Below, one piece after another: positions 1 through 64,000 of a stretch of DNA of 64,000 nucleotides. This stretch comes from Noviherbaspirillum sp. L7-7A (GTDB taxonomy: Bacteria > Pseudomonadota > Gammaproteobacteria > Burkholderiales > Burkholderiaceae_D). A program made the translations under genes and the position numbers. The stretch lies in NCBI RefSeq assembly GCF_019052805.1, contig NZ_JAHQRJ010000001.1, forward strand, positions 1,674,001-1,738,000, read 5' to 3'. The number at the start of each line of letters is the position of its first letter. Positions within the stretch are counted from its first letter, which is position 1. The notes under the pieces are model-generated. The model searched no databases and was not told the origin of the DNA. It saw only the letters and a program-made list of their open reading frames with translations.

Positions 1-140
1 TCAACCCTGCCAGCGGCCAGTACTATCCACCTGCCGGGAACGGCGACGTCATCAACCCGGCTACCGGCGAGCGATACCTCGGCATTCCGGGCGGCTATGT
101 CAACCCCAACACCGGCGAACTGATGCCGCGCATCAGGTAG
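1..140 (+). CDS. C-terminal fragment of a hypothetical protein
   Basis: The window opens inside a reading frame that ends at the TAG at 138-140; about 45 residues are visible. The peptide has Asn-Pro-rich turns (NPASGQYY, NPATGERY, NPNTGEL), a loose repeat of the type NPxTGxxY. Such spacing is typical of short secreted or surface proteins, but no family can be named from this tail. The start lies upstream of the window. Confidence 0.6.
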   Translation, partial: NPASGQYYPPAGNGDVINPATGERYLGIPGGYVNPNTGELMPRIR

Positions 141-310
141 CCGCATCCGTCCTGCCCGGCGCGCCCTTATACGATCAACCTCATGCTTTCCAGCGGATTC
201 GTTTGCGCGATATCAAGCCATGCGTGCGCCAGCACGCCGGGGTTCAGGCGTATATTGATGGCGTCGATTGAAATCGACATCCGTTTTTAGGCATCGAGCC
301 TAAATCCCCT

Positions 311-343
311 GCGACCCGCTCCAGCCTCGGCTGTCCGGGTCGC
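311..343. terminator. Stem-loop between converging genes
   Basis: An 8-bp GC-rich stem (GCGACCCG at 311-318 with CGGGTCGC at 336-343) encloses a smaller AGCC/GGCT stem. It lies 20 bases beyond the stop of the minus-strand lipoprotein gene and faces the partial plus-strand gene. There is no clean T tract, so it is only a probable terminator. Confidence 0.35.
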
Positions 344-363
344 ATCACTTTGGGCCGTCGCAA

Positions 364-912
364 TCAGGCCGGCTTGTAGAACACGTAGTCAGCCTGGTAC
401 TTCACGGTTTTCTTCATGCCCGACATGGCCTCGCCGCAGGCATCCATCGGCGCCACGCCCCCCATTGTGTTGAGCCGCTGGATGTAGCTCACGCCGCTCA
501 TTGCGCCATTGCCGGTTGCCGGGCCGGCCTGCACGAGTTGCAGCGGAATCGCGCCGGCATTCGGCGAGGGCGCCACGGCCAGCTGCTTGCCGCCGACCTT
601 GCTGCCATCCGCCGCCTCCCAGGTCGGGCCGCCGTAGTACTTGCCGACCATCTTCCGGTTCATGTCATAGAGCATCGCATCCGGCCCGGTGAAGACCCAT
701 TCCCACTGGCCGGGCATGCCCGCCTTGGCCCGGCATTCATAGGTCAGCTCGCCCATGCCGGTGGTCATCATCGCCACCTTGTGGCCGGCCGGTACGCTGA
801 CTGCCGCCGGGGCGACGGGCGCCTTCATGTCGCTCATCATGGCCGGGGTGGAACAGGCCGCAAGCGTCCATACCGCCATGCCTGCCGCTGCCGTTTTCAA
901 TGCGTGTTTCAT
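364..912 (-). CDS. Putative lipoprotein, DUF3455-like
   Basis: A 182-residue exported protein. The N-terminus has Lys/His, a hydrophobic stretch and a lipobox LAAC near residues 17-20, so it should be processed by signal peptidase II and anchored by lipid. The mature part includes VPAGHKV, YECRAKAG and WEWVFTGPDA and ends YVFYKPA. This pattern of a VPxG start, a YxC element, a W-rich middle and a YxFY end resembles the DUF3455 family of unknown function; that match is from memory. The start is the ATG at 910-912. It is monocistronic. Confidence 0.7.
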   Translation of the reverse strand: MKHALKTAAAGMAVWTLAACSTPAMMSDMKAPVAPAAVSVPAGHKVAMMTTGMGELTYECRAKAGMPGQWEWVFTGPDAMLYDMNRKMVGKYYGGPTWEAADGSKVGGKQLAVAPSPNAGAIPLQLVQAGPATGNGAMSGVSYIQRLNTMGGVAPMDACGEAMSGMKKTVKYQADYVFYKPA

Positions 913-1003
913 TCATGCCTCCGTGGGAAAAAAGGGAAATAGCGCCACTGCCCTCCTTCTACGGCGCACCTGGTCAAACGGATTCAACAAACAATCGAAT
1001 TGC

Positions 1004-2422
1004 TTATGCCAGGCGGAATGCGGCCACGGCCTGGCCCAGCAGCTGCACTTGCTGCTGCATGCTGGCCGCGGCGGCTTCGGCCTGCTTTACCATTGCGGCA
1101 TTGTCGCGGGTGCCCCGGTCCATCTCGGCGATGGCGTCATTGGCGCTGGCAATGCCGGTGGCCTGTCCATGGCTGGCAGCCACGATGCGGGCCATGATGG
1201 CGGCCACTTCCTGCACCGCCCTGACGATCTCCTCCATGGTGCGTCCAGCCTGCCCGGCCAGGGTGTCGCCGGCATCCACCGCGGCGACCGAGTCGTGGAT
1301 CAGGGCGGCGATTTCGCGGGCGGCGGCGGCCGAGCGCTGGGCCAGGCCGCGCACTTCCGAGGCCACCACGGCGAAGCCGCGGCCCTGTTCGCCGGCGCGG
1401 GCCGCTTCCACGGCGGCGTTCAGTGCCAGAATATTGGTCTGGAAGGCAATGCCGTCGATCACGGCAATGATGTCGACGATGCGACGGGAACGGGCACGGA
1501 TCGCTTCCATCGAATCGATCATCTGCTCCACCACCTGGCCGCCACGTTCGGCCACGTCGGCGGCGCCAGCGGCGAGATTGCTGGCCTGGCGGGCGTCGGC
1601 ATCGTTGTCCCGCACCGCCACTGTCAGCTGCGCCATCGCCTCGGCTGTCTGGCGCAGCCCCTCGGACTGGCTGCCGGTGCGGCGCGACAAATCGGCGTTG
1701 CCATGGGCGATCGCATGCGAGGCATGGGCGATCGCCTCGGTGCCGGCATGCACCGCCGCTACCGCCTCCCGCAGCGCGGTCATCATGCCTTCCAGCACTC
1801 GTCCGCCGTCGCTCAGGGCGGTGGATGACGGCGCCGTCAGGGTGATGCGGCCGTCGCCGGAGGCATTGACCTGGTCCAGCCGCGCAGCCAGCTCCACGGC
1901 CTGCAGGGCCTCGCGATGCAGCAGCAGCGACAGATGGGACAGCACCACCGTCTCGGCCACCACGTAGGCGGCATGCGCAAGCACCTTGCCCAGGCCGGGT
2001 TCGGTAAAGCACAGCACGCCAAAGCCCCATTGCTGCAGGTAGTTGAAGCTCAGGTGATGCACGGCGATGACTGCGGCGCCGACCACGATGACCGACCAGT
2101 CGCGGTAGCAGAGCAGAAAAGCCAGCAGGACGAAGATGCCGAAATGCAGCTCGGGCGTGCCTGCGGACTGATGGATATGCAGTGCTGCAAACACCATCAG
2201 CGCCGTCGCCACCGAATAACGGCCGGCGCGGGAACCGGGCGCCAGCAGGATCGCCACGGTGGGGCCGAGTGCGGCCGGCAGCCCGATGGCCAGCGCCCAG
2301 CCCAGGGTATCGTGCCAACCCGCCAGTGCCAGCGCCATCACGAACATGGCCCAGATCACTGGCAGCATCAGGCGGTCGGCCCGACTGTAAACCTTGCGCA
2401 TTCCCAATGCCTGTTCATGCAT
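1004..2422 (-). CDS. Methyl-accepting chemotaxis protein, multi-TM input domain
   Basis: This 472-residue chemoreceptor couples a membrane sensor to the CheA/CheW array. Residues about 18-180 contain roughly six hydrophobic helices with short loops rather than the usual two helices flanking a periplasmic ligand domain, so the signal is probably sensed in or at the membrane. The cytoplasmic half is a standard MCP signalling domain: the hairpin tip is recognisable from [19 protein letters not shown] followed by [12 protein letters not shown]. No C-terminal CheR-docking pentapeptide is seen, as the protein ends AAFRLA. It is divergent from the AraC gene at 2559, with 136 bases between them. Confidence 0.88.
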
Positions 2423-2558
2423 GATAGAAAAGTCCTTCAGACAGATTAAATTTCCATGAAGAAATGTCGAAAACAGGCTGGAGGATAGCCGAGAAGCGTC
2501 GGTGCGCCATACCCGTTCATCCTGAATTCATGCTCTTTCGTCTCATCCCAAAGGCATC

Positions 2559-3401
2559 ATGGACCGACTTTCTGAATTTCTTCATAGAAATGTTTTTAAT
2601 GCAACGGTATTTTTCGATGGCCGCTTTTGCGGCGACAACCATTTTCCCGGCGCCAGCGGACTGGGACAGCTGCATGTGGTGCGCAGCGGCACCGTCGTGA
2701 TGCACCATCCGGACCGGCCTTCCATCCACATCAACGAGCCAGCCGTGCTGTTCTATCCGCGTGGTCTGCAACATCATCTGGTGGTGCCGCCGGGAAGCGA
2801 GGTCAACCTGGTGTGCGCCAACCTGGCCCTGGAAGGCGAGGAAACCCATTCGCCGGCGCTGATGCTGCCGGACTGCCTGCATGTCCGGCTGGCCGACGCG
2901 CCCCTGCTGCACTACACCCTGGAGCTGCTGGACAATGAAGCGCGCAGCCAGCTCAGCGGGCGCCGGCTGGTGCTGAACCGGCTGTGTGAGGTGCTGGTGG
3001 TGCAGTTGATGCGGCACGCCCATGCGGCCGGCCGGCTGGAGCAGGATGCGCTGGCGGGCTTGTCCGACGCCGGCCTGGCCCGGGTGCTGGAGGCGGTGCA
3101 GCGTCAACCGGCGCAGCCATGGCCGCTGGATGCGCTGGCGCGGATGGCTGGCATGTCGCGCAGCAAGTTCGCCAGCCAGTTCCACAAGCAGGTCGGCATG
3201 CCGCCAGCCGAGTACATCGCGCAACGCCGCATGAAGCTGGCGCGGCAATTGCTGCGCCAGCGCATGCCTGTGGAGCAAGTGGCGATCAGGGTCGGCTACC
3301 AGAGCCAGCCGGCCTTTTCCCGCGCCTTCAGCGCCCGGTTCGGCGTGTCGCCTTCCGCCTGGCTGCGCTCCAGACCCGAACAGCCAGGCACCGCAGCGTA
3401 G
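2559..3401 (+). CDS. AraC-family transcriptional regulator
   Basis: A 280-residue regulator with an N-terminal cupin-like effector domain (about 1-170; GTVVMHH, PAVLFYPRGLQHHL) and a C-terminal double helix-turn-helix (about 180-275). The second HTH is clear in VAIRVGYQSQPAFSRAFSARF followed by GVSPSAWLR, the usual AraC signature. Its layout matches regulators with an AraC_binding_2/cupin_6 sensor. It lies 71 bases upstream of the PHB depolymerase gene on the same strand and could regulate it, or the divergent chemoreceptor gene. Neither target is shown by the sequence. Confidence 0.9.
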   Translation: MDRLSEFLHRNVFNATVFFDGRFCGDNHFPGASGLGQLHVVRSGTVVMHHPDRPSIHINEPAVLFYPRGLQHHLVVPPGSEVNLVCANLALEGEETHSPALMLPDCLHVRLADAPLLHYTLELLDNEARSQLSGRRLVLNRLCEVLVVQLMRHAHAAGRLEQDALAGLSDAGLARVLEAVQRQPAQPWPLDALARMAGMSRSKFASQFHKQVGMPPAEYIAQRRMKLARQLLRQRMPVEQVAIRVGYQSQPAFSRAFSARFGVSPSAWLRSRPEQPGTAA

Positions 3402-3472
3402 GAAACGCGCCGTCTCTGGAACGCAATGGCGCGCAGCCGGTCAGTACTGTTCACCCTACAGAGGAGCGATGC

Positions 3473-4669
3473 ATGCCACACCAGACCGAACAGCCCGGCG
3501 CCGACGGCCAGACAGGATGGAACTGGCTGACGCATCCGCCAGGACTGCGCACACTTGCGGCGCTGCTGGAGTCGACCTGCGGCGAAACCCTGCGCCAGCC
3601 GCGCCCGCAATTCGGGCTGGCTGGCATTAGCCTGGAAACTGACGAAGGCAGCGTCACGGTGCAGGAAGAACTGGTGCTCGATGCGCCGTTCGGGCGGCTG
3701 CTGCGCTTTCGCGCCGGCGCACTGAACGCGCCGCCGCTGCTGCTGGTGGCGCCGATGTCGGGGCATGCGGCGGCCCAGTTGCGCGATACCGTCCTGGGCC
3801 TGCTGCCGCATTACCAGGTGCACGTCACCGACTGGGCCGATGCCCGCGACGTGCCCCTGTCGGCCGGCGCCTTCGGCATGGACGACTACATCGATTACCT
3901 GCTGCGCTTCATGCGCGCCATCGGGCCTGGCGCGCACCTGGTGGCGATCTGCCAGTCCTGCGTGCCGGCGCTGGCGGCGGCGGCCCTGCTGGCGGAAGAC
4001 GACGATGCCGCCCAGGCGCGCAGCCTGACGCTGATGGCGGGGCCGATCGACGCCCGCATCAACCCCAGCCCGGTTAACCGCTTTGCGACCGGGGCGCCGC
4101 TGGACTGGTTCGAGGATGAGCTGATCAGCGTCGTACCGGCGCCGCTGCCGGGTGCCGGCCGCCGGGTCTATGGCGGCGCCATGCAGCTGGTGGCATCGGT
4201 CGGCATGGAACAGCGGCGGCGCCTGACATCGGTTGCCGCCGGCCTTGCCGATCCGCTGGTCTTTTGGCGGGCGATGCTGGAATTGGGCAGCGTCATGCCT
4301 CGGCAACAGCCGGTGCTGGATCTGGCGGCCGAGTTCTATCTGGATAATCTGCACGAGGTATTCCAGCGCTGCGCGCTGGCCCGCGGCGTGCTGCGCCACC
4401 GCGGCCGTCCGGTGCGTCCGGAACGCATGCGCCACGGCACGCTGCTGACGGTGGAGGCGGTGTCAGACGAGATTTGCGGCGCCGGCCAGACCCGGGCGGC
4501 GCACGCGCTGTGCACTGGCCTGCCGGCCGCCGCGAAGCGGCATCTCGACGTTGAAGGTGCCACGCACCGGGATGTGTTTTCCGGGACGTGCTGGCGCGAG
4601 CAGGTACTGCCCGAGTTGCACCGCATGCTGGCCTCCCTGCCGCCCAAGGCACGTCGAGCATCCGCCTAG
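3473..4669 (+). CDS. phaZ: Intracellular polyhydroxybutyrate depolymerase
   Basis: A 398-residue alpha/beta-hydrolase-type enzyme that mobilises native cytoplasmic PHB granules into hydroxybutyrate units. The start ATG at 3473 follows GAGGAG; an open frame runs further upstream but lies inside the AraC gene. There is no signal peptide, as expected for the intracellular type. Instead of a lipase-box serine it has AICQSCVPALAA, with Cys160. Asp332 (in VSDEICGAGQT) and His365 (in GATHRDVF) complete the triad. The Cys-Asp and Asp-His spacings of 172 and 33 residues equal those I recall for Ralstonia PhaZ1 (C183, D355, H388). The usual PHB synthesis genes are not in the window. Confidence 0.92.
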   Translation: MPHQTEQPGADGQTGWNWLTHPPGLRTLAALLESTCGETLRQPRPQFGLAGISLETDEGSVTVQEELVLDAPFGRLLRFRAGALNAPPLLLVAPMSGHAAAQLRDTVLGLLPHYQVHVTDWADARDVPLSAGAFGMDDYIDYLLRFMRAIGPGAHLVAICQSCVPALAAAALLAEDDDAAQARSLTLMAGPIDARINPSPVNRFATGAPLDWFEDELISVVPAPLPGAGRRVYGGAMQLVASVGMEQRRRLTSVAAGLADPLVFWRAMLELGSVMPRQQPVLDLAAEFYLDNLHEVFQRCALARGVLRHRGRPVRPERMRHGTLLTVEAVSDEICGAGQTRAAHALCTGLPAAAKRHLDVEGATHRDVFSGTCWREQVLPELHRMLASLPPKARRASA

Positions 4670-4703
4670 CGCTGGCAGCGTGCGCTGGCGCTGGCCGCCA
4701 CCC

Positions 4704-4737
4704 GCACCTGCATCTGCACCTGCACATGCACATGCAT
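4704..4737. repeat. Short TGCACx-type repeat
   Basis: A run of imperfect hexamers (gcacct-gcatct-gcacct-gcacat-gcacat-gcat) lies between the PHB depolymerase stop and its terminator. It is non-coding and probably a slippage-generated microsatellite. Confidence 0.5.
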
Positions 4738-4739
4738 CG

Positions 4740-4771
4740 GTGTCGGCCCGATGGGCGCCGACACGCCTTTT
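4740..4771 (+). terminator. Rho-independent terminator of phaZ
   Basis: Stem GTGTCGGC (4740-4747) pairs with GCCGACAC (4757-4764) around a 9-base loop, followed by gccTTTTct. It lies about 70 bases after the depolymerase stop. Confidence 0.7.
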
Positions 4772-4849
4772 CTGGAAATCATCATGCAACAGGCGAAGGC
4801 ATCGCCTGGAATGATTGGCGAAAACGCAGGGCAAGGATGCGCGGAAAGC

Positions 4850-5560
4850 TCAGGGCTCGCCCGCCGCCTGGCCGGCGATCTGCAGGATGGCGCGCACCCG
4901 GCGGGTGATGGTCCAGCAGACGATCACGGTCACCGCCAGGCCGAGGGCGAACAGCAGCAGCTTGAGCGGATGCCACAGGTCGGCCATGCCGTCCATGCTC
5001 ATTGCATATCCCGCAGTGGCCAGCGAGACGTTGACCGTGGTACCCGGAACGATGCCCAGCAGCGTGGCTGGCAGGTAATGCCGGAACCGGATGCGGGTAA
5101 TACCAAAGAAATAGTTTTGCAGATTGAACGGCAGGACCGGACTGAGCCTGACCAGGCCAACGATGCGCCAGCCGCCTTCGCTCACCGCACGCTCGAAAGC
5201 GCGCCATAGCAGGCGGCGCTGGATCACGGCCTGCACCTGGCTACGCAGCAAATGCCGGGCGATCAGAAAGGAGATCGACGCGCCGGTGGTGGCTGCGGCC
5301 AGTGCCAGCGGCAGTCCCCACATGCCATAGGCAAGGCCGGCCAGCAGCGCCAGCATGGAGCCCGGCACCAGTACCACCACCGCCAGAATATAGAAGAGAA
5401 GGAATACCGCCGGCCCCCAGAATCCGAAGCTGTCTATCCATTCCTGGACGCGCCTGAGCGCAGCGACGGGGGAAGCAAACAGCAGCCAGAAGGCCAGTGC
5501 TGCGAAAAGCAGCAGGAGCAGGATCGCGCGTCCTATGGTGCGTCGTCGTCGCCCGTCCAT
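4850..5560 (-). CDS. TVP38/TMEM64 (DedA superfamily) membrane protein
   Basis: A 236-residue integral membrane protein. A basic N-terminus (MDGRRRRTIGR) leads into a first helix. The family core FLLFYILAVVVLVPGSMLAL and the following glycine-rich LAGLAYG are the SNARE-associated/VTT motif, and ISFLIARHLLR follows. Family members are thought to scramble or transport lipids or small metabolites, but the substrate cannot be predicted. Length and about six helices match the family. It is transcribed alone and converges on phaZ. Confidence 0.85.
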   Translation of the reverse strand: MDGRRRRTIGRAILLLLLFAALAFWLLFASPVAALRRVQEWIDSFGFWGPAVFLLFYILAVVVLVPGSMLALLAGLAYGMWGLPLALAAATTGASISFLIARHLLRSQVQAVIQRRLLWRAFERAVSEGGWRIVGLVRLSPVLPFNLQNYFFGITRIRFRHYLPATLLGIVPGTTVNVSLATAGYAMSMDGMADLWHPLKLLLFALGLAVTVIVCWTITRRVRAILQIAGQAAGEP

Positions 5561-5725
5561 GATGCTTCATCCTGCTACCTTCGTTCGGTGAACGACTGAT
5601 TGTCGCTCAAAAGCCGGCGCGTGGATGATCCATCATGTGAATATTTATGCGCTGCTTACCGGGTGACAAGAACCGCTGGCCATGCCGCAAGGCCGGCCGT
5701 GCCGCCGGCATGGCGCACGCTTCCT

Positions 5726-6544
5726 TCACTGCTGCGACAAGGCATTGCGCAGATGGGCCAGCGCGTCCTCATTGGTGCGTTCGAAGCGCAGCGGCGTGAC
5801 TGCGATGCCGCCGGCCCGCACCACGGCAGTTTCGGTGTCGGGGGCATTCTCCACGGCTTCACGGTGGAACTGCAGCCAGTGGTAGGTGAGGCCGCGCGGA
5901 TCGGTGCGCGGCACCACATTGATGCCCTTGACCAGCCCGACGCCCTGCCGCGTCAGCGCCAGCGGCCCGACCTCGGCCGGCGCCACGTTCGGGAAATTCA
6001 CATTCAGGCAGGCATGAATGTCCCAGCCGGCCGCATACAGCCGGCGGATCACGTCCGGCGCCACCTGGCGCGCCGTGTCCCAGCGCACAGCGGCCGGGTC
6101 GCCGAAGGTCTGGCTCAGGGCAATCGATGGAATGCCGAACAGCATGCCCGTCATGGCCGCGCCAACGGTTCCTGAAAACACGGTTTCCACGCCAAGATTG
6201 GCGCCGCGGTTCACGCCAGACAGAATGAGTTCGGGCAGGCTGTCCTGCATCAGGTGGCGCACCGCCATCACGACGCAGTCGCCGGGCGTGCCGGAAATGC
6301 CGAAGCGCCGTTCGCCGCGCCGGCTGTAGCGCAAGGGCTGATGCAGGCTGATCGAATGGGACGTGCCACTCTGGTCATGTTCCGGCGCCACCACCCAGAC
6401 TTCGGATGCCAGCGTGGCAGCCACCTGTTCAAGCACGGCCAGGCCGGGTGCGTCGATGCCGTCGTCGTTGGTAAGCAGGATGCGGTTGACGATGTGGCCG
6501 CCGGTTCGGGATGCTTCGGGAGGAAAATCGGGGATGGAAGACAA
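5726..6544 (-). CDS. surE: 5'/3'-nucleotidase SurE
   Basis: Survival protein SurE, a metal-dependent phosphatase that removes phosphate from nucleoside monophosphates and short polyphosphates. The family N-terminus RILLTNDDGIDAPG carries the Asp-Asp metal ligands; SGTSHSISLHQPLR and LSGVNRGANLG are further signature segments. The usual start is an odd point: the codons just before RILLTNDDG read ATC-GTC-AAC (6493-6485), so no ATG, GTG or TTG is present where SurE normally begins. The nearest in-frame start upstream is the TTG at 6542-6544, with GAGG before it, giving 272 residues and an 18-residue extension. The start is therefore uncertain. In many proteobacteria surE neighbours pcm or nlpD, but not here. 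Confidence 0.88.
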   Translation of the reverse strand: MSSIPDFPPEASRTGGHIVNRILLTNDDGIDAPGLAVLEQVAATLASEVWVVAPEHDQSGTSHSISLHQPLRYSRRGERRFGISGTPGDCVVMAVRHLMQDSLPELILSGVNRGANLGVETVFSGTVGAAMTGMLFGIPSIALSQTFGDPAAVRWDTARQVAPDVIRRLYAAGWDIHACLNVNFPNVAPAEVGPLALTRQGVGLVKGINVVPRTDPRGLTYHWLQFHREAVENAPDTETAVVRAGGIAVTPLRFERTNEDALAHLRNALSQQ

Positions 6545-6948
6545 GATGAGCGCCTCGCGGAAAGGGACAATGCAGGAACAGGGGCAGCGCCAGGCCGCCG
6601 GCGCGTTCACGCCAGTGTAGGGCTCTTTCGGCCTGACGAGTTTGACGATACCGGCCAAACCGTCCTGGTCAGTGCGATGCGTCCTTTTCCATAGCGGCGC
6701 GATGGTGGGTCGCCACCGTTGCAGGTCGCGTCTGCGACTGCAGGTAAAGGGCAATGCCCTGCAAAACCCCTGTTTATCCTTGTTCCAGAATCAATCGACG
6801 TCGATCCCGCCCGAGCCAGCCGGACGCGAAAGCGCCCCGGCTCCGCGGCGACCCGCTACGCCGCAGCTTGCGCATGCCGTGCACGAACCGGCAAAATCCG
6901 CTGTCTTCAAATAGTGCCCGCTACTTGCGTACGCCTATACTGCCGCCC

Positions 6949-7326
6949 ATGGATCTCTATACCCTGCTCCGGCGCCTGCCGCGCGCCTGCTATCTCGTCA
7001 TCGCGCTGACACTCTATCTGCTGCTGCTCTGGATGGGCGGACAGGAAACCACCGTGACCCACCTGCCGGGCCGCGATGGTTTCAGCAAGGTCTACCATGT
7101 GGTGTTCTACGGCGGCTGGTGCGCGCTCCTATGGCTGTCGATGCGGCGCCCCAGCCTGCTGATGGCGGTTGGCCTGACCATGCTGGCCGGGGCCGGCGAT
7201 GAATTCCACCAGTCCTTTCTGCCTTTCCGCGAAGCCAGGCTGAGCGACGTCCTGCTCGACACCGTTGCCGCCACCGTTTGCGCGCTGATCATGTCCGCCC
7301 TGGCGCGGCGCACTGCTTCCCGGTAA
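6949..7326 (+). CDS. VanZ-like family membrane protein
   Basis: A 125-residue protein with about four hydrophobic helices. The segment GDEFHQSFLPFREARLSDVLLDT is diagnostic of VanZ-like proteins (Glu/Asp-rich motif followed by SDxxxDxxG-type residues). VanZ was named for low-level teicoplanin resistance, but most chromosomal homologues have no known role. The ATG at 6949 is preferred over earlier in-frame starts because the upstream part lacks family sequence and overlaps a non-coding leader. Confidence 0.82.
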   Translation: MDLYTLLRRLPRACYLVIALTLYLLLLWMGGQETTVTHLPGRDGFSKVYHVVFYGGWCALLWLSMRRPSLLMAVGLTMLAGAGDEFHQSFLPFREARLSDVLLDTVAATVCALIMSALARRTASR

Positions 7327-7376
7327 ATGAGTGAGGGTGCCCGACAGGGCATGCAGCAACGCAAGCCCGGAGCGCT

Positions 7377-7598
7377 TCAGCGCAGCCGGGCCAGCCCCCA
7401 GCCGGCCTTCTTCCTGACCACTTCATGCATGCCGTTCTCGCGCCGCCATTCGGCGCCGCACAGCCTGCATACAAAATATTCGCCGCCGCTGGTGCGGGCC
7501 TTCGCAGACTGCATATAGCCACGCCGGCCCAGGCTCATCAGTGCGGCATGCTCGTGTCCACCTTGCTGCAGCGCGCTGCATGCAGTACACATCGTCAT
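7377..7598 (-). CDS. Small CxxC/CxxC protein, possible zinc ribbon
   Basis: A 73-residue hypothetical protein. MTMCTACSAL gives a first CxxC at residues 4-7 and YFVCRLCGAEWRREN gives a second near the middle, a spacing that could form a zinc ribbon. The C-terminal part is basic and Trp-containing (VVRKKAGWGLARLR). The ATG at 7596-7598 is preferred over one seven codons upstream. No function can be assigned; ribbons of this type often bind nucleic acid or another protein. Confidence 0.6.
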   Translation of the reverse strand: MTMCTACSALQQGGHEHAALMSLGRRGYMQSAKARTSGGEYFVCRLCGAEWRRENGMHEVVRKKAGWGLARLR

Positions 7599-7681
7599 GT
7601 CGTCATTCTCCCCATACAATCACGGTCCGATTGCCGCAGCGCGCAAGAGTTCACGCAAACAGCGTCATCCTTGCGACGGCC

Positions 7682-7933
7682 TCAGCCGGGCGAAGCACGA
7701 TGATGGCCTTGCTCCAGCATGCCGATGGCGATCCGGCGGGCTGCCTGCTCGGCTTCCTGCTGGCTGGAAAAATGGGTCTCGACCGCTACCCGCTGGGAAG
7801 GCACCACCGGCTGGCGGTGCATCGGATTGCTGGATGGGCCATAGATTTCCACCCAGGCGGTCCAGCCTTCGCTTTCGGCCAGATGCACGCCGGAATACTC
7901 GATCTCGTAGTCACCAATCTGCTCGGTGGGCAT
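7682..7933 (-). CDS. Conserved-type hypothetical protein
   Basis: An 83-residue soluble protein (MPTEQIGDYEIEYSGVHLAE...). It has alternating beta-type sequence in the first half (WTAWVEIYGP, RVAVETHF) and an amphipathic helix with Gln/Glu-Ala residues at the end, consistent with a small alpha/beta fold. No cysteines, signal peptide or recognised motif. The ATG at 7931-7933 is chosen; another in-frame ATG lies four codons upstream. I do not recognise the family. Confidence 0.55.
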   Translation of the reverse strand: MPTEQIGDYEIEYSGVHLAESEGWTAWVEIYGPSSNPMHRQPVVPSQRVAVETHFSSQQEAEQAARRIAIGMLEQGHHRASPG

Positions 7934-8137
7934 CACGGCTCCCATCGCATCCGTCAGGAAGGTTCATGTTAAGACCTTGCGCCGTTTTTGCATCCCCAGA
8001 ATGCAGGTCAGGCGACCGATATCAAGAGTGCGGCGACTAATGCCCTTTCACCCTCGACGGCGCAAGCGCGAGGCCGTTCATGGCGCTGCGACTGCGGTGC
8101 TATCATCCCGTCTCTTCATTCTGATGCCGTGACCGCG

Positions 8138-8995
8138 ATGCAAGATCCCACTGCCTATTACAACGCCCAGTTCAACGCCCGCGCCGCCGTGCCCGACCAT
8201 GCCCGCATCTTTACCCGCTGGCAAAAGGACTCGGCCCATGTGCGTCGCACCCATGCCGGCCTGCTTGACCTGGCATATGGCGAAAGCGCGGGCGAGCGGC
8301 TGGACCTGTTCCCGGCAAGCAAGCGTGGCGCGCCGCTGCTGGTGTTCATTCATGGCGGCTGGTGGCGCTCGCTGGACAAGTCCGACTTTTCCTTCGTCGC
8401 CCCCGGCTACCTGCGCGCCGGCTTCAATGTGGCGCTGACCAACTACACCCTGGCGCCGACGGCCTCGCTGGAGGAAATCACCCGTCAGCAGTTGCGCTCG
8501 CTTGCCTGGCTGTATCGCAATGCCGAGCAATACGACATCGACCCCGGCCGTATCGTGGTGGCCGGCCACTCCGCCGGCGGCCATCTGTCGGCGATGATGC
8601 TGGCGGCACAGTGGCCGCGCTTTGCCGACGACCTGCCGGCCGACCTGGTGCGCGGCGGCGTGCTGCTGTCAGGCCTGTATGACCTGACCCCGCTGCAGCA
8701 TGCCGACTATGTGAATGTTGATCTGAAACTGAAGACGGAACACATCGGGCCGCTGTCGCCGGCCTTCATGCCGCAGGCCACCGACGCGCCGTTCGTGACG
8801 GCCGTGGGCGGGCTGGAGTCGGAGGAATTCAAGCGCCAGAATGCGCTGATCGGGTCGGTCTGGAAAGACAGGCTGATGGCGGATGTGGCGCTCCCGGATC
8901 GCAATCACCTGACCATCTGCGACGCCTTTGCAGCACCCGGCGATCCGCTGTTCGATGCCACCGTGACGCTGCTGGAAAGCCTGCGCGCCGCCTGA
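8138..8995 (+). CDS. Alpha/beta hydrolase, arylformamidase-like
   Basis: A 285-residue serine hydrolase. The oxyanion-hole motif HGGWW (about residues 71-75) and nucleophile elbow GHSAGG (about 142-147) are the hallmark of the esterase/kynurenine-formamidase branch of the fold. Asp and His of the triad are probably in the C-terminal part (PDRNHLTICD). The start ATG at 8138 is preceded three codons earlier by an in-frame GTG that could also be used. No kynurenine-pathway genes are nearby, so the substrate is unknown: an aryl formamide or a short-chain ester is the best guess. Confidence 0.82.
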   Translation: MQDPTAYYNAQFNARAAVPDHARIFTRWQKDSAHVRRTHAGLLDLAYGESAGERLDLFPASKRGAPLLVFIHGGWWRSLDKSDFSFVAPGYLRAGFNVALTNYTLAPTASLEEITRQQLRSLAWLYRNAEQYDIDPGRIVVAGHSAGGHLSAMMLAAQWPRFADDLPADLVRGGVLLSGLYDLTPLQHADYVNVDLKLKTEHIGPLSPAFMPQATDAPFVTAVGGLESEEFKRQNALIGSVWKDRLMADVALPDRNHLTICDAFAAPGDPLFDATVTLLESLRAA

Positions 8996-9031
8996 TTGCA
9001 TTTTCAGGCAAGGGCGGCGGGCCCTTTGCGC

Positions 9032-10201
9032 TCAGCCGCCGTAAGCGTAGGTGAAGCGTCCGCCCTGGATGCGGCCCATCACCCGCGAGCGCTGGTCCAG
9101 GCCGACATGGTCGCGGGCATTCATGTTGATCACGCCCTGAGGCACGGTCAGCTCGCGGGTGTTTTCCAGCGCGGCGCGCAGCGCGGCGCGGAATTCCGGC
9201 GTGCCGGGCCTGGCGCTCTTCAACGCTTGCGGCACTGCGTTGGCGATCAGCATCCAGGCGCCCCAGGCGTCGGCCGCGAACTGGGTCACTGTGCCCTCGC
9301 CATAGGCGGCCTCGTAACGGCGGGTGAAATCCATCGCCACCTTCTTCACCGGATTGTTTTCCGGCAGCTGTTTGGCCACCACCGCCGGGCCGGTTGGGAA
9401 GAAGGTGCCTTCCACATCCTTGCCGCCCACTTTCAAAAATTCCAGGGTCGCAATGCCATGTGTCTGGTAGATACGGCCCTTGTAGCCCCGCTCCACCAGG
9501 GTTTTCTGAGGCAGCACCGCCGGCGTCGCCGAACCGGCCACCAGCACTGCATCCGGCCTGGCCGCCATGATCTTCAATACCTGGCCGGTGACGCTGGTGT
9601 CGGTGCGGGCGAAACGCTCGTTGGCGACGATCTGCAGTTTGCGTACCTCGGCCAGCTTGGAGAACTCGCGCCACCAGCCTTCGCCATAGGCATCGGCAAA
9701 GCCGATGAAAGCCACCGTTTTGATGCCGTTGTCAGCCATGTGCTGCGTCAGGATGGTGGTCATGTGGGTGTCGTTCTGCGGCATCTTGAAGGCCCAGGCG
9801 CGGCGCGCGTCCTGCGGCTCGACGATCGATGCCGACGCCGCCAGCGCCACCATCGGCGTCTGCGACTCGGCCAGCGCGTCCAGCATCGCCAGCGCATTGG
9901 GCGTGGTATTGGGGCCGACCACGATGTCGACCTTTTCCTCGGCGGTCAGCTTGCGCAGGTTGCGCACCGCGTTGGTGGTGTCGGACGCATCGTCGAGGAT
10001 GATGTATTCCACCTTCTGGCCCGCCACTTCCCTGGGCCACAGCAACATCGCATTGCGGGTCGGCGCGCCGATCGCGGCCGCCGGGCCGGTAGTGGAAATC
10101 GTGACGCCCACCTTGATCTGGGCATGGGCGGACTGGGCTACCAGCACGGACAGCGAAATGCAGGACATGCCGGCGAACCAGCGGAAAAGTTTGGATTGCA
10201 T
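9032..10201 (-). CDS. ABC transporter substrate-binding protein, LivK-like
   Basis: A 389-residue periplasmic receptor with a signal peptide cleaved after AHA (SVLVAQSAHA|QIKVGV). The mature start IKVGVTISTTGPAAAIG is typical of family 4 peripheral binding proteins (Peripla_BP_6), which carry branched-chain amino acids, amides or aromatic acids to Liv-type permeases. No permease or ATPase adjoins it; the Liv operon at 30.6-35.4 kb has its own receptor. The preceding gene on the strand is an FAH-family enzyme, 58 bases upstream, so the pair may share a transcript and the ligand may be a substrate related to that enzyme. Confidence 0.88.
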   Translation of the reverse strand: MQSKLFRWFAGMSCISLSVLVAQSAHAQIKVGVTISTTGPAAAIGAPTRNAMLLWPREVAGQKVEYIILDDASDTTNAVRNLRKLTAEEKVDIVVGPNTTPNALAMLDALAESQTPMVALAASASIVEPQDARRAWAFKMPQNDTHMTTILTQHMADNGIKTVAFIGFADAYGEGWWREFSKLAEVRKLQIVANERFARTDTSVTGQVLKIMAARPDAVLVAGSATPAVLPQKTLVERGYKGRIYQTHGIATLEFLKVGGKDVEGTFFPTGPAVVAKQLPENNPVKKVAMDFTRRYEAAYGEGTVTQFAADAWGAWMLIANAVPQALKSARPGTPEFRAALRAALENTRELTVPQGVINMNARDHVGLDQRSRVMGRIQGGRFTYAYGG

Positions 10202-10259
10202 GATTGTTCCCGTTGTTGTTGTGTCGGATGGAAATTCAGCGGCTCAGCGCTTCGAAAAT

Positions 10260-11258
10260 TCAGCGGCTGAGCGGCGGCTCGCCCTGCACCACTTTCTGGT
10301 CGATGGCGCCGAAGATGGACTTGCCGGCGGCGTCGCGCATGTCGAGGCGGATGTTGTCGCCGAAACGCATGAAGGGCGTGGTCAGCTCGCCGCCCCCGAT
10401 CATTTCCAGGGCGCGCTTCTCGGCAATGCAGGTGTAGCCGCGCCGCGCATCCTTGTTCGATACCGTGCCGGAACCGATGATGCTGCCGGCCCGTACATTG
10501 CGCGTTTTGGCCAGGTGCGCAATGAGCTGCGGGAAGCTGAACACCATGTCGTCGCCGGCGTTGGGCTGGCCGACCAGGTCGTTGTTCCAGGTTGCGCGCA
10601 GCGGCAGGTGGATGCGGCCGTCGCGCCAGGCCGGGCCGAGTTCGTCGGGCGTGACCGCCACCGGCGAGAACGCGGTGGCCGGCTTGGACTGGAGGAAACC
10701 GAAGCCCTTGGCCAGCTCGGCCGGGATCAGGTTGCGCAGCGACACGTCATTGACCAGCATCAGCAGCCGGATATGGCCAGCGGCCTGCTCGGGCGTGGCG
10801 CCCATGGGCACGTCGTCGGTGATTACTGCCACCTCGCCTTCGAAGTCGATGCCCCAGTCTTCCGACATGACCACGATGTCGTCGGTCGGGCCGATGAAGT
10901 CGTCCGAGCCGCCCTGGTACATCAGCGGGTCATGCCAGAACGACTCCGGCATCTGCGCCGCCCGCGCCCGGCGCACCAGCTCCACATGGTTCACATAGGA
11001 CGAGCCGTCGGCCCACTGGTAGGCACGCGGCAGCGGCGCCATGCAGTTGCGGGCATCGAAATCGAAGGCGCGCACTGCGCGGCCGGCATTGAGCTGCTCA
11101 TACAGTTCGGCCAGCTGCGGCGCCATGAACTGCCAGTCGTCGAGCGCGCGCTGCAGCGTTGGCGCAATGGCGTCGGCGATGGCGACGGTCTTGAGGTCAC
11201 GCGAAACGACGGCCAGCTGGCCGTCGCGGGTGCCGTCCTTCAGGGTGGCTAGCTTCAT
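10260..11258 (-). CDS. Fumarylacetoacetate hydrolase family protein
   Basis: A 332-residue member of the FAH superfamily, whose enzymes cleave or hydrate C-C bonds of 2-oxo acids at a divalent metal. The N-terminal extension (MKLATLKDGTRDGQLAVV) and the catalytic core with IDFEGEVAVITDDV (metal-ligand acidic residues) and GSGTVSNKD fit the longer type seen in aromatic catabolism. The start ATG at 11256-11258 is chosen because the sequence before it lacks family character. The stop region is partly duplicated just downstream (AGCCGCTGAATTT occurs twice, 24 bases apart). The exact substrate cannot be decided. Confidence 0.85.
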   Translation of the reverse strand: MKLATLKDGTRDGQLAVVSRDLKTVAIADAIAPTLQRALDDWQFMAPQLAELYEQLNAGRAVRAFDFDARNCMAPLPRAYQWADGSSYVNHVELVRRARAAQMPESFWHDPLMYQGGSDDFIGPTDDIVVMSEDWGIDFEGEVAVITDDVPMGATPEQAAGHIRLLMLVNDVSLRNLIPAELAKGFGFLQSKPATAFSPVAVTPDELGPAWRDGRIHLPLRATWNNDLVGQPNAGDDMVFSFPQLIAHLAKTRNVRAGSIIGSGTVSNKDARRGYTCIAEKRALEMIGGGELTTPFMRFGDNIRLDMRDAAGKSIFGAIDQKVVQGEPPLSR

Positions 11259-11443
11259 GTGAAGGAATCTGGTGAGGGTTGACGTGCAGGGCGGCATTAT
11301 AACGGCAAGCCTGGGCGGGCCGCGGCCACGGCGCGTAGTGAGTGATCAGTTTGGCCGCCGGCCGGTATCGGGCCAGGCGCTGCGTTCACAGCGCCCGCTC
11401 ACCTGCTCTCATGTCGCCAGAAGCTTCCCAGGCGGCCGGCGCG

Positions 11444-12385
11444 TCACAACTCATACATCGCCTGCTCGCCGCTGATCACCTGGTCGATCAGCTTGCGGTT
11501 GAGCGTGGGCGTCATCAACTCGATGAAGGTATAGACATAGCTGCGCAGGTAGGCGCCCTGCTTCATCGCCACCCGCGACACATTGCTGCCGAACAGGTGC
11601 CCGGCCGAGATGGCGCGCAGGTTGCGGTCGCGCTCGGGGTCAAAGGCCATGCCGGCGATGATGCCCACGCCCATGCCCAGCTCGACATAGGTCTTGATCA
11701 CGTCGGCGTCGATCGCCTCCAGCAGAATGTCGGGCTTCAAGGAACGCAGCGCGAAGGCATGGTCTATCTTGTTGCGGCCGGCGAAGGCAGCGTCATAGGT
11801 AATGAGCGGATAGGTGGCGATTTCCTCCAGCGTCAGCGGCTTGGCCCGCAGCAGCGCATGATCCGGCGGCACCACCACCAGGTGTTCCCACTGGTAGCAC
11901 GGCAGCGAAATCAACCCGTCGACGTCGGCGATTGCCTCGGTGGCGATTGCAAGGTCCGCCTGGTCGTTGAGCACCATCTCGGCGACCTGGCGCGGATTGC
12001 CCTGCAGCAGCGATAGCCTGACCTTGGGAAATTTCTGCGCAAACTGCTGCACCACCCGCGGCAGCGAATAGCGTGCCTGGGTATGGGTTGTGGCGATGGT
12101 GAAGCTGCCGCTGTCCTGCGCCGCAAATTCCTTGCCGATGCGCTTTAAGCTCTCGATCTCCTGCATGATCATTTCCACCGACTTCAGCACCGCCCTGCCC
12201 GGCTCGGTCAGTCCGCGGATGCGCTTGCCATGCCGCGTGAAGATGTCCACGCCCAGTTCCTCTTCCAGTTCGATGATGGCCTTGGAGACGCCGGGCTGGG
12301 ACGTGAACAGGGCCTTGGCCGCCTCGGTCAGATTGAAATTCTGGCGGACCGCCTCGCGGACGAAGCGCAATTGATGAAGGTTCAT
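11444..12385 (-). CDS. cysB: LysR-family regulator CysB
   Basis: A 313-residue LysR-type activator of sulfur assimilation. The N-terminal winged HTH begins MNLHQLRFVREAVRQNFNLT and contains SQPGVSKAIIELEEELG, the CysB/Cbl branch signature. The effector domain carries TTHTQARYSLP and GVGIIAGMAFD, as in CysB proteins that bind N-acetylserine or sulfate-related ligands. It is transcribed away from the TauE-cys cluster with a 138-base gap, the expected place for CysB operators. Length equals that of Burkholderia CysB (about 313). Confidence 0.93.
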   Translation of the reverse strand: MNLHQLRFVREAVRQNFNLTEAAKALFTSQPGVSKAIIELEEELGVDIFTRHGKRIRGLTEPGRAVLKSVEMIMQEIESLKRIGKEFAAQDSGSFTIATTHTQARYSLPRVVQQFAQKFPKVRLSLLQGNPRQVAEMVLNDQADLAIATEAIADVDGLISLPCYQWEHLVVVPPDHALLRAKPLTLEEIATYPLITYDAAFAGRNKIDHAFALRSLKPDILLEAIDADVIKTYVELGMGVGIIAGMAFDPERDRNLRAISAGHLFGSNVSRVAMKQGAYLRSYVYTFIELMTPTLNRKLIDQVISGEQAMYEL

Positions 12386-12425
12386 GGGGGCAGGAAGTCG
12401 GGGTAAAAGCGCAGGATGAAAGCGA

Positions 12426-12460
12426 AATGCATATTACGCATATGCATATAAGCAAATGAA
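12426..12460. promoter_or_regulatory. AT-rich palindromic segment between cysB and the cys cluster
   Basis: Within otherwise GC-rich DNA there is an AT-rich stretch (ATGCATATTACGCATATGCATATAAG) with overlapping inverted GCATAT/ATATGC units. CysB sites are AT-rich and poorly conserved, so this is a plausible CysB-binding and promoter region for the divergent genes. Confidence 0.4.
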
Positions 12461-12523
12461 TACTATGTCGTTGTGCATGAGCGCGAAGTTTATTACGATT
12501 CCGGCTCGTTTGTGCGGGGGCTT

Positions 12524-13297
12524 ATGACTTTAACGTATGTAGGATCGGGATTCGCGGTGGGACTGCTGGTCGGGCTGACAGGCGTCGGCGGCGGCTCGCT
12601 GATGACGCCCTTGCTGACCCTGCTGTTCGGCATCAATCCGGCGGTCGCGGTCGGCACCGACCTGGCCTTCGCCTCCGCCACCAAGACTGCCGGCACCTTT
12701 GCCCACCGTTACCACGGCAATGTCCACTGGGACATCGTCAAGCGCCTGTGCCTGGGCGCGCTGCCGGCCGCGCTGCTGGCCACGCTGGCGCTGAAGTATT
12801 TTGGCGCGCTGGACAAGGAAATCGGCCAGTTCATCCGTTATTCCATTGCCGTTTCGGTACTGCTGACCGTGGTGGCGATACTGTTCCGTACCCGCATGCA
12901 GAACTGGATGAATGCCCACCCGAACCGGCAATTGCAGGGCAATGCGCTGGTCGTGGGAACCATCGTCTCCGGCGCGGTACTCGGCACATTGGTTACAATA
13001 TCGTCCATTGGCGCCGGAGCTGTCGGCGCCACTCTGCTGGTTCTGCTGTATCCGCGCTTGAAGCCCGCCGAAATCGCCGGCACCGATATCGCCTACGCCG
13101 TACCACTGACCGCCATTGCCGCCATCGGCCACTGGTGGCTCGGGTCCATCAACTGGGAACTGCTCGTGATGCTGCTCTTGGGTTCGGTGCCTGGGATCAC
13201 CCTGGGTTCGCTGGCTGCGCGGGCGGTGCCTGAACGTGCGCTGCGCGGCCTGCTGGCCGTGACGCTGACCGGGGTAGCAGCCAAACTGGTGCTCTGA
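12524..13297 (+). CDS. TauE/SafE-family sulfite/anion exporter
   Basis: A 257-residue membrane protein with about eight helices. GLTGVGGGSLMTPLLTLLFG and the second-half repeat ISSIGAGAVGATLLVLLYP are the two TauE repeats. Family members export sulfite, sulfoacetate or related anions. Its place between cysB and cysI suggests release of excess sulfite or an unrecognised role in sulfate uptake. The ATG at 12524 with GGGGG upstream is preferred to an earlier in-frame start at 12473. Confidence 0.85.
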   Translation: MTLTYVGSGFAVGLLVGLTGVGGGSLMTPLLTLLFGINPAVAVGTDLAFASATKTAGTFAHRYHGNVHWDIVKRLCLGALPAALLATLALKYFGALDKEIGQFIRYSIAVSVLLTVVAILFRTRMQNWMNAHPNRQLQGNALVVGTIVSGAVLGTLVTISSIGAGAVGATLLVLLYPRLKPAEIAGTDIAYAVPLTAIAAIGHWWLGSINWELLVMLLLGSVPGITLGSLAARAVPERALRGLLAVTLTGVAAKLVL

Positions 13298-13322
13298 ACG
13301 ACGCCCTCATTAAGGATAGACC

Positions 13323-15017
13323 ATGTATCGCTACGACCAATACGACTTCCAGATCGTCAAGGAACGCATCGCGCAATACCGTGACCAGGTGCGGCGTCGC
13401 CTGTCCGGCGAGCTGGCCGAAGATGAATTCCGCCCGCTGCGCCTGCAGAACGGCCTTTACCTGCAACGCCATGCCTACATGCTGCGCGTGGCCGTGCCCT
13501 ACGGCCTGCTGGCGTCGAAGCAGATGCGCATGTTTGCCGAGATTGCCAGGAAGCATGACCGCGGCTACGGCCACTTCACCACCCGCCAGAACATCCAGTA
13601 CAACTGGATCACCCTGGAGGAAACCCCGGAGATCCTGGAAAAGCTGGCATCGGTCGAGATGCATGCCATACAGACCTCGGGCAACTGCATCCGCAACATC
13701 ACCACCGACGAATACTGCGGCGTGGCCGCCGACGAGATCGTCGACCCGCGCCCCTACGCGGAAATCATGCGCCAGTGGAGCACCTTCCACCCGGAATTCG
13801 CCTACCTGCCGCGCAAGTTCAAGATCGCCTTCAACGGTTCCATCGAGGACCGCGCCGCCACCGCCGTGCATGACCTGGCCTTCACCGTGGTGAAGAACGA
13901 GGCCGGCGAAGTGGGCTTCCGGGTGATGGTCGGCGGCGGCATGGGCCGCACGCCGATACTCGGCAGCGTGATCCGCGAATTCCTGCCGCGCGACCATCTG
14001 CTGACCTATACCGAAGCCATCATGCGGGTCTACAACCAGTACGGCCGCCGCGACAACATCTACAAGGCCCGCATCAAGATCCTGGTCAAGGCCATCGGCG
14101 CCGAGGAATTCGCGCGCCAGGTCGAGGAAGAATGGACCGACATCAAGGACGGCCCGAGCACCCTGACCGACGCCGAATTCAACCGCGTGGCCGCCTACTT
14201 CGCGCCGCCGGCCTATGAGTCGCTGGAAGACGGCGGCGCCGCGCTGGCCGCGCAGCAGGAGGAGAACAAAGCCTTCGCCAGCTGGATCAACCGCAACGTG
14301 AAGCCGCACCGCGTGCCGGGCTATGCCATCGTCACCCTGTCGCTGAAGAAGACTGGCATTCCGCCGGGCGACATCTCGGCCGAGCAGATGGACTTCGTGG
14401 CCGACCTGGCCGACCGCTACAGCTTCGGCGAACTGCGCGCCACCCACGAGCAGAACCTGGTGCTGGCCGACGTGAAGCAGAGCGAGCTGTTCGCGCTGTG
14501 GCAGGAAGCCAAGGCCCATGGCCTGGCAACGCCCAACCTGGGCCTCTTGACCGACATCATCTGCTGCCCCGGCGGCGACTTCTGCGCGCTGGCCAATGCC
14601 AAGTCGATCCCGATCGCGCAGGCCATCGCCGAGCGCTTCGACAACCTCGACTTCCAGCATGACATTGGCGACATCGAGCTCAACATCTCGGGCTGCATCA
14701 ATGCCTGCGGCCACCACCATGTCGGCAACATCGGCATCCTGGGCGTGGACAAGGACGGCGCCGAGTGGTACCAGGTGTCGCTCGGCGGCGCCCAGGGCAA
14801 CGAGAGCTCGATCGGCAAGATCATCGGACCGTCGTTCTCGGCGCACCAGATGCCCATCGTGATCGAGCGCATCCTCGAAGTCTATGTGCGCGAGCGCACC
14901 GAGGACGAGCGCTTCATCGATACCGTGCGCCGCATCGGCGTGGCCCCATTCAAGGAATACGTGTATGCGACCCCGATCAAGGCGCATCACAACGCAGGAG
15001 AAGACGCATATGCGTGA
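13323..15017 (+). CDS. cysI: Sulfite reductase hemoprotein (nitrite/sulfite reductase family)
   Basis: A 564-residue siroheme/[4Fe-4S] enzyme that reduces sulfite to sulfide with six electrons. The cluster ligands are visible as CCPGGDFC and SGCINACGHH (CX5C and CX3C). The duplicated ferredoxin-like halves and the HFTTRQNIQYNWI segment are typical of the family. No CysJ flavoprotein is present in the cluster, so electrons probably come from ferredoxin or the DUF934 partner, as proposed for this gene arrangement. It overlaps the next gene by 8 bases. Confidence 0.93.
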   Translation: MYRYDQYDFQIVKERIAQYRDQVRRRLSGELAEDEFRPLRLQNGLYLQRHAYMLRVAVPYGLLASKQMRMFAEIARKHDRGYGHFTTRQNIQYNWITLEETPEILEKLASVEMHAIQTSGNCIRNITTDEYCGVAADEIVDPRPYAEIMRQWSTFHPEFAYLPRKFKIAFNGSIEDRAATAVHDLAFTVVKNEAGEVGFRVMVGGGMGRTPILGSVIREFLPRDHLLTYTEAIMRVYNQYGRRDNIYKARIKILVKAIGAEEFARQVEEEWTDIKDGPSTLTDAEFNRVAAYFAPPAYESLEDGGAALAAQQEENKAFASWINRNVKPHRVPGYAIVTLSLKKTGIPPGDISAEQMDFVADLADRYSFGELRATHEQNLVLADVKQSELFALWQEAKAHGLATPNLGLLTDIICCPGGDFCALANAKSIPIAQAIAERFDNLDFQHDIGDIELNISGCINACGHHHVGNIGILGVDKDGAEWYQVSLGGAQGNESSIGKIIGPSFSAHQMPIVIERILEVYVRERTEDERFIDTVRRIGVAPFKEYVYATPIKAHHNAGEDAYA

Positions 15018-15537
15018 CATCATCAAGGACCGCCAGATCGTTGCCGACGACTGGCAGGTCGTCAAGCTCGCCGAAGGCGAAACCGCTGAATCGGTTGCGA
15101 TTCCCGAAGGCCGCGTGATCGTGCCGCTGGCCGTATGGCAGGCCCGCCGCGACGCGCTGAAAGCGCGTGGCGACGTGGCCGTCTGGCTGGCCAGCGACGA
15201 ACGGCCGGAAGCGCTTAAGGAAGACGTGGCAACGCTGCCGCTGATCGCCGTGGACTTCCCCAAGTTCGCCGACGGCCGCGGTTATTCCATCGCCTACAAC
15301 CTGCGTGCCCGCCTGGGCTTCACCGGCGAGCTGCGCGCCATCGGCGACGTGTTGCGCGACCAGCTGTTCTACATGCAGCGCGTGGGCTTCAATGCCTTCG
15401 CCACGCGGCCTGACCGCAGCATCGAGGATGCATTGAAGGGTTTGACCGATTTCTCGGAAGCCTACCAGGCATCATGGGACCAGAAGATGCCGCTGTTCCG
15501 CCGTGCCGATCGCGTAGCCGAGGCAGCGCAGAAATGA
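15010..15537 (+). CDS. DUF934 domain protein, sulfite-reductase associated
   Basis: A 175-residue protein encoded almost universally beside cysI in betaproteobacteria. The sequence has FPKFADGRGYSIAYNLR and GDVLRDQLFYMQRVGFNAF, both characteristic of DUF934. Its proposed role is as an accessory or electron-transfer partner of the CysJ-less sulfite reductase; this is inference from conserved context, as it has no obvious cofactor motif. The ATG at 15010 follows AGGAGAAG inside the end of cysI, and its stop overlaps the start of cysH (ATGA). Confidence 0.88.
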   Translation: MRDIIKDRQIVADDWQVVKLAEGETAESVAIPEGRVIVPLAVWQARRDALKARGDVAVWLASDERPEALKEDVATLPLIAVDFPKFADGRGYSIAYNLRARLGFTGELRAIGDVLRDQLFYMQRVGFNAFATRPDRSIEDALKGLTDFSEAYQASWDQKMPLFRRADRVAEAAQK

Positions 15538-16253
15538 TCTCCGCCGACTACGACGGCCTGGTCGCGGCCACCCGCGCGACCCTGGAGCGGATCGCCGCCG
15601 ACTTCACGCCCGCGGTGTTCGCTTCCAGCCTCGCGGCGGAAGACATGGTGCTGACCGACCTGATCCTGCGCGCAAAGCTGCCGATCGGCGTCTTCACGCT
15701 GGAGACCGGTCGGCTGCATGCGGAAACCCTGGGCATGCTGGACCGCATCCGCGAAGTCTATGGCTATGAAGTAGAGGCCTACAGGCCGGACACGGCGGCG
15801 GTCGACGCCTATGTGCAGCAGAACGGCCTGAACGCTTTCTACGACAGCGTGGACATGCGCAAGGAATGCTGCCGCATCCGCAAGGTCGACCCGCTGAACC
15901 GGGCGCTGGCCGGCAAGAAGGCCTGGGTCACCGGGCAGCGCCGCGCCCAGTCCGCAACCCGCTCCGACCTGCAGGTGCAGGAAGACGACGTGGCGCACGG
16001 CATGGTGAAATTCAATCCCCTGGCCGACTGGTCGGAGGAGGATGTCTGGCACTACATCCGCAGCAGCAACGTGCCCTACAACCCGCTGCATGACCGCGGC
16101 TATCCGTCGATCGGCTGCGAGCCCTGCACCCGCGCCATCGCGCCCGGCGAGGATGTGCGCGCCGGCCGCTGGTGGTGGGAAAACCCGGAGTCCAAGGAAT
16201 GCGGACTGCACGTGGTCGACGGCAAGCTCATCCGCATCAAGCAAATCGCATAA
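15534..16253 (+). CDS. cysH: Phosphoadenylyl/adenylyl-sulfate reductase
   Basis: A 239-residue thioredoxin-dependent reductase producing sulfite. Paired cysteines KECCRIRKV and GCEPCTRAI show the [4Fe-4S]-binding type that reduces APS (as in plants and Pseudomonas) rather than the cluster-free enterobacterial PAPS type. The catalytic ECGLH motif is present near the C-terminus. This fits the absence of cysC (APS kinase) in the cluster. The start ATG at 15534 overlaps the DUF934 stop. Confidence 0.93.
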   Translation: MISADYDGLVAATRATLERIAADFTPAVFASSLAAEDMVLTDLILRAKLPIGVFTLETGRLHAETLGMLDRIREVYGYEVEAYRPDTAAVDAYVQQNGLNAFYDSVDMRKECCRIRKVDPLNRALAGKKAWVTGQRRAQSATRSDLQVQEDDVAHGMVKFNPLADWSEEDVWHYIRSSNVPYNPLHDRGYPSIGCEPCTRAIAPGEDVRAGRWWWENPESKECGLHVVDGKLIRIKQIA

Positions 16254-16289
16254 CGCTGTACAACGTTGAATAACAGTAGGACCACCATC

Positions 16290-17225
16290 ATGAACACAGC
16301 AGTCGAACATTTCCTGACCGACGCCGCAGCCAACCGCCACCTGGACTGGCTGGAGTCCGAAGCGATCCACATCATGCGCGAAGTCGCGGCGGAGTGCAGC
16401 AATCCGGCGCTGCTGTTCTCGGGCGGCAAGGACTCGGTCGTGCTGCTGCGCATCGCGGAGAAGGCATTCCGCCCCGGCCGCTTCCCGTTTCCGCTGGTGC
16501 ATATCGACACCGGCCACAACTTCGAGGAAGTCATCACCTTCCGCGACAAGCGGGTGGCCGAACTGGGCGAGCGCCTGATCGTGGGCTCGGTGGAAGACTC
16601 GATCAAGCGCGGCACCGTGCGCCTGCGCAATCCGCAGACCGACTCGCGCAACGCCGCGCAGGCAGTGACGCTGCTGGAAACCATCGAGAAATACAAGTTC
16701 GACGCCTGCATCGGCGGCGCCCGCCGCGACGAGGAAAAGGCGCGCGCCAAGGAGCGCATCTTTTCCTTCCGCGACGAGTTCGGCCAATGGAATCCCAAGG
16801 CCCAGCGGCCGGAACTGTGGGACCTGTATAACACCCGCGTCCATCCCGGCGAGAACATGCGGGTCTTCCCGATCTCGAACTGGACCGAGCTCGACGTCTG
16901 GCAATACATCGCCCGCGAGAAGCTGGAACTGCCGCCGATCTACTTCGCGCACGAGCGCGAGGTGATCCCGCGCAACGGCCTGCTGGTGCCGCTGACCGAC
17001 CTCACCCCGCCGCGCGAAGGCGAGCAGGTGGAAACGCGCACCGTGCGCTTTCGCACCGTGGGCGACATCTCCTGCACCTGCCCGGTCGCCTCCGACGCCG
17101 CCACGGTGGACGCCATCATCGCCGAGACCGCCGTCACCCAGGTCACCGAGCGCGGCGCCACCCGCATGGACGACCAGACCTCGGAAGCCTCGATGGAAAA
17201 ACGCAAGAAGGAAGGATATTTCTGA
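16290..17225 (+). CDS. cysD: Sulfate adenylyltransferase subunit 2
   Basis: A 311-residue catalytic subunit of ATP sulfurylase, of the PP-loop pyrophosphatase fold: LLFSGGKDSVVLLRIAEKA is the PP-loop. It forms APS from ATP and sulfate together with CysN. VHIDTGHNFEEVITFRD and GGARRDEEKARAKER are family segments. The ATG at 16290 is preferred to one eight codons upstream. Its stop overlaps the cysN start (TGATG arrangement), a sign of coupled translation. Confidence 0.95.
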   Translation: MNTAVEHFLTDAAANRHLDWLESEAIHIMREVAAECSNPALLFSGGKDSVVLLRIAEKAFRPGRFPFPLVHIDTGHNFEEVITFRDKRVAELGERLIVGSVEDSIKRGTVRLRNPQTDSRNAAQAVTLLETIEKYKFDACIGGARRDEEKARAKERIFSFRDEFGQWNPKAQRPELWDLYNTRVHPGENMRVFPISNWTELDVWQYIAREKLELPPIYFAHEREVIPRNGLLVPLTDLTPPREGEQVETRTVRFRTVGDISCTCPVASDAATVDAIIAETAVTQVTERGATRMDDQTSEASMEKRKKEGYF

Positions 17226-18568
17226 TGAACGCCCCGGTAGTACAGCCAGAACAACAAGCGCAAGCCGCGCAAAGCCCATCGCAACAGACCGAGCGCGGCC
17301 TGTTGCGCTTCATCACCGCCGGTTCGGTGGACGACGGCAAGAGCACCCTGATCGGCCGCCTGCTGTTCGACAGCAAGGGCATCTTCGCCGACCAGCTCGA
17401 CGCGGTATCGCGCTCGCGCCACAAGCGCACCGTGGGCGACACCATCGACCTGTCGCTCTTGACCGACGGCCTCGAAGCCGAGCGCGAACAGGGCATCACG
17501 ATCGACGTGGCTTATCGCTACTTCGCCACGCCCAAGCGCAAGTTCATCATCGCCGACACGCCCGGCCACGAGCAGTACACCCGCAACATGGTGACCGGCG
17601 CGTCCACCGCGGACGCGGTGATCATCCTGATCGACGTCTCCAAGGTCAAGCTCAATGACGACGGCAGCGTCGACCTGCTGATCCAGACCAAGCGCCATTC
17701 CACCATTGCCCACCTGCTGCAGATCGAGCATGTGGTGGTGGCGGTCAACAAGATGGACCTGGTGGACTACGACCAGACCGTGTACGACCGCATCGTTGCC
17801 GCCTACCAGGCATTTGCGCAGCAGCTGGGCCTGAAGGATATCCGTCCTATCCCGCTGTCGGCGCTGGCCGGAGACAACGTGGTGACCCGCGGCGAAAGGC
17901 TGTCCTGGTACCAGGGCCCGACCCTGATCGAACTGCTGGAATCGCTGACCGTGTATGACGAGTCGCATGAGGATCCGCTGCGCTTCCCGGTGCAGCTGGT
18001 GGCGCGTCACGATGGCCACCAGGCCAACGACTTCCGTGGCTACATGGGCCGCATCGAAGCCGGCAAGGTCAGCGTCGGCGACAAGCTGGTGGTGCAGCCG
18101 GGCGGCCAGAGCGCGACCGTGAAGGACATCGTCACGCTGGATGGCTCGCTCAAGAGCGCGGCCGTGGGCCAGTCGGTCACGCTGCTGCTGAACGAGTACC
18201 TGGACATCAGCCGCGGCGACATGCTGGCTTCGGCCGAGCGGCCCGCCACGCTGCTGAAGTCCGTAGAAGCCGACATCTGCTGGCTGTCGGAAGAGCCGCT
18301 GGACCTGCGCCGCAAGTACTGGTTGAAGCACACCACCCGCCAGGTGGCGGCGCGCGTGACGAAGATCGACAGCCTGCTCGACATCAACACCCAGGAACGC
18401 CATGCCGGCGATGCCGTCGGCCTGAACGGCATTGCGCGGGTCACGCTGAACGTGGCGCAGCCGCTGGCGGCCGACAGCTACGACCATATCCGCGCCACCG
18501 GCGCCTTCATCCTGATCGACGAGGTCAGCCATCAGACGGTTGCGGCCGGCATGATACGGCTGGCCTGA
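17225..18568 (+). CDS. cysN: Sulfate adenylyltransferase subunit 1 (GTPase)
   Basis: A 447-residue regulatory GTPase of ATP sulfurylase, related to EF-Tu. P-loop GSVDDGKSTLIGRLL, switch II DTPGHEQYTRNM and NKMDLVDY are all present. GTP hydrolysis drives APS synthesis by CysD. Length corresponds to CysN alone, without the fused CysC kinase domain found in some bacteria, which agrees with direct APS reduction by the neighbouring CysH. Confidence 0.95.
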   Translation: MNAPVVQPEQQAQAAQSPSQQTERGLLRFITAGSVDDGKSTLIGRLLFDSKGIFADQLDAVSRSRHKRTVGDTIDLSLLTDGLEAEREQGITIDVAYRYFATPKRKFIIADTPGHEQYTRNMVTGASTADAVIILIDVSKVKLNDDGSVDLLIQTKRHSTIAHLLQIEHVVVAVNKMDLVDYDQTVYDRIVAAYQAFAQQLGLKDIRPIPLSALAGDNVVTRGERLSWYQGPTLIELLESLTVYDESHEDPLRFPVQLVARHDGHQANDFRGYMGRIEAGKVSVGDKLVVQPGGQSATVKDIVTLDGSLKSAAVGQSVTLLLNEYLDISRGDMLASAERPATLLKSVEADICWLSEEPLDLRRKYWLKHTTRQVAARVTKIDSLLDINTQERHAGDAVGLNGIARVTLNVAQPLAADSYDHIRATGAFILIDEVSHQTVAAGMIRLA

Positions 18569-18582
18569 TCTCAAGCGACTGC

Positions 18583-19290
18583 ATGGCAGACGGCAAGGGC
18601 AAGGTCTACCTGATCGGCGCCGGCCCCGGCGCCGCCGACCTGATCACGGTGCGCGGCGCGCGCATCCTGACGCAGGCCGACGCGGTGCTGCATGACGCGC
18701 TGGTGACAGCCGACATGCTGGCACTGTGCCCGCAGGCCGAGCTGATCCCGGTCGGCAAGCGCTCTGGCCAGCGCTCCACGGCCCAGGCCCTGATCAACCA
18801 GTTGCTGGTGGATGCCGCCGGCAGGCACCAGCTGGTGGTGCGCCTCAAGGGCGGGGATCCGATGCTGTTCGGCCGCGCCGACGAGGAATTGCGGGCGCTG
18901 GAAGACGCCGGCATCGAATACGAAATCATCCCTGGCATCACTGCCGCGCTGGCGGCCGCCGCATCGGCCCGCCGCCCCCTGACCCGCCGCGGTATCGCCC
19001 GCAGCGTCGCTCTGTTCACCTCGGCCACCGCGCCGGGCGAACCCGACATCGTCACCCTTCCCCACTGCGACACCCTGGTCCAATACATGGGCGGCCGCGA
19101 AGCCATGATCACCGCCCGCAAGCTGCTGGAACGCGGCCAGTCGCCGGATACGCCGGTGGTGGTGGTGGAGAATTGCAGCCTGGCTGATGAGCATGTGTTT
19201 CAGCTGCGGCTGGCTGATCTGGAGACGGGGCTGGCGGTATGCAGCGGTCCGGTGCTGGTGCTGATTGGCGAGGCCCTGGCGGCGCGCTGA
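18583..19290 (+). CDS. cobA: Uroporphyrinogen-III C-methyltransferase
   Basis: A 235-residue SAM-dependent methyltransferase making precorrin-2, the precursor of the siroheme required by the sulfite reductase upstream. Family motifs KVYLIGAGPGAADLITVRGA, VRLKGGDPMLFGR and PGITAALAAAASA are complete. It is the stand-alone SUMT type, without the dehydrogenase/ferrochelatase half of CysG. It follows cysN by 14 bases and is probably the last gene of the operon. Confidence 0.93.
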   Translation: MADGKGKVYLIGAGPGAADLITVRGARILTQADAVLHDALVTADMLALCPQAELIPVGKRSGQRSTAQALINQLLVDAAGRHQLVVRLKGGDPMLFGRADEELRALEDAGIEYEIIPGITAALAAAASARRPLTRRGIARSVALFTSATAPGEPDIVTLPHCDTLVQYMGGREAMITARKLLERGQSPDTPVVVVENCSLADEHVFQLRLADLETGLAVCSGPVLVLIGEALAAR

Positions 19291-19417
19291 CGGCAAATCA
19301 AACGGAGGGATGCCGCGCTAAGGCCTTGCTGCTTCAAACGTCATAGCCACATTACTTTTCGATCTACCCATCTTCGTCTCGGTTACCAAATTACTTCGGG
19401 CACGTGGTACGTGTTGC

Positions 19418-22141
19418 ATGGGTAACTGTGAACCTTTTTCATTCCTTTCGTTTCACACTGATAACCATGCGCTCAACAATAGCAGTTGTGGAAAGGACTG
19501 GCAAAAAATTATGGAAAAAGTAGATAACTCGAGAAAGTCAGTGTTTTGTGAATTAGATTATGCCTCGATAAAAAATTTGAATCAGAAGGCTACAGCATCA
19601 GAATCGGCGCTCAAGAACCGTCCCCTTACGAATGATGAAACCCAGCAGGCCAAGCTCAATCCGGGAGAAGCGGAACTCTGGCAAATTAATACGTTTTTTC
19701 AGAGAGAAAAAGAACTGCAACCCAATACAGAACTTGTTCTCCATGCAGAGAGAGTAAATTACAAACGGGCTGATGGAGCAAAGGTCGAGAAAATCAGATT
19801 TTATGCACGACCAAAATCGGAAAAGACAGAAAAGACAGAACAAGGATTTTTTGCGTTCTTTGATAATTTAATCAATCAAGGCAAGAAAAATCACAGCGAC
19901 CAAAATCAGGCCGACAACACGGTGGCTGACCTTGCCAAAGCGTATATGGACGCTACTGGTGTAACCGCTAGCCGTCCGACGCTTCATTCAAGCCTCGATC
20001 GCTTGATTCAACGCTCAGCTTCAGCAGCAACCGGATCTATAGCTCCTGATCTAATGGTTGTTGCCACTGCTATTGGAAATGAGAAATTTAAAAACCCGAC
20101 AGGGCTTGCGTTAGCGAAAAAGAGCGATTTCCGCGATGCGGTACTTGCAGAGCTCAACATTTCTCATAATGGATGCCCGATTGTCGCAGAACAGAGAATG
20201 TTGGAGGACCTGGCTTCCTTTGGATTTCAGAAGAAAGAGGTTATAGCCTTCCAACAGCTTGTCGATAACATCGTCAGCAACAAGAATACAGATGAAGAAG
20301 ATCTCTATGCAATCGGCACATTCCGGAAACAATGGATAGCATTCCATGACAGCAAAAGTCCGGCTGGGCAAAAATTCAGGGATTTTGTTTGGGACAATTC
20401 GACATGCCAAGTGTGGAACACGGTTGCTCACCGTCTCGCAGAACGCCCAGCACCAACTTTTGATTTCAATGCGCATGCTAAGGGCGATGTAATCATGGTC
20501 CCGGAAGTCGAGCATATTCAAACCTTGCCCGGCGAATCAACTTTACGGGAAATCGTCGACAAACTGCATTCCGATGCATCGAAAGAAAACCAGGCTCAAT
20601 TTACCAAGATAAATTCTGGCGGGGGAAAAGTACTTGTTGCAGCGAAAAGCTGCCATATTGATGAAATGCAATATCAACTGCGTACCACTCAGCATGCATA
20701 TCTCAAGCAGACCTACGAAAGTGTTTTTGGCCATAAGGCGGCTTCTGCCGAGACCATCATCCTGACGCCATTATTTAACTACACGGAAGACACGATAGAC
20801 GAATGCATCGACATCATGCTTGCGCCTGCAAAAAAGGAACGAAAACCAGGTGAAAATCTTAGGCTGGGAATTTTCACACCAGACCCAAGGATCAGGCTGA
20901 AATTCAACACTGCAGTGCATAAGCTCGCTGACGAAAAGAGAAAAAAGAAAAACGAAAGGCAAGCAGGTGCTAAAGGGAGTGCTCCTGACACGCATCAAGT
21001 CCAGGAAATGACAGAGCCAAAGACGCAGACTGCCAATTCGCCTGCCATACAGGAATGGGCTGTGGAAAACATGCGCCAAATGATTACGGAAGGTATTGAA
21101 ACTTTTAAACAGCATGCTGATTTTATGCAGTCTACTGCTGCCACAACGGTTACAACTTCTGTCGATTCTGCGACTGCTGCAGCCGCTGCAACTGTGGCAA
21201 CGTTTACAACACAAGGATATGAAGCCCTCAAAGGGTCCTTACTCACGCCTACACCCAAGCAAATTTTCCGAGAAGAACACGTAGACGCACATGTAATGCA
21301 TTCAACAATGCCACTGGTGAAGCCGGATACATTACCACCAGTCGCTGCAGCGGTGATCGATGCTAAAAAAGAAAGCGGCCTACTAACAGTAACGAATGCA
21401 CTTTCCGATCTTTTCAGCAGAGGCAGTGAGTACGACGCGGCAGTCGTTCTTGAAAGACTGCCTCGGATGCAATTAAAAAAGAAAAGGCGCGGAAAGGAAG
21501 TCCCAGTGGCCGACATCGCGGCAGCGTTCCCGCAGAAAGCGACATCATCTCACTCTGGGACACGTGCCGAAATAGGGATTGAATACGTCAAACTGCAGAA
21601 CGGCATTACGGGGCAGAATTGGCGGCCCGATGAAAAAACCGTGATTTTATTAAGCGATTCCGCCGATGAATGCGTACAGCCTGGCCAAACAGACATCAAG
21701 TCGGAACTCCAAACACTCTTGAAAAGGGACGACTTTTCCACGTTCTTCGGAACAGGATTGATATTCAAACCGCAGAGCTTGAAGAACGACAATTCCCACA
21801 ATCACAACCGATATTTCGCTTTCCCAGAGAAATTATCTGCCGACGCCACCGCAGAAATTGCTCAGAGATATAGGGAAATAATCACGCAGGCTGCGCGAAT
21901 GGAGATCCATAAGGTGGTTGTCACGCCATGCTTTGAGCTTCCTCGCATATTTATCCATCAAGACGCTTACGGGCGAGCAATTGTAACTATGCTCAAAACG
22001 CTAGACGAACTGAGTATGGAGTTCCCCAGCATCGACATAACACTGATCGGTCGTTCGGAAGCAGAACACGCGTTAATGCAAGATGCAATTGAGGCAATAA
22101 CGCAGAAAAAACAAGCGGAACGACTTAAGAAAAATTACTAA
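19418..22141 (+). CDS. Unknown 907-residue protein with two macro-domain-like segments
   Basis: No recognised full-length family. The gene is visibly AT-richer and uses AAA, ATT and GAA codons far more than its neighbours, which marks it as a likely transfer. Two segments look like repeats of one another and of the second half of a macro (ADP-ribose-binding) fold: about 350-505 (ETIILTPLFN... then LRLGIFTPDPRIRLKF) and about 720-900 (KVVVTPCFELPR... then SIDITLIGRSEAEHALM). The typical GDI/NAAN and GGG-V ligand loops are not evident. Between them lies a Lys-rich stretch and an Ala/Thr-rich helix (about 570-600). There is no signal peptide. The start could be the ATG at 19418 or the one at 19511; neither has a strong ribosome site. 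An effector or toxin-like role is speculation. Confidence 0.72.
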   Translation: MGNCEPFSFLSFHTDNHALNNSSCGKDWQKIMEKVDNSRKSVFCELDYASIKNLNQKATASESALKNRPLTNDETQQAKLNPGEAELWQINTFFQREKELQPNTELVLHAERVNYKRADGAKVEKIRFYARPKSEKTEKTEQGFFAFFDNLINQGKKNHSDQNQADNTVADLAKAYMDATGVTASRPTLHSSLDRLIQRSASAATGSIAPDLMVVATAIGNEKFKNPTGLALAKKSDFRDAVLAELNISHNGCPIVAEQRMLEDLASFGFQKKEVIAFQQLVDNIVSNKNTDEEDLYAIGTFRKQWIAFHDSKSPAGQKFRDFVWDNSTCQVWNTVAHRLAERPAPTFDFNAHAKGDVIMVPEVEHIQTLPGESTLREIVDKLHSDASKENQAQFTKINSGGGKVLVAAKSCHIDEMQYQLRTTQHAYLKQTYESVFGHKAASAETIILTPLFNYTEDTIDECIDIMLAPAKKERKPGENLRLGIFTPDPRIRLKFNTAVHKLADEKRKKKNERQAGAKGSAPDTHQVQEMTEPKTQTANSPAIQEWAVENMRQMITEGIETFKQHADFMQSTAATTVTTSVDSATAAAAATVATFTTQGYEALKGSLLTPTPKQIFREEHVDAHVMHSTMPLVKPDTLPPVAAAVIDAKKESGLLTVTNALSDLFSRGSEYDAAVVLERLPRMQLKKKRRGKEVPVADIAAAFPQKATSSHSGTRAEIGIEYVKLQNGITGQNWRPDEKTVILLSDSADECVQPGQTDIKSELQTLLKRDDFSTFFGTGLIFKPQSLKNDNSHNHNRYFAFPEKLSADATAEIAQRYREIITQAARMEIHKVVVTPCFELPRIFIHQDAYGRAIVTMLKTLDELSMEFPSIDITLIGRSEAEHALMQDAIEAITQKKQAERLKKNY

Positions 22142-22162
22142 TACCAAGTTCGCACATTCACA

Positions 22163-22197
22163 GGCAAGTAGTGCCGCCTCGCGGCGCCCTTGCTTTT
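22163..22197 (+). terminator. Rho-independent terminator after the 907-codon gene
   Basis: A two-part stem: GCAAG (22164-22168) with CTTGC (22089-type arm at 22189-22193), and GTGCCGC with GCGGCGC inside, followed by TTTT. It lies 22 bases after the stop. Confidence 0.7.
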
Positions 22198-22248
22198 GAT
22201 GCGAGATGGAACGGCTTGCTCCACCAAAACCATGTTCAAGTCGCAGCC

Positions 22249-22392
22249 CTACCAGGTACCACCCGTATACGACTTACCCAGCTGGGCCTCGTACACCTCA
22301 TCGTTCCTGCGGCGATAGCAATAGTGGGAGTAAGCGGCGCCTGTCAGCGCGGCCAGCCAAGCCGCGGCGCCCAGTGAAAAAATCAACATCAT
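22249..22392 (-). CDS. 47-residue putative membrane microprotein
   Basis: A short open frame beginning ATGATG at 22387-22392 and ending TAG at 22249-22251. The product MMLIFSLGAAAWLAALTGAA is a single hydrophobic helix followed by a Tyr/Arg-rich polar tail (YSHYCYRRRNDEVYEAQ). The form, one helix plus a charged cytoplasmic tail, and its codon usage match a real small membrane protein. The upstream CGGAACCC is only a weak ribosome site. It is GC-rich like the chromosome, unlike the adjacent gene. Function unknown. Confidence 0.5.
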   Translation of the reverse strand: MMLIFSLGAAAWLAALTGAAYSHYCYRRRNDEVYEAQLGKSYTGGTW

Positions 22393-22514
22393 GGGTTCCG
22401 TTTGTAATCAGCCTGCATTTTAATGCATGTAATCACCAAGCGTGCGGAGAGCGGCCCGGGATACTGCAAAATTTCCCTGGAAAAACAACTGCAGACGGGG
22501 GCAGGAACAGGGGG

Positions 22515-22607
22515 CGGAAGGAAATGGGAGTCGAACCCACCAGACCTGCATGGCAGGTCTCGCCGGATTTGAAGTCCGGGCGCGCCACCGGGATGCGTTG
22601 TCCTTCC
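22515..22607 (-). tRNA. selC: tRNA-Sec (anticodon UCA)
   Basis: A 93-base selenocysteine tRNA. Acceptor GGAAGGA pairs with TCCTTCC and is followed by a discriminator G; the anticodon stem-loop CCGGA-CTTCAAA-TCCGG has anticodon TCA at 22570-22572; the long variable arm is AGACCTGC-cat-GCAGGTCT; the T arm is TGGG-TTCGACT-CCCA. The extended acceptor and long variable arm are the marks of tRNA-Sec. CCA is not encoded (GCCC follows). It is co-oriented with selAB, 91 bases after selB. Confidence 0.96.
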
Positions 22608-22698
22608 GGTGCGGCAGGGTAACACGGCGCTTGCTGTCTTCGGAAGCCCTGCACCACGCATCGGGTGCATCAGTCAAGGCATCGGTATGAGATGCGGG

Positions 22699-24600
22699 TC
22701 AGCCCACAAGACGGCGTCGGCCTCCCGCATAACGTGTCAGGCCGATGCGGTCCAGATGCTCCAGCACCTCGATGGTCAGGTTGCGCCCGATGCCGGAGCG
22801 GTTCCTGAACTGCGCGGCGTCGAAATAGCCATCCGCTGAAGCCCCGGCCAGTTCGGTGGCGATCATGCCAAGCCCGCTCACCGTCTCAGGCAGGAAGAAG
22901 CGATTGGGCGCGACCTGTTCCAGGTAGCCCAGCCGGGCGATGCGCTCAAGCCGGGCCAGCAGCGCTTCACGCTCCATGCCCAGGCTTGCCGCAAGCTCGC
23001 CGACGATGGGCGGACGCAGCCCGCCGCCGCGCAGATGCGGCTCGATGCGCGCCAGCAGGTCGCGGTCCTCGCCCTGCAGTTGCGGCGCATGGGACGGCAG
23101 GCGCAGCAGCAGGCGCTCCCGCACCAGCATGCCCCGCTCCAGCATCGAGCGCACCGCTGCTCGCGACACCGTCGGCGTGGCCTGGGCGCGCAATGCCTGA
23201 ACGATGGCGGCCTCGGCCATGCCGAGATGATCGGGATGCGCTGCATGCCAGTCCGCCAGCACGGCCGGCAGGCGGTCCAGCAGCGCCTGCCATTGGGCGA
23301 TGTCGAGAGCGCGCATGCCGCCGGCTTCCTGTACGCGCTGCGTCGGGACTTGCTGCAACAGGCCTGCCTGCTCGTCCGGCGACAGGTTGCGACTGCGGAT
23401 GAAGTCGTCCAGGGTTATGCCCTGTGGCGCGGCCTGCAGCAGCGCGGCCAGCGCCTGCGCGGTGTCGTCGCAGTCCTGCGCACGCAAACGCGCCAGGCGC
23501 GCCGGCCTAGGCACGCGCTGGCTGCCGGCGCCCGGATCGATCACGATGCCGCCGCCAATCACCCGCTGGCTGGCCTGCGAGCGCAAAATGAAGCGGTCGC
23601 CATACGCTGCAGCTAACGGCCGCGATGGCACCAGCTGCGCATAGGCCTGCTGGCCCTGCCCGATCGCCCTGCCCTCCAGCACCGCCACATGGGCACTCTG
23701 CTCGGCCGCGCCCAGGTGCAGCTGCACCGGCGTCCAGTGCGCCAACGGCGCATCGGCCTGCGCCAGCATGCGCAGCCGCACGTCGATGCGCGCAGTCGGC
23801 GCGTGGGCGTCAACGGCGACGATCCAGTCGCCCCGCGACACCTGCTCGCGCCGGATATCGCCAGCCAGGTTCAGTGCGCAACGCATGCCGGACAGCGCCC
23901 GCGTCACCGGCGCGCCGTGCGCCTGCACCGCCCGCACCCGCAGCGACATGCCGGCGGGCGACAGCACCACCTCATCGCCGGGTGCCAGGCTGCCCGAGAC
24001 CACCGTGCCGGTCGCCACCAGGCCGGCGCCGGGCACCGTGAAGCTGCGGTCCACCGCCAGGCGGAAGTTGCCGCGCGGTGCCGCCGCTTCCGCCTGGCGC
24101 GTCCGTTGTGTCCGTGCTAGGTGGGCGCGCAGCGCCTCCACCCCGACGCCATCGATGCCGCAGACCGGAAACAGCGGCGCATCGCGCAGCCCCGTCGGCG
24201 CCAGCCGCTTCCTGATGTCGGCTTCGACCCCGGCCAGGCGCGACGCGTCCACCCGGTCGGTCTTGGTCAGGGCCACGGCGCCGTCACGCATGCCCAGCAG
24301 GTCCAGCACCGCCAGATGCTCCACCGTCTGCGGCATCACGCCGTCGTCGGCCGCCACCACCAGCAGCGCAAAGTCCACCGCCGCCACGCCGGCCAGCATG
24401 TTGCGCGCAAAGCGCTCGTGGCCCGGCACATCGACAAAACCGACCGGCTGCCCGTTGCCCAGATCGGCATGGGCGAAGCCGATGTCGATCGACATGCCGC
24501 GCTGCTTCTCCTCCGGCAGGCGGTCGGTGTCGATGCCGGTCAGCAGCCGGATCAGCGTGGTCTTGCCATGGTCGACATGGCCGGCGGTGGCGACGATCAT
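22699..24600 (-). CDS. selB: Selenocysteine-specific elongation factor SelB
   Basis: A 633-residue GTPase that carries Sec-tRNA-Sec to the ribosome and binds the SECIS hairpin. The N-terminal EF-Tu-like part shows P-loop [17 protein letters not shown], switch [17 protein letters not shown] and the variant G4 motif LTKTDRVD typical of SelB. The C-terminal third (about 370-633) consists of winged-helix domains that bind mRNA ([49 protein letters not shown]). Its start overlaps the selA stop by four bases (ATGA), so the two are co-translated. Confidence 0.96.
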
Positions 24601-25964
24601 GGCGGCGCCAGCGCGGCCAGCAGGCCGGCTTCATCGTCCAGGCAGCGCAGGTCCAGCAGCAGCGCCTTGTCCGCGATGCGCCCGATCACGGGCAGCGGCA
24701 GGCCGCGCAGCGCGGCCGCCATCTGCTGCGCACTCTGGCCCGCCCGTGGCCGCAGCCGCAACGCAAAGCTGGGCAGCAGGTCCACCGGCAGCGAGCCGCT
24801 GCCGATCTGGCTCATTACCGGCGCCACATCGACCGCCGCGCGCTGCCCAGCCCACTGCGCCAATGCCGGCAAGAGACGCAGCGCCTGTGCCTCGATCTCC
24901 GCTGCCGGCCGCGACAGCAGGCGCAACGCCGGCACCTTCTCCGCCAGCCGCTCCGGGTCGGCATACAGCCGCAGCACCGCGGCCAGCGCGGCAATGGTCA
25001 GCTTGTCGCAGCGCAGCGCCCGCTTCATCGGATTCTTCCTGATGCGCGCCACCAGGTCGGCGCGGCCGACGATGATGCCGGCCTGCGGGCCGCCCAGCAG
25101 CTTGTCGCCGCTGAAGGTGACGATGCCCGCGCCCTGGCGCAGCGTGTCGGCCGGCGTTGGCTCGGGCGGCAGTCCGTAACGGGTCAGGTCGGTCAGGGTG
25201 CCGCTGCCCAGGTCCACCACCAGGGGCAGTGCATGGCGCGCGGCCAGTTCGCCCAGTTCTGCCGGGTCGGCCTCGGCGGTGAAGCCTTCGATGCGGTAAT
25301 TGCTGGTATGGGCCTTCATCAACAGGCCGGTGGACGGGCCGATGGCGTCGGCATAGTCGTGCAGATGGGTGCGGTTGGTGGTGCCGACCTCGCGCAGGCG
25401 GCAGCCGGCGCGGGCCATGATGTCGGGCAGCCGGAAGGCGCCGCCGATCTCGATGAGTTCGCCGCGCGAGACGATGCATTCGCGCCGCGCCCCCAGGCTG
25501 TTCAGGGCCAGCAGCACGGCGGCGGCATTGTTGTTGACCACGGTGGCGGCCTCGGCGCCGGTCAGCCGGCACAGCCATTCCTCGAGGTGGCTGTCGCGCT
25601 CGCCGCGCCTGCCGGTGGCCAGGTCGTATTCCAGGTTGGAGGCGCCCCTGGCCACCTGCACCATCGCGTCGATGGCTTCCTGCGGCAGGGGTGCGCGGCC
25701 GAGATTGGTGTGCAGCACCGTGCCGGTCAGGTTCAGCACCGGCCGCAGGCTGGGCGCGAGCAGCCGCCGCAGCCGCGCGTCGACGGCGGCGCCCAGTGCT
25801 TCGTCATCGGGCACCATGCCGGCAGCGCGGCACGCCGCCAGTTCGTGGCGCACCACGTCCAGCACCAGAGCGCGGCCATGCGCCTCGATCAGCGCGGCCA
25901 TCAGCGGCCAGCGCAGCATGCTGTCCACCGATGGCAGCCGCGCCATGTCCGGCCGGGCGCTCAT
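24597..25964 (-). CDS. selA: L-seryl-tRNA(Sec) selenium transferase SelA
   Basis: A 455-residue PLP enzyme that converts seryl-tRNA-Sec to selenocysteyl-tRNA-Sec using selenophosphate. [20 protein letters not shown] and [15 protein letters not shown] are family segments; the PLP lysine is in [13 protein letters not shown]. It forms a decamer in the cytoplasm. It is the first gene of the selAB pair and lies 192 bases downstream of the UGSC selenoprotein stop on the same strand. selD, the selenophosphate synthetase gene, is not in the window. Confidence 0.96.
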
Positions 25965-26156
25965 GCCGCGACCGCGCTTTCCCGCAGGCGTCCAGGAGCC
26001 TGCGCGGCAGAAGGAGCGGCGGCTGCAACGCGCGGGAAGACGGTGCGGCCTGCCATCACCGCCGTCGCCCAGGGATCCACCCTGGGCTTGTCGGCGCTAC
26101 CAAACCGCTCTCGTTCTTCCCACGTTTCGCTTCTCCGCCTTCTGCCGCGCAGGGTG

Positions 26157-26684
26157 CTATGGCTTGCTGGTAAGCGCGGCGACGATGGCGCCGACCGCCT
26201 CGTCGGCCAGCGCGCGCATCTCCTCGTCGCTGCGGTCCTGGATCGGATGCCGCACGAACACCATCGCCGGGTCGAAACCCAGGCTTTTCGACTGCAGCGC
26301 AGCCGCCTCGACAAACTCTGTGGATGCAATGCCTACTCCGGGTATGCCCCGGCCTTCGAGATCCGCGATGTCATGCATACAGCACGACGTGCAGGATCCT
26401 CAGTCGGCCAGGCCTTCGACGACGAACTGGCATTCGCCGGCGATCTGCTGCTTCAGCGCCGTCGGCGCGACCCGGGTGAAGGTCGGCTTCCTGTAGCGCT
26501 TCACCGCGATGCCCATCGCGGCAAGCCGTTCGTCGACGCGGTCGAGGAACACGTTGCCGCGCGCCTTGGATATATCGAGCAGGCCGACGGTCGCGCCGGC
26601 CAGCGACGCCGGGCGCGCCAGCCGCGCCCGCGCCGATGGCGCGCGCTCGGCGGTCGGGTCCAGCAGGAGGATTTGTTGCGTCAT
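26157..26684 (-). CDS. UGSC-family selenoprotein with in-frame UGA
   Basis: A 175-residue protein if the UGA at 26400-26402 is read as selenocysteine (Sec95). Read as a stop, the gene falls into a 94-codon piece and a separate 73-codon ORF. Both halves are in the same frame with no other stop, and the junction reads ...EGLAD-U-GSCTSCCMHDIADLE, which is the UGSC motif of the UGSC (seleno)protein family, known from sequence surveys. N-terminal VGLLDISKARGNVFLDRVDE and C-terminal VFVRHPIQDRSDEEMR are family-like. Sec-Gly-Ser-Cys next to further Cys residues suggests a redox active site; no reaction is established as far as I know. Its start overlaps the stop of the thioredoxin-like gene (ATGA). 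selA, selB and selC follow directly. Confidence 0.93.
26358..26402 (-). promoter_or_regulatory. Candidate bacterial SECIS hairpin
   Basis: Immediately after the UGA, GAGGATCC (26401-26394) can pair with GGATCTC (26364-26358) with one bulged G, and TGCA (26393-26390) with TGCA (26377-26374), leaving a 12-base apical loop. Bacterial SECIS elements lie directly 3' of the UGA inside the coding region and bind SelB. The exact fold was found by eye and alternatives exist (GCAC-GTC-GTGC). Confidence 0.5.
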
Positions 26685-28117
26685 GTTGCGATCTCCCTGG
26701 TAACGGGGGTGGAGCCGGTCGGGCCGGAAGCGGCCCAGCCGGCGATGACAGCGGAAAACAGGCCGGCGCTGCCGCCGGCCCGCACGATCAACAGGCCGCC
26801 GGGGCGGAACTTGGGAACCTGCTTGCCGGCCAGCGCCGCCGGCAAGCCTTCGGCAATGCCGCCGGCGCCGGCCAGCATGTCGTCGGCATCGAAGGTCAGC
26901 AAGGCGGTCAGTTCATCGCGCAGACGCGCCTTGGACCAGCCGGCCTCGATGAACACCCGGCTGTGCTCGGGCGACACCACCAGCAGCGCGTCGCCGGCCA
27001 TGGCCAGCTTGGGATGGTCGACCGCGCGCAGGCATAGCGCGAAGCTCCTGGCCAGCGACTCGGGCGTACGCGATTTCTGGTCGACGATGCCCTGCACGCC
27101 TTCGCCGGCAAACAGGGTAACGGTGGAAGCATGGGCGCCAAAGCCGCGTTCCACGGCAAGCGACTCCCAGCCGATGTCCTCGGCCTCGGCGAAGCAGAAG
27201 CTGTACTTGCCGGGATTGCCCAGCGTGGCGCGGTCGACTTCGCCCGGCCGGCCGCCGCCGACGTTGCGGATCACCAGTTGCAGCGCGCGGCCGATGGTGG
27301 CATTGGCGCGGTTGCCCTGCCCCAGCGCATTGACGCCCGAATTCATGCCGACCGCCTTGCCTGCGGGCCCGTTGACGACCACCACCGGCCCGGCAAACAT
27401 CGTGGTGCACAGCACGCCGTGCATGCCGAATTCATCCACCAGCGCCGCCTCCACCGCCGCCAGCACGATGGGCAGGTACTCCGGCTTGCAGCCGGCCATC
27501 ACCGCATTGATCGCCACCTTTTCCACGGTGCAGGGCGCCAGGTCGGGCGGCGCCAGGCCAAGCACTTCATCCGGCTTGCGGCTGGTTCCCTGCAGCATGC
27601 GCAGCACCCGTTCGCGGGTCGGCGGCACCACGGGCAGGCCGTCGGTCCAGCCGCGCTCGTAGCAGGCTTCCATCACGTCTTCCTCTTCGCCCAGCGCAAT
27701 GGTGCGCGAGACGAACTGGATGTCGCCATAGCGCAGCGCAAGCTGTTCCGGCATGCCGGGGTCCAGGGTTTTCGAGCCGCAGCCGGGGCGTATCGCGGGC
27801 AGGCCTTCGCCCAGGCTCGGCAGGCCGCTGATGCGGCGCCAGTCGTCGCGATGCCAGCCATAGGTGCGCTCGACTTCACGCCCGCCTTCCACCCGGATCA
27901 GGGTGGGCACGACTTCGATGTTGAGCAGCCAGGAATGTTCCAGCTCGCGGTCGTCCACCACCTCCGCGGCGCCGCCGGCATAGGCCGGGTCGTCCTGCAC
28001 ATAGACCTTCAGCGGCAGATCGGCGGCCGCCAGGCGCGATACCAGCGGCTCCACCAGCGCACAGGTCGGGCAGGCGCGCTTTGCGATCAGCAACAAACCA
28101 TCGGGCATCTGGCGCAT
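26681..28117 (-). CDS. Thioredoxin-fold fusion protein linked to the UGSC selenoprotein
   Basis: A 478-residue protein in two parts. Residues about 1-110 are thioredoxin-like: LLIAKRACPTCALVEPLV holds the CPTC redox pair, then VVPTLIRVEGG with the cis-proline context. The remaining 360 residues form a separate domain with GWTDGLPVVPPTRERVLRML, APCTVEKVAINAVMAGCKPEYLPIVLAA and VVVVNGPAGKAVGMNSG; I do not know a function for it. The start ATG at 28117 follows AAAGGA. The stop overlaps the start of the selenoprotein, so the two are translated together and are probably a redox pair: the CxxC could reduce the Sec-Cys centre. That coupling is inference. Confidence 0.8.
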   Translation of the reverse strand: MRQMPDGLLLIAKRACPTCALVEPLVSRLAAADLPLKVYVQDDPAYAGGAAEVVDDRELEHSWLLNIEVVPTLIRVEGGREVERTYGWHRDDWRRISGLPSLGEGLPAIRPGCGSKTLDPGMPEQLALRYGDIQFVSRTIALGEEEDVMEACYERGWTDGLPVVPPTRERVLRMLQGTSRKPDEVLGLAPPDLAPCTVEKVAINAVMAGCKPEYLPIVLAAVEAALVDEFGMHGVLCTTMFAGPVVVVNGPAGKAVGMNSGVNALGQGNRANATIGRALQLVIRNVGGGRPGEVDRATLGNPGKYSFCFAEAEDIGWESLAVERGFGAHASTVTLFAGEGVQGIVDQKSRTPESLARSFALCLRAVDHPKLAMAGDALLVVSPEHSRVFIEAGWSKARLRDELTALLTFDADDMLAGAGGIAEGLPAALAGKQVPKFRPGGLLIVRAGGSAGLFSAVIAGWAASGPTGSTPVTREIAT

Positions 28118-28631
28118 GGTGCTTGTCCTTTGTTCTCTGTTCTTTTAACGAACTTATTGGCGGTCATCATACGAAGGATGGTCAATGCTGACCAGCTTTT
28201 TTTGCACGGTCGTTCTATTGTATTTCGTCCCCCCATGGCATGGATGGCGTTTCAGGAGTGCCCGGGCGTTGAACCCATGCCGATTCCCATCAAGGCAACA
28301 CAGGGTGGCTGCGGAGTGCCAGCGGGTGAATGCATTCCCTGCCTGCAGCAGGCATGGCCTCGGTCGCTCGCTGCAGCACACGAAAGCGGGAAGGGAAAGA
28401 GGGGCGGCCTCCTTGCCCGGCATCGATTCTCCGGCAGGCAAGACAACATGCCCTGTCGCCCCATTCCTGCGCCACGACCGCAGCCGGAACGCTTCGGGCG
28501 ATTACGGTAATGACAAACTGCAAGGTCATGCCTTGCCGACGGCGCATCGGACACATGCCGTCTTCAATCTGCGCTGCCTCATCGACGTCTCGGGGCAGCA
28601 TCGTCAAAACAAGCACCTGAAGAGTCAACCC
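28118..28631. other. 514-base intergenic region
   Basis: No convincing gene on either strand. It separates the minus-strand selenium operon from the plus-strand GG-motif peptide gene, and so should hold both promoters. The promoter-like site at 28166-28194 is listed separately. Confidence 0.6.
28166..28194 (-). promoter_or_regulatory. Candidate promoter with palindromic operator for the selenium operon
   Basis: On the minus strand, TGGTCA (28194-28189), a 17-base spacer and TATGAT (28171-28166) form a sigma-70-like promoter 48 bases before the thioredoxin-like start. The -35 box is half of the inverted repeat TGGTCAGCATTGACCA (28179-28194), a possible operator. Read on the plus strand the same repeat is followed by seven T (28197-28203) and looks like a terminator. 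Confidence 0.45.
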
Positions 28632-28916
28632 ATGAACAACGTTTTCAAACAGCTTCTGTCCTCACAAGCACTGTCCCTCCCATCTGCCACCATGCAGACT
28701 GCCCAGTACATTGCCGATACCGATCTGGCAGGCATCACCGGCGGCCAGGAGCACGGCGAAATTCAATTCAGATTCGGCTTGCACTTTGGCGCTGAGCACA
28801 AGGCGCTGCCATTCTCGGCCGAGCTGCAGCAGTTGCCGGTCGGCGCGGTTGACCCGAATACCGTTCCGTGGGCGGAACTGAAGCCTGCTGTAAAGAAGCT
28901 TGCCAGCGCTGACTGA
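28632..28916 (+). CDS. Small protein with a double-glycine leader-like motif
   Basis: A 94-residue protein. Residues about 26-38 read IADTDLAGITGGQ, the pattern of the double-glycine leaders of bacteriocins and other ribosomal peptides (acidic-DLxxITGG). The part after GG is mixed, with two Gly and several Phe/His residues, and no Cys or Ser/Thr cluster that would signal a lantibiotic or microcin core. The ATG at 28632 follows a weak ribosome site. No C39 peptidase or exporter is nearby, so it would be an orphan precursor. It could equally be a small protein that ends a helix in GG by chance. Confidence 0.55.
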   Translation: MNNVFKQLLSSQALSLPSATMQTAQYIADTDLAGITGGQEHGEIQFRFGLHFGAEHKALPFSAELQQLPVGAVDPNTVPWAELKPAVKKLASAD

Positions 28917-29015
28917 GTACTGACACCGCCGTAGCAGAAGCTTGCCTGAACCGCGCAGCGTTTTGATCAAACCGATCGCTGAGACTGCCCACCGCAACAA
29001 CTGGCAATCCACGGT

Positions 29016-30635
29016 TCAGGCCTTTGCCGCCCTCTCCCGCAGTTCCCGCTTGAGCAGCTTGCCATTGGCATTGCGCGGCAGGGGCGTCTCCATCAGCGTG
29101 ACATCCTCCGGCACCTTGTAGTCGGCCAGGCGGGCCGCGCAGTGCGTTCGCACCGCGTCGGCATCGGTCACGCCGCCGGGCGCATACACGAAGGCATGCA
29201 CCCGCTCGCCCAGCACCGGGCAGGGCTTGCCCACCACTGCCGCCTCCAGCACGCCGGGCAGCGCCATCAGCACATTCTCCACCTCGGCCGAATAGATCTT
29301 GTAGCCGCCACGGTTCAACATGTCCTTCTTGCGGTCGAAGATGCGCACGAAGCCGTTCCCGTCGATCGAGCCGATGTCGCCGGAATGCCAGTAGCCGGCG
29401 GTAAAGCCGGCGGCGGTCGCTTCCGGATTGTCCCAGTAGCCGCGCACCACCATCGGGCCGCCTATCCACAACTCGCCGCTCGCGCCCGCCGGCACCTCTT
29501 TGCCGTCGTCGTCGACCACGATCACCGAGGCGCAGGGCAGTGCCACGCCAACCGAGTCATTGCCGGCAACGCTGGTGCCGGGCGGCACGGCCGTGGTAGG
29601 CGATGTGGTTTCGGTCGCGCCGTAGGCATTCACCAGGGCCAGTCCCGGCAACTGCCGCGCCATGGCGTCCACCGTGGACGGCGGCATCGGCGCGCCGCCG
29701 AAGCCGCCGATGCGCCAGGCCGACAGGTCGTGCGCTTCCATGCGGCCGCGCAGCAGGCACAGGTTGTACATTGCCGGCACCATCAGGGTATAGGTCATGC
29801 GCTCCTTCGCCGCGACGGCGACGAACTCCTCGGCCTGGAAGGCGGAAAAGATCAGCATGGCGCCGCCCACCCGCAGCATGGCGGCGATCACGGCGATCAG
29901 GCCGGTGACATGGCTGGCCGGTACCGCCAGCCCGGCGCAATCATGCTGGTCCAGCCCGAAGCAGGCCTGGTAGTGCATGGCCGAATGCACGATGTTCAGG
30001 TGGCTCAGCATTGCGCCCTTGGGATTGCCGGTGGTGCCCGAGGTGTAGAGCAGGACCGCGGTGTCTTCCTCCCGCACTGGCGCGGCCTCGCTCGCCGGCA
30101 TGAAGCCGCGACCAAGCGCAGACAGCGACAGCACACTGGCGTCGCTTACATCATCGACGCGGATGCGCAGACGCAGGCCGGGCGCCTCGGCCGCGTCAGG
30201 CAGCACTGCCGCCAGCGCGGCGTCGAACACGATGGCCTTCGCGTTACTTTGCCTCAGCATATAGGCCAGGCCAGGCCGCTGCTCGCGTATGCCCACCGGC
30301 ACCGCGATTGCGCCCAGGCGCTGTATCGCCAGCAGCACCGATACGAACTCGGGCCGGTTGCCGATGAACATCACGACCCGGTCGCCACGTTCGACGCCAT
30401 GGCTGGCCAGGCCGGCGGCAATGCGACCGACTTCGCCATCCAGCTGCCTATAACTCAGGCTGGCGCCGTTGAACAGCACGGCCCGCCGGTCGGCATGGCT
30501 GGCCAGCGCCTCATCGAACATCGCATGAAAGGAAGACGGCCGGTCGGCGAAGCAGCGCACGATGCGGTCGCCGAAATGGGCCTCATGCCGTATTGCCGGC
30601 ACGCTGAACCCGGCCCAGTGTTCGGGCCCGCTCAT
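29016..30635 (-). CDS. AMP-dependent acyl/aryl-CoA ligase
   Basis: A 539-residue ANL-superfamily ligase that activates a carboxylic acid to its CoA thioester. The P-loop LLYTSGTTGNPKGAMLSHLN, NAYGATETTSPT and the hinge/GYWHSGDIG...FDRKKDML motifs are all present, and the C-terminal catalytic lysine lies in NANGKLLKREL. The start ATG (30633-30635) overlaps the stop of the LivF gene, so it is the last gene of the transport operon. This suggests that the imported acid is trapped as a CoA ester. Substrate is unknown: fatty and aromatic acids are both possible. Confidence 0.92.
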   Translation of the reverse strand: MSGPEHWAGFSVPAIRHEAHFGDRIVRCFADRPSSFHAMFDEALASHADRRAVLFNGASLSYRQLDGEVGRIAAGLASHGVERGDRVVMFIGNRPEFVSVLLAIQRLGAIAVPVGIREQRPGLAYMLRQSNAKAIVFDAALAAVLPDAAEAPGLRLRIRVDDVSDASVLSLSALGRGFMPASEAAPVREEDTAVLLYTSGTTGNPKGAMLSHLNIVHSAMHYQACFGLDQHDCAGLAVPASHVTGLIAVIAAMLRVGGAMLIFSAFQAEEFVAVAAKERMTYTLMVPAMYNLCLLRGRMEAHDLSAWRIGGFGGAPMPPSTVDAMARQLPGLALVNAYGATETTSPTTAVPPGTSVAGNDSVGVALPCASVIVVDDDGKEVPAGASGELWIGGPMVVRGYWDNPEATAAGFTAGYWHSGDIGSIDGNGFVRIFDRKKDMLNRGGYKIYSAEVENVLMALPGVLEAAVVGKPCPVLGERVHAFVYAPGGVTDADAVRTHCAARLADYKVPEDVTLMETPLPRNANGKLLKRELRERAAKA

Positions 30636-31285
30636 GCCGCCTCCCTCGCCACGTTGGCGCCGCGCTCGATCACGACTTCCGCGTCCAGCAGCGAGCTCGA
30701 ATGGTTCAGGTCCGACTGCGAGATCAGCACCGACAACTGGCTGCCGCGCAGGCTGCCGATGACTTCGGAAAGCCGCTGCGACAGGGCCGGCGCCACGCCT
30801 TCGAAGGGCTCGTCCAGCAGCAACAGGCGGGTGCCGACGGCCAGCGCCCGGCCCAGCGCCACCAGCTTCTGCTGGCCGCCGGAAAGCAGCAGCGCGCGCC
30901 GCTCGCGCATGTCCTTCATCTCGGGCAGCACGCTGTAGACGAACTCCAGGCGCTCCGCTTCCTTCAGGGCTTTCGAGGCCCACACCGGCACCAGGATGTT
31001 TTCCTCCACCGTCAGCTCCGGCACCAGGCCGCGGTCCTCTGGCATGTAGCCTATGCCCAGGCCGGCGCGCAAATGGCGCGGCATGCCGCCCAAGTCGCGG
31101 CCATCGAGGGTGATGCCGCCGCTGCGCAGCGACAGATGGCCCATGATGGAGCGCATGAGCGAGGTCTTGCCGGCGCCGTTGCGGCCGATCAGGCCCACCA
31201 TCTGGCCGGCCGGCACGTCGATGGAAAAGCCGCGCAGGATTTCCACGGCTTCGATGGCGACATTGATTCCCTTTACCTGCAGCAT
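30632..31285 (-). CDS. livF: ABC transporter ATP-binding protein LivF-like
   Basis: A 217-residue nucleotide-binding subunit of a branched-chain-type importer. Walker A GRNGAGKTSLMRSI, signature LLSGGQQKLVALGRALA and Walker B LLLLDEPFEG are complete. Its length matches LivF (about 230), slightly short. It lies 12 bases downstream of LivG. The assignment to LivF follows from order and size; the operon probably carries an organic acid rather than leucine. Confidence 0.9.
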   Translation of the reverse strand: MLQVKGINVAIEAVEILRGFSIDVPAGQMVGLIGRNGAGKTSLMRSIMGHLSLRSGGITLDGRDLGGMPRHLRAGLGIGYMPEDRGLVPELTVEENILVPVWASKALKEAERLEFVYSVLPEMKDMRERRALLLSGGQQKLVALGRALAVGTRLLLLDEPFEGVAPALSQRLSEVIGSLRGSQLSVLISQSDLNHSSSLLDAEVVIERGANVAREAA

Positions 31286-31297
31286 ATTCCCTGTCTC

Positions 31298-32068
31298 CTA
31301 GCGCAAGGTGCCCGTGACATAGCGCCGCACCTCGTCATTGGCCAGCGCATCGGCGGGCGCGGCGTTGGCGATGATGCGGCCGCTGTAGAAGGCCACCACC
31401 CGGCTCGCATAGCGCTCCACGATATCCATGTCATGCTCGACGAACAGCACCGTCATCGCCTCTTCCTCCAGCGCCTGCATCACGGTGTCCATCATCGGAA
31501 ACTTTTCTTCCACGCTGACGCCGCTGGTCGGCTCGTCCAGCAGCAGCAGGCGCGGCTGCTCGGTCAGGGCCATGGCGATGTCGAGCAGCTTGCGCACGCC
31601 GCCAGGCAGTTCCGAAACCCGCCGTGCGGACTGCGCCGCCAGGCCGAAGCGCCGCAGCAGCGCCTCGGCGCGTTCGATTGCATCGGCCCGGTGCGCCGGC
31701 CTCAGGAAGGACAGGCTGCGGCCATGGCAGGCCGTGGCCACCAGCATGTTGTCCAGCACCGTCAGGCCCGCGCAGAGCTGCGGTATCTGGAACGAGCGCG
31801 CCACGCCCAAGTGGGTGATGGCGCGCGGCGCCATGCCGGTGATGGCGCGGCCATCGAGCATGATGGTGCCGGCGTCTGGCCGGATATAGCCGGTGATCAT
31901 GTTGACGAAGGTCGTCTTGCCGGCGCCATTGCTGCCGATCAGGCTGACCCGCTCGCCATGCCCCACGTCAAGCGACATGTCGCTGGCGGCGACCACCGAG
32001 CCGAAGCGCTTCTGCAGGCCGGCTGCCTGCAGCACCGGCGCATTGCGGGTATCGGGAACCGCGCTCAT
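31298..32068 (-). CDS. livG: ABC transporter ATP-binding protein LivG-like
   Basis: A 256-residue second ATPase of the same importer. Walker A SLIGSNGAGKTTFVNMITG, Walker B LLLLDEPTSG and switch histidine FVEHDMDIVER. The signature region ELPGGVRKLLDIAMAL departs from canonical LSGGQ (P for S), a variation seen in some LivG proteins. The start ATG (32066-32068) overlaps the LivM stop by four bases. Confidence 0.9.
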   Translation of the reverse strand: MSAVPDTRNAPVLQAAGLQKRFGSVVAASDMSLDVGHGERVSLIGSNGAGKTTFVNMITGYIRPDAGTIMLDGRAITGMAPRAITHLGVARSFQIPQLCAGLTVLDNMLVATACHGRSLSFLRPAHRADAIERAEALLRRFGLAAQSARRVSELPGGVRKLLDIAMALTEQPRLLLLDEPTSGVSVEEKFPMMDTVMQALEEEAMTVLFVEHDMDIVERYASRVVAFYSGRIIANAAPADALANDEVRRYVTGTLR

Positions 32069-33075
32069 TGCCTGCCTCCGCTGCCGGTCCTGATCTTGCC
32101 GCCGGCCCAGAGCGAGCCGATGCCGCCGGGCAGGAAGCGGATTGCCAGCAGCAGGAAGATACCCAGCGCCAGTTGCCAGGTGTTGGGGAAGTACAGGCTG
32201 GAAAACGAGCGCACGATTTCCAGCAGCGTGGAGGCGATGAATACCGCCAGCACGCTGTGGTAGCCGGCCAGGATGGCGACGAACACGAATTCGCCGGAAC
32301 TGGTCCAGTAGCTGAAGTTGGGATCGATATGGCCCAGCGACATCACAGTCAGCGCGCCGCCGACGCCGCCGAGGAAGGCGGCGATCACGAAGTTGGCGGC
32401 CACGGCCTGGCGTACCGAACCGCCCAGGTATTCCACCCGCAGCTCGTTCTCCCGCACTGCCAGCGATACCAGGCCGCGGGTCGAATCGAAATAGACGCGC
32501 GCCGCCAGCGCCAGCAGGCCCGACAGCGTGACCGTCACGGCGTACAGCAGGAAGCCGACATGGGCATCCGGCAGCGCCTGGCCCAGCAGCGTCGGCCGGC
32601 TCATGTTGAATCCGTCGGAGCCGCCCAGCGCATCGGTCTTGACCAGCACGCCATACAGCACCATGGACAGGGCCAGCGTCAGCATCGCGAAGAAGATGCC
32701 GCGGTAGCCGGCAATCAGGCGCGCCACCAGCAGCGCCGCCAGCGCCGCCACCACGCCGCCGGCCAGCGCCATGCCCAGCGCATCGGTCATGCCGAGCCGG
32801 TTGAACAGCAGCGCCGCGGTATAGCCGCCCAGGGCGAACACCATGCCCTGGCCGAAGGACACCACTCCGCAGCGCATCAGCACCACGATGCCCAGCGACA
32901 CCAGGCCGTGCGAGGCGGCCATGGTCAGCAGAAAGGTCAGCCACTTGGGCAGCAGCGCGCCGGCGCCGACCAGCACGACGATCAGCGCCAGGCCGGCCAG
33001 GAGCGAGCGCGGCCGCGCGGCGCGCTGGTGCGCTGCCGGCGCCGGCTTGTCGAGAGTTGCAGAAGTCGCTTGCAT
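32065..33075 (-). CDS. livM: Branched-chain-type ABC permease LivM-like
   Basis: A 336-residue inner-membrane permease with about nine hydrophobic helices and the LivM signature region including LAVRENELRVEYLGGS, an EAA-like loop that contacts the ATPases. It is separated from LivH by a single base. Its C-terminal extension is short and polar. Confidence 0.9.
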   Translation of the reverse strand: MQATSATLDKPAPAAHQRAARPRSLLAGLALIVVLVGAGALLPKWLTFLLTMAASHGLVSLGIVVLMRCGVVSFGQGMVFALGGYTAALLFNRLGMTDALGMALAGGVVAALAALLVARLIAGYRGIFFAMLTLALSMVLYGVLVKTDALGGSDGFNMSRPTLLGQALPDAHVGFLLYAVTVTLSGLLALAARVYFDSTRGLVSLAVRENELRVEYLGGSVRQAVAANFVIAAFLGGVGGALTVMSLGHIDPNFSYWTSSGEFVFVAILAGYHSVLAVFIASTLLEIVRSFSSLYFPNTWQLALGIFLLLAIRFLPGGIGSLWAGGKIRTGSGGRQ

Positions 33076-33076
33076 G

Positions 33077-33973
33077 TCAGATCTTCCTTGCCTGTATGCG
33101 CTGGAACAGGCCTTCCGGCTTGAACATCAGCACCACCGCCATCACGATGTACACCGAGAACAGCTCCGCCACCGGCGCGGTATGCACCGCCAGGGAGCGC
33201 GCCAGGCCGACGATGAGCGCGCCGATCGCCGCGCCCGGTATGCTGCCCAGACCGCCGATGATCACCACCGCAAACGACACGATGATCACGCCCACGCTGA
33301 CGCCCGGCTGCACCGAGATCATCGGCGCGGTCAGGGCCCCGCCGAGCGCGGCCAGGAAGATGCCCACGCCGAAGGCCAGCATGTAGACCCGCGAGACGTT
33401 TACGCCCATGCTGGAGGCCACTTCCTCGCTGTGGATCACGGCCAGCACCAGCTTGCCCTGGCGGGTGCGGTTCAGGCCCCACCAGACCGCCACGCCGACC
33501 ACGACGGCAACGGCCACCAGCATGAAGTCATAGCCGACATAGGACTGCTCGCCGATGTCGACATTGCCGAACAGCGCGTAAGGGTCGGTGACGTAATACG
33601 GGTTGACGCCCCAGATCAGCTTGGTCACGTCTTCCAGGATCAGGAACAGCGCATAGGTGACCAGCACCAGCAGCACTTCATCGCGGCCATAGAAAGGCCG
33701 CAGCAGGCTGCGCTCGCACAGCGGCGCCACCAGTGCCGCCACCGCCACGGCGGCCAGCAGCATGGCTACCAGCGACCATGAAGGCGCGAACTGCATGGCG
33801 CCGAACCAGGAAACGAAGCTGGCGGCGGCATAGGCGCCGACCGCGTAAAAGCTGCCGTGCGCGATGTTCAGGATCTTGAGCACGCCGAACACCAGCGTCA
33901 GGCCCAGCGCAACGATGAACAGCCATGATGCGTAGGTAATGCCGTCGATCAGGATCGTGATCAACTGGTTCAT
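33077..33973 (-). CDS. livH: Branched-chain-type ABC permease LivH-like
   Basis: A 298-residue permease partner of LivM, with about eight helices. MNQLITILIDGITYASWLF and VLKILNIAHGSFYAVGAY are typical of LivH, and GGLGSIPGAAIGALIVGL is the conserved cytoplasmic coupling loop. Start ATG is at 33971-33973, with AAGGAGGA upstream, a strong ribosome site. Confidence 0.92.
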   Translation of the reverse strand: MNQLITILIDGITYASWLFIVALGLTLVFGVLKILNIAHGSFYAVGAYAAASFVSWFGAMQFAPSWSLVAMLLAAVAVAALVAPLCERSLLRPFYGRDEVLLVLVTYALFLILEDVTKLIWGVNPYYVTDPYALFGNVDIGEQSYVGYDFMLVAVAVVVGVAVWWGLNRTRQGKLVLAVIHSEEVASSMGVNVSRVYMLAFGVGIFLAALGGALTAPMISVQPGVSVGVIIVSFAVVIIGGLGSIPGAAIGALIVGLARSLAVHTAPVAELFSVYIVMAVVLMFKPEGLFQRIQARKI

Positions 33974-34062
33974 GCTTGTCCTCCTTGGCGGAATGGAGCA
34001 TGGCCGCCGGCCTCGTGCAGGTAAAACTGCAGGCGCCGGCGGCCGCGGTCAGGCGGATCGCC

Positions 34063-35403
34063 CTAGTCGCACTTGGCGCCGGGGAAGTTGGCCTTGATCC
34101 AGTCTTCCGACTTCATGTTGGCCGGCGGATTGACGCATTCGGCCGGGAAGCGCTGGATGTCCTGCAGCGTGACCATCTTCCTGGCTGCGTCATACTTGGT
34201 GCGGCCGATCGCGGTTTCCTGGATCGCCTGATGGCCGTCGCCCAGCGCCATGCGGATGCGTCCGCCCGGCGCTTGCCACTCCGAGCCCTTGAGCGCCTCG
34301 GCCAGCTGTTCCGGCGTGGGCTTCTTGCCGCCGTTGGCCGCCATCGCCTTCTCGGCCGCCAGCTTCAGGCCCATCAGCGCCTGCGCCATGCGGTACGGCG
34401 CCTGCACCGGATAGACGTTGTAGGCCTTCTGGTAGACGCTCCACCACCAGTCGTTCAAGTCCGACTTCGGCGCCATCAGGCCATAGGCGCCGCGCGCGCC
34501 AAGGATCACGCCATCGGGCATCTTGTCGCCCAGGCCCTGCAGCACATGGTCGGCCGCCGACAGCACGCCCTGCGACTTCTTGAACAGGCCGCGCGGTCCG
34601 GACTGCAGGATGAAGCTCTGCAGGTCGCCGCCCCAGAAGCTGGAATGCAGCAGGTCGGCCGGCTTGCTCATCAACTGCGAGATCTCGGTGCCGTACTGGC
34701 CGGAGCCGAATTTGGGCAGCAGGTCGGACTGCACCTTGGCATCGGGATAGAGCCTTTCCATCGCCAGCACGAAGTCCTTGCGGGAATCCTGGCCCCAGGC
34801 ATAGTCCTGGTTGAACAGGTTCATGGTGCCGACCTTCACGTTGCGGCTCTTCAGGTAGCGCGCCAGCGCCACGTTGTCCATGGTGCCGTGGGACGCCGTG
34901 CGGAACACATAGTTGTACTTGTTTTCCTCGAAGATGCGTGGCGTGCCGCAGTCGTAGAGGATCAGGAAGCGCTTCATTTCCTCGGCCACCGGCGCCACCG
35001 CCAGGCAGTCGCCGGAACCGACATAGCCCACCACGGCATCGACCTTTTCACGGTCATACAGGTTGCGCAGTTCCTGCACCTGCTTGGTGGCGCCGCCGTT
35101 CTCGTCGACATACACCGCCTCGATCTTCATGCCGCCGAAGCCGACCCTGTTATAGGGCGCCGGCGCCTCGCCCTTGTTGAAGGCGTCGATCAGCACCTTG
35201 CCGCCATTAACGGCCGGCACGCCGAAGCTTTCCGCCGCCTGGCCCGAGAGAAAGCTGACCACGCCGATGCGGAACACTTCCTGCGCCTGCGCCGGCGCCA
35301 TCGCCGCCAGGGCGGTGGCGACCGCCACTGCCGCGCTCATGCGCCATCCACGTCGCGCCTGTATCGTTGCGCCTGCCTGCTGCCTGCTTCTGCTTTTTTT
35401 CAT
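34063..35403 (-). CDS. ABC transporter substrate-binding protein of the Liv operon
   Basis: A 446-residue periplasmic receptor, longer than ordinary LivK (about 370). A basic N-terminus and hydrophobic core precede a cleavage site after AQAQ near residue 41; an in-frame ATG at codon 22 could be the true start. The mature protein begins EVFRIGVVSFLSGQAAES and belongs to the Peripla_BP_6 type, of the kind found with aromatic or acyl compound transporters. Cysteines in GSGDC and LYDCGTPR may form a disulfide. It precedes the permease genes by 89 bases, and its high expression is likely. Confidence 0.9.
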   Translation of the reverse strand: MKKSRSRQQAGATIQARRGWRMSAAVAVATALAAMAPAQAQEVFRIGVVSFLSGQAAESFGVPAVNGGKVLIDAFNKGEAPAPYNRVGFGGMKIEAVYVDENGGATKQVQELRNLYDREKVDAVVGYVGSGDCLAVAPVAEEMKRFLILYDCGTPRIFEENKYNYVFRTASHGTMDNVALARYLKSRNVKVGTMNLFNQDYAWGQDSRKDFVLAMERLYPDAKVQSDLLPKFGSGQYGTEISQLMSKPADLLHSSFWGGDLQSFILQSGPRGLFKKSQGVLSAADHVLQGLGDKMPDGVILGARGAYGLMAPKSDLNDWWWSVYQKAYNVYPVQAPYRMAQALMGLKLAAEKAMAANGGKKPTPEQLAEALKGSEWQAPGGRIRMALGDGHQAIQETAIGRTKYDAARKMVTLQDIQRFPAECVNPPANMKSEDWIKANFPGAKCD

Positions 35404-35423
35404 GGTCTCCTCCGTCTCGGGTT

Positions 35424-36239
35424 TTATTCGGCCATCGACACCGGCACATGCATGTCCAGTTGTGCCAGCATGAAGCCGCGCTGGAAATCGACAATATGCT
35501 TACGCATCCAGTGTTCAGCCCGCTCGGCATCGTGCTGCCGCAGGGCGTCAAGAATATGGCGGTGCGCCGCCAGGTTACGCGCATGCATCTGCGGCAGCTG
35601 GCCCTGCATCCGGGCCAGCGTGGCGTTGTAGAGCAGGCTGACCGGCTCGCGCGCCAGCATCAGCGCGCGGTTGCGCCCGGCACGCGCCACCAGCGCATGG
35701 AACTGCACATCAAGATCAATCAGGGCAGACTCCCGCTGGGCCTGGGCCTGGGCCTGGGCGTCGCCTTCGGGCGCCTGCTGGGCCAGCGTCTCCATCCGCG
35801 CCAGGTTGGCGGCCAGCGCCTGCAGGTCGTCCTCGCGCGCCGCATGTGCCGCGAGCTGCGCCGCCAGCGGCTCCAGCACCACGGCTACCTGCCACAATTC
35901 ATGAAATGTCGCCTGCTGCAGCACCAGCGCGCGCATGGCGCGCGGCGCAAAGTCCGTCAGCCCCGGCAGCGCAACGAACAGCCGGCGCCCCTCGCGCCGC
36001 TCGACCAGCCCTTCCTGCTCCACCTGCCGTATCGCCTCGCGCAGCGTGGAGCGGTTGACGCCAAACTGCTGCGCCAGTTCCTGCTCGGTCGGCAGCGGCG
36101 CGCCTGGCTCCAGCGCGCCGGAAAGAATGATGCGCTCGATCTCCGCGGACACCGCCTTGTAGGCGGGTGCAATCCGCATCCGGCGAAACACCTGGTCGCC
36201 GGCGGGCGTCTCCTTGCTCACTGGATCGGTCAAGCCCAT
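35424..36239 (-). CDS. GntR-family regulator with FCD domain
   Basis: A 271-residue repressor-type regulator. The N-terminal winged helix has LPTEQELAQQFGVNRSTLRE AIRQVEQEG in its conserved form, and the C-terminal helical FCD domain (about 105-255) has the metal/acid-binding D-x3-H-x(n)-H pattern (DVQFHALVARAGRNR, AAHRHILDAL). FCD regulators bind organic acids. It is the first gene of the Liv/CoA-ligase operon, 20 bases before the receptor gene, and is the obvious candidate to control it in response to the imported acid. A (GCCTGG)n repeat at about 35733-35760 encodes an Ala-Gln stretch in the middle. Confidence 0.92.
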   Translation of the reverse strand: MGLTDPVSKETPAGDQVFRRMRIAPAYKAVSAEIERIILSGALEPGAPLPTEQELAQQFGVNRSTLREAIRQVEQEGLVERREGRRLFVALPGLTDFAPRAMRALVLQQATFHELWQVAVVLEPLAAQLAAHAAREDDLQALAANLARMETLAQQAPEGDAQAQAQAQRESALIDLDVQFHALVARAGRNRALMLAREPVSLLYNATLARMQGQLPQMHARNLAAHRHILDALRQHDAERAEHWMRKHIVDFQRGFMLAQLDMHVPVSMAE

Positions 36240-36538
36240 TCTTTCCTGTCCTCTGGATAAAGGGAAAGCTGCTGCAGTCCGTGTCGCTGATCGAATTAAT
36301 GTCCGTTTGTCGGATATTCGTACTGAAGATGACTTTTGGTCAAGAAGATTTGATTGTGCGGTGCAAAAGTAAATCCGACAGCCGCATGGTTCTGGTGACC
36401 GGCCTGGAGGAACCCGTTTGAATCGCCGGGCACCAATGCACGCTTCGGCCGGAACTGACCTGACCTGGCGTGCCCCAAACCTGCCTGCACAACAAGGTAC
36501 CCCCTTTTAATACTTCACCCGACACGAAGGAACCGCAC

Positions 36539-37108
36539 ATGGACGCAACCACCCCTTCATCCTTGTCTCCACGACACGTGCAGACAGCCAGCGAAGTCAA
36601 CAACCACCAAACGCGCCAATCCGGGCAGATGCCGCCCGGCCCGGGGGTGCGCCCGGTTAATGTGGACCGGGCGCTCTGGCGCGATGTCCTTTTCGCTGCG
36701 TCAGACATGGGCAATATCGACATCGTCAGAGGCGTGCTTGACGCCGGGCTGGCAAGCGCGGACAGCACCGATCCCGAGAGCGGCGACACTGCCCTAATGC
36801 ATGCAGCCCAGTATGGAAGGGCTGACGTGGCGCAACACCTGCTGGATGCGCGGGCAAACGTGGATCAGGTCAACAATGACTGCCTGACCGCGCTGGGAGT
36901 GGCGGAAATCGCCGGCGAGTCAAAAGCGATTGACATATTAAGACGGAACAACGCTTACACTCTGTTTAGTTTGGACAACACACGGCAATACACCCCTGAA
37001 CAGCTGGAACGTATTCATCGAGCGGACCGGGCTTTATACGACGAGCAAGGCGGAAGGCTGAGAGCGACCCGGCCCACGTTGATGCCGCTAGAAGCATCAA
37101 ATCAATAA
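36539..37108 (+). CDS. Ankyrin-repeat protein
   Basis: A 189-residue soluble protein. Residues about 55-140 contain about two and a half ankyrin units: LFAASDMGNIDIVRGVLDAGLA, GDTALMHAAQYGRADVAQHLL and a weaker third unit, CLTALGVAEIAGESKAIDILR. The first 50 residues are Ser/Thr/Gln/Pro-rich and disordered. Such proteins mediate protein contacts. The ATG at 36539 follows AAGGAACCG and is preferred to earlier in-frame starts. It stands alone, so a partner cannot be suggested. Confidence 0.8.
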   Translation: MDATTPSSLSPRHVQTASEVNNHQTRQSGQMPPGPGVRPVNVDRALWRDVLFAASDMGNIDIVRGVLDAGLASADSTDPESGDTALMHAAQYGRADVAQHLLDARANVDQVNNDCLTALGVAEIAGESKAIDILRRNNAYTLFSLDNTRQYTPEQLERIHRADRALYDEQGGRLRATRPTLMPLEASNQ

Positions 37109-37116
37109 ACGCGCCT

Positions 37117-37154
37117 GCGCTGTGTGCATGGTGCCCCCGCGATGCACACAGCGC
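37117..37154. terminator. Bidirectional terminator-like stem
   Basis: Perfect 13-bp stem GCGCTGTGTGCAT (37117-37129) and ATGCACACAGCGC (37142-37154) with a 12-base loop, between two converging genes (ankyrin on plus, cytochrome on minus). No long T tract. Confidence 0.6.
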
Positions 37155-37161
37155 TGCAGGC

Positions 37162-38439
37162 CTACTCCAACGGCACCGTCCGATAACGACTCACCTCCCC
37201 CGGACCAACCGGCGCGCCCTGGTTCCCCCAGGCCGAACGCACATAGCTGACCACCGCCGCCACGTCCTCGTCATTCATCGATGGCCCATAGGGCGGCATG
37301 CCATATGGCCGTGGATTGCCAGCGGTGCTGGGCGGATAGCCGCCATTGAGCACCATGCGGATCGGGTTGACCGATGAGGCAACGATGGAATGGTTGCCGG
37401 CCAGGCGCGGATAGGCTGGCGGCTTGCCGCTGCCGTCGGCGCGATGGCATTCGGCGCAGTTCTTTTCATACAGCTTTGCGCCCTGCTCCAGCAGGCGCTG
37501 GGCCTGGGTATCGCTGACCGTGGCGGCAGCGGCGGGTGCTGCCGCCTGCTGCGGCAAGGATTTCAGGTAGACCGCCATCGACTCGGCGTCCTGATCGCTC
37601 AGGTGCTGCAGGCTCTGTGCCACCACTTCCGCCATAGGCCCGTACACCGCGCTCTTCATCGACACGCCGGTCTTGAGCAGCCGCGCCAGGTCGGCCGTGT
37701 CCCAGTCGGCCATGCCGGTGGCGCCCTGCGGGGTGAGCGCCGGCGCGTACCAGTTCAGCACCGGGATCATGCCGCCCGACAGGTCGCCGCGCAGCGGCGT
37801 GGCGCCGAGCGCATTGCGGCTGCTGTGGCAGGCCACGCAATGGCCCAGGCCCTGCACCAGGTAGGCGCCGCGGTTCCACTGTTCCGGCTGGCCGGACTGC
37901 GGCTCGAAGACGCCGGGGCGGAAATACAGCGCCCGCCAGCCAGCCAGCAGCCAGCGCTGGTTGTACGGGAAGCGCAGCTCATGTTCCCGGTTTTCCTGGC
38001 GCACCGGGGCGAGGGTTCGCATCCAGGCATAGATGGCGTCGCTGTCCTCGCGGCTCACGCGGGTGTAGCTGGTGTAGGGAAAGGCCGGGTACAGGAAGCG
38101 GTCGTCGCGGCCGCGGCCGTTGTGCATGGCGCGCCAGAAATCGTCGGCGCTCCAGTCGCCGATGCCGGTGGCGTCCGGCGTCAGGTTGGGTGCGTAGAGC
38201 GCGCCGAACGGCGTAGCGATGGCGCGCCCGCCGGCATAGGGCTGGCCGCCGCGCGCGGTGTGGCAGGCCATGCAGTCGCCGACGCGGGCCAGGTAGGCGC
38301 CCCGCGTCAGCTGGGCCGCCTTGTCGGCTACCGGCTGCGCGGCATGGGCACGGTCGGGATGCCGCATCATCTGCCAGGCCAGTACTGCGGCCGGCACCGC
38401 GATCAGCAGCGCCACCACCAGGATCAGGATGCGCTTCAT
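37162..38439 (-). CDS. Triheme cytochrome c, dehydrogenase-type
   Basis: A 425-residue membrane-anchored c-type cytochrome with one N-terminal helix (KRILILVVALLIAVPAAVLA) and three CxxCH sites: CMACH, CVACH and CAECH. This layout and length match the cytochrome subunit of PQQ/FAD alcohol, gluconate and sorbitol dehydrogenases of the inner membrane. No dehydrogenase flavoprotein or quinoprotein gene adjoins it; the cognate enzyme must lie elsewhere. The ATG at 38437-38439 overlaps the stop of the upstream cytochrome gene. Confidence 0.88.
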   Translation of the reverse strand: MKRILILVVALLIAVPAAVLAWQMMRHPDRAHAAQPVADKAAQLTRGAYLARVGDCMACHTARGGQPYAGGRAIATPFGALYAPNLTPDATGIGDWSADDFWRAMHNGRGRDDRFLYPAFPYTSYTRVSREDSDAIYAWMRTLAPVRQENREHELRFPYNQRWLLAGWRALYFRPGVFEPQSGQPEQWNRGAYLVQGLGHCVACHSSRNALGATPLRGDLSGGMIPVLNWYAPALTPQGATGMADWDTADLARLLKTGVSMKSAVYGPMAEVVAQSLQHLSDQDAESMAVYLKSLPQQAAAPAAAATVSDTQAQRLLEQGAKLYEKNCAECHRADGSGKPPAYPRLAGNHSIVASSVNPIRMVLNGGYPPSTAGNPRPYGMPPYGPSMNDEDVAAVVSYVRSAWGNQGAPVGPGEVSRYRTVPLE

Positions 38440-39158
38440 GGCCGGCCCGCCTTTCTTGCCTGGGCCACGCTGCCGCATTCGAGCGGCAGCGTAGCGGCGC
38501 TGTCGGACACGGCCCTGGCATCGGCCGGCACCGGCTGCTGCGACAGCCAGGCCGATACCGCGCTGATATCCTCCACCGACAGCCGCGTGGCCAGGGCCGC
38601 CATGCAGTCCGGCTGGGCGGCATGGCGGGTGCCGTTCTTCCAGGCGCCGAACTGGCCGCTGAGATAATCGCGCGGCAGGCCCAGGAGGCCGGGGATGGCC
38701 GGCGCCATGCCGGTCAGGGCCTTGCCATGGCAGGCCACGCAGGCCGGCACATCGGCCTTGCGGTCGCCATCGAGGGCGAGCTGGCGGCCGCGCGCCAGTT
38801 GCGCCGGACTGACCTGCAACGGCTGCGGCGGCGGATACGGCGGATGCTGGCTGGCGAAATGGTCCGCCATCGCCTGCAGATAGTCGTCCGACAGATGGCT
38901 CACCATGTAGACCATCATCGGATAGGTGCGCCGGCCCTCGCGGAAATTGACCAGCTGGTTGTAGAGGTAGCCGGCCGGCTTGCCGGCGATGCGCGGATAG
39001 TAGCCGTCGCTGGCCGCGCGGCCCTGCTCGCCGTGGCAGCCCGTGCAGGCGGCCGTGCGCTGGGCCATGGTGTCAGGGACGGTCTGAGGCTGCGGCCGGG
39101 CAGACGTCGCTGCCAGTGCCAGGCCCAGGGCGAGAACGGATTTGCAGTAGGGTGTCAT
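38436..39158 (-). CDS. Diheme cytochrome c (c4-like)
   Basis: A 240-residue exported protein with two CxxCH motifs (CTGCH and CVACH), an arrangement of two class-I-type domains like cytochrome c4. The signal peptide spans about residues 1-25 (SVLALGLALAATSARPQ). Some His/Met ligands are visible (YPMMVYMVSHLSDDYLQAM). It precedes the triheme gene and overlaps it by four bases, so the pair probably forms an electron chain from a dehydrogenase to terminal oxidase. The start at 39156-39158 is chosen by the signal peptide. Confidence 0.85.
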   Translation of the reverse strand: MTPYCKSVLALGLALAATSARPQPQTVPDTMAQRTAACTGCHGEQGRAASDGYYPRIAGKPAGYLYNQLVNFREGRRTYPMMVYMVSHLSDDYLQAMADHFASQHPPYPPPQPLQVSPAQLARGRQLALDGDRKADVPACVACHGKALTGMAPAIPGLLGLPRDYLSGQFGAWKNGTRHAAQPDCMAALATRLSVEDISAVSAWLSQQPVPADARAVSDSAATLPLECGSVAQARKAGRP

Positions 39159-39450
39159 GCCGCGATGATAGCGGAGCGCCCTCCTTCGGCACAGGCCATG
39201 GCGAGCTGCCTTGCGCCATATCACTGGCCTTCCACAGCGATTACAAGCATCGTCAATTCGCACGGCATAGTGGAAAAATATGCATGTAAGTTGTGCAAAC
39301 TCCATGACAGAGAGGCAACCATCGGGTACGCTCAGCCCCGTATTTCCCGTGTTATCAAGTTGTTACGGCGTTTTTCGCTGTGTGGCACAGCCCTTGCAAT
39401 ATCAGCCCAAGAAGTTCTGTCCCTTCGAAATAGAGAAACAGGAGAAGTTA

Positions 39451-39810
39451 ATGGAAACGAACTACCCGGGAGACCTGTCATCCGCCCTTGAAATGGACGC
39501 TGACGACCTGAGCGGCGCCACCTCCGGCGGCAATCTGCGCGGCGACCTCGCCGACCTGAAGAAAGACCTCGATGCCCTGCTCGCCAAGGCCTCCACGCTG
39601 ACCGACCGCGAACTGCGCGATGCCCGCGACCGCCTTCTGTCACGCTTCGGCACCATGCGGGTCGCCGCCCAGGACATGGCCGGCCAGGCGCAGGAACAGC
39701 TCAACCGCGGCGTCGACATGACCAGCGAGTACGTCAAGGAGCGTCCGATGCAGGCCCTGGCGATCGCCGCCGGCATCGGCCTGGTGTTGGGCGCAATCAC
39801 GCGCCGCTGA
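39451..39810 (+). CDS. DUF883 (ElaB/YqjD-like) membrane-anchored protein
   Basis: A 119-residue protein of the ElaB/YgaM/YqjD family. The C-terminal helix PMQALAIAAGIGLVLGAITRR ends in the Arg-Arg typical of the family and anchors it in the membrane; the rest is a long amphipathic coiled coil. Related proteins of E. coli bind ribosomes in stationary phase. It starts ATG 39451 after GGAGAAG and heads a three-gene run with the next two. Confidence 0.88.
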   Translation: METNYPGDLSSALEMDADDLSGATSGGNLRGDLADLKKDLDALLAKASTLTDRELRDARDRLLSRFGTMRVAAQDMAGQAQEQLNRGVDMTSEYVKERPMQALAIAAGIGLVLGAITRR

Positions 39811-39816
39811 CAGGGC

Positions 39817-39841
39817 GCGCGGCCCGCCTGGCGGGCCGCGC
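39817..39841. other. GC-rich hairpin between DUF883 and YqjE-like genes
   Basis: Perfect 11-bp stem GCGCGGCCCGC with GCGGGCCGCGC and a CTG loop, just after the DUF883 stop. Without a T tract, it may set a processing or stability boundary in the operon. Confidence 0.45.
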
Positions 39842-39874
39842 CTGTCCATCGTCCAACCAGATCTGGGGTTTCAT

Positions 39875-40243
39875 GTGTTCGAGAAGATAAAAAAATCCAA
39901 ACAGCTCGCGCTGATGATGAGCGAGCGCGTCAGCGACTACCTGAGCCTGCTGAAAATCGAGGCGAAGATGCAGGGCGCGGTGCTGGTCAAGCAGGTGATC
40001 GGCTTTGCGGTTGCCGCCATCTTCGGGCTGCTGGCAACGGTCTTTCTGGGCGTAGCCATCATCGTGAGTTTCTGGGAGACCGATTACCGCATCCTGGTCG
40101 CCTGGCTGGTCTTCCTCGCCTTTGGCGCCGGCGCCGGCGCGGGCCTGTTCCTGGCCAGGAAGCATGTCGCGCCGTCCGAGCCATTTGCCCACGTACGCGC
40201 CGAAGTGCAGCGTGACATTGACCTGATCAAGGAAACGCTATGA
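39875..40243 (+). CDS. Phage-holin-superfamily III / YqjE-like membrane protein
   Basis: A 122-residue protein starting at GTG 39875 (an ATG two bases upstream is out of frame). It has two hydrophobic helices (about 45-70 and 75-100), a basic first segment and a C-terminal amphipathic tail, as in YqjE. It lies between a DUF883 protein and a YqjK-like protein; the trio resembles the yqjD-yqjE-yqjK group of enterics. Its stop overlaps the next start. Confidence 0.8.
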   Translation: MFEKIKKSKQLALMMSERVSDYLSLLKIEAKMQGAVLVKQVIGFAVAAIFGLLATVFLGVAIIVSFWETDYRILVAWLVFLAFGAGAGAGLFLARKHVAPSEPFAHVRAEVQRDIDLIKETL

Positions 40244-40647
40244 ATGTAAAGGCACCAGAGGGCGGCCCGCTGGAAGAACAGCGCGATGCGCTGCTGGCGA
40301 GGATCCATGCCAGCCGCGCCTCCTACCGCGAGCAGCTGCATGCGGTGGATGTGGGCGATGCGGCCAGCCCCAGCATGAAGGAATTGATGCATGACCCGGT
40401 GAATCACCCGTTCCCGCGCAGCCAGAGCATGCGCTGGCTGCTCAGCCATCCGTGGCTGATTGCCGGCGGCGTGGCGGCGCTGGTCATCATCGGTCCGCGG
40501 CGCGCCGTCAGCGGCCTTGGCCGCGCCGCGCCGCTGGTCAGCAGCGCCGCTGCCATGATCACCACCACCCTGCAGGACCCGGCCAAGATGCGGGTGGCAA
40601 CACGCGGGCTTGCGTCACTGACGCAGATGATCCGCTCACGTCGCTGA
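40240..40647 (+). CDS. YqjK-like small membrane protein
   Basis: A 135-residue protein with a single hydrophobic helix near residues 69-84 (LSHPWLIAGGVAALVIIG) preceded by a charged helix and followed by an Arg-rich tail. Last gene of the DUF883/YqjE group by ATGA overlap. The family assignment rests mainly on context and size. Confidence 0.7.
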   Translation: MNVKAPEGGPLEEQRDALLARIHASRASYREQLHAVDVGDAASPSMKELMHDPVNHPFPRSQSMRWLLSHPWLIAGGVAALVIIGPRRAVSGLGRAAPLVSSAAAMITTTLQDPAKMRVATRGLASLTQMIRSRR

Positions 40648-40751
40648 GCGGCTGTTCCGAATTGCCTCCGGCGTGGCTTTCCTGGCGACGGGCAAGAAGG
40701 CAAATACAGGAAAGATAGCCGCCATGGCTAATTACTTATAGGGAAAACATC

Positions 40752-40892
40752 ATGAAAAAACTGATCGCGGTAATGGGAGTGCTGATGGTGATGGGCCTGA
40801 CCGGCTGCAACACGATGAAAGGCATGGGCAAGGATGTCGAGCGCGGCGGCGAAAAGGTGCAGGACGCGGCTTCCCGCCAGCAGGCCAAGTAA
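40752..40892 (+). CDS. Entericidin A/B family lipoprotein
   Basis: A 46-residue lipoprotein. The hydrophobic signal ends with a lipobox LTGC (cleavage before Cys19), followed by NTMKGMGKDVERGGEKVQDA, which is the entericidin motif. Entericidins are small stress-induced envelope peptides of the antidote/toxin type. It is preceded by a poor match to AGGGAA and followed by a strong terminator. Too short for ordinary gene callers but clearly recognisable. Confidence 0.92.
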   Translation: MKKLIAVMGVLMVMGLTGCNTMKGMGKDVERGGEKVQDAASRQQAK

Positions 40893-40952
40893 GCAACCCG
40901 GCGCGGCGTCGGGACACGGTCTCGATGCGTCGCCCGGGCATGCCGCGACATG

Positions 40953-41005
40953 ACGGCGCGGCATGAAGGCATTCCACTGGAACGCTTTCATGCCGCGCCG
41001 TTTTT
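40953..41005 (+). terminator. Strong rho-independent terminator after the entericidin gene
   Basis: A 15-bp perfect stem (ACGGCGCGGCATGAA 40953-40967 with its complement at 40987-41001) continues inward through TTCC/GGAA to a 3-base loop. It is followed by TTTTT. It separates the entericidin gene from a converging minus-strand gene. Confidence 0.88.
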
Positions 41006-41015
41006 ACATCGGCTT

Positions 41016-41552
41016 TTACGGACGACGCATTTCCGATTGGCTGCGCAACTGCGGCTCGCCGTGCGGGTCCGACGGGCCGTCCGGTTCCGGCAGGCCGCGT
41101 TTCTCGGCGCGGGTCGGCTTTTCCGAAGGGCCGTCCAGGCTGGGCCAGACAAACACTGCCCGGTTGCCGCCGCCGCTCTTGACGCTGGCGGTGCGATGCA
41201 GGCTGACGCCCCCGGTCTGCGCCAGGATGCGGTAGCCATTGGCCGGCGGCAGGTCGACCAGCAGCATCGGCGCATCGCAATCGACTGCCATCAGGTGGGC
41301 GCCCTTGCGATCGGCAATATCGACATGCACCTTGGCCAGGTAGCTGCCGTCGCGGGTGGCGAAAGTCATCAGCAGGCCGTGGCTGTGGGCCTGGGTTTTC
41401 ATGTATTCGGACTCATCCTGCCCAACACCGCCGCACAGAAACTTCACGCCTCTTTCGGTCTGCGGCTGCACCGGCGCCTCGGGCGTCTGCGCCTGCGCGG
41501 CAGCGCCGATCAGCGAGCCGGCCAGCAGCATGGCGATGGTGACTCGGCACAT
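41016..41552 (-). CDS. Hypothetical exported protein
   Basis: A 178-residue protein with a signal peptide (MCRVTIAMLLAGSLIGAAAQAQ, cleavage after AQA). The mature protein has two cysteines (FLCGGVG and VDCDAPML) and a beta-rich central part (YLAKVHVDIADRKGAHL). The C-terminal third is Pro/Glu/Arg-rich and disordered. The sequence KTQAHSHGLLMTFATRDGSYLA suggests a DUF4426-like or similar periplasmic fold, but I do not recognise it reliably. It is the downstream gene of a group of minus-strand envelope genes. Confidence 0.7.
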   Translation of the reverse strand: MCRVTIAMLLAGSLIGAAAQAQTPEAPVQPQTERGVKFLCGGVGQDESEYMKTQAHSHGLLMTFATRDGSYLAKVHVDIADRKGAHLMAVDCDAPMLLVDLPPANGYRILAQTGGVSLHRTASVKSGGGNRAVFVWPSLDGPSEKPTRAEKRGLPEPDGPSDPHGEPQLRSQSEMRRP

Positions 41553-41584
41553 CGCTTCCTCCTTGTTCAAGACTGGCACGGCGT

Positions 41585-41848
41585 TCAGGTCTGGATCACG
41601 AAGCGCGGGCCATGCTGTTCGCCATCGCGGTAAAAGACCGGTTCGCCCGGCTGCACGCTGAAGATGGCGCGCTTGATTTCGATGGGGCCAGGGCTGGCCT
41701 CGGAAGTATGCGGCCGGGGCGGCTGCGGCAGCGCCGGCTTGTCCAGCGACTTGTTGCAGGCGCTGACGGCAGCAGCAAGCAGCGCCGCAACCGCCATGGT
41801 TTTCAACAGGGTATTCGGACTGTGTTCATGTTCGTCTGGGTCATTCAT
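41585..41848 (-). CDS. Small hypothetical lipoprotein or anchored protein
   Basis: An 87-residue protein. A charged N-terminus (MNDPDEHEHS) precedes a hydrophobic stretch ending in VSACNKSLD, a lipobox-like site. The C-terminal half, PIEIKRAIFSVQPGEPVFY RDGEQHGPRFVIQT, is conserved-looking and may form a small beta domain. The upstream ORF extension is not credible. It lies 33 bases upstream of the secreted protein at 41016. Confidence 0.6.
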   Translation of the reverse strand: MNDPDEHEHSPNTLLKTMAVAALLAAAVSACNKSLDKPALPQPPRPHTSEASPGPIEIKRAIFSVQPGEPVFYRDGEQHGPRFVIQT

Positions 41849-41950
41849 TGCATTACCTTTGCATCGTTTGGAAATGCGACGCCGCCGGGGCTGCATGCGA
41901 AGGCATCGCAGTCGCAGGCGGCGGCCATCAACATGGCAATTATGCAAGCT

Positions 41951-42265
41951 TTATGCCGGTTCCGTCTTGCGCTGCGCGGTGTTCGACGTGAGATTCTGCT
42001 TTCTTTCCTCGCGCCGCCGGTTGGCCCGATAGATCAGCTGGCCGACGACCGCGGTGAGCAGCATGAAGATATTGGTGGCGACGAAGACCCAGTTCTCGAC
42101 CAGAAAGCTGTAGATCACAAAGCCGGTGGAAGCGGCCAGCTGGCCAATGAACAGCCAGCTCGAGACGCCGGCGGTACTGCGGCTGCGCCATTGCTTGTAC
42201 ACCTGGCGCGAAATGGTGAGGATCAGGATCAGTGCACTGATCCATCCGGTAAGGTCTGCAAGCAT
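41951..42265 (-). CDS. SemiSWEET / PQ-loop family transporter
   Basis: A 104-residue membrane protein with three helices. LILTISRQVYKQWRSRSTAGVSSWLFIGQL is the PQ-loop-like region (a Q rather than PQ), and the following two helices match the SemiSWEET fold. Homodimers of such proteins move sugars passively. No sugar-use genes are nearby. The ATG at 42263-42265 gives the first helix in the expected position. Confidence 0.75.
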   Translation of the reverse strand: MLADLTGWISALILILTISRQVYKQWRSRSTAGVSSWLFIGQLAASTGFVIYSFLVENWVFVATNIFMLLTAVVGQLIYRANRRREERKQNLTSNTAQRKTEPA

Positions 42266-42328
42266 GCAACGACACTCCTGATTCAAAGATGGTCAACAAA
42301 CCACTGGCCGGCGCAATGCCGGCAGTGC

Positions 42329-42360
42329 AAAAGGAACCGGCCGGCTTCTGCGCCGGCCGG
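42329..42360 (-). terminator. Terminator of the SRPBCC-Hsp20 gene
   Basis: 9-bp stem CCGGCCGGC (42337-42345) and GCCGGCCGG (42352-42360) with a 6-base loop. On the minus strand it is followed by TTCCTTTT, about 75 bases after the stop at 42436. Confidence 0.55.
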
Positions 42361-42435
42361 CTTTACGACGACACACGCTGCTGGCAGACCGGCCTGGCCG
42401 CGGCCCGATTACTTGCCAGCCTGCTGCGCGGAGCT

Positions 42436-43566
42436 CTAGTCCTGTATGTCCAGCCGTTTGCCGCGCCGCTCGGCCGGGCTGGGCATGCGCAACGAGATTT
42501 CCAGCACGCCGTCGCGCATACTCGCCTGCGCCGAGTCCGGGTCCACGCCTTCGGGCAGTGGCACGGTGCGGTGAAACGGCCCGTAGCTGCGCTCTGAACG
42601 GCGAAAGCCTGGCGCGCTGCCGGATGCGAATGCCTCCTTGCGCTCGCCATCCACCACCACGCGGTCGCGCTGGACTTCCACGTTGACGCTGTCGCGGCTG
42701 ATGCCGGGCAGGTCGACGCAGATCAGCAGCCGGTCGTCGCGCTGCAGCACTTCCACCGGCGGCATCCACTTCCCGGCTTCGCCGCCCTCGCCGCTCTTGG
42801 CCGCGATCGGACGGCCGATGAAGCGGGCAAACAGCTGGTCCGCTTCCTCGGTCACCTTGCGCACCAGCGCCATCGGATCTTCCCAGCCGGCAAACTGACT
42901 GCGCAGCCATGCCTGGGGGCCGCCGCGGGCGTTGCCATCGCTGCGCCCTGCCCCGACCTGTTCGCCTTCCTCGCATTGGCCTGATGCGGACTGCGCCTGC
43001 TGCGTGCCCGATGCGGCCGAGGCCTGTGCTTCCTCGCGCTCGGCGCCCGTCTGGCCGACTGTCTTGCCCACCGGGCTCTGGGTAGCGTCGGCATTGACGT
43101 CCACATTGCCATTCGAATTGGCATGTGCATTGGCGCTTGCGCCTGCAACGCTGTTCTCGGCCGCTGCCATGCCCTGCTGTTCGGCCATGCGCTTGAAGCG
43201 GTCGAGGTCGCCCGCTACCCTCTGGGTCAGCGCCTGTTCGCGGTCGATCGGCAGTGCGTCGAATTCCATGCGCATGCGGATGCGGGTCTGGCCGGCCTGC
43301 AAGGGCTCGAACGCCAGGCTGCCGTGATGCTGGCCAGCGAGGTCGCGCCAGCGTATCGACTGGTCAGGTATGGTCTCGGTGATTTCGGAGTCCCATTCCA
43401 CTTCATGATCATGCCGCATTGCCCGCCAGTGCAGGCGGTTGTCGCCGGCGGGCCGCACTTCCCGCACGCCTTCCATGAAACGCGGATAGTCTTCCGCCCG
43501 CAGCCAGATCGCATACGCAGTGGCCGCCGGCACATTGACATCGATGCTTTGTTCCAATGTAGCCAT
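42436..43566 (-). CDS. SRPBCC - Hsp20 fusion protein
   Basis: A 376-residue fusion. Residues about 1-140 form a polyketide-cyclase/dehydrase-like SRPBCC domain (EQSIDVNVPAATAYAIWLRAEDYPRFMEGV; IRWRDLAGQHHGSLAFE). A low-complexity linker follows (about 150-245), rich in Ala/Ser/Asn/Gln. The C-terminal 100 residues form an alpha-crystallin/Hsp20 domain (DDRLLICVDLPGISRDSVNVEV, GPFHRTVPLPEGVD) with the terminal motif RRGKRLDIQD. Usually these two domains belong to separate proteins. The fusion suggests binding of hydrophobic ligand or membrane lipid by SRPBCC to localise or modulate the chaperone. The start ATG at 43564-43566 is chosen by the SRPBCC family. Confidence 0.85.
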   Translation of the reverse strand: MATLEQSIDVNVPAATAYAIWLRAEDYPRFMEGVREVRPAGDNRLHWRAMRHDHEVEWDSEITETIPDQSIRWRDLAGQHHGSLAFEPLQAGQTRIRMRMEFDALPIDREQALTQRVAGDLDRFKRMAEQQGMAAAENSVAGASANAHANSNGNVDVNADATQSPVGKTVGQTGAEREEAQASAASGTQQAQSASGQCEEGEQVGAGRSDGNARGGPQAWLRSQFAGWEDPMALVRKVTEEADQLFARFIGRPIAAKSGEGGEAGKWMPPVEVLQRDDRLLICVDLPGISRDSVNVEVQRDRVVVDGERKEAFASGSAPGFRRSERSYGPFHRTVPLPEGVDPDSAQASMRDGVLEISLRMPSPAERRGKRLDIQD

Positions 43567-43635
43567 GCTCTTTCTCCACTCATCGAACCTGGCCGCGATC
43601 GGCCCGGCACAGCGCATGCAGCGGGTGTATCGGCA

Positions 43636-43977
43636 TCAGGTGCAGGTGAAATAGACCAGACGCGACAGCGAGGAATCGAAGTACAGCGCATGCCACGGAA
43701 TGGCCACCAGTGCGTTTCCAGGACGCGACAGCAGCATCACATAGCGCAACTGCCGGCTGCGCACATCGATCAGGATCGATCGCACCGCGCCGACCCAGTC
43801 GCCGGCGGCAGTCACTACCGGACAACCCTGCAGCATTTCGGTTGCGCTGGCATCTCGCGCGAACATGCTGGAAAGGCGCGGCGCGCGCGCTCGGCCCGGA
43901 CGCGTCGCGGCGCCTCCTTTCAGCACTCGCAATGTGCCGCGTGCACCGTTCGGGTATCGTTTTAAGCGGCTTTCCAT
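43636..43977 (-). CDS. PRC-barrel domain protein
   Basis: A 113-residue protein. A basic disordered N-terminus precedes a PRC-barrel-like fold: GDWVGAVRSILIDVRSRQLRYVML and LVAIPWHALYFD are its recognisable strands. PRC-barrels occur in photosynthetic reaction centre H subunits, RimM and many stress-induced bacterial proteins. In this context (Hsp20 fusion, hemerythrin, BON) a stress-related role is likely. It is 69 bases upstream of the SRPBCC-Hsp20 gene. Confidence 0.78.
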   Translation of the reverse strand: MESRLKRYPNGARGTLRVLKGGAATRPGRARAPRLSSMFARDASATEMLQGCPVVTAAGDWVGAVRSILIDVRSRQLRYVMLLSRPGNALVAIPWHALYFDSSLSRLVYFTCT

Positions 43978-44241
43978 GGATGTCCTCTGTCATGCGTTGG
44001 TACGATCATGTACAAAGGTAGGCAACAAGCATGCCCAAGCCGCGGCGTCACCCATGCCGGCAAGGGCTGCGGGAACGTGCGCGAGCCTCAGTAAATTTTG
44101 CAGGCAGTCGCGGTAAAGAATGCAAGATGGACAATGAACGTTCCCGGCCCGGCGTCTGGCGCGGCGTGTGACAAACGGTTACACAAGTCATGGGCATGAA
44201 GATTGCTCGCGCAATTACTGGACGCTTTCGGGGAGAACGCC

Positions 44242-44775
44242 ATGGGCCGCAAGGCAGCCGACATCATCGACATGTTGACCGAGGATCACGACCGCCTGCT
44301 AGTGCTGTTTGCCGCCTTTGAAAGGCTGCGCGAGAGCGCTGCCGACGATGCGCGCCAGACACTGGTGGAGTTGGCCTGCACCGAGATCGTGATCCATGCC
44401 CAGGTCAAGGAAGAGCATTTGTATCCGGCACTGGCAGAAGTGATGGACGATACCTTCATGCTCGAACAGGCGGAAGTCGAACACGCCATCATCCGCCGGC
44501 TGGTCGGCGAACTCGAAACCATGCAGGCCGGCGACCGGCTCTATAACGCCAAGTTCACGACGCTGGCAAGCTGCATTGGACACCATATCGAAGATGAGCA
44601 AACCCGGCTGTTCCCGCAACTCGACGGCCTTGACCTGTCATTCGATGCACTGACCTGCGACATCCGCACGCGGCGGCATGAACTGCGCAGCGAATTCGGC
44701 ATGCCCGATGCCGATAACGAGGACGACAGTTATCGCTATCACGTGGTGCGCCGCCCGCATTACCGCCATCACTGA
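44242..44775 (+). CDS. Hemerythrin HHE domain protein
   Basis: A 177-residue four-helix di-iron protein. Histidine/acidic ligands are visible in LTEDHDRLL, IVIHAQVKEEHLYPAL, VEHAIIRRLV and GHHIEDEQTRLFPQ, a complete HHE set. Such proteins bind O2 or act as oxygen/redox/iron-sulfur repair sensors. The ATG at 44242 follows GGGGAGAA, and an earlier in-frame start is rejected. It diverges from the minus-strand PRC gene. Confidence 0.9.
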   Translation: MGRKAADIIDMLTEDHDRLLVLFAAFERLRESAADDARQTLVELACTEIVIHAQVKEEHLYPALAEVMDDTFMLEQAEVEHAIIRRLVGELETMQAGDRLYNAKFTTLASCIGHHIEDEQTRLFPQLDGLDLSFDALTCDIRTRRHELRSEFGMPDADNEDDSYRYHVVRRPHYRHH

Positions 44776-44787
44776 CCTTCACAGGCG

Positions 44788-45288
44788 CTATCCGTCCTTG
44801 CGGATCACGCTGAACTCGCCATCCGGCTCCAGAAACGCCTTCTTCACCTGCGCCAGGTCGTCCACGCCCTGCTGGCGCAGCTGCGTCCAGAGTTCATCCT
44901 CGGTGATGTACTCGCGCCGCATATTGGCGCGCAACATGCGGCCGTCCTTGACGAGCAGCAGCGGAGGCGCTTCGGTGAAACGGGCAAAGGCGGGAAAGTG
45001 AAAGCTGAGGCGGTCGAGGAGCGCGTTCCAGAAGATCAGGGTGCCAACCAGCACCATGCCGTCGGCAACCGAGGTGTATTCGCCGGACATGCCGTTCTGG
45101 GCCGCATCGGCGACGATGACCAGGATAAGGATGTCTGCCACGCCAACCGAGCCGACATCCCGTCGCACGACAAAGCGGAAGATCACGAACAGGAACCAGT
45201 ACATTGCCGTGCCGCGTACGACGACTTCAAGCGGCGACACGCCGAAGGCGAACACTTCGGCCCAATCGACGTCGAAGATGCCGGTCAT
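44788..45288 (-). CDS. YetF/DUF421 membrane protein
   Basis: A 166-residue protein with three N-terminal helices (SPLEVVVRGTAMYWFLFVIFRF onward) and a cytoplasmic YetF domain including LLVKDGRMLRANMRREYITEDEL. DUF421 proteins are widespread, small membrane proteins of unknown function, often in spore or stress clusters. Confidence 0.85.
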   Translation of the reverse strand: MTGIFDVDWAEVFAFGVSPLEVVVRGTAMYWFLFVIFRFVVRRDVGSVGVADILILVIVADAAQNGMSGEYTSVADGMVLVGTLIFWNALLDRLSFHFPAFARFTEAPPLLLVKDGRMLRANMRREYITEDELWTQLRQQGVDDLAQVKKAFLEPDGEFSVIRKDG

Positions 45289-45346
45289 GCCTGCGCCGCC
45301 GGGACGGCGGTCAGGCGGATGACGGCAAGGTCATCCGCCGCGCGCA

Positions 45347-45859
45347 TCACTTCTTGATTTCGAGCTTGTTGCTGACCTGCTTGACGCCGTCGATGTTCTT
45401 GGCCAGCGTGGCCGCCTTGTCGATCTGCGCCTGGCTTTCGACGAAACCGCTCAGCATCACATCGCCCTTGTTGGTCTCGACATTGATGTCCGTACCCTTC
45501 ACCTCGGCGTCGGCCAGCAGCGCTGCCTTGACCTTGCCGGTGATGGCGGAATCGCTCAGCGCATCGCCGGCCTTGTCGGTGGCATTGTTGGCGGCGGTGC
45601 CCGCAGCGGCGGCGGCATTGTTGGCGGCGGCGGCGGCATTATTGGCGGCGGCGGCGGCATTGTCAGCGGCCGGCGCGGTGGTGGTGCCAGTGGTTGCGGC
45701 AGGCGCGGCCGGCGTGGTCGTGGTGGTGGTTGTGGTTGCGGTGGTGCCGCTGGCCGCCGGCGTGGTGGCCGTGTCATCGGCCTTCTTGCAGGCGCCGAGC
45801 ATGGCGGTCGACAGCAGCAGGGCCATCATCAGTGCGGAAGTGCGTGTGGTGTTTTTCAT
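45347..45859 (-). CDS. BON-domain lipoprotein, OsmY-like
   Basis: A 170-residue lipoprotein. The signal ends LGACKKADD (lipobox LGAC). The middle is a low-complexity Thr/Ala/Asn section with three repeats of NNAAAAA. The C-terminal BON domain (SAITGKVKAALLADAEVKGTDINVET... GDVMLSGFVESQAQIDKA) is like one OsmY repeat, which bind membranes or stabilise the envelope. OsmY-like proteins are osmotically and starvation induced. Confidence 0.88.
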   Translation of the reverse strand: MKNTTRTSALMMALLLSTAMLGACKKADDTATTPAASGTTATTTTTTTTPAAPAATTGTTTAPAADNAAAAANNAAAAANNAAAAAGTAANNATDKAGDALSDSAITGKVKAALLADAEVKGTDINVETNKGDVMLSGFVESQAQIDKAATLAKNIDGVKQVSNKLEIKK

Positions 45860-45955
45860 GGTAAATCCCCCCAAAAAGGTTGTTAGAACCTGGTTCAGGA
45901 CGCTGCGGGCCGCGTAGCCCGCGATGCGTCGTCTTGTGAATCAATACCTGGCGGT

Positions 45956-46486
45956 TCAGCGCGCCGCGCCGCTGGCGGTAGTGCCCGACGTGCCGGCACC
46001 AGTGCCGGTAGTGCCCGAAGGCCCGGCGCCGGTGGCGCCAGTGCTGCCGGAAGTGCCGTCGCCGGTGGTGCTGCCGGACATGCCGGCGCCGGCCGAGCCG
46101 GTGCTGCCCGAAGCGGTGCTGCCTGCGCCGCTGCTGCCGGCGCTGCCCGACATGCCGCCGCCGGCCGAGCCGCTGGTGGAGCCGGATGATCCCGTCGCGC
46201 CGGTGCCGCCGGCCGTGCCCGCGGTGCTGCCATCGGAAGTCGTGCCGGCCGCCGTGCCGCCGGAGGTGGTGGAACCGGCGGTCGAGCCGCCGGACATGGT
46301 GCCGCCCGTGCTGCCGCTGCCGGTGCTGCCAGTCGACGGCGAGGCGGTGGTGCTTGGCGTGGTGGCGCTGCTGGTCGAGGCGCCGGGCGACGTGGTGTCG
46401 GCAGCCCGGCGTTCGCAGCCAACCAGCGCTGCGCTGATCACGGCTGTGGCCAGCATGGCCTGGGACAGTCTGGATAGTGATTGCAT
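45956..46486 (-). CDS. Ser/Gly/Thr-rich low-complexity lipoprotein
   Basis: A 176-residue exported protein. A lipobox LVGC follows the hydrophobic signal MLATAVISAALVGCERR. The rest is almost wholly Ser, Gly, Thr and Ala, in short repeats (GSTGSGSTG, SGSAGGGMSG, TGTGAGTSGTT). It is disordered and probably exposed. The gene contains a long GCC/GGT-rich quasi-repeat (about 46010-46330) prone to length variation. It is 96 bases upstream of the BON lipoprotein gene and transcribed in the same direction. Function unknown. Confidence 0.7.
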   Translation of the reverse strand: MQSLSRLSQAMLATAVISAALVGCERRAADTTSPGASTSSATTPSTTASPSTGSTGSGSTGGTMSGGSTAGSTTSGGTAAGTTSDGSTAGTAGGTGATGSSGSTSGSAGGGMSGSAGSSGAGSTASGSTGSAGAGMSGSTTGDGTSGSTGATGAGPSGTTGTGAGTSGTTASGAAR

Positions 46487-46839
46487 GTTCACTCCTTGAT
46501 CCTGGTTTGGGTTGGATTGCCTTCGCAATGCAAGTCGCTTTGTTCACGTGCTTGCCGGGCGCGCCCGGCAAGCGTGGAGCGTGCGTTTCCTGCATTGCCA
46601 GATTGCAAACCCGCTTTGTGGATTGTGTTATTGCAGTTTCCGTGCCAAGGTTTAAATCCGGCGAAAGCCATAAGAAACAGTCGGTTGGGCTTAATTCAAG
46701 GAAACTGCTCGAAGCCAGGGGTAAAACTTACATGCAACAAAGGCAATCGTTACATTCATTACGGATAGGAGATGGGGCGTGCAGCTACGCCACATAAGCA
46801 GGCGCGGCGCTGCCAGCGGGCAGCGCCGGGAGGAGAAAG
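46487..46839. other. 353-base intergenic region
   Basis: Between the Ser/Gly/Thr-rich lipoprotein and dusA, both on the minus strand. No convincing gene is seen; one hairpin (46806-46827) lies at the end near dusA. Confidence 0.6.
46806..46827 (-). terminator. Hairpin just after dusA
   Basis: A perfect 9-bp stem GGCGCTGCC (46806-46814) and GGCAGCGCC (46819-46827) with an AGCG loop, 12 bases downstream of the dusA stop on the minus strand. No T tract follows, so function as a terminator is probable rather than certain. Confidence 0.5.
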
Positions 46840-47850
46840 TCAGGCAGCGGCAGGCAAGCTGGCCAGGGCGTCCAGCAGTAGTGCCGGGTCGCCCTTGGCC
46901 AGTTGCTTCGGGTCCGACAGCATTTGCCTGAAGCGGCGGGCGCCGGGCAGGCCCATGGTGAGACCCAGCATGTGGCGGGTGATGCTGTTGAGCCGAAGTC
47001 CGCCCCCCGGTGCATCCGGACCATGCAGGTCGAGTTGCTCGCGGATATAGGGAAGCATGGCCGCCAGCACGTCGGCGCGCGACCTCGGCGCGGCGGTGTC
47101 CCCGTAGTAGCGGGCGTCGAATTCGGCCATGATCCATGGATTATGGTAAGCCTCGCGACCCAGCATCACGCCATCGACATGCTGCAGATGGGTGTCGATC
47201 TCGGCCAGCGTGCGCACGCCGCCGTTGAGGATGATTTCCAGCGCAGGGAAATCGCGCTTGAGGCGGTAGGCACACTCATAGCGCAGCGGCGGGATCTCAC
47301 GGTTTTCCTTCGGGCTCAGGCCCTTCAGGATCGCATTGCGGGCATGCACGATGAAGGTGGCGCAGCCAGCCTCGGCGATGGTGCCCACGAAGTCGCGCAC
47401 GAAATCATAGGACTCGTGCTGGTCGAGGCCAATGCGATGCTTGACGGTGACATCGATATCGACCGCATCCCGCATCGCCTTGACGCAGTCGGCCACCAGT
47501 TGCGGCTCGGCCATCAGGCAGGCGCCAAAGGCGCCCTTCTGCACCCGTTCTGACGGGCAGCCGCAATTGAGGTTGATTTCGTCATAGCCCCACTGCTGTC
47601 CCAGGCGCGCACTGTGCGCCAAGTCAGACGGATCGCTGCCGCCCAGCTGCAGGGCGACCGGATGCTCGGCGCCATCGAAGTCCAGGTGGCGCGGCACGTC
47701 GCCATGCAGCAGCGCGCCGGTGGTCACCATTTCGGTGTAGAGCCAGGTGTGGCGGCTGATCTGGCGGTGGAACATGCGGCAGTGGCGGTCCGTCCAGTCC
47801 ATCATCGGCGCGACTGAAACTGTCCTTTTCTTGTACGTGTTTGAATTCAT
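46840..47850 (-). CDS. dusA: tRNA-dihydrouridine(20/20a) synthase DusA
   Basis: A 336-residue flavoenzyme that reduces uridines in the D loop of tRNA. The N-terminus VSVAPMMDWTDRHCRMFHR is the Dus signature; the catalytic cysteine is in NLNCGCPSERVQKGAFGA; FMN-binding and tRNA-binding segments VKHRIGLD and HARNAILKGLSPKENRE follow. DusA is a known integration hotspot for mobile elements in other bacteria, but nothing mobile is seen beside this copy. The ATG at 47848-47850 is preferred because upstream frames lack homology. Confidence 0.95.
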   Translation of the reverse strand: MNSNTYKKRTVSVAPMMDWTDRHCRMFHRQISRHTWLYTEMVTTGALLHGDVPRHLDFDGAEHPVALQLGGSDPSDLAHSARLGQQWGYDEINLNCGCPSERVQKGAFGACLMAEPQLVADCVKAMRDAVDIDVTVKHRIGLDQHESYDFVRDFVGTIAEAGCATFIVHARNAILKGLSPKENREIPPLRYECAYRLKRDFPALEIILNGGVRTLAEIDTHLQHVDGVMLGREAYHNPWIMAEFDARYYGDTAAPRSRADVLAAMLPYIREQLDLHGPDAPGGGLRLNSITRHMLGLTMGLPGARRFRQMLSDPKQLAKGDPALLLDALASLPAAA

Positions 47851-48414
47851 TTGACTATCAGATACCCGTCTGCCCACAGCCTCTGGGCAAACACATGTAA
47901 TTACCGGGACTGCGGGAGACATACGGAAAAATGTCGATGCCGTCCGGCGGCGAACGAGCCTGCTTGGGTCCTTGTCTCTCGCCTGCAAGGTAACAAGGCT
48001 CGATCATGAATCCGGGTCCTGCACAGATACCTGGCGCGCGGTTGCAGGCGGGGCCGTGGACACATTGCGCAAGCTGCCGCGAGAGCAAAAGGCCTTATTT
48101 TATAACGACTGGCCAATTTGCAGGCTGAGCCGCCAGACACGCCGGTCAGTCAAGCCGTCCGGCAGGAGCAGGAAAATAGCGCCACTCGTGATGCGGAAGA
48201 TTGACTACTGCCCGGTTTCAGGAAAGAAGTAGCGTCGGCAGGATAAGCATGTCTGACCAGGGCGCATGCCATCACGCAAAAGCTGCCTCGCCAACGAGTT
48301 TTACATTGGCAATTTTTCTACAAGTTGTGTAACCTATGTTGCTTTTAGGTCACTATTTAATGTTTCCCATTGGTAACTGGATAGAAAGAAATTGCAAAAA
48401 GGTAAGCATTAACC
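47851..48414. other. 564-base intergenic region
   Basis: Divergent promoters of dusA and the PilZ gene are expected here. The only ORF of note (47972-48232, plus) has no family-like sequence. The DNA just before 48415 is AT-rich, consistent with a promoter. Confidence 0.6.
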
Positions 48415-49101
48415 ATGGATGAAATCCTCACGTTTGACTCATTGCATTTACATGCCGGAACGCGGTTGCAGATCTTGATCGTCAGGGACGTCAAGCCTAT
48501 CGCCTATTTCTCGACGCTGATCGGCTTTGTTCGCGATGAATACCTGATCGTGAAGATTCCACAGCTTGGCAAGAACATGGTGTCCATGCGCGAAGGCGAC
48601 AGGCTCATGGTCCGGGTATTTTCGGGGCTGAGCGTGGGCGTGTTCAATGTGACGGTCATGCGGGTATTCCTGCATCCGGTGTACTACCTGCATGTCTCCT
48701 TTCCCGACCTTATCCAGGGCTCGCGGCTGCGCTCGGCAATGCGGGTGAAGGTCGATGTCCCCTGCAAGGTGGTTTGTGCCAACGACCCACCGGTGGAACT
48801 GCAGGCGCGACTGGCTGACGTGAGCATGGTCGGCGCTCTGGTCGAGTCGGCAGCGGAGATCGGTGCGGAAGGCGATGAGGTGCAGCTCAGCTTCACGATT
48901 AATAACCGGTTCAGCGAGACCGAGATTCCGATCGAGACAAGAGTTATCGTGCGCAGCGCGCAGGCCAGGTCAGCGGACGAAAACGGCCCGATCGTCCACA
49001 CCTATGGCCTGGAGTTCAAGGGCTTGTCTCAGACGGACGAACTGATGCTCCAGAACTTCACCTATGAAATCATCATGAGCGACCGCCGCAATATCATCTG
49101 A
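48415..49101 (+). CDS. PilZ-domain c-di-GMP receptor
   Basis: A 228-residue protein. An N-terminal YcgR-like domain (about 1-100) precedes a PilZ domain. The PilZ c-di-GMP ligands are seen in SRLRSAMRVKVDVPC (the RxxxR-type motif) and DVSMVGALVE (D/NxSxxG). YcgR proteins slow flagellar rotation on binding c-di-GMP. It neighbours a large diguanylate cyclase 337 bases downstream on the same strand, which could be its source of the ligand. Confidence 0.85.
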   Translation: MDEILTFDSLHLHAGTRLQILIVRDVKPIAYFSTLIGFVRDEYLIVKIPQLGKNMVSMREGDRLMVRVFSGLSVGVFNVTVMRVFLHPVYYLHVSFPDLIQGSRLRSAMRVKVDVPCKVVCANDPPVELQARLADVSMVGALVESAAEIGAEGDEVQLSFTINNRFSETEIPIETRVIVRSAQARSADENGPIVHTYGLEFKGLSQTDELMLQNFTYEIIMSDRRNII

Positions 49102-49438
49102 AGCCGAAGTGAAGCAGATGCATCTCGCGCTCTCAACGCGCTTGCCGCAATGGGAGCGCGAGGCTAGCCTTAAAGGCGACAGCGAATTTTCATGCCCATT
49201 ATTCGTGCTGCGCCTTTGACAAGGCGCCGCGACTACTGCCATCGCCGCTGCAGATCATCACTCCATGTCCTCGTGGCCGCTGAAGCATTCGCTGCGCTTC
49301 GCGCGTCATGCAACAGCAGTTGGGTCCTTGTATTTAAGTCATTCTGAGGCCTGATTGCGACAGTAAGTTTCATTCATGAGTGGACGGCCAGGCACAAGTA
49401 AATAATACTTCAAGGCAATAATTTTTCCCTATTTCAAA
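49102..49438. other. 337-base intergenic region
   Basis: No gene is evident between the PilZ gene and the diguanylate cyclase. AT-rich sequence at 49380-49438 (GGCAATAATTTTTCCC...) may hold the promoter of the latter. Confidence 0.55.
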
Positions 49439-52400
49439 ATGAACTCATTTACTCAGGCGCAGGACGAAGACCTCCGCCTGGCAAGCCTGCATGCCATCGG
49501 CATTCTGGACACTCCGCCAGAAGAGCGGTTTGACCGCATCACCCGTCTGGCGCAGCGGATGTTCGGTGTGCCCATTGCCCTGGTGAGCCTGGTGGACCGG
49601 GACCGGCAGTGGTTCAAGTCCCGCTGTGGCCTGTCGGAGACGGAAACGCCCCGCACGATCGCATTTTGCGACCACGCCATTCGGCAGGAGGCTGCGCTGG
49701 TCGTGCCGGATGCCTGCGACGATTCCCGCTTTTCGAGGAACCCGCTGGTGACCGGCGAGCCGGGCATCCGCTTCTATGCCGGCCAGGCGATCAAGTCGCC
49801 AGACGGGCATGCGATCGGCACGCTGTGCATCATCGATACAAGGCCTCGTGAAATCACGGTCGGGGATCTGGCCTGCCTGAAGGATCTTGCCCATCTTGTT
49901 GAGGCGGAGATCGCACAGACCGCGCTGGCCCATGCCGCGATCAGGAACAAGCAGGCGCTCAGGCAGGCCCATGATGCATTTCGCGCCACCTTCGAGCAGG
50001 CAGCAGTCGGCATTGCCCACGTTGCACTGGATGGCACCTTCCTGCGCGTGAACCAGGCGCTGTGCGAGCTGCTGGGCTACTCGGCGGACGAGCTGATGGC
50101 AACCACTTTCCAGCACATTACCTTTCCGCCGGACCTGGAAAAAGACCTCGCCCGGACCGAAGGGCTGTTGAGCGGCCAGCAGAGAACGTTTTCGCTGGAA
50201 AAGCGTTACGTCACCAGCCACGGGGCAGTCATCTGGATCAACCTGACGACTTCCCTGCTGCGCCACGACGATGGAACGCCACGCTATTTCGTGTCCGTCA
50301 TCGAGAATATCCAGGAAAAAAAGCTTGCCGAATTCGCCCTGCAGCGGCTCAACGCCGATCTGGAGGAGCGCATCGCGGAACGCACCCAGGCCCTCGAGGA
50401 AAGCAACCGGTCGCTGCAGGTCGAAGTCGAGCAACGGGTGCGCGCGCAGGTCCGTCTCAAGGCCAGCGAAGAGCATTTCCGGACCATCATCGAAAGCGCG
50501 AACGACGCGTTCATCGCCACGGATGCCAACGGCAGCATCACTGATTGGAACAGTACCGCTGAACGCCTGTTTGGCTGGCGCCGCGACGAGGCCATCGGCA
50601 AGCGGCTGACCAATACCCTGGTTCCCCTTAAGCTGCAAGCCGAGTTCGAGAAAGGGATGAGCGAGATCCTCACCACCGGCGACAGCCCCTACCTGAACCG
50701 GCAGCTGGAAATGCGGGCCAGAACCAAGTCCGGCAGCGAGGTGCCGGTCGAGATGATGCTGACAGCGTACCGGATCGACGGCGCCGTGCTGTTCGGCGCC
50801 TTTCTGCGTGACATTACCGAGCGCAGGCAGGCAGCCAGGAGAATAGAGGAAAAGGAGCGCCTGCTCGACGCGGTGCTCGACACGATCGACGTGGGCGTCG
50901 TGGCATGCGATGCGGATGGGAGGCTGACCCTGTTCAACCGGGCTGCGCGGGCGTTCCATGGCCTGGGTCCTCAAGACCTGACGCCGGACAAATGGGCGCG
51001 GGAGTACAGGCTGTACCAGCCCGACGGCAGGACACGCCTGCGGACCGGCGACATCCCGCTGGTGCGCGCATTCAATGGCGAAACCGTCCACGACCAGGAA
51101 ATGGTAATCGCGTCAGACAACCATGCCGCGCGGGTGTTGCTGGCCAGCGGGAAGGCAATGATCGATTCGAAAGGCAAGAAGCTGGGCGCGGTGGTGGCCA
51201 TGAAGGACATCAGCGCCATCAAGCAGTCTGAACGCTGCAGCGCCGAGAGCGAGCTGCGCCTGCGGGCCATTACCGAAAACCTGCCGGTGATGATCGCGCA
51301 GGTCGACCGCGACGGCAGATTCCTGTATATCAACGAGCGCGGGGCACGCTACTACGGCAGCACCAGCGGCCATCTGACTGGCAGGCATGTGAGGCAGGCG
51401 CACGAGAAGCGGCCCGAGGAGTTCGAGATGGTCCGGCCTTACCTGGAACGGGTATTGGCGGGCGAACGGGTCAGCTTCGAGCTGGAAATGCAGCTATGGG
51501 GCAAGAAAGCGCATTACCATGCCACCTATCTGCCCAGGCACGACGCAGCGGGACGCGCCGACGGCTTCTATGCGATCGGCATGGACATCACAGCGCGCAA
51601 GAACAGCGAACTGTCGCAGGCGAAAAGCGAGGCCAGGCTGCGGACCATTACCGACAACCTGCCGGTCTATATCGCCTATGTCGACAGCGATCTGGTGTAC
51701 CGCTTTGCCAATGCCACCTACCATGACTGGCTCGGCATGTCGCCGGCCGACATGATAGGCAAGCCGGTGGTGCAGGTCATCGGCACCGATGCCTTCGAGG
51801 AACGCAAGAGCCACTTCCTGGAATGCCTGGAGGGGAAGGAGGTACGGTTCGAGATCGACATGGAAGTCAACGGCGCCACACGCTCGCTGCAGTCCGTCTA
51901 CATCCCCCAGGTAGATGACGGCAGGGTGTCGGGCATCTACATCCTGTCCACCGACATCACCACGCTCAGGCAGCAGGAGCGGCAATTGCAGGTGCAGGCC
52001 CGGGTGGATTCCCTGACCGGCCTGCTGAACCGCCGCGCCTTCGAGGAACGTCTCGGCGATGCGCTCGGCCGCATGAGCCGCACCGGTGCAAGTCTTGCGC
52101 TGCTGTATCTCGATGTAGACCATTTCAAGCAGATCAACGACACCTTCGGCCATGCCGCCGGCGATATCGTGCTGAAGGAATTCGGCCAGCGGCTGCGTCT
52201 GGCGATACGCTCGACCGATACCGTTGCCCGCCTGGGCGGCGACGAGTTCACCGTCATCCTTGATGGCGTCGGCAACGAAAAGGAAGCAGCCGGCGTGGCG
52301 CAGAAGATCCTGGAGGCCATTGCCCATCCCTTCAACGTCGAAGGACGGGACCAGGACGTATCCACCAGCATCGGCGTCGCCTTTACCAGCGCGGCTGGCA

Positions 52401-52498
52401 TCGGCATGCAGGCGCTGTCGCGTAAAGCCGATGAAGCGCTCTACGAGGTCAAGCGCGCCGGCCGCGGCCACTACCATGTGATCGTTGCGGAGAAGTGA
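49439..52498 (+). CDS. GAF/multi-PAS diguanylate cyclase
   Basis: A 1019-residue sensor that makes c-di-GMP. Order: GAF (about 10-165), then about five PAS/PAC units (starting near 175, 345, 475, 605 and 730) with a coiled coil before the second, then a GGDEF domain (about 860-1015). The active-site motif is GGDEF near residue 933. The I-site RSTD lies five residues before it, so feedback inhibition by product is likely. No EAL domain and no transmembrane helix, so it is cytoplasmic. The GAF at the N-terminus (LDTPPEERFDRITRLAQ) is of the widespread GAF-PAS-GGDEF type. The signal is unknown. Confidence 0.92.
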   Translation: MNSFTQAQDEDLRLASLHAIGILDTPPEERFDRITRLAQRMFGVPIALVSLVDRDRQWFKSRCGLSETETPRTIAFCDHAIRQEAALVVPDACDDSRFSRNPLVTGEPGIRFYAGQAIKSPDGHAIGTLCIIDTRPREITVGDLACLKDLAHLVEAEIAQTALAHAAIRNKQALRQAHDAFRATFEQAAVGIAHVALDGTFLRVNQALCELLGYSADELMATTFQHITFPPDLEKDLARTEGLLSGQQRTFSLEKRYVTSHGAVIWINLTTSLLRHDDGTPRYFVSVIENIQEKKLAEFALQRLNADLEERIAERTQALEESNRSLQVEVEQRVRAQVRLKASEEHFRTIIESANDAFIATDANGSITDWNSTAERLFGWRRDEAIGKRLTNTLVPLKLQAEFEKGMSEILTTGDSPYLNRQLEMRARTKSGSEVPVEMMLTAYRIDGAVLFGAFLRDITERRQAARRIEEKERLLDAVLDTIDVGVVACDADGRLTLFNRAARAFHGLGPQDLTPDKWAREYRLYQPDGRTRLRTGDIPLVRAFNGETVHDQEMVIASDNHAARVLLASGKAMIDSKGKKLGAVVAMKDISAIKQSERCSAESELRLRAITENLPVMIAQVDRDGRFLYINERGARYYGSTSGHLTGRHVRQAHEKRPEEFEMVRPYLERVLAGERVSFELEMQLWGKKAHYHATYLPRHDAAGRADGFYAIGMDITARKNSELSQAKSEARLRTITDNLPVYIAYVDSDLVYRFANATYHDWLGMSPADMIGKPVVQVIGTDAFEERKSHFLECLEGKEVRFEIDMEVNGATRSLQSVYIPQVDDGRVSGIYILSTDITTLRQQERQLQVQARVDSLTGLLNRRAFEERLGDALGRMSRTGASLALLYLDVDHFKQINDTFGHAAGDIVLKEFGQRLRLAIRSTDTVARLGGDEFTVILDGVGNEKEAAGVAQKILEAIAHPFNVEGRDQDVSTSIGVAFTSAAGIGMQALSRKADEALYEVKRAGRGHYHVIVAEK

Positions 52499-52572
52499 GC
52501 CGTCGGCCTGTGCGGGGCCTGAAGAGCGACTCCTTTCCCGGTGCGCTTCCAGCCGATATTGCGGCACGGGAG

Positions 52573-52601
52573 GGCCTTGCCTTCCAGGAGCAGGCAAGGC
52601 C
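52573..52601. terminator. Hairpin between converging cyclase and PepSY genes
   Basis: 10-bp perfect stem GGCCTTGCCT (52573-52582) and AGGCAAGGCC (52592-52601) with a 9-base loop. No T tract; a bidirectional terminator role is plausible. Confidence 0.4.
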
Positions 52602-52612
52602 GGGCCTGCGCA

Positions 52613-53722
52613 CTACGACACGGCGCGGATCGCACCAGGCCGCGCCGCCGCGCGCGCCCGCCAGCCCCGGTAGAACAGCCAGGCGCCAGACAGCGACAGC
52701 AGCGCCATCGCCAGCCCGGCGAAGAGTTGCAGCCAGCGGGTGGCCAGTCCGCCATAGCTGCCGGTATGCAGCGGATAGAACCAGTTCTGCACCCGCGTGG
52801 CGAGATCGGCCTTGAGCGCATTGTCGTGGCGCAGCAGCGCGCCATCGTAGCGGTCGAACCAGATGAATGTGCGGCCGTACTGGTGTATCTCGCCGGGCAG
52901 CCGCATGCGCACCATCACCGCCTCATCGGGCCTGGACGGCAGCCCCACGCGGGTAACGCGGCCGTCCGGATACAGGCGGCTGGCCTCCTGCAGCATGGCC
53001 GACAGGCTGGCCGCCATCGCTGCCGGTGCCGGCGGACGGGAAAGCGGTGGCTTGCGGCGCGTGCCCTCGCCGGTCAGGGCCTTGAGCAGCGGCTCGGTCA
53101 GCACATCATGCAGCGCCAGCGCCGCGCCGGTGCCGGCGCCCATCACCATGAACAGGCACAGCACCACGCCTGTGAGCTTGTGCAGGTCGCGCCAGACACG
53201 GTAAGGCGACGCGCCCCACTTCACGCCCAGCGCTTTTCTGTAGTCGCCGCGTCGCGGCCACCACAGCCACAGGCCAGCCAGGCAGAGCGCCAGGGCGCCC
53301 AGTCCGACCCAGCCCATCACCTGTTCGCCGGTCTTGCCCGACAGCAGATGCATGTGCAGGTCCAGCAGGAAGCCGTTCAGGCTGTCCCCGGCGCGGCGGG
53401 TGCCCTTCAGCGCGCCGCTGTAGGGGTTGACATAGGCGCGCAGGTCGGTGCCGCGGAACCAGATTTCCAGCGCCAGGTCGGGCTGCTCCGGAATGAAGAC
53501 CGTCTTTACATCCAGCCCCGGCGCGCCCTGCCGCGCCGCGGCCAGCACCTGCTCCAGCGGCGCCCGCGCGGCTTGCGGCTGCACCCGCAACAGGCCGTCG
53601 TTGAGCGATGCATCGACCTGCTTGCCGAAGACGATCCAGGCCCCGCTCAGGCCGCTCACCAGCAACAGTGCGCCCAGCGCCAGGCCCAGGTAGCGGTGCA
53701 GCCAGACAGCCGTGGCGCGCAT
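52613..53722 (-). CDS. PepSY-associated membrane protein
   Basis: A 369-residue inner-membrane protein with four helices and PepSY domains in the periplasmic loops. LHRYLGLALGALLLVSGLSGAW is the first helix, and KLTGVVLCLFMVMGAG and YPLHTGSYGGLATRWLQ are PepSY_TM family segments. Such proteins accompany TonB siderophore receptors and may act as ferric-siderophore reductases at the inner membrane. The start overlaps the receptor stop (ATGA), so the two are co-translated. Confidence 0.9.
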   Translation of the reverse strand: MRATAVWLHRYLGLALGALLLVSGLSGAWIVFGKQVDASLNDGLLRVQPQAARAPLEQVLAAARQGAPGLDVKTVFIPEQPDLALEIWFRGTDLRAYVNPYSGALKGTRRAGDSLNGFLLDLHMHLLSGKTGEQVMGWVGLGALALCLAGLWLWWPRRGDYRKALGVKWGASPYRVWRDLHKLTGVVLCLFMVMGAGTGAALALHDVLTEPLLKALTGEGTRRKPPLSRPPAPAAMAASLSAMLQEASRLYPDGRVTRVGLPSRPDEAVMVRMRLPGEIHQYGRTFIWFDRYDGALLRHDNALKADLATRVQNWFYPLHTGSYGGLATRWLQLFAGLAMALLSLSGAWLFYRGWRARAAARPGAIRAVS

Positions 53723-55803
53723 CAGAACGACACCCTGGCCAGGAGCTTGAGGGTGCGCGGCGCGCCGACGCCGATATAGCCATTGCCGGCGGTGCTCCAG
53801 TAGTTCCTGTCGGTGGCGTTATCGAGCACGGCCTGGAACGTGGTCGGCTTGCCGGCGATGCGCGTGCTGTAGCGCGCGCCCAGCGACAGCGTGGCATAGC
53901 CGCCGATGCTGGCCTGGTTTTCATTGTTCACCGGGCGGCTGCCGACATAAAACAGGCCGCCGCTGACGGCCAGGCCGGGTACCTGCCGCAGACGGTATTC
54001 GGCAAACAGGCTGGCAGTGCGGCGCGGCGTGTTTTCCGGGGTCTTGCCATAGGTGGCCGGGTTCTGCTCATTGCGCTGGCTGGCGTCGAGCAGCAGCGCC
54101 GACGCGATCACCGACAGGTCGCGGCCAATCTCGCCGGATGCGGCCAGTTCGACGCCCTTGTATTCGGCCAGGCCGTTGAGCACGAAGCGGTTGGCCGCAT
54201 CCACTGCGGTCGACGGGCGACGGATGTCGAACCAGGCGGCCTGCAGCAGCACGCCCTGCGCCACTTCCGCCTTGGCGCCGATTTCCTTTTGCTTCGCCAC
54301 CGCCGGCGCCAGCCATTCGCCGGCATTGGCCCGGTTCAGCGGCGCCTGGCCGCTTTCTTCCAGGCCCTCGATGTAACTGGCATAGACCGAGGTCCTGGGG
54401 TTGGGCTTGAACATCAGCGACAGCGACGGCGTCAGGTCGTCGGCCTGATAGCGGGCGCTGGTCGATGTGCTGCGGTAGCTGCTGCTGCGCAGGCCCGCCA
54501 TGGCCTGCCAGCGTTCGCTGATCTGGATGCGGTCAGACAAATACCAGCCGGCGTCGCGGATCTCCGAGCCGGTTGAGGGCACGGTATAGGCCGGCGACAG
54601 GCGCGCAATCGATACCGGGTCGTACAGGTTTTGCGCCACGCCGATCGGGGTGGCTGACGTGCCCGACTCGGAACTACGGCGGTTCAGGTTGTAGCCGAGG
54701 CTGACTTCATGGGCAAGCGGCCCGGTGGCAAGCCGTCCGGTGATCTCGGCGCGATAATTCTCATTCTCATAGGCCTGGCCGCGGGCGAAGTAATTGAGCA
54801 GGGTGCCGTTGCCGCTGGCCAGGCTGTCGTTGCGGAATTCGGAAAAATGGCGGTCGCGCTCGGTGCGCGCCTTGCCGGCTTCCAGCAGCAGCGACCAATT
54901 GTCGTTGATCGAATAATCGGTGCGAAACAGCAGGTTGGTCGCCTGGGCATCGTATTTCTGCCATTCGGAAGCCAGGTTCTGGCGGTTGTCCGGCACGGCA
55001 GGCAGGACGATGCGGCCACTGCTGGCGGCAGGCAGGCGGATCGCCGCCTGCTCCGACACTTCCTTGCGGTAGTGCTCCAGGTCCAGCCTGAAGCCCAGGT
55101 CGCGGCTGGCGCGGAAGTCGAGCGCGGCGCTGGCCAGCCGACGGCTGCCGCCATAGTTGGCGATGCCGGTCTCTTCCCTGCCCTCGACCAGGTTGACGCG
55201 GGCGCCGAACTGCTGGGCGTCGCCGAAGCGCCGGCCGATGTCGGCATGCACGCTTGCGCCGCCGTACTGGTTGGCGGTCACGGCGAAGTTGGACACGTCC
55301 TGCCTGCCGGCCCGCCTGGTAACCAGGTTGACGATGCCCGACGGCGGCACGAAGCCGTAATACAGCGACGATGCGCCCTTCAGCACCTCGGCCCGCTCCT
55401 TGTTCTCCAGCGGCACGTCGATCAGGTTGATGATGGGCAGCGAGCCGTTGAGCCGGTAATTGCCGCGGTTTTCCACCAGAATGCCGCGGATGGCGATGTT
55501 GTCGTAGGTCGAGCCGGTCAGTTGCGAGCGGGTTACGCCGGCGGTATTGCGCAGCGCATCGAACAGGCCCGAGGCGGCCTGGGCATCCAGCACCTCGCGG
55601 GTTACCACATTGCTGGTCTGCGGCACGTCCAGCGGCGCGAGGTCGCGAAAGGTACCGACCTGCACGCTGCTTGACTTGTAGCTGCCGGCACGCTCGCCGG
55701 TTACGTCGACCGGCGCCAGTTCGGCGGGGGCGGTCTGGGCATGGACGGAAGGGAAATGGATGGCGGCCAGCGAGAAGGCAAGCGCAGTACGGCGCAATGG
55801 CAT
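53722..55803 (-). CDS. TonB-dependent siderophore receptor
   Basis: A 693-residue outer-membrane receptor with a signal peptide (MPLRRTALAFSLAAIHFPSVHA, cleaved before QTAP), an N-terminal plug (LDVPQTSNVVTREVLD; GAS-LYYG-F) and a 22-strand barrel ending in aromatic-terminated RVSF, the last Phe being typical. It is of the ferrichrome/ferric-hydroxamate receptor type by the plug sequence NIAIRGILVENRGNYRLNG. The Fur box about 216 bases upstream points to iron control. The PepSY protein is encoded downstream. Confidence 0.93.
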   Translation of the reverse strand: MPLRRTALAFSLAAIHFPSVHAQTAPAELAPVDVTGERAGSYKSSSVQVGTFRDLAPLDVPQTSNVVTREVLDAQAASGLFDALRNTAGVTRSQLTGSTYDNIAIRGILVENRGNYRLNGSLPIINLIDVPLENKERAEVLKGASSLYYGFVPPSGIVNLVTRRAGRQDVSNFAVTANQYGGASVHADIGRRFGDAQQFGARVNLVEGREETGIANYGGSRRLASAALDFRASRDLGFRLDLEHYRKEVSEQAAIRLPAASSGRIVLPAVPDNRQNLASEWQKYDAQATNLLFRTDYSINDNWSLLLEAGKARTERDRHFSEFRNDSLASGNGTLLNYFARGQAYENENYRAEITGRLATGPLAHEVSLGYNLNRRSSESGTSATPIGVAQNLYDPVSIARLSPAYTVPSTGSEIRDAGWYLSDRIQISERWQAMAGLRSSSYRSTSTSARYQADDLTPSLSLMFKPNPRTSVYASYIEGLEESGQAPLNRANAGEWLAPAVAKQKEIGAKAEVAQGVLLQAAWFDIRRPSTAVDAANRFVLNGLAEYKGVELAASGEIGRDLSVIASALLLDASQRNEQNPATYGKTPENTPRRTASLFAEYRLRQVPGLAVSGGLFYVGSRPVNNENQASIGGYATLSLGARYSTRIAGKPTTFQAVLDNATDRNYWSTAGNGYIGVGAPRTLKLLARVSF

Positions 55804-56018
55804 GGAATTTTCCTTGGTCTGGTGAATGCCCTCCCCGGCCGCAAGGCATGCGCGGCGTGCGGCAACGCCGCGGCCGGGTCGGGACGGAACAGAGGGATTT
55901 CTGGCTGACTGCCGGCAGGAAGGCCGGTCTGGCTGGCGGAAATGGCGATGAACGTGGCCGGGCGCTAGCCGCGCCGGTCACGGGGTCTCTTATCTTTTTG
56001 AAACACGACCGCCATTTT

Positions 56019-56037
56019 AATGGGAATCATTCTCATT
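56019..56037. promoter_or_regulatory. Fur box
   Basis: AATGGGAATCATTCTCATT is an inverted repeat of 9-1-9 bases with a single mismatch and closely resembles the consensus GATAATGATAATCATTATC. It is suitably placed to repress the TonB receptor operon when iron is plentiful, although it is 216 bases upstream of the receptor ATG, so a long leader is implied. Confidence 0.8.
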
Positions 56038-56158
56038 TACAAATCGACAGGTGGAAAGGCAATCGATTGTGAGCTGGCGTTGGACTGGTTTCGCATGGCG
56101 CTCGTCTGCCGTTGGAAATTGCACGGCCTGGTCGACGGTCTTCCTGGATTGACCAATC

Positions 56159-56185
56159 GTGCAATGCCCCTGCGGGGTATTGCAC
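56159..56185. repeat. Palindromic GTGCAAT...ATTGCAC element, REP-like
   Basis: A 12-bp stem GTGCAATGCCCC (56159-56170) and GGGGTATTGCAC (56174-56185) with a TGC loop, followed by CCTACGG. It resembles a dispersed palindrome of the GGTGCAATA...CATTGCACC type that I recall from many proteobacterial genomes; only one copy is in this window. Confidence 0.5.
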
Positions 56186-56311
56186 CCTACGGGACGACGG
56201 TTGCGGTTCTCTTGCTTTCGACTGGTCGCGCCGGCTGCGCCGGCACAATGCAATCTTCCTCCGGCACTGCCCTTTAAAGTCTGGCCTGCCGGCGCAGCAT
56301 GCTCCTGATGA

Positions 56312-56740
56312 TCAGCGGCCGCGGGAGAACTTCGCCGCCAGCTGGTGCAGCTTTTCCTCGCTCTGGCGGCGCGCCTCTTCGGCTTGCTGGGCAGCGCGCT
56401 CGGCGCGGCGCTGGTCGGCTTCCTTCTTCAGCCGCTCGCGCACCGTCTGCGCGGCATGGCTGCGATGGGTTTCGGTGACTTCGCCATCGACCTGCCCTTC
56501 CAGGTTGAAGCGCTCGGTGGCCTTTTCCATGGCCTTCAGGTAACGCAGTGAATTGGTGTGCATGCCCAGGGCAATGCGCAGTACCTTGCGGTTGACATCG
56601 GGCAGCTTGGCGATGAGCTGCTTGTCGATGCCGATGGCCAGCGGCTTGGCTTGGCGGAACACCTCGAAATCAGCCTGCAGCTGTTTCAGCAGGACGCGTG
56701 CGGCCTGCGCCGGGCTGGGAACGGGAGTCGGTGTAGTCAT
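56312..56740 (-). CDS. ProQ/FinO-domain RNA chaperone-like protein
   Basis: A 142-residue protein. Residues about 10-95 form a ProQ/FinO domain (FRQAKPLAIGIDKQLIAKLPDVNRKVLRIALGMHTNSLRYL), which binds structured RNA and sRNA duplexes. The C-terminal 50 residues are Arg/Gln/Glu-rich and disordered (RLKKEADQRRAERAAQQ), a typical RNA-binding extension. It lacks the second domain of full-length ProQ, as do many short FinO-like proteins of betaproteobacteria. Confidence 0.9.
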   Translation of the reverse strand: MTTPTPVPSPAQAARVLLKQLQADFEVFRQAKPLAIGIDKQLIAKLPDVNRKVLRIALGMHTNSLRYLKAMEKATERFNLEGQVDGEVTETHRSHAAQTVRERLKKEADQRRAERAAQQAEEARRQSEEKLHQLAAKFSRGR

Positions 56741-56823
56741 GGACAGCTTGCGGGGTTGTTTTGAAATGGCGGGAGCATAGCACGCCGGCCGCCGTCGGCC
56801 GGCTGGCGCCGGGCCGGCGGCGG

Positions 56824-56846
56824 AAAAAAATCGCCGGATGGCGCGA
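56824..56846 (-). terminator. Rho-independent terminator after cheD
   Basis: On the minus strand, a short CGCC-ATCC-GGCG stem is followed by a run of seven T (56830-56824), within five bases of the cheD stop at 56851. The stem is short, but the T tract is clear. Confidence 0.65.
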
Positions 56847-56850
56847 CGCC

Positions 56851-57459
56851 TCAGAACAGCTCGACCGCGCCGCCGACCTTGCCGCCCTGCAGGCGGCTGG
56901 CATAGTCCTGTTCACGGTTGACCAGGGTATTGTTGTTGAGTTCCCGCAGCTTCTTCACCAGCACCCGGCCGGTGCGCGGGAAGAAATAGACCTTGCGCGG
57001 AAAGATGTCGTTGAGGTCTTCCGCCACCACCCTGATGCCTTCAGCCTTGAGATAGGCCCGCACGAAGGCGGCATTGCGCTCGCCGACATTCAGCGCCGTC
57101 AGGCCGCGCAGCACATTGCCGCCGCCGAATACCTTGGCTTCCAGGTTTTCCCGGCGCGCGCCGCTTTTCAGCAGTTCGTTGATCAGCACTTCCATCGCAA
57201 AGGTGCCGTACCGGGCCGAAGCCGAAATCAGCGGATTGTCGCTGTCGCCGCCGTCCGGCAGCATGAAGTGGTTCATGCCGCCGATGCCGGAAACCCGGTC
57301 GCGTATGCAGGCCGCCACGCAGGAACCCAGCACCGTCACGATCAGCATGTCCTTGATGGTGCAATAGAACTCGCCAGGCAGGATCTTGGCGGCATCGCTA
57401 TCGAAGGTGCGGTCGTAGTACAGGTTGCTGGCGAAATGCTCGGGCGTGGCGATAGGCAT
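56851..57459 (-). CDS. cheD: Chemoreceptor glutamine deamidase CheD
   Basis: A 202-residue enzyme that deamidates glutamines of chemoreceptors and modulates adaptation. The catalytic Cys lies in [13 protein letters not shown], and the MNHFMLPDG motif has the His. It lies 8 bases after the cheR stop on the same strand. It is longer than the core family (about 160), with an N-terminal extension ([20 protein letters not shown]). Confidence 0.94.
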
Positions 57460-57467
57460 GGATGCTC

Positions 57468-58334
57468 TCAGAGTGTGCGAGCCGAAGCCAGCTGATAAAC
57501 CGTCTTGGCGCGCAGCTTGAATGCGTCGCTGACATACAGGAAATTTTCCGAGTGGCCGGCAAACAGCAGGCCGTCGGGCTTCATCAGCGGCGCAAAGCGC
57601 GACAGGATGCGGCCCTGGGTCGGTTTGTCGAAATAGATCATCACATTGCGGCAGAAGACCACGTCGAAGGCCGACTTGATCGGATAGCTGTCGTCCAGCA
57701 GGTTGATCTGGCGGAAGGTGATCAGCTTGCGCAGTTCGGGCCGCACCCGCACCAGGCCGGCCTGGGCGCCGGTGCCGCGCTGGAAGAAGCGGCGCAGCCG
57801 CTCCGGCGAGAGCCGCTCCACCCGCTCTATCGGATAGACGCCGGCTTCAGCCGTGGCCAGCACATTGGTATCGATGTCGGTGGCCAGGATCTCCGCAGGC
57901 GGCGTCAGCGTGCCGTAGGCTTCGCACAGCGTCATTGCAATGGAGTACGGCTCCTCGCCGGTGGACGCGGCCGAGCACCAGACCTTGACGTCGCGCCGGT
58001 TGCGCACATGCTCGGCCAGGATAGGGAAATGATGCTCTTCCCGGAAAAACGAGGTCAGGTTGGTGGTCAGCGCATTGGTAAACGACTCCCACTCGGCGCT
58101 GGCGCGGTCGTGCTCCAGCATGTCCAGATAATGTTCGAAGGAATGCATGCCGATCGAGCGCAGCCGGCGTGCCAGGCGGCTGTAGACCATTTCCTGCTTG
58201 CCCGGCGCGAGCGCGATGCCGGCCTGCTTGTAGATCAGCGAACGAACCCGTTCGAAATCCCGAGCGGTGAATTCGAATTCCTTCAAGCCTTCGGCACGTT
58301 GCTGCACCCGGCTTGTTTTCATGCTGACGACCAT
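57468..58334 (-). CDS. cheR: Chemotaxis protein methyltransferase CheR
   Basis: A 288-residue SAM-dependent enzyme that methylates receptor glutamates. SAM-binding [30 protein letters not shown] and the [15 protein letters not shown] segment match CheR. The N-terminal alpha-helical domain precedes it. An in-frame ATG four codons in (58320-58322) is an alternative start. It forms a two-gene unit with cheD; the rest of the chemotaxis operon is not here. Confidence 0.94.
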
Positions 58335-58646
58335 CGTTTGCTCGCGGGGTTTGGTGTTGCGTTTTTCAAAATGGGGGCAATGCAGGTTCAGCGGGCTGCT
58401 GCCAGTCGTACCGCCCGCTGCAATTTCACTTTCTGCTTCTGCCTTTGATTATCGGCAGCCGGCGCTGAGTCTTTAGCAAGGTCTCCGCTGGCCCGACAGA
58501 AGCGGAGTTATATCTTAATTTCCTATAAGAAACAATAAGGAGTGTGCGCTTCCGGTCACACGCCGCCACACTGAGCCCGGCCTGGCTTCAGCTTTCCACG
58601 CAAAAATGCTATTGTGCGGCAATCGTTGCAACGTTCGATAAGAGCC
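58335..58646. other. 312-base divergent promoter region
   Basis: Between cheR and the PAS histidine kinase. It has an AT-rich segment around 58505-58540 (TTATATCTTAATTTCC...) suitable for a promoter. No gene is apparent. Confidence 0.55.
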
Positions 58647-59867
58647 ATGCAACAAATTTACGAACAAGAAATAACAATTGCCGTTCAAGCCGAACGCGGC
58701 GCATGGCGGCACGAGAACAGCATGGCGGCAAGCATTCAGCAAGATAGCCAGGAGGCGGCCAACCAGGCGGGCACATCCCACCTGCTGGCCGTTGCTTCCA
58801 ATACCCCGGGCCTGGTGTACCAGTTCCTGTTGCGCGATGACGGCACGCAGGCCTTTCCCTATCTGAGCCGCGGCTGCGCCAGCCTGCTGGGCATTTCCGC
58901 CAGCCGGCTGCGCAACGACCCCGGACTGCTGCTGCAGCTGATCGAACCCGAAGACCGCGCCTCCTACCTGGAGACGATGCAGGCTTCGGCCAGCCGCCTG
59001 GCCAGCTGGAACTGGGAAGGCCGGATCTGGATAGAGACCTGGCACGACATCAAATGGATCAACCTGCGCGCCACGCCGCGCCGCGTCGATGGCGTCGGCA
59101 TCCAGTGGGACGGGCTGATGACGAACATCACCCAGGGCAAGAAGGCGGCGCAGGACATCCTGCGTTCGCGCCGCCAGCTGGAAGAACTGTCGGCCCACGT
59201 GGAGCGGGTCAAGGAAGAGGAACGCACCCGGATCGCCCGCGAGATCCACGACGACCTGGGCGGCAACCTGACCGCCATCAAGATGGCCCTGTCCCAGCTC
59301 ACCCGGCGCCTGCCCCAGGGCGACACCCTGCTGCGCGAGAAGGCCGACTATGTGGATGCGCTGGTGGACCGCACCATCGAGGCGGCGCACCGCATTTCCC
59401 GCGACCTGCGCCCCAGCACGCTGGACCTGGGCATCGTCGCGGCGATTGCATGGCAGGCGCAGGAATTCGAGAAGCAGCTAGGCATACCGTGCGAGCTGCA
59501 TGGGCCGGGCGCCAGCGGCGAGGATATCGACCTGCCGCCGGACCAGGCGACCGGCCTGTTCCGCATCTTCCAGGAAACCCTGACCAACATCGGCAAGCAT
59601 GCAGAGGCGTCGCGGGTCGACGTGCGGCTGGACGTGCTGGATGATGCAATCGCGCTGGAAGTGCGCGACAACGGGCGCGGCCTGTCGCCGTCTGACCGGA
59701 TGAAGCCCAAGTCCTTCGGCATACGCGGCATGGTCGAACGCGTGCATGCGCTGGGCGGCATGCTGGACGTCGGCCCGAACGACGCCGGGCCGGGCTGCCG
59801 GGTGGCGGTGCGGCTGCCGCTGCCGCCGGCGGCGCGTGAACATCATCGGGAAACGGCTGCGTCATGA
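58647..59867 (+). CDS. PAS-domain histidine kinase, NarX/LuxR-partner type
   Basis: A soluble kinase of about 406 residues from the ATG at 58647; in-frame GTG 58614 and ATG 58722 are alternatives. A PAS fold (about 45-165) is followed by a HisKA_3 dimerisation helix with the phosphoacceptor in REIHDDLGGNLTAIKM (His about 201), and an HATPase_c domain (NIGKHAEASRV, VRDNGRGLS, FGIRGMVERVHALGG). This architecture pairs with LuxR-type regulators such as the downstream gene, which starts 3 codons before this gene ends. Confidence 0.9.
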   Translation: MQQIYEQEITIAVQAERGAWRHENSMAASIQQDSQEAANQAGTSHLLAVASNTPGLVYQFLLRDDGTQAFPYLSRGCASLLGISASRLRNDPGLLLQLIEPEDRASYLETMQASASRLASWNWEGRIWIETWHDIKWINLRATPRRVDGVGIQWDGLMTNITQGKKAAQDILRSRRQLEELSAHVERVKEEERTRIAREIHDDLGGNLTAIKMALSQLTRRLPQGDTLLREKADYVDALVDRTIEAAHRISRDLRPSTLDLGIVAAIAWQAQEFEKQLGIPCELHGPGASGEDIDLPPDQATGLFRIFQETLTNIGKHAEASRVDVRLDVLDDAIALEVRDNGRGLSPSDRMKPKSFGIRGMVERVHALGGMLDVGPNDAGPGCRVAVRLPLPPAAREHHRETAAS

Positions 59868-60517
59868 ACAGGAACAGCGGGAAAACCATCCGGGTGCTGA
59901 TCGCCGACGACCATGCGATCGTACGCGAAGGCCTGAAGCAGATCCTGGCCGACACGGCCAATATCGTGGTCGAGGGCGAAGCCGAGAACGGCCTGTCGGC
60001 GGTGCAGCTGGTGCGCGGCTGCGACAGCAATGTGCTGCTGCTGGACATTTCCATGCCCGACCGCAGCGGCATCGAGGTGCTGAAGCAGATCCGCAAGGAA
60101 AAGCCGGCGCTGGCGGTGCTGATGCTGTCGATGCACCGGGAAGACCAGTACGCGGTGCGGGCGCTGAAGGCCGGCGCGTCCGGCTACCTGAACAAGCAGA
60201 GCGCCCCGGCCGAGCTGGTCAATGCGATCCGCCAGGTGGCGTCCGGGCGCAAGTACATCAGCCCGGAACTGGCGCAGCAGCTGGCCAACCAGGTCAGCGA
60301 CGACCGCGACGAGGTGCTGCATGAAAGCCTGTCGGACCGGGAATTCCAGACCCTGACCATGATCGCCTCGGGCATGGCGGTCAGCGACATCGCCGCCGAG
60401 CTGGCGCTGTCGGTCAAGACCGTGAGCATGTACCGCTCGCGCCTGCTGGCCAAGATGCGGCTGCGGCACAATGCCGAACTGACCCATTACGCAATCAAGC
60501 ACAAGCTGGTGGACTGA
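59864..60517 (+). CDS. LuxR-type response regulator
   Basis: A 217-residue NarL/FixJ-family regulator. Receiver domain: VLIADDHAIVREGLKQIL, phosphoacceptor Asp61 in LLLDISMPD, and KAGASGYLNKQSA near the end of the domain. C-terminal LuxR HTH: LSDREFQTLTMIASGMAVSD, IAAELALSVKTVSMYRSRLL. It is the partner of the kinase encoded immediately upstream, with overlapping genes. Its targets are unknown, but its place before flagellar genes makes motility a plausible output. Confidence 0.93.
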   Translation: MNRNSGKTIRVLIADDHAIVREGLKQILADTANIVVEGEAENGLSAVQLVRGCDSNVLLLDISMPDRSGIEVLKQIRKEKPALAVLMLSMHREDQYAVRALKAGASGYLNKQSAPAELVNAIRQVASGRKYISPELAQQLANQVSDDRDEVLHESLSDREFQTLTMIASGMAVSDIAAELALSVKTVSMYRSRLLAKMRLRHNAELTHYAIKHKLVD

Positions 60518-60587
60518 TACCGGGCCCAGGCCCAGGCCTGCCATGACGCGCCATGTTGATGCCCGAATAAGGGCAGCTTTGCCCCTC

Positions 60588-60614
60588 TAAAGTCCTGATT
60601 GAAGCTGCCGTTAT
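60588..60614 (+). promoter_or_regulatory. Flagellar sigma-28 (FliA) promoter
   Basis: TAAAGTCC (60588-60595), an 11-base spacer and GCCGTTAT (60607-60614) match the FliA consensus TAAAGTTT-N11-GCCGATAA closely. It stands 86 bases before the fliS-like ORF and should drive the fliT-fliK-fhlB-ycgR run as a late-class unit. Confidence 0.85.
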
Positions 60615-60699
60615 ACCGTTAGAGTGTGATTTTCGCGCCTCGGGCGCTTTTACGACGCAAGTCGGCAGCGCGGCCTCAATCGGATCTGGAGACAGAAGT

Positions 60700-60807
60700 A
60701 TGTTTGGAAGTATGCATGGCGCCATCAGCGCCTGTGCCCTGCCCGCCTCGCGGCGCGCCGACGACGCGGCCTGGTCCGGCCTGACGATGGCGGGCGCATG
60801 GCTATGA
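60700..60807 (+). pseudogene. Probable fliS remnant (35 codons)
   Basis: A short ORF MFGSMHGAISACALPASRRADDAAWSGLTMAGAWL starting at ATG 60700 behind GAGACAGAAG, directly downstream of the FliA promoter and overlapping the start of fliT. FliS, the flagellin export chaperone, normally sits here (fliS-fliT) and commonly begins MFGS; the ORF ends like a C-terminal tail. It could be a fliS gene with most of its interior deleted. This is inference from position, start and overlap; alternatively it is a leader peptide. Confidence 0.4.
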
Positions 60808-61163
60808 GCAGCGAGGAAGTCATCCGGCTGTATGAGAATGTATCGACGCTGACGCGCCAGATGCTCACCGCAGCCCGCTCGAATGACTGGGACGCGCTGC
60901 ACCGGCTGGAACAGGCCTGCGCCGATCAGGTGGAAGTGCTCCGGCATGGCCAGCCGGCACCGGCGCTGCCGGCTGAACTGCGGGCGCGCAAGGTACGCCT
61001 CCTGCAATCCATCCTGGCGGACGACCGCGAGATACGCAACATTACCGAACCTTCATTGCACCAGCTGTCGCGGCTGCTGCAGGGCGTCGCGCAGCGGCCG
61101 TCCCAGCGCGATGGCCACAATGGTCATGGCGGCCACAACGGCCATAGCGGCCACAAGGGCTAG
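60798..61163 (+). CDS. fliT: Flagellar protein FliT
   Basis: A 121-residue alpha-helical export chaperone-like protein. MAMSSEEVIRLYENVSTLTRQMLTAAR, then helices with RKVRLLQSILADDREIRN, fit FliT, which binds the filament cap FliD and FlhD4C2. The C-terminal 20 residues are a His/Gly repeat (GHNGHGGHNGHSGHKG) not usual for FliT, which could bind metal or be a slippage product. Start at 60798 or 60804. Confidence 0.82.
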   Translation: MAMSSEEVIRLYENVSTLTRQMLTAARSNDWDALHRLEQACADQVEVLRHGQPAPALPAELRARKVRLLQSILADDREIRNITEPSLHQLSRLLQGVAQRPSQRDGHNGHGGHNGHSGHKG

Positions 61164-61171
61164 ACCCTCCC

Positions 61172-62203
61172 ATGGCGGTTACTCCTGGCATCAGCGGCAC
61201 CGCCGCGGCTGCGCCCGTCGGCGCCGCGGTGCCGGTCGCCGCGCTCGGCGACCCCGGCCAGGAAAGCCTGCGCCGCCTCACCGCGCTGGAAACCGGCAAG
61301 GCCTTTCAGGCGCAGGTGCTGTCGCGCCTGTCCAATGGCGACTTCGTCGTGGGCATTGCCGACACCGCCGCCCGCATGGCTTTGCCGGAAGGCACCCGGG
61401 TCGGCGAACAGCTGTCGCTGACCATGGTGGGACGCGAGCCGCGCCCGCTGTTCCTGCTGGAGCGGCCTGCGGCCCAGGACCAGGCATTCGTCAGCCCCGC
61501 CGCCCGGCTGGTCAGCAGCCTCATGAAGGACCGGCCGGCTTCAGCGACGCCCGCAGCGCTGGCCGGCGCCGCGCCGCTGGCCGCGCCAGGCACGCCATTG
61601 CAGGCCGCGCCGCTGGCGCAGGCGCTGCAGAACAGCCTCGAGTACAGCGGCCTGTTCTATGAATCCCACGTCAGTCAGTGGGCGCACGGCGCCCGCTCCC
61701 TGCCCCAGCTGCAGCGCGAGCCGCAGATGCAGTTCCTGCAGATCATTCCTGCCGACAGTGTTTCCGAACTGCGGGTGGTGCAGGGCACGCCCGGCCTGGC
61801 CGCGGCTTCCCCTGCGGACGCCGCGCCGCCAATGCTGGACGCCGCGCCCCTGATCCGCCTGCAGCTCGACACCCTGGAACAGCGCAGCGTGAGCTGGCAG
61901 GGCGAACTGCTGCCGGGCCAGGCGATGCAATGGGAAGTGCGTGAAGAGCCGCGCGATCCCGCCGCCCCGGCGCAGCCGCCTGCCGAGCGCGCCTGGCAGA
62001 GCACGGTCAGGCTGGAATTGCCGGCGCTGGGCGCCGTTGCCGGCAGCCTGCAACTGCAGGGAGGCCGCCTGCAACTGGCGCTGCGCGCACAGGATGCCGG
62101 CAGCGCCGACCTGCTGCGCGCCAGCGGCGGCGAACTGGCGCTGGCGCTGGAAGCGGCCGGCCTGCCGCTGGACCTGATGACCGTGCGCCATGAACCCGTC
62201 TGA
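61172..62203 (+). CDS. fliK: Flagellar hook-length control protein FliK-like
   Basis: A 343-residue protein with an Ala/Pro/Gln-rich, disordered N-terminal two thirds and a C-terminal FliK domain (about 265-340) beginning AWQSTVRLELPALGAVAGSLQLQ. FliK acts as the molecular ruler that ends hook export and switches FlhB substrate specificity. That the next gene encodes an FlhB-C-terminal homologue supports the assignment. Its stop overlaps the next gene by 14 bases. Confidence 0.8.
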   Translation: MAVTPGISGTAAAAPVGAAVPVAALGDPGQESLRRLTALETGKAFQAQVLSRLSNGDFVVGIADTAARMALPEGTRVGEQLSLTMVGREPRPLFLLERPAAQDQAFVSPAARLVSSLMKDRPASATPAALAGAAPLAAPGTPLQAAPLAQALQNSLEYSGLFYESHVSQWAHGARSLPQLQREPQMQFLQIIPADSVSELRVVQGTPGLAAASPADAAPPMLDAAPLIRLQLDTLEQRSVSWQGELLPGQAMQWEVREEPRDPAAPAQPPAERAWQSTVRLELPALGAVAGSLQLQGGRLQLALRAQDAGSADLLRASGGELALALEAAGLPLDLMTVRHEPV

Positions 62204-62492
62204 CCCGCGCCGCAGCGCCGCGGCGCTGTCCTATGGCCAGGGCGACACGGCGCCGCGCGTCGTCGCCAAGGGCTATGGCCTGGTGGCCGACCAGATCATC
62301 GCGCGCGCGCGCGAGCATGGCGTGTTCCTGCATGAATCCAGGGAAATGGTGGCATTGCTGATGCAGGTCGACCTCGACCGCGACATTCCGCCGGCCCTGT
62401 ACCGCGCCGTGGCGGAACTGCTGGCCTGGCTCTACCGGCTTGAAAAAGGCCAACCGCCCTATACCGATCAACCCTCTGATGGACCGGAATGA
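62190..62492 (+). CDS. FlhB C-terminal homologue (FhlB)
   Basis: A 100-residue protein equivalent to the cytoplasmic C-terminal domain of the export gate protein FlhB, without its membrane part. AAALSYGQGDTAPRVVAKGYGLVADQIIARAREHGV is the FlhB_C fold; the autocleavage site NPTH is replaced by SYGQG-DTAP, so it cannot self-cleave as FlhB does. Such stand-alone FlhB-like proteins (FhlB) can substitute for the domain. Confidence 0.9.
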   Translation: MNPSDPRRSAAALSYGQGDTAPRVVAKGYGLVADQIIARAREHGVFLHESREMVALLMQVDLDRDIPPALYRAVAELLAWLYRLEKGQPPYTDQPSDGPE

Positions 62493-63226
62493 ACCTGCAA
62501 ATGAATATCGGCGTCGATGACGTCGGCCCCTACCTGATCCACTCGCGCCGTGAAATCATCGCACTGCTGCGGCGCCTGGCCGACAGGCACGAACTGGTGC
62601 GCATGATCTTCGCCGACGGCGAGGACGCGCTTGCCACCGCGGTGCTGGAAGTCAATGATGACAGCGTGATCATCGACACCGCGCGCGATGCGGAGCAGGT
62701 GGAGCGCATCCTGGCCAGCGACAGCATTTCCTTCGATACCGCGCTGGACAGGATACGCATCGCCTTCTTCGCCAAGCAGGCGACGGCATGCCTGCATGAC
62801 GCGCGGCCGGCGCTGCGCATTGCGCTGCCCGACACCATGATCCGGCTGCAGCGGCGCGAGCACTACCGCGTGCTGTCGCCGCGCTGCTCGATCCAGATCG
62901 CCAAGGAAGATGGCCCGCCACCGGTGTCGTTCGCGGTGCAGAACGTCAGCGCCGGCGGCCTTGCGCTGATCGACGATCACCAGCTGCTGGAAGCCAGCCC
63001 GGGTGCGGAATACACCCACTGCGAACTGCAGCTGCCTGGCGCGCAGAATATCGTGGTCCACCTGTGCGTGATGAATTGCTGCGAGCTGACCCTCTATAAC
63101 GGCCGGGTTGCGCGGCGGCTGGGCTGCGCCTTCATCAACCCGAATGCGGCGACGCTGGCGCTGGTGCAGCGCTATGTCAGCAAGCTCGAGCGCGACCAGA
63201 ACGCCCGGATCAACGGCATTGCCTGA
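62489..63226 (+). CDS. ycgR: Flagellar brake protein YcgR
   Basis: A 245-residue c-di-GMP effector. The N-terminal YcgR domain (about 1-110; IHSRREIIALLRRLADRHELVRM) is followed by a PilZ domain with RREHYRVLSPR (the c-di-GMP RxxxR motif) and NVSAGGLALID (D/NxSxxG). On binding c-di-GMP it contacts the flagellar motor and slows it. It overlaps the FhlB gene by four bases and is the last gene of this run. A second YcgR-like gene is at 48415. Confidence 0.93.
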   Translation: MNLQMNIGVDDVGPYLIHSRREIIALLRRLADRHELVRMIFADGEDALATAVLEVNDDSVIIDTARDAEQVERILASDSISFDTALDRIRIAFFAKQATACLHDARPALRIALPDTMIRLQRREHYRVLSPRCSIQIAKEDGPPPVSFAVQNVSAGGLALIDDHQLLEASPGAEYTHCELQLPGAQNIVVHLCVMNCCELTLYNGRVARRLGCAFINPNAATLALVQRYVSKLERDQNARINGIA

Positions 63227-63278
63227 AGCGCCGGCCGGCCGGGCGCCTGCGCGGCACAAGGCGGTTAGTTAGCGGCGG

Positions 63279-63605
63279 CTAGCGCAACAAGGCCCACACG
63301 GCCAGCAGCGCCGCCACCACGGCAACGGCAAGGGCCGCCTGCGTCAGCCGCTTTTGCCTGGCCAGCTCCGCTTCCAGCGCGCGCATCGAGGCTTCGCTGC
63401 GCTCGGCCAGCTCGCGGATGGCCGTGGCCTGCAGCGTTGCGGCTTGCTGCAGCTCGCTGATCTGCCGCTGCTGCACATCGTCGACCTGTTCGGGCGGCGC
63501 TTCGGCCGCTTCACGCTCGGGCGTAAAGAGCGGCAGCACGCCCTTGACCAGATCAACCAGATGAGGCGCCAGGGCGCGCACGGCGGCAGAGGAGAATATC
63601 GACAT
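63279..63605 (-). CDS. Small coiled-coil protein with C-terminal membrane helix
   Basis: A 108-residue protein. An N-terminal segment of mixed helix (MSIFSSAAVRALAPHLVDLVKGVLP) precedes a Gln/Glu/Ala-rich coiled coil (ISELQQAATLQATAIRELAERSE) and a C-terminal hydrophobic helix (AALAVAVVAALLAVWALLR) that anchors it. The ATG at 63603-63605 is preferred to upstream starts without family character. The function is unknown; it converges on ycgR. Confidence 0.65.
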   Translation of the reverse strand: MSIFSSAAVRALAPHLVDLVKGVLPLFTPEREAAEAPPEQVDDVQQRQISELQQAATLQATAIRELAERSEASMRALEAELARQKRLTQAALAVAVVAALLAVWALLR

Positions 63606-63733
63606 GGTGCTGGATTCCGCTGAAAAATGCCCAGCATACGTCAAGCCTGCGCAATCCGTGATGCGGCTGCGCAGGACGGCTGATGAAATTGCAAGCTGGC
63701 CGACCGCTTGCACGACCCATACGGCGCCTTGGG

Positions 63734-63991
63734 TCAATCCTCGGTGTTCGGCGGCGGCAGCGCGGACCAGGCCCGGGACAGCACTGCCGGCATGCGGCCC
63801 GGCTGCGCATCTGCAGGCTGGGCGGCCGCTCCACCGCCAGCCGCACTGAAGAAGCGCCGGACACCGTCGTCAGCCTGCGGCTGCGACAGCACCGGCGCTT
63901 CCTGGATCGTCGGCGCGGGGGACGGCGGATCATCAACGCCCGATGAGGGCGCGGCAAGCGGTCTGGATGAGGCTTGAGGAACAGGAACCAT
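63734..63991 (-). CDS. Hypothetical Pro/Ala-rich protein at the window edge
   Basis: An 85-residue protein starting MVPVPQASSRPLAAPSSGVDDPP and ending PPPNTED. It is Pro-, Ala- and Ser-rich and disordered, without Cys or a signal peptide. It looks complete, but its upstream region lies at the edge of the window, so a longer start cannot be excluded. Confidence 0.5.
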   Translation of the reverse strand: MVPVPQASSRPLAAPSSGVDDPPSPAPTIQEAPVLSQPQADDGVRRFFSAAGGGAAAQPADAQPGRMPAVLSRAWSALPPPNTED

Positions 63992-64000
63992 GGTTCTCCT

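Follow-up and report, generated by a model that had tools for sequence, protein, structure and literature searches.

The window analysed here, a stretch of 64,000 nucleotides of Noviherbaspirillum sp. L7-7A (C1:1674001-1738000), contains two short open reading frames in line on the minus strand, and the question that they raise is whether the UGA between them ends one protein or encodes selenocysteine (Sec) within a longer one and, in the latter case, what kind of enzyme would use it. The two ORFs (94 aa at 26400-26684, 73 aa at 26157-26378) share one frame and are separated by a TGA at 26402-26400; GGA TCC TGC comes next, which places the motif UGSC at residues 95-98. Translated through this UGA (26400..26402, minus strand), the gene (26157..26684, minus strand, stop TAG) gives a protein of 175 residues and a computed mass of about 18.6 kDa, with Sec at residue 95 (U95). 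The joined protein matches the NCBIfam model UGSC_fam (NF041046) with 151 bits against a cut-off of 125, over profile positions 2-147 of 147, and the Pfam model UGSC (PF24696) with 144.5 bits against a cut-off of 25, over positions 2-171 of 172. An earlier note on this DNA had proposed that the two ORFs are one gene with a TGA before Gly-Ser-Cys and that any caller treating UGA as a stop would break it. The common frame, the family scores and the conservation of both halves bear out the first proposal, and standard ORF finding indeed splits the gene in two.

The conservation is seen in related loci. The UGA is kept in 80/80 related UGSC loci from the genome collection, and the downstream half is likewise kept; the patterns used to find these loci did not extend over the Sec codon. 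Among further loci of the searched genomes, some of which duplicate the 80, Cys replaces Sec in L006 and L005/L008, and the motif varies to U-G-A-C in L024, L027 and L029. Homologues carry U or Cys at the Sec position, as the earlier note had expected. When the window is aligned with 33 sequences picked from the 80 loci (34 in all), C98, C101, H104 and D105 do not vary, nor does position 95, where Sec was entered as C; invariant residues flank the Sec on both sides, and both halves of the protein are conserved. Substitutions between the window and L031 favour the third codon position both before the UGA (9/7/25 at the three positions) and after it (5/3/14), and the same holds for L058 (2/1/9 before, 0/2/5 after).

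These data bear directly on the reading in which translation truly ends at the UGA, or the UGA has decayed from another codon, and the two halves do not form one protein. The split produced by standard ORF finding speaks for this reading, which, however, does not account for the retention of the UGA together with the downstream half, for a third-position bias that continues past the UGA, for a conserved hairpin that follows it or for the presence of sel genes, and we regard it as extremely improbable. In particular, a stop codon or a pseudogene at this site is ruled out by the complete retention of the UGA and by the third-position bias. Judged from its sequence, the locus is almost certainly a single Sec-coding gene of the UGSC family.

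Just 3' of the UGA, the transcript could form a SECIS-like hairpin, GUCGUGC-UGUAU-GCAUGAC (26370..26388, minus strand; bases 15 to 33 from the first UGA base), with a 7-bp stem and a 5-nt loop that are present in the window and in most relatives. Over 70 distinct sequences, 97.3% of the 490 hairpin cells are paired, compared with a shuffle mean of 94.3%. The top pair shows a C-G to G-C double change in 8/70 sequences, the pair 18:30 is formed by G-U in 60 sequences and by G-C in 10, and the loop positions G23 and T24 are invariant. RNAalifold, unaided, predicted 6/7 of the hairpin pairs. Synonymous-codon entropy relative to usage is 0.34 for the six codons in the interval +3 to +10 and 0.93 for 72 codons elsewhere (Mann-Whitney P 0.0025); codons -5 and -1, upstream of the UGA, are likewise unusually fixed. 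The folding energy relative to synonymous randomisation is moderate, with a mean z of -1.2 over the 70 sequences, 67 of which lie below zero, and -1.06 for the window. Two observations weaken the case for the structure: 11/70 sequences do not form the outermost pair, and 42/500 shuffles contain at least as many pairs with double changes. An Rfam scan of the window at the gathering threshold returned tRNA-Sec only and matched no SECIS family. The loop presumably resembles that of the E. coli fdhF SECIS. The synonymous-site conservation and the compensatory pair change mark this hairpin as a candidate SECIS element.

The genes for Sec decoding lie directly downstream on the same strand, as the earlier note had stated. 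They comprise selA, encoding L-seryl-tRNA(Sec) selenium transferase (24597..25964, minus strand; TIGR00474, 581 bits), selB, encoding the Sec-specific elongation factor (22699..24600, minus strand; TIGR00475, 389 bits), whose start overlaps the selA stop by 4 nt, and selC, the tRNA-Sec with anticodon UCA (22516..22607, minus strand; found by ARAGORN and by Rfam RF01852 at 72 bits). The set is not the self-contained selenium module that had been suggested, because selD lies about 1.35 Mb away from the window, as a single above-cut-off match at C1:345571-346497. A selD above the cut-off is present in 29/30 UGSC genomes examined, and G696 has weaker matches only. SelD itself is encoded with a UGA in G712, G714, G715 and G716.

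On the other side of the UGSC gene, we noticed a gene that the earlier note missed, which makes the unit larger than the UGSC gene and sel genes that it correctly described. This gene (26681..28117, minus strand) encodes a 478 aa partner protein, here called P3, with an N-terminal thioredoxin domain carrying CPTC and an unnamed domain of ~350 aa, and its stop shares 4 nt (ATGA) with the start of UGSC. P3 itself matches neither a Pfam nor an NCBIfam model, some of its relatives have weak thioredoxin-type matches, and the N-terminus of its predicted model (mean pLDDT 87) matches thioredoxins. Outside the thioredoxin domain, the model has only weak PDB matches; the top Foldseek match, a class I fumarase, was not used because its TM is 0.2 and its rmsd above 16.

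The large domain of P3 stands beside UGSC in 79/80 loci, and the remaining locus, L084, begins within UGSC at a contig end. The association takes several forms: in L039 no stop separates P3 from the UGSC that follows it, in L010 and L025 it is the UGSC frame that continues into the P3 domain, and in L097 P3 ends about 3.9 kb before UGSC. An N-terminal CxxC is found in 78/79 loci, as CPTC in 72 and CETC in 6; it was not found in the P3 of L106, where the thioredoxin match lies in a different frame. Several Cys residues are conserved in both UGSC and P3. Of 294 genomes belonging to the same family, 11 have a UGSC above the cut-off, and the P3 profile (E up to 1e-20) matches 12, including all of these 11; the twelfth, G413, matches over profile positions 1-105 only. 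In the distant pairs, 15/17 P3 matches start at profile position 132 or later, indicating that the thioredoxin domain is mostly absent there. We conclude with high confidence that UGSC and P3 are a functional pair.

Together with P3, the sel genes form a unit that recurs. Downstream of UGSC on the same strand, selA is present in 50/80 loci and selB in 52/80. The 57 fully classified loci divide into 39 with selA, selB and tRNA-Sec, 2 with selB and tRNA-Sec, 2 with selB only and 14 with none; L035, L058 and L059, which have less than 5.2 kb downstream, are counted since the tRNA was seen, and without these three the complete loci are 36/54. In L059, selB comes before selA. The 14 loci without adjoining sel genes are mostly more distant relatives, but L065 is among them. 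Across the 81 loci compared, every ORF cluster other than P3, selA and selB is limited to 9 loci at most. The P3-UGSC-selA-selB-selC arrangement is a conserved cassette, found in Burkholderiales, Pseudomonadales and Ectothiorhodospiraceae. The earlier note's statement that sel genes usually accompany formate dehydrogenase is borne out by the part of PMC1794560 available to us, but the cassette is not a one-off, as it recurs in these three groups. In a further set of loci (L053, L057, L076, L083, L089 and L094), selB directly follows UGSC and an adjacent selA was not found. Five of them represent partial loss of the cassette, while the contig of L089 ends too soon to tell.

The cassette raises the question of which selenoprotein the sel genes serve. 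In the available part of PMC1794560, all Sec-decoding alpha- and beta-proteobacteria and Pseudomonadales then known have selA-selB-selC with a neighbouring fdhA as the sole selenoprotein gene. There is no formate dehydrogenase in the window; the genome has homologues, all of them elsewhere and none with a UGA. Across the 30 UGSC genomes, a UGA-bearing formate dehydrogenase of TIGR01553 occurs in 2 (G691 and G700), and UGA-bearing TIGR01591 matches just below the cut-off occur in 3 others (G714, G715 and G716). Sec formate dehydrogenase is thus found in 2/24 genomes of the cassette-holding clade and in 3/6 of the others. At L053, which belongs to G700, the adjacent selA and tRNA-Sec are missing.

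Among 73 SelA proteins placed in a quick tree, a single label change accounts for the 49 linked to UGSC; a group of 50, made up of these 49 and L213, has a support of 98, and the exact 49 only 52. The other rows come from genomes sampled across the phylum, with L206 dropped for an in-frame TAA and insufficient length. Fifteen of the 24 other usable rows have fdhE or fdoI upstream, and the formate-dehydrogenase-linked rows are not one group (6 changes). Neither UGSC nor P3 was found upstream of selA in any of the 25 phylum loci, the stretch covered being about 1.5 kb for most of them but 0.4 kb for L192. On this tree, the UGSC-linked SelA group lies apart from the formate-dehydrogenase-linked SelA.

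The earlier note had also raised the possibility of a mobile module, and this found no support. The tree of P3 and UGSC (77 rows) mostly follows taxonomy with few odd placements, one of which is L069, labelled Rhodoferax and placed among gammaproteobacteria, which may be a mislabelled bin. Moreover, the window contains no second copy of the tRNA-Sec 3' end. Recent mobility of the cassette is, on both counts, unsupported. UGSC above the cut-off is found in 5/398 genomes of the phylum, in addition to the counts given for the family, and this patchy distribution would fit old transfers or repeated loss alike. On the far side of the tRNA-Sec, we observed a 907 aa ORF (19418-22141, plus strand) that has no Pfam, NCBIfam or PADLOC match. 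The GC content is about 45-51% in 19000-22500, the region of this ORF, compared with 64-73% in most of 15000-28000, and the ORF may have been acquired recently.

Upstream of P3 in the window, a block at 29016..35403 on the minus strand holds an AMP-binding acyl-CoA ligase (29016-30635) and, reaching to 35403, a branched-chain-type ABC transporter with a Peripla_BP_6 receptor, whose membrane and ATPase parts were named from sequence and not from a family scan. A GntR/FCD regulator follows (35424..36239, minus strand). All of these are possibly associated with the cassette: in L050, homologous transporter genes lie directly upstream of P3 and a homologue of the regulator is also found upstream. 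In the window, about 900 bp with a small opposite-strand ORF separate P3 from the block. The link to the cassette is weak, because the genes upstream of P3 differ between loci and the nearest ORF is on the other strand in 40/70, as called by a crude gene caller; consequently, no one substrate is indicated. A 94 aa ORF divergent from P3 (28632-28916, plus strand) has no Pfam or NCBIfam match, and we take its ITGG to be a possible double-glycine leader.

Distant UGSC-P3 pairs lie near TctC receptors, CoA-transferase III, AtuA and a hydroxyisobutyrate-dehydrogenase-like protein, as identified by a Pfam scan of 10 chosen proteins. One bin, G428 (6% contamination; L010, L020, L022-L030 and L141-L148), has 11 UGSC matches, several of them beside TctC receptors. 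The neighbourhoods also bear on the possibility that UGSC-P3 deals with toxic metals or organometals, a role proposed for other recent Sec operons. Such operons, SAO (Sec-assisted organometallic) and Tso, are mentioned in the accessible portion of PMC13188914, and the conserved Cys residues of both proteins would suit such a role. However, none of the 17 neighbouring proteins scanned with Pfam, 10 of them beside distant pairs and 7 in the window, belongs to a metal-resistance or efflux family, and we consider a metal function rather improbable.

What kind of chemistry the pair may perform is suggested by the predicted structure of UGSC. The model (pLDDT 91) shows an alpha/beta architecture, and Sec95 stands where a beta strand gives way to a helix, at the start of that helix and beside the conserved Cys98 and Cys101. 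Foldseek returned weak matches (best E 1.1e-4, TM 0.43) to SsuE, flavodoxins, TIR and other alpha/beta folds, and thioredoxin is absent from the 50 PDB matches listed. A thioredoxin fold of the UGSC subunit is, as far as the model and these 50 matches go, disfavoured. This weighs on the reading that assigns UGSC to redox defence, as a Sec thiol-disulfide oxidoreductase or peroxidase of thioredoxin-like fold, with P3 as a mere reductant. The near-universal CxxC of P3 is what one would expect of such a reductant, but besides the modelled fold, the absence of the thioredoxin domain from most distant pairs argues against this reading, as do the catabolic-looking clusters around several distant pairs and the presence of up to 11 UGSC matches in one genome. 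It would also leave the large domain of P3 unexplained. We hold this redox-defence reading to be unlikely, though less so than the metal reading.

We prefer to see in the locus a Sec cassette centred on one two-protein enzyme that carries out a reductive step like that of glycine reductase component B, and we regard this as probable overall. UGSC does not belong to the family of that component, GRDB: PF07355 matched neither the window protein nor any of the 34 aligned members. In a comparison of profiles, hhalign aligned UGSC with a GRDB-like profile over 113 columns with the Sec columns aligned, at a score of 29.7 (P 0.0013) and an hhalign probability of only 18%; this score was obtained with fused tails trimmed and L005 left out, and with the fused tails it was 39.4. 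The controls remained lower, with 150 column shuffles at or below 19.4, the reversed profile at 16.2 and P3 at 17.6, and other set-ups gave hhalign probabilities of 6%, 10% and 44%. With P3 as the sole unrelated real family compared, the alignment could also reflect a shared alpha/beta pattern without kinship.

GRDB itself occurs in only 2/30 UGSC genomes. In two Ectothiorhodospiraceae, the cassette is immediately preceded by a GRDB-like Sec gene (L037, 7273-7959; L067, 27-701), and no GRDB-like gene was found in the window or in the other loci scanned. Cys occupies the Sec position in three proteobacterial GRDB-like proteins. Separately, we observed that in the phylum of G712, all 25 GRDB-like loci fetched among the 40 matches listed (L155-L179) have matches that end at TGA, with a conserved continuation bearing VPV-U-PxC or a close variant; 3/25 read U-P-L-D. 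By their sequence, these genes are VPV-U-PxC-type selenoproteins that standard ORF calls would cut.

For the preferred two-protein enzyme, we propose the following scheme. SelA, SelB and tRNA-Sec, with selenophosphate made through the distant selD, would insert Sec at the UGSC UGA, with the hairpin close behind that codon as the guide. The UGSC product would then be the small selenol subunit and P3 the large subunit of a complex. The selenolate might attack a substrate held by the large domain of P3, Cys98 might resolve the resulting adduct or a selenenyl-sulfide, with Cys98 and Cys101 as candidate resolving residues, and the CPTC thioredoxin domain of P3 might re-reduce UGSC. Such an enzyme could serve the catabolism of an imported small organic molecule. 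The fold, the profile similarity and the catabolic neighbours suggest a selenol enzyme that is supplied by thioredoxin and distantly resembles glycine reductase component B, while a GrdB-like mechanism is a possibility to which we give somewhat less than even weight. More tentatively, UGSC and P3 may form a second class of selenol-based reductive enzymes in free-living proteobacteria, related to glycine reductase B but with their own thioredoxin and multiplied for different substrates in some genomes; the Sec need of this pair, and not of formate dehydrogenase, may have kept a whole selA-selB-selC lineage alive.

These results link UGSC with one particular partner and, in many proteobacteria, among them named type strains, with Sec machinery of its own. 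Since so few clade genomes have a Sec formate dehydrogenase, deleting selA or UGSC should be nearly equivalent there if no further selenoprotein is present, which makes the function testable.

UGSC was described in 2008 (PMC2398784) and is listed in later surveys and papers (PMC5029168, PMC13188914, PMC9312934 and PMC5330540), as far as the accessible parts of these sources extend. By curated cut-offs, motif and Sec position, the protein of the window belongs to this same family (NF041046, PF24696), whose function is unknown. The accessible literature gives the motif, counts and one fusion, and in those parts the selA-selB-selC linkage and the near-obligate partner are undescribed; within the literature searched, with subscription papers mostly outside, the available texts hold no prior description of a UGSC-selABC cassette with a thioredoxin-bearing partner. 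The fusion, as given in the accessible part of PMC2398784, joins UGSC to 'Unknown_1', a conserved domain of unknown function that is most likely the P3 domain; the loci here differ from it in having mostly separate genes and an added thioredoxin domain. The fdhA-selA-selB-selC cassette of Proteobacteria, in the available text of PMC1794560, shares with the UGSC cassette the selA-selB-selC operon, one adjoining selenoprotein gene and a selD that evolves apart. In the UGSC cassette, however, the selenoprotein is UGSC with P3 instead of formate dehydrogenase and SelA falls in a separate group, which qualifies the 2006 statement in that text that in these groups Sec decoding accompanies fdhA. From component B of glycine, sarcosine and betaine reductase (GRDB, PF07355), UGSC differs in its U-G-S-C motif, in its partner protein and in leaving the Pfam model unmatched, while it shares with that component the Sec in U-x-x-C.
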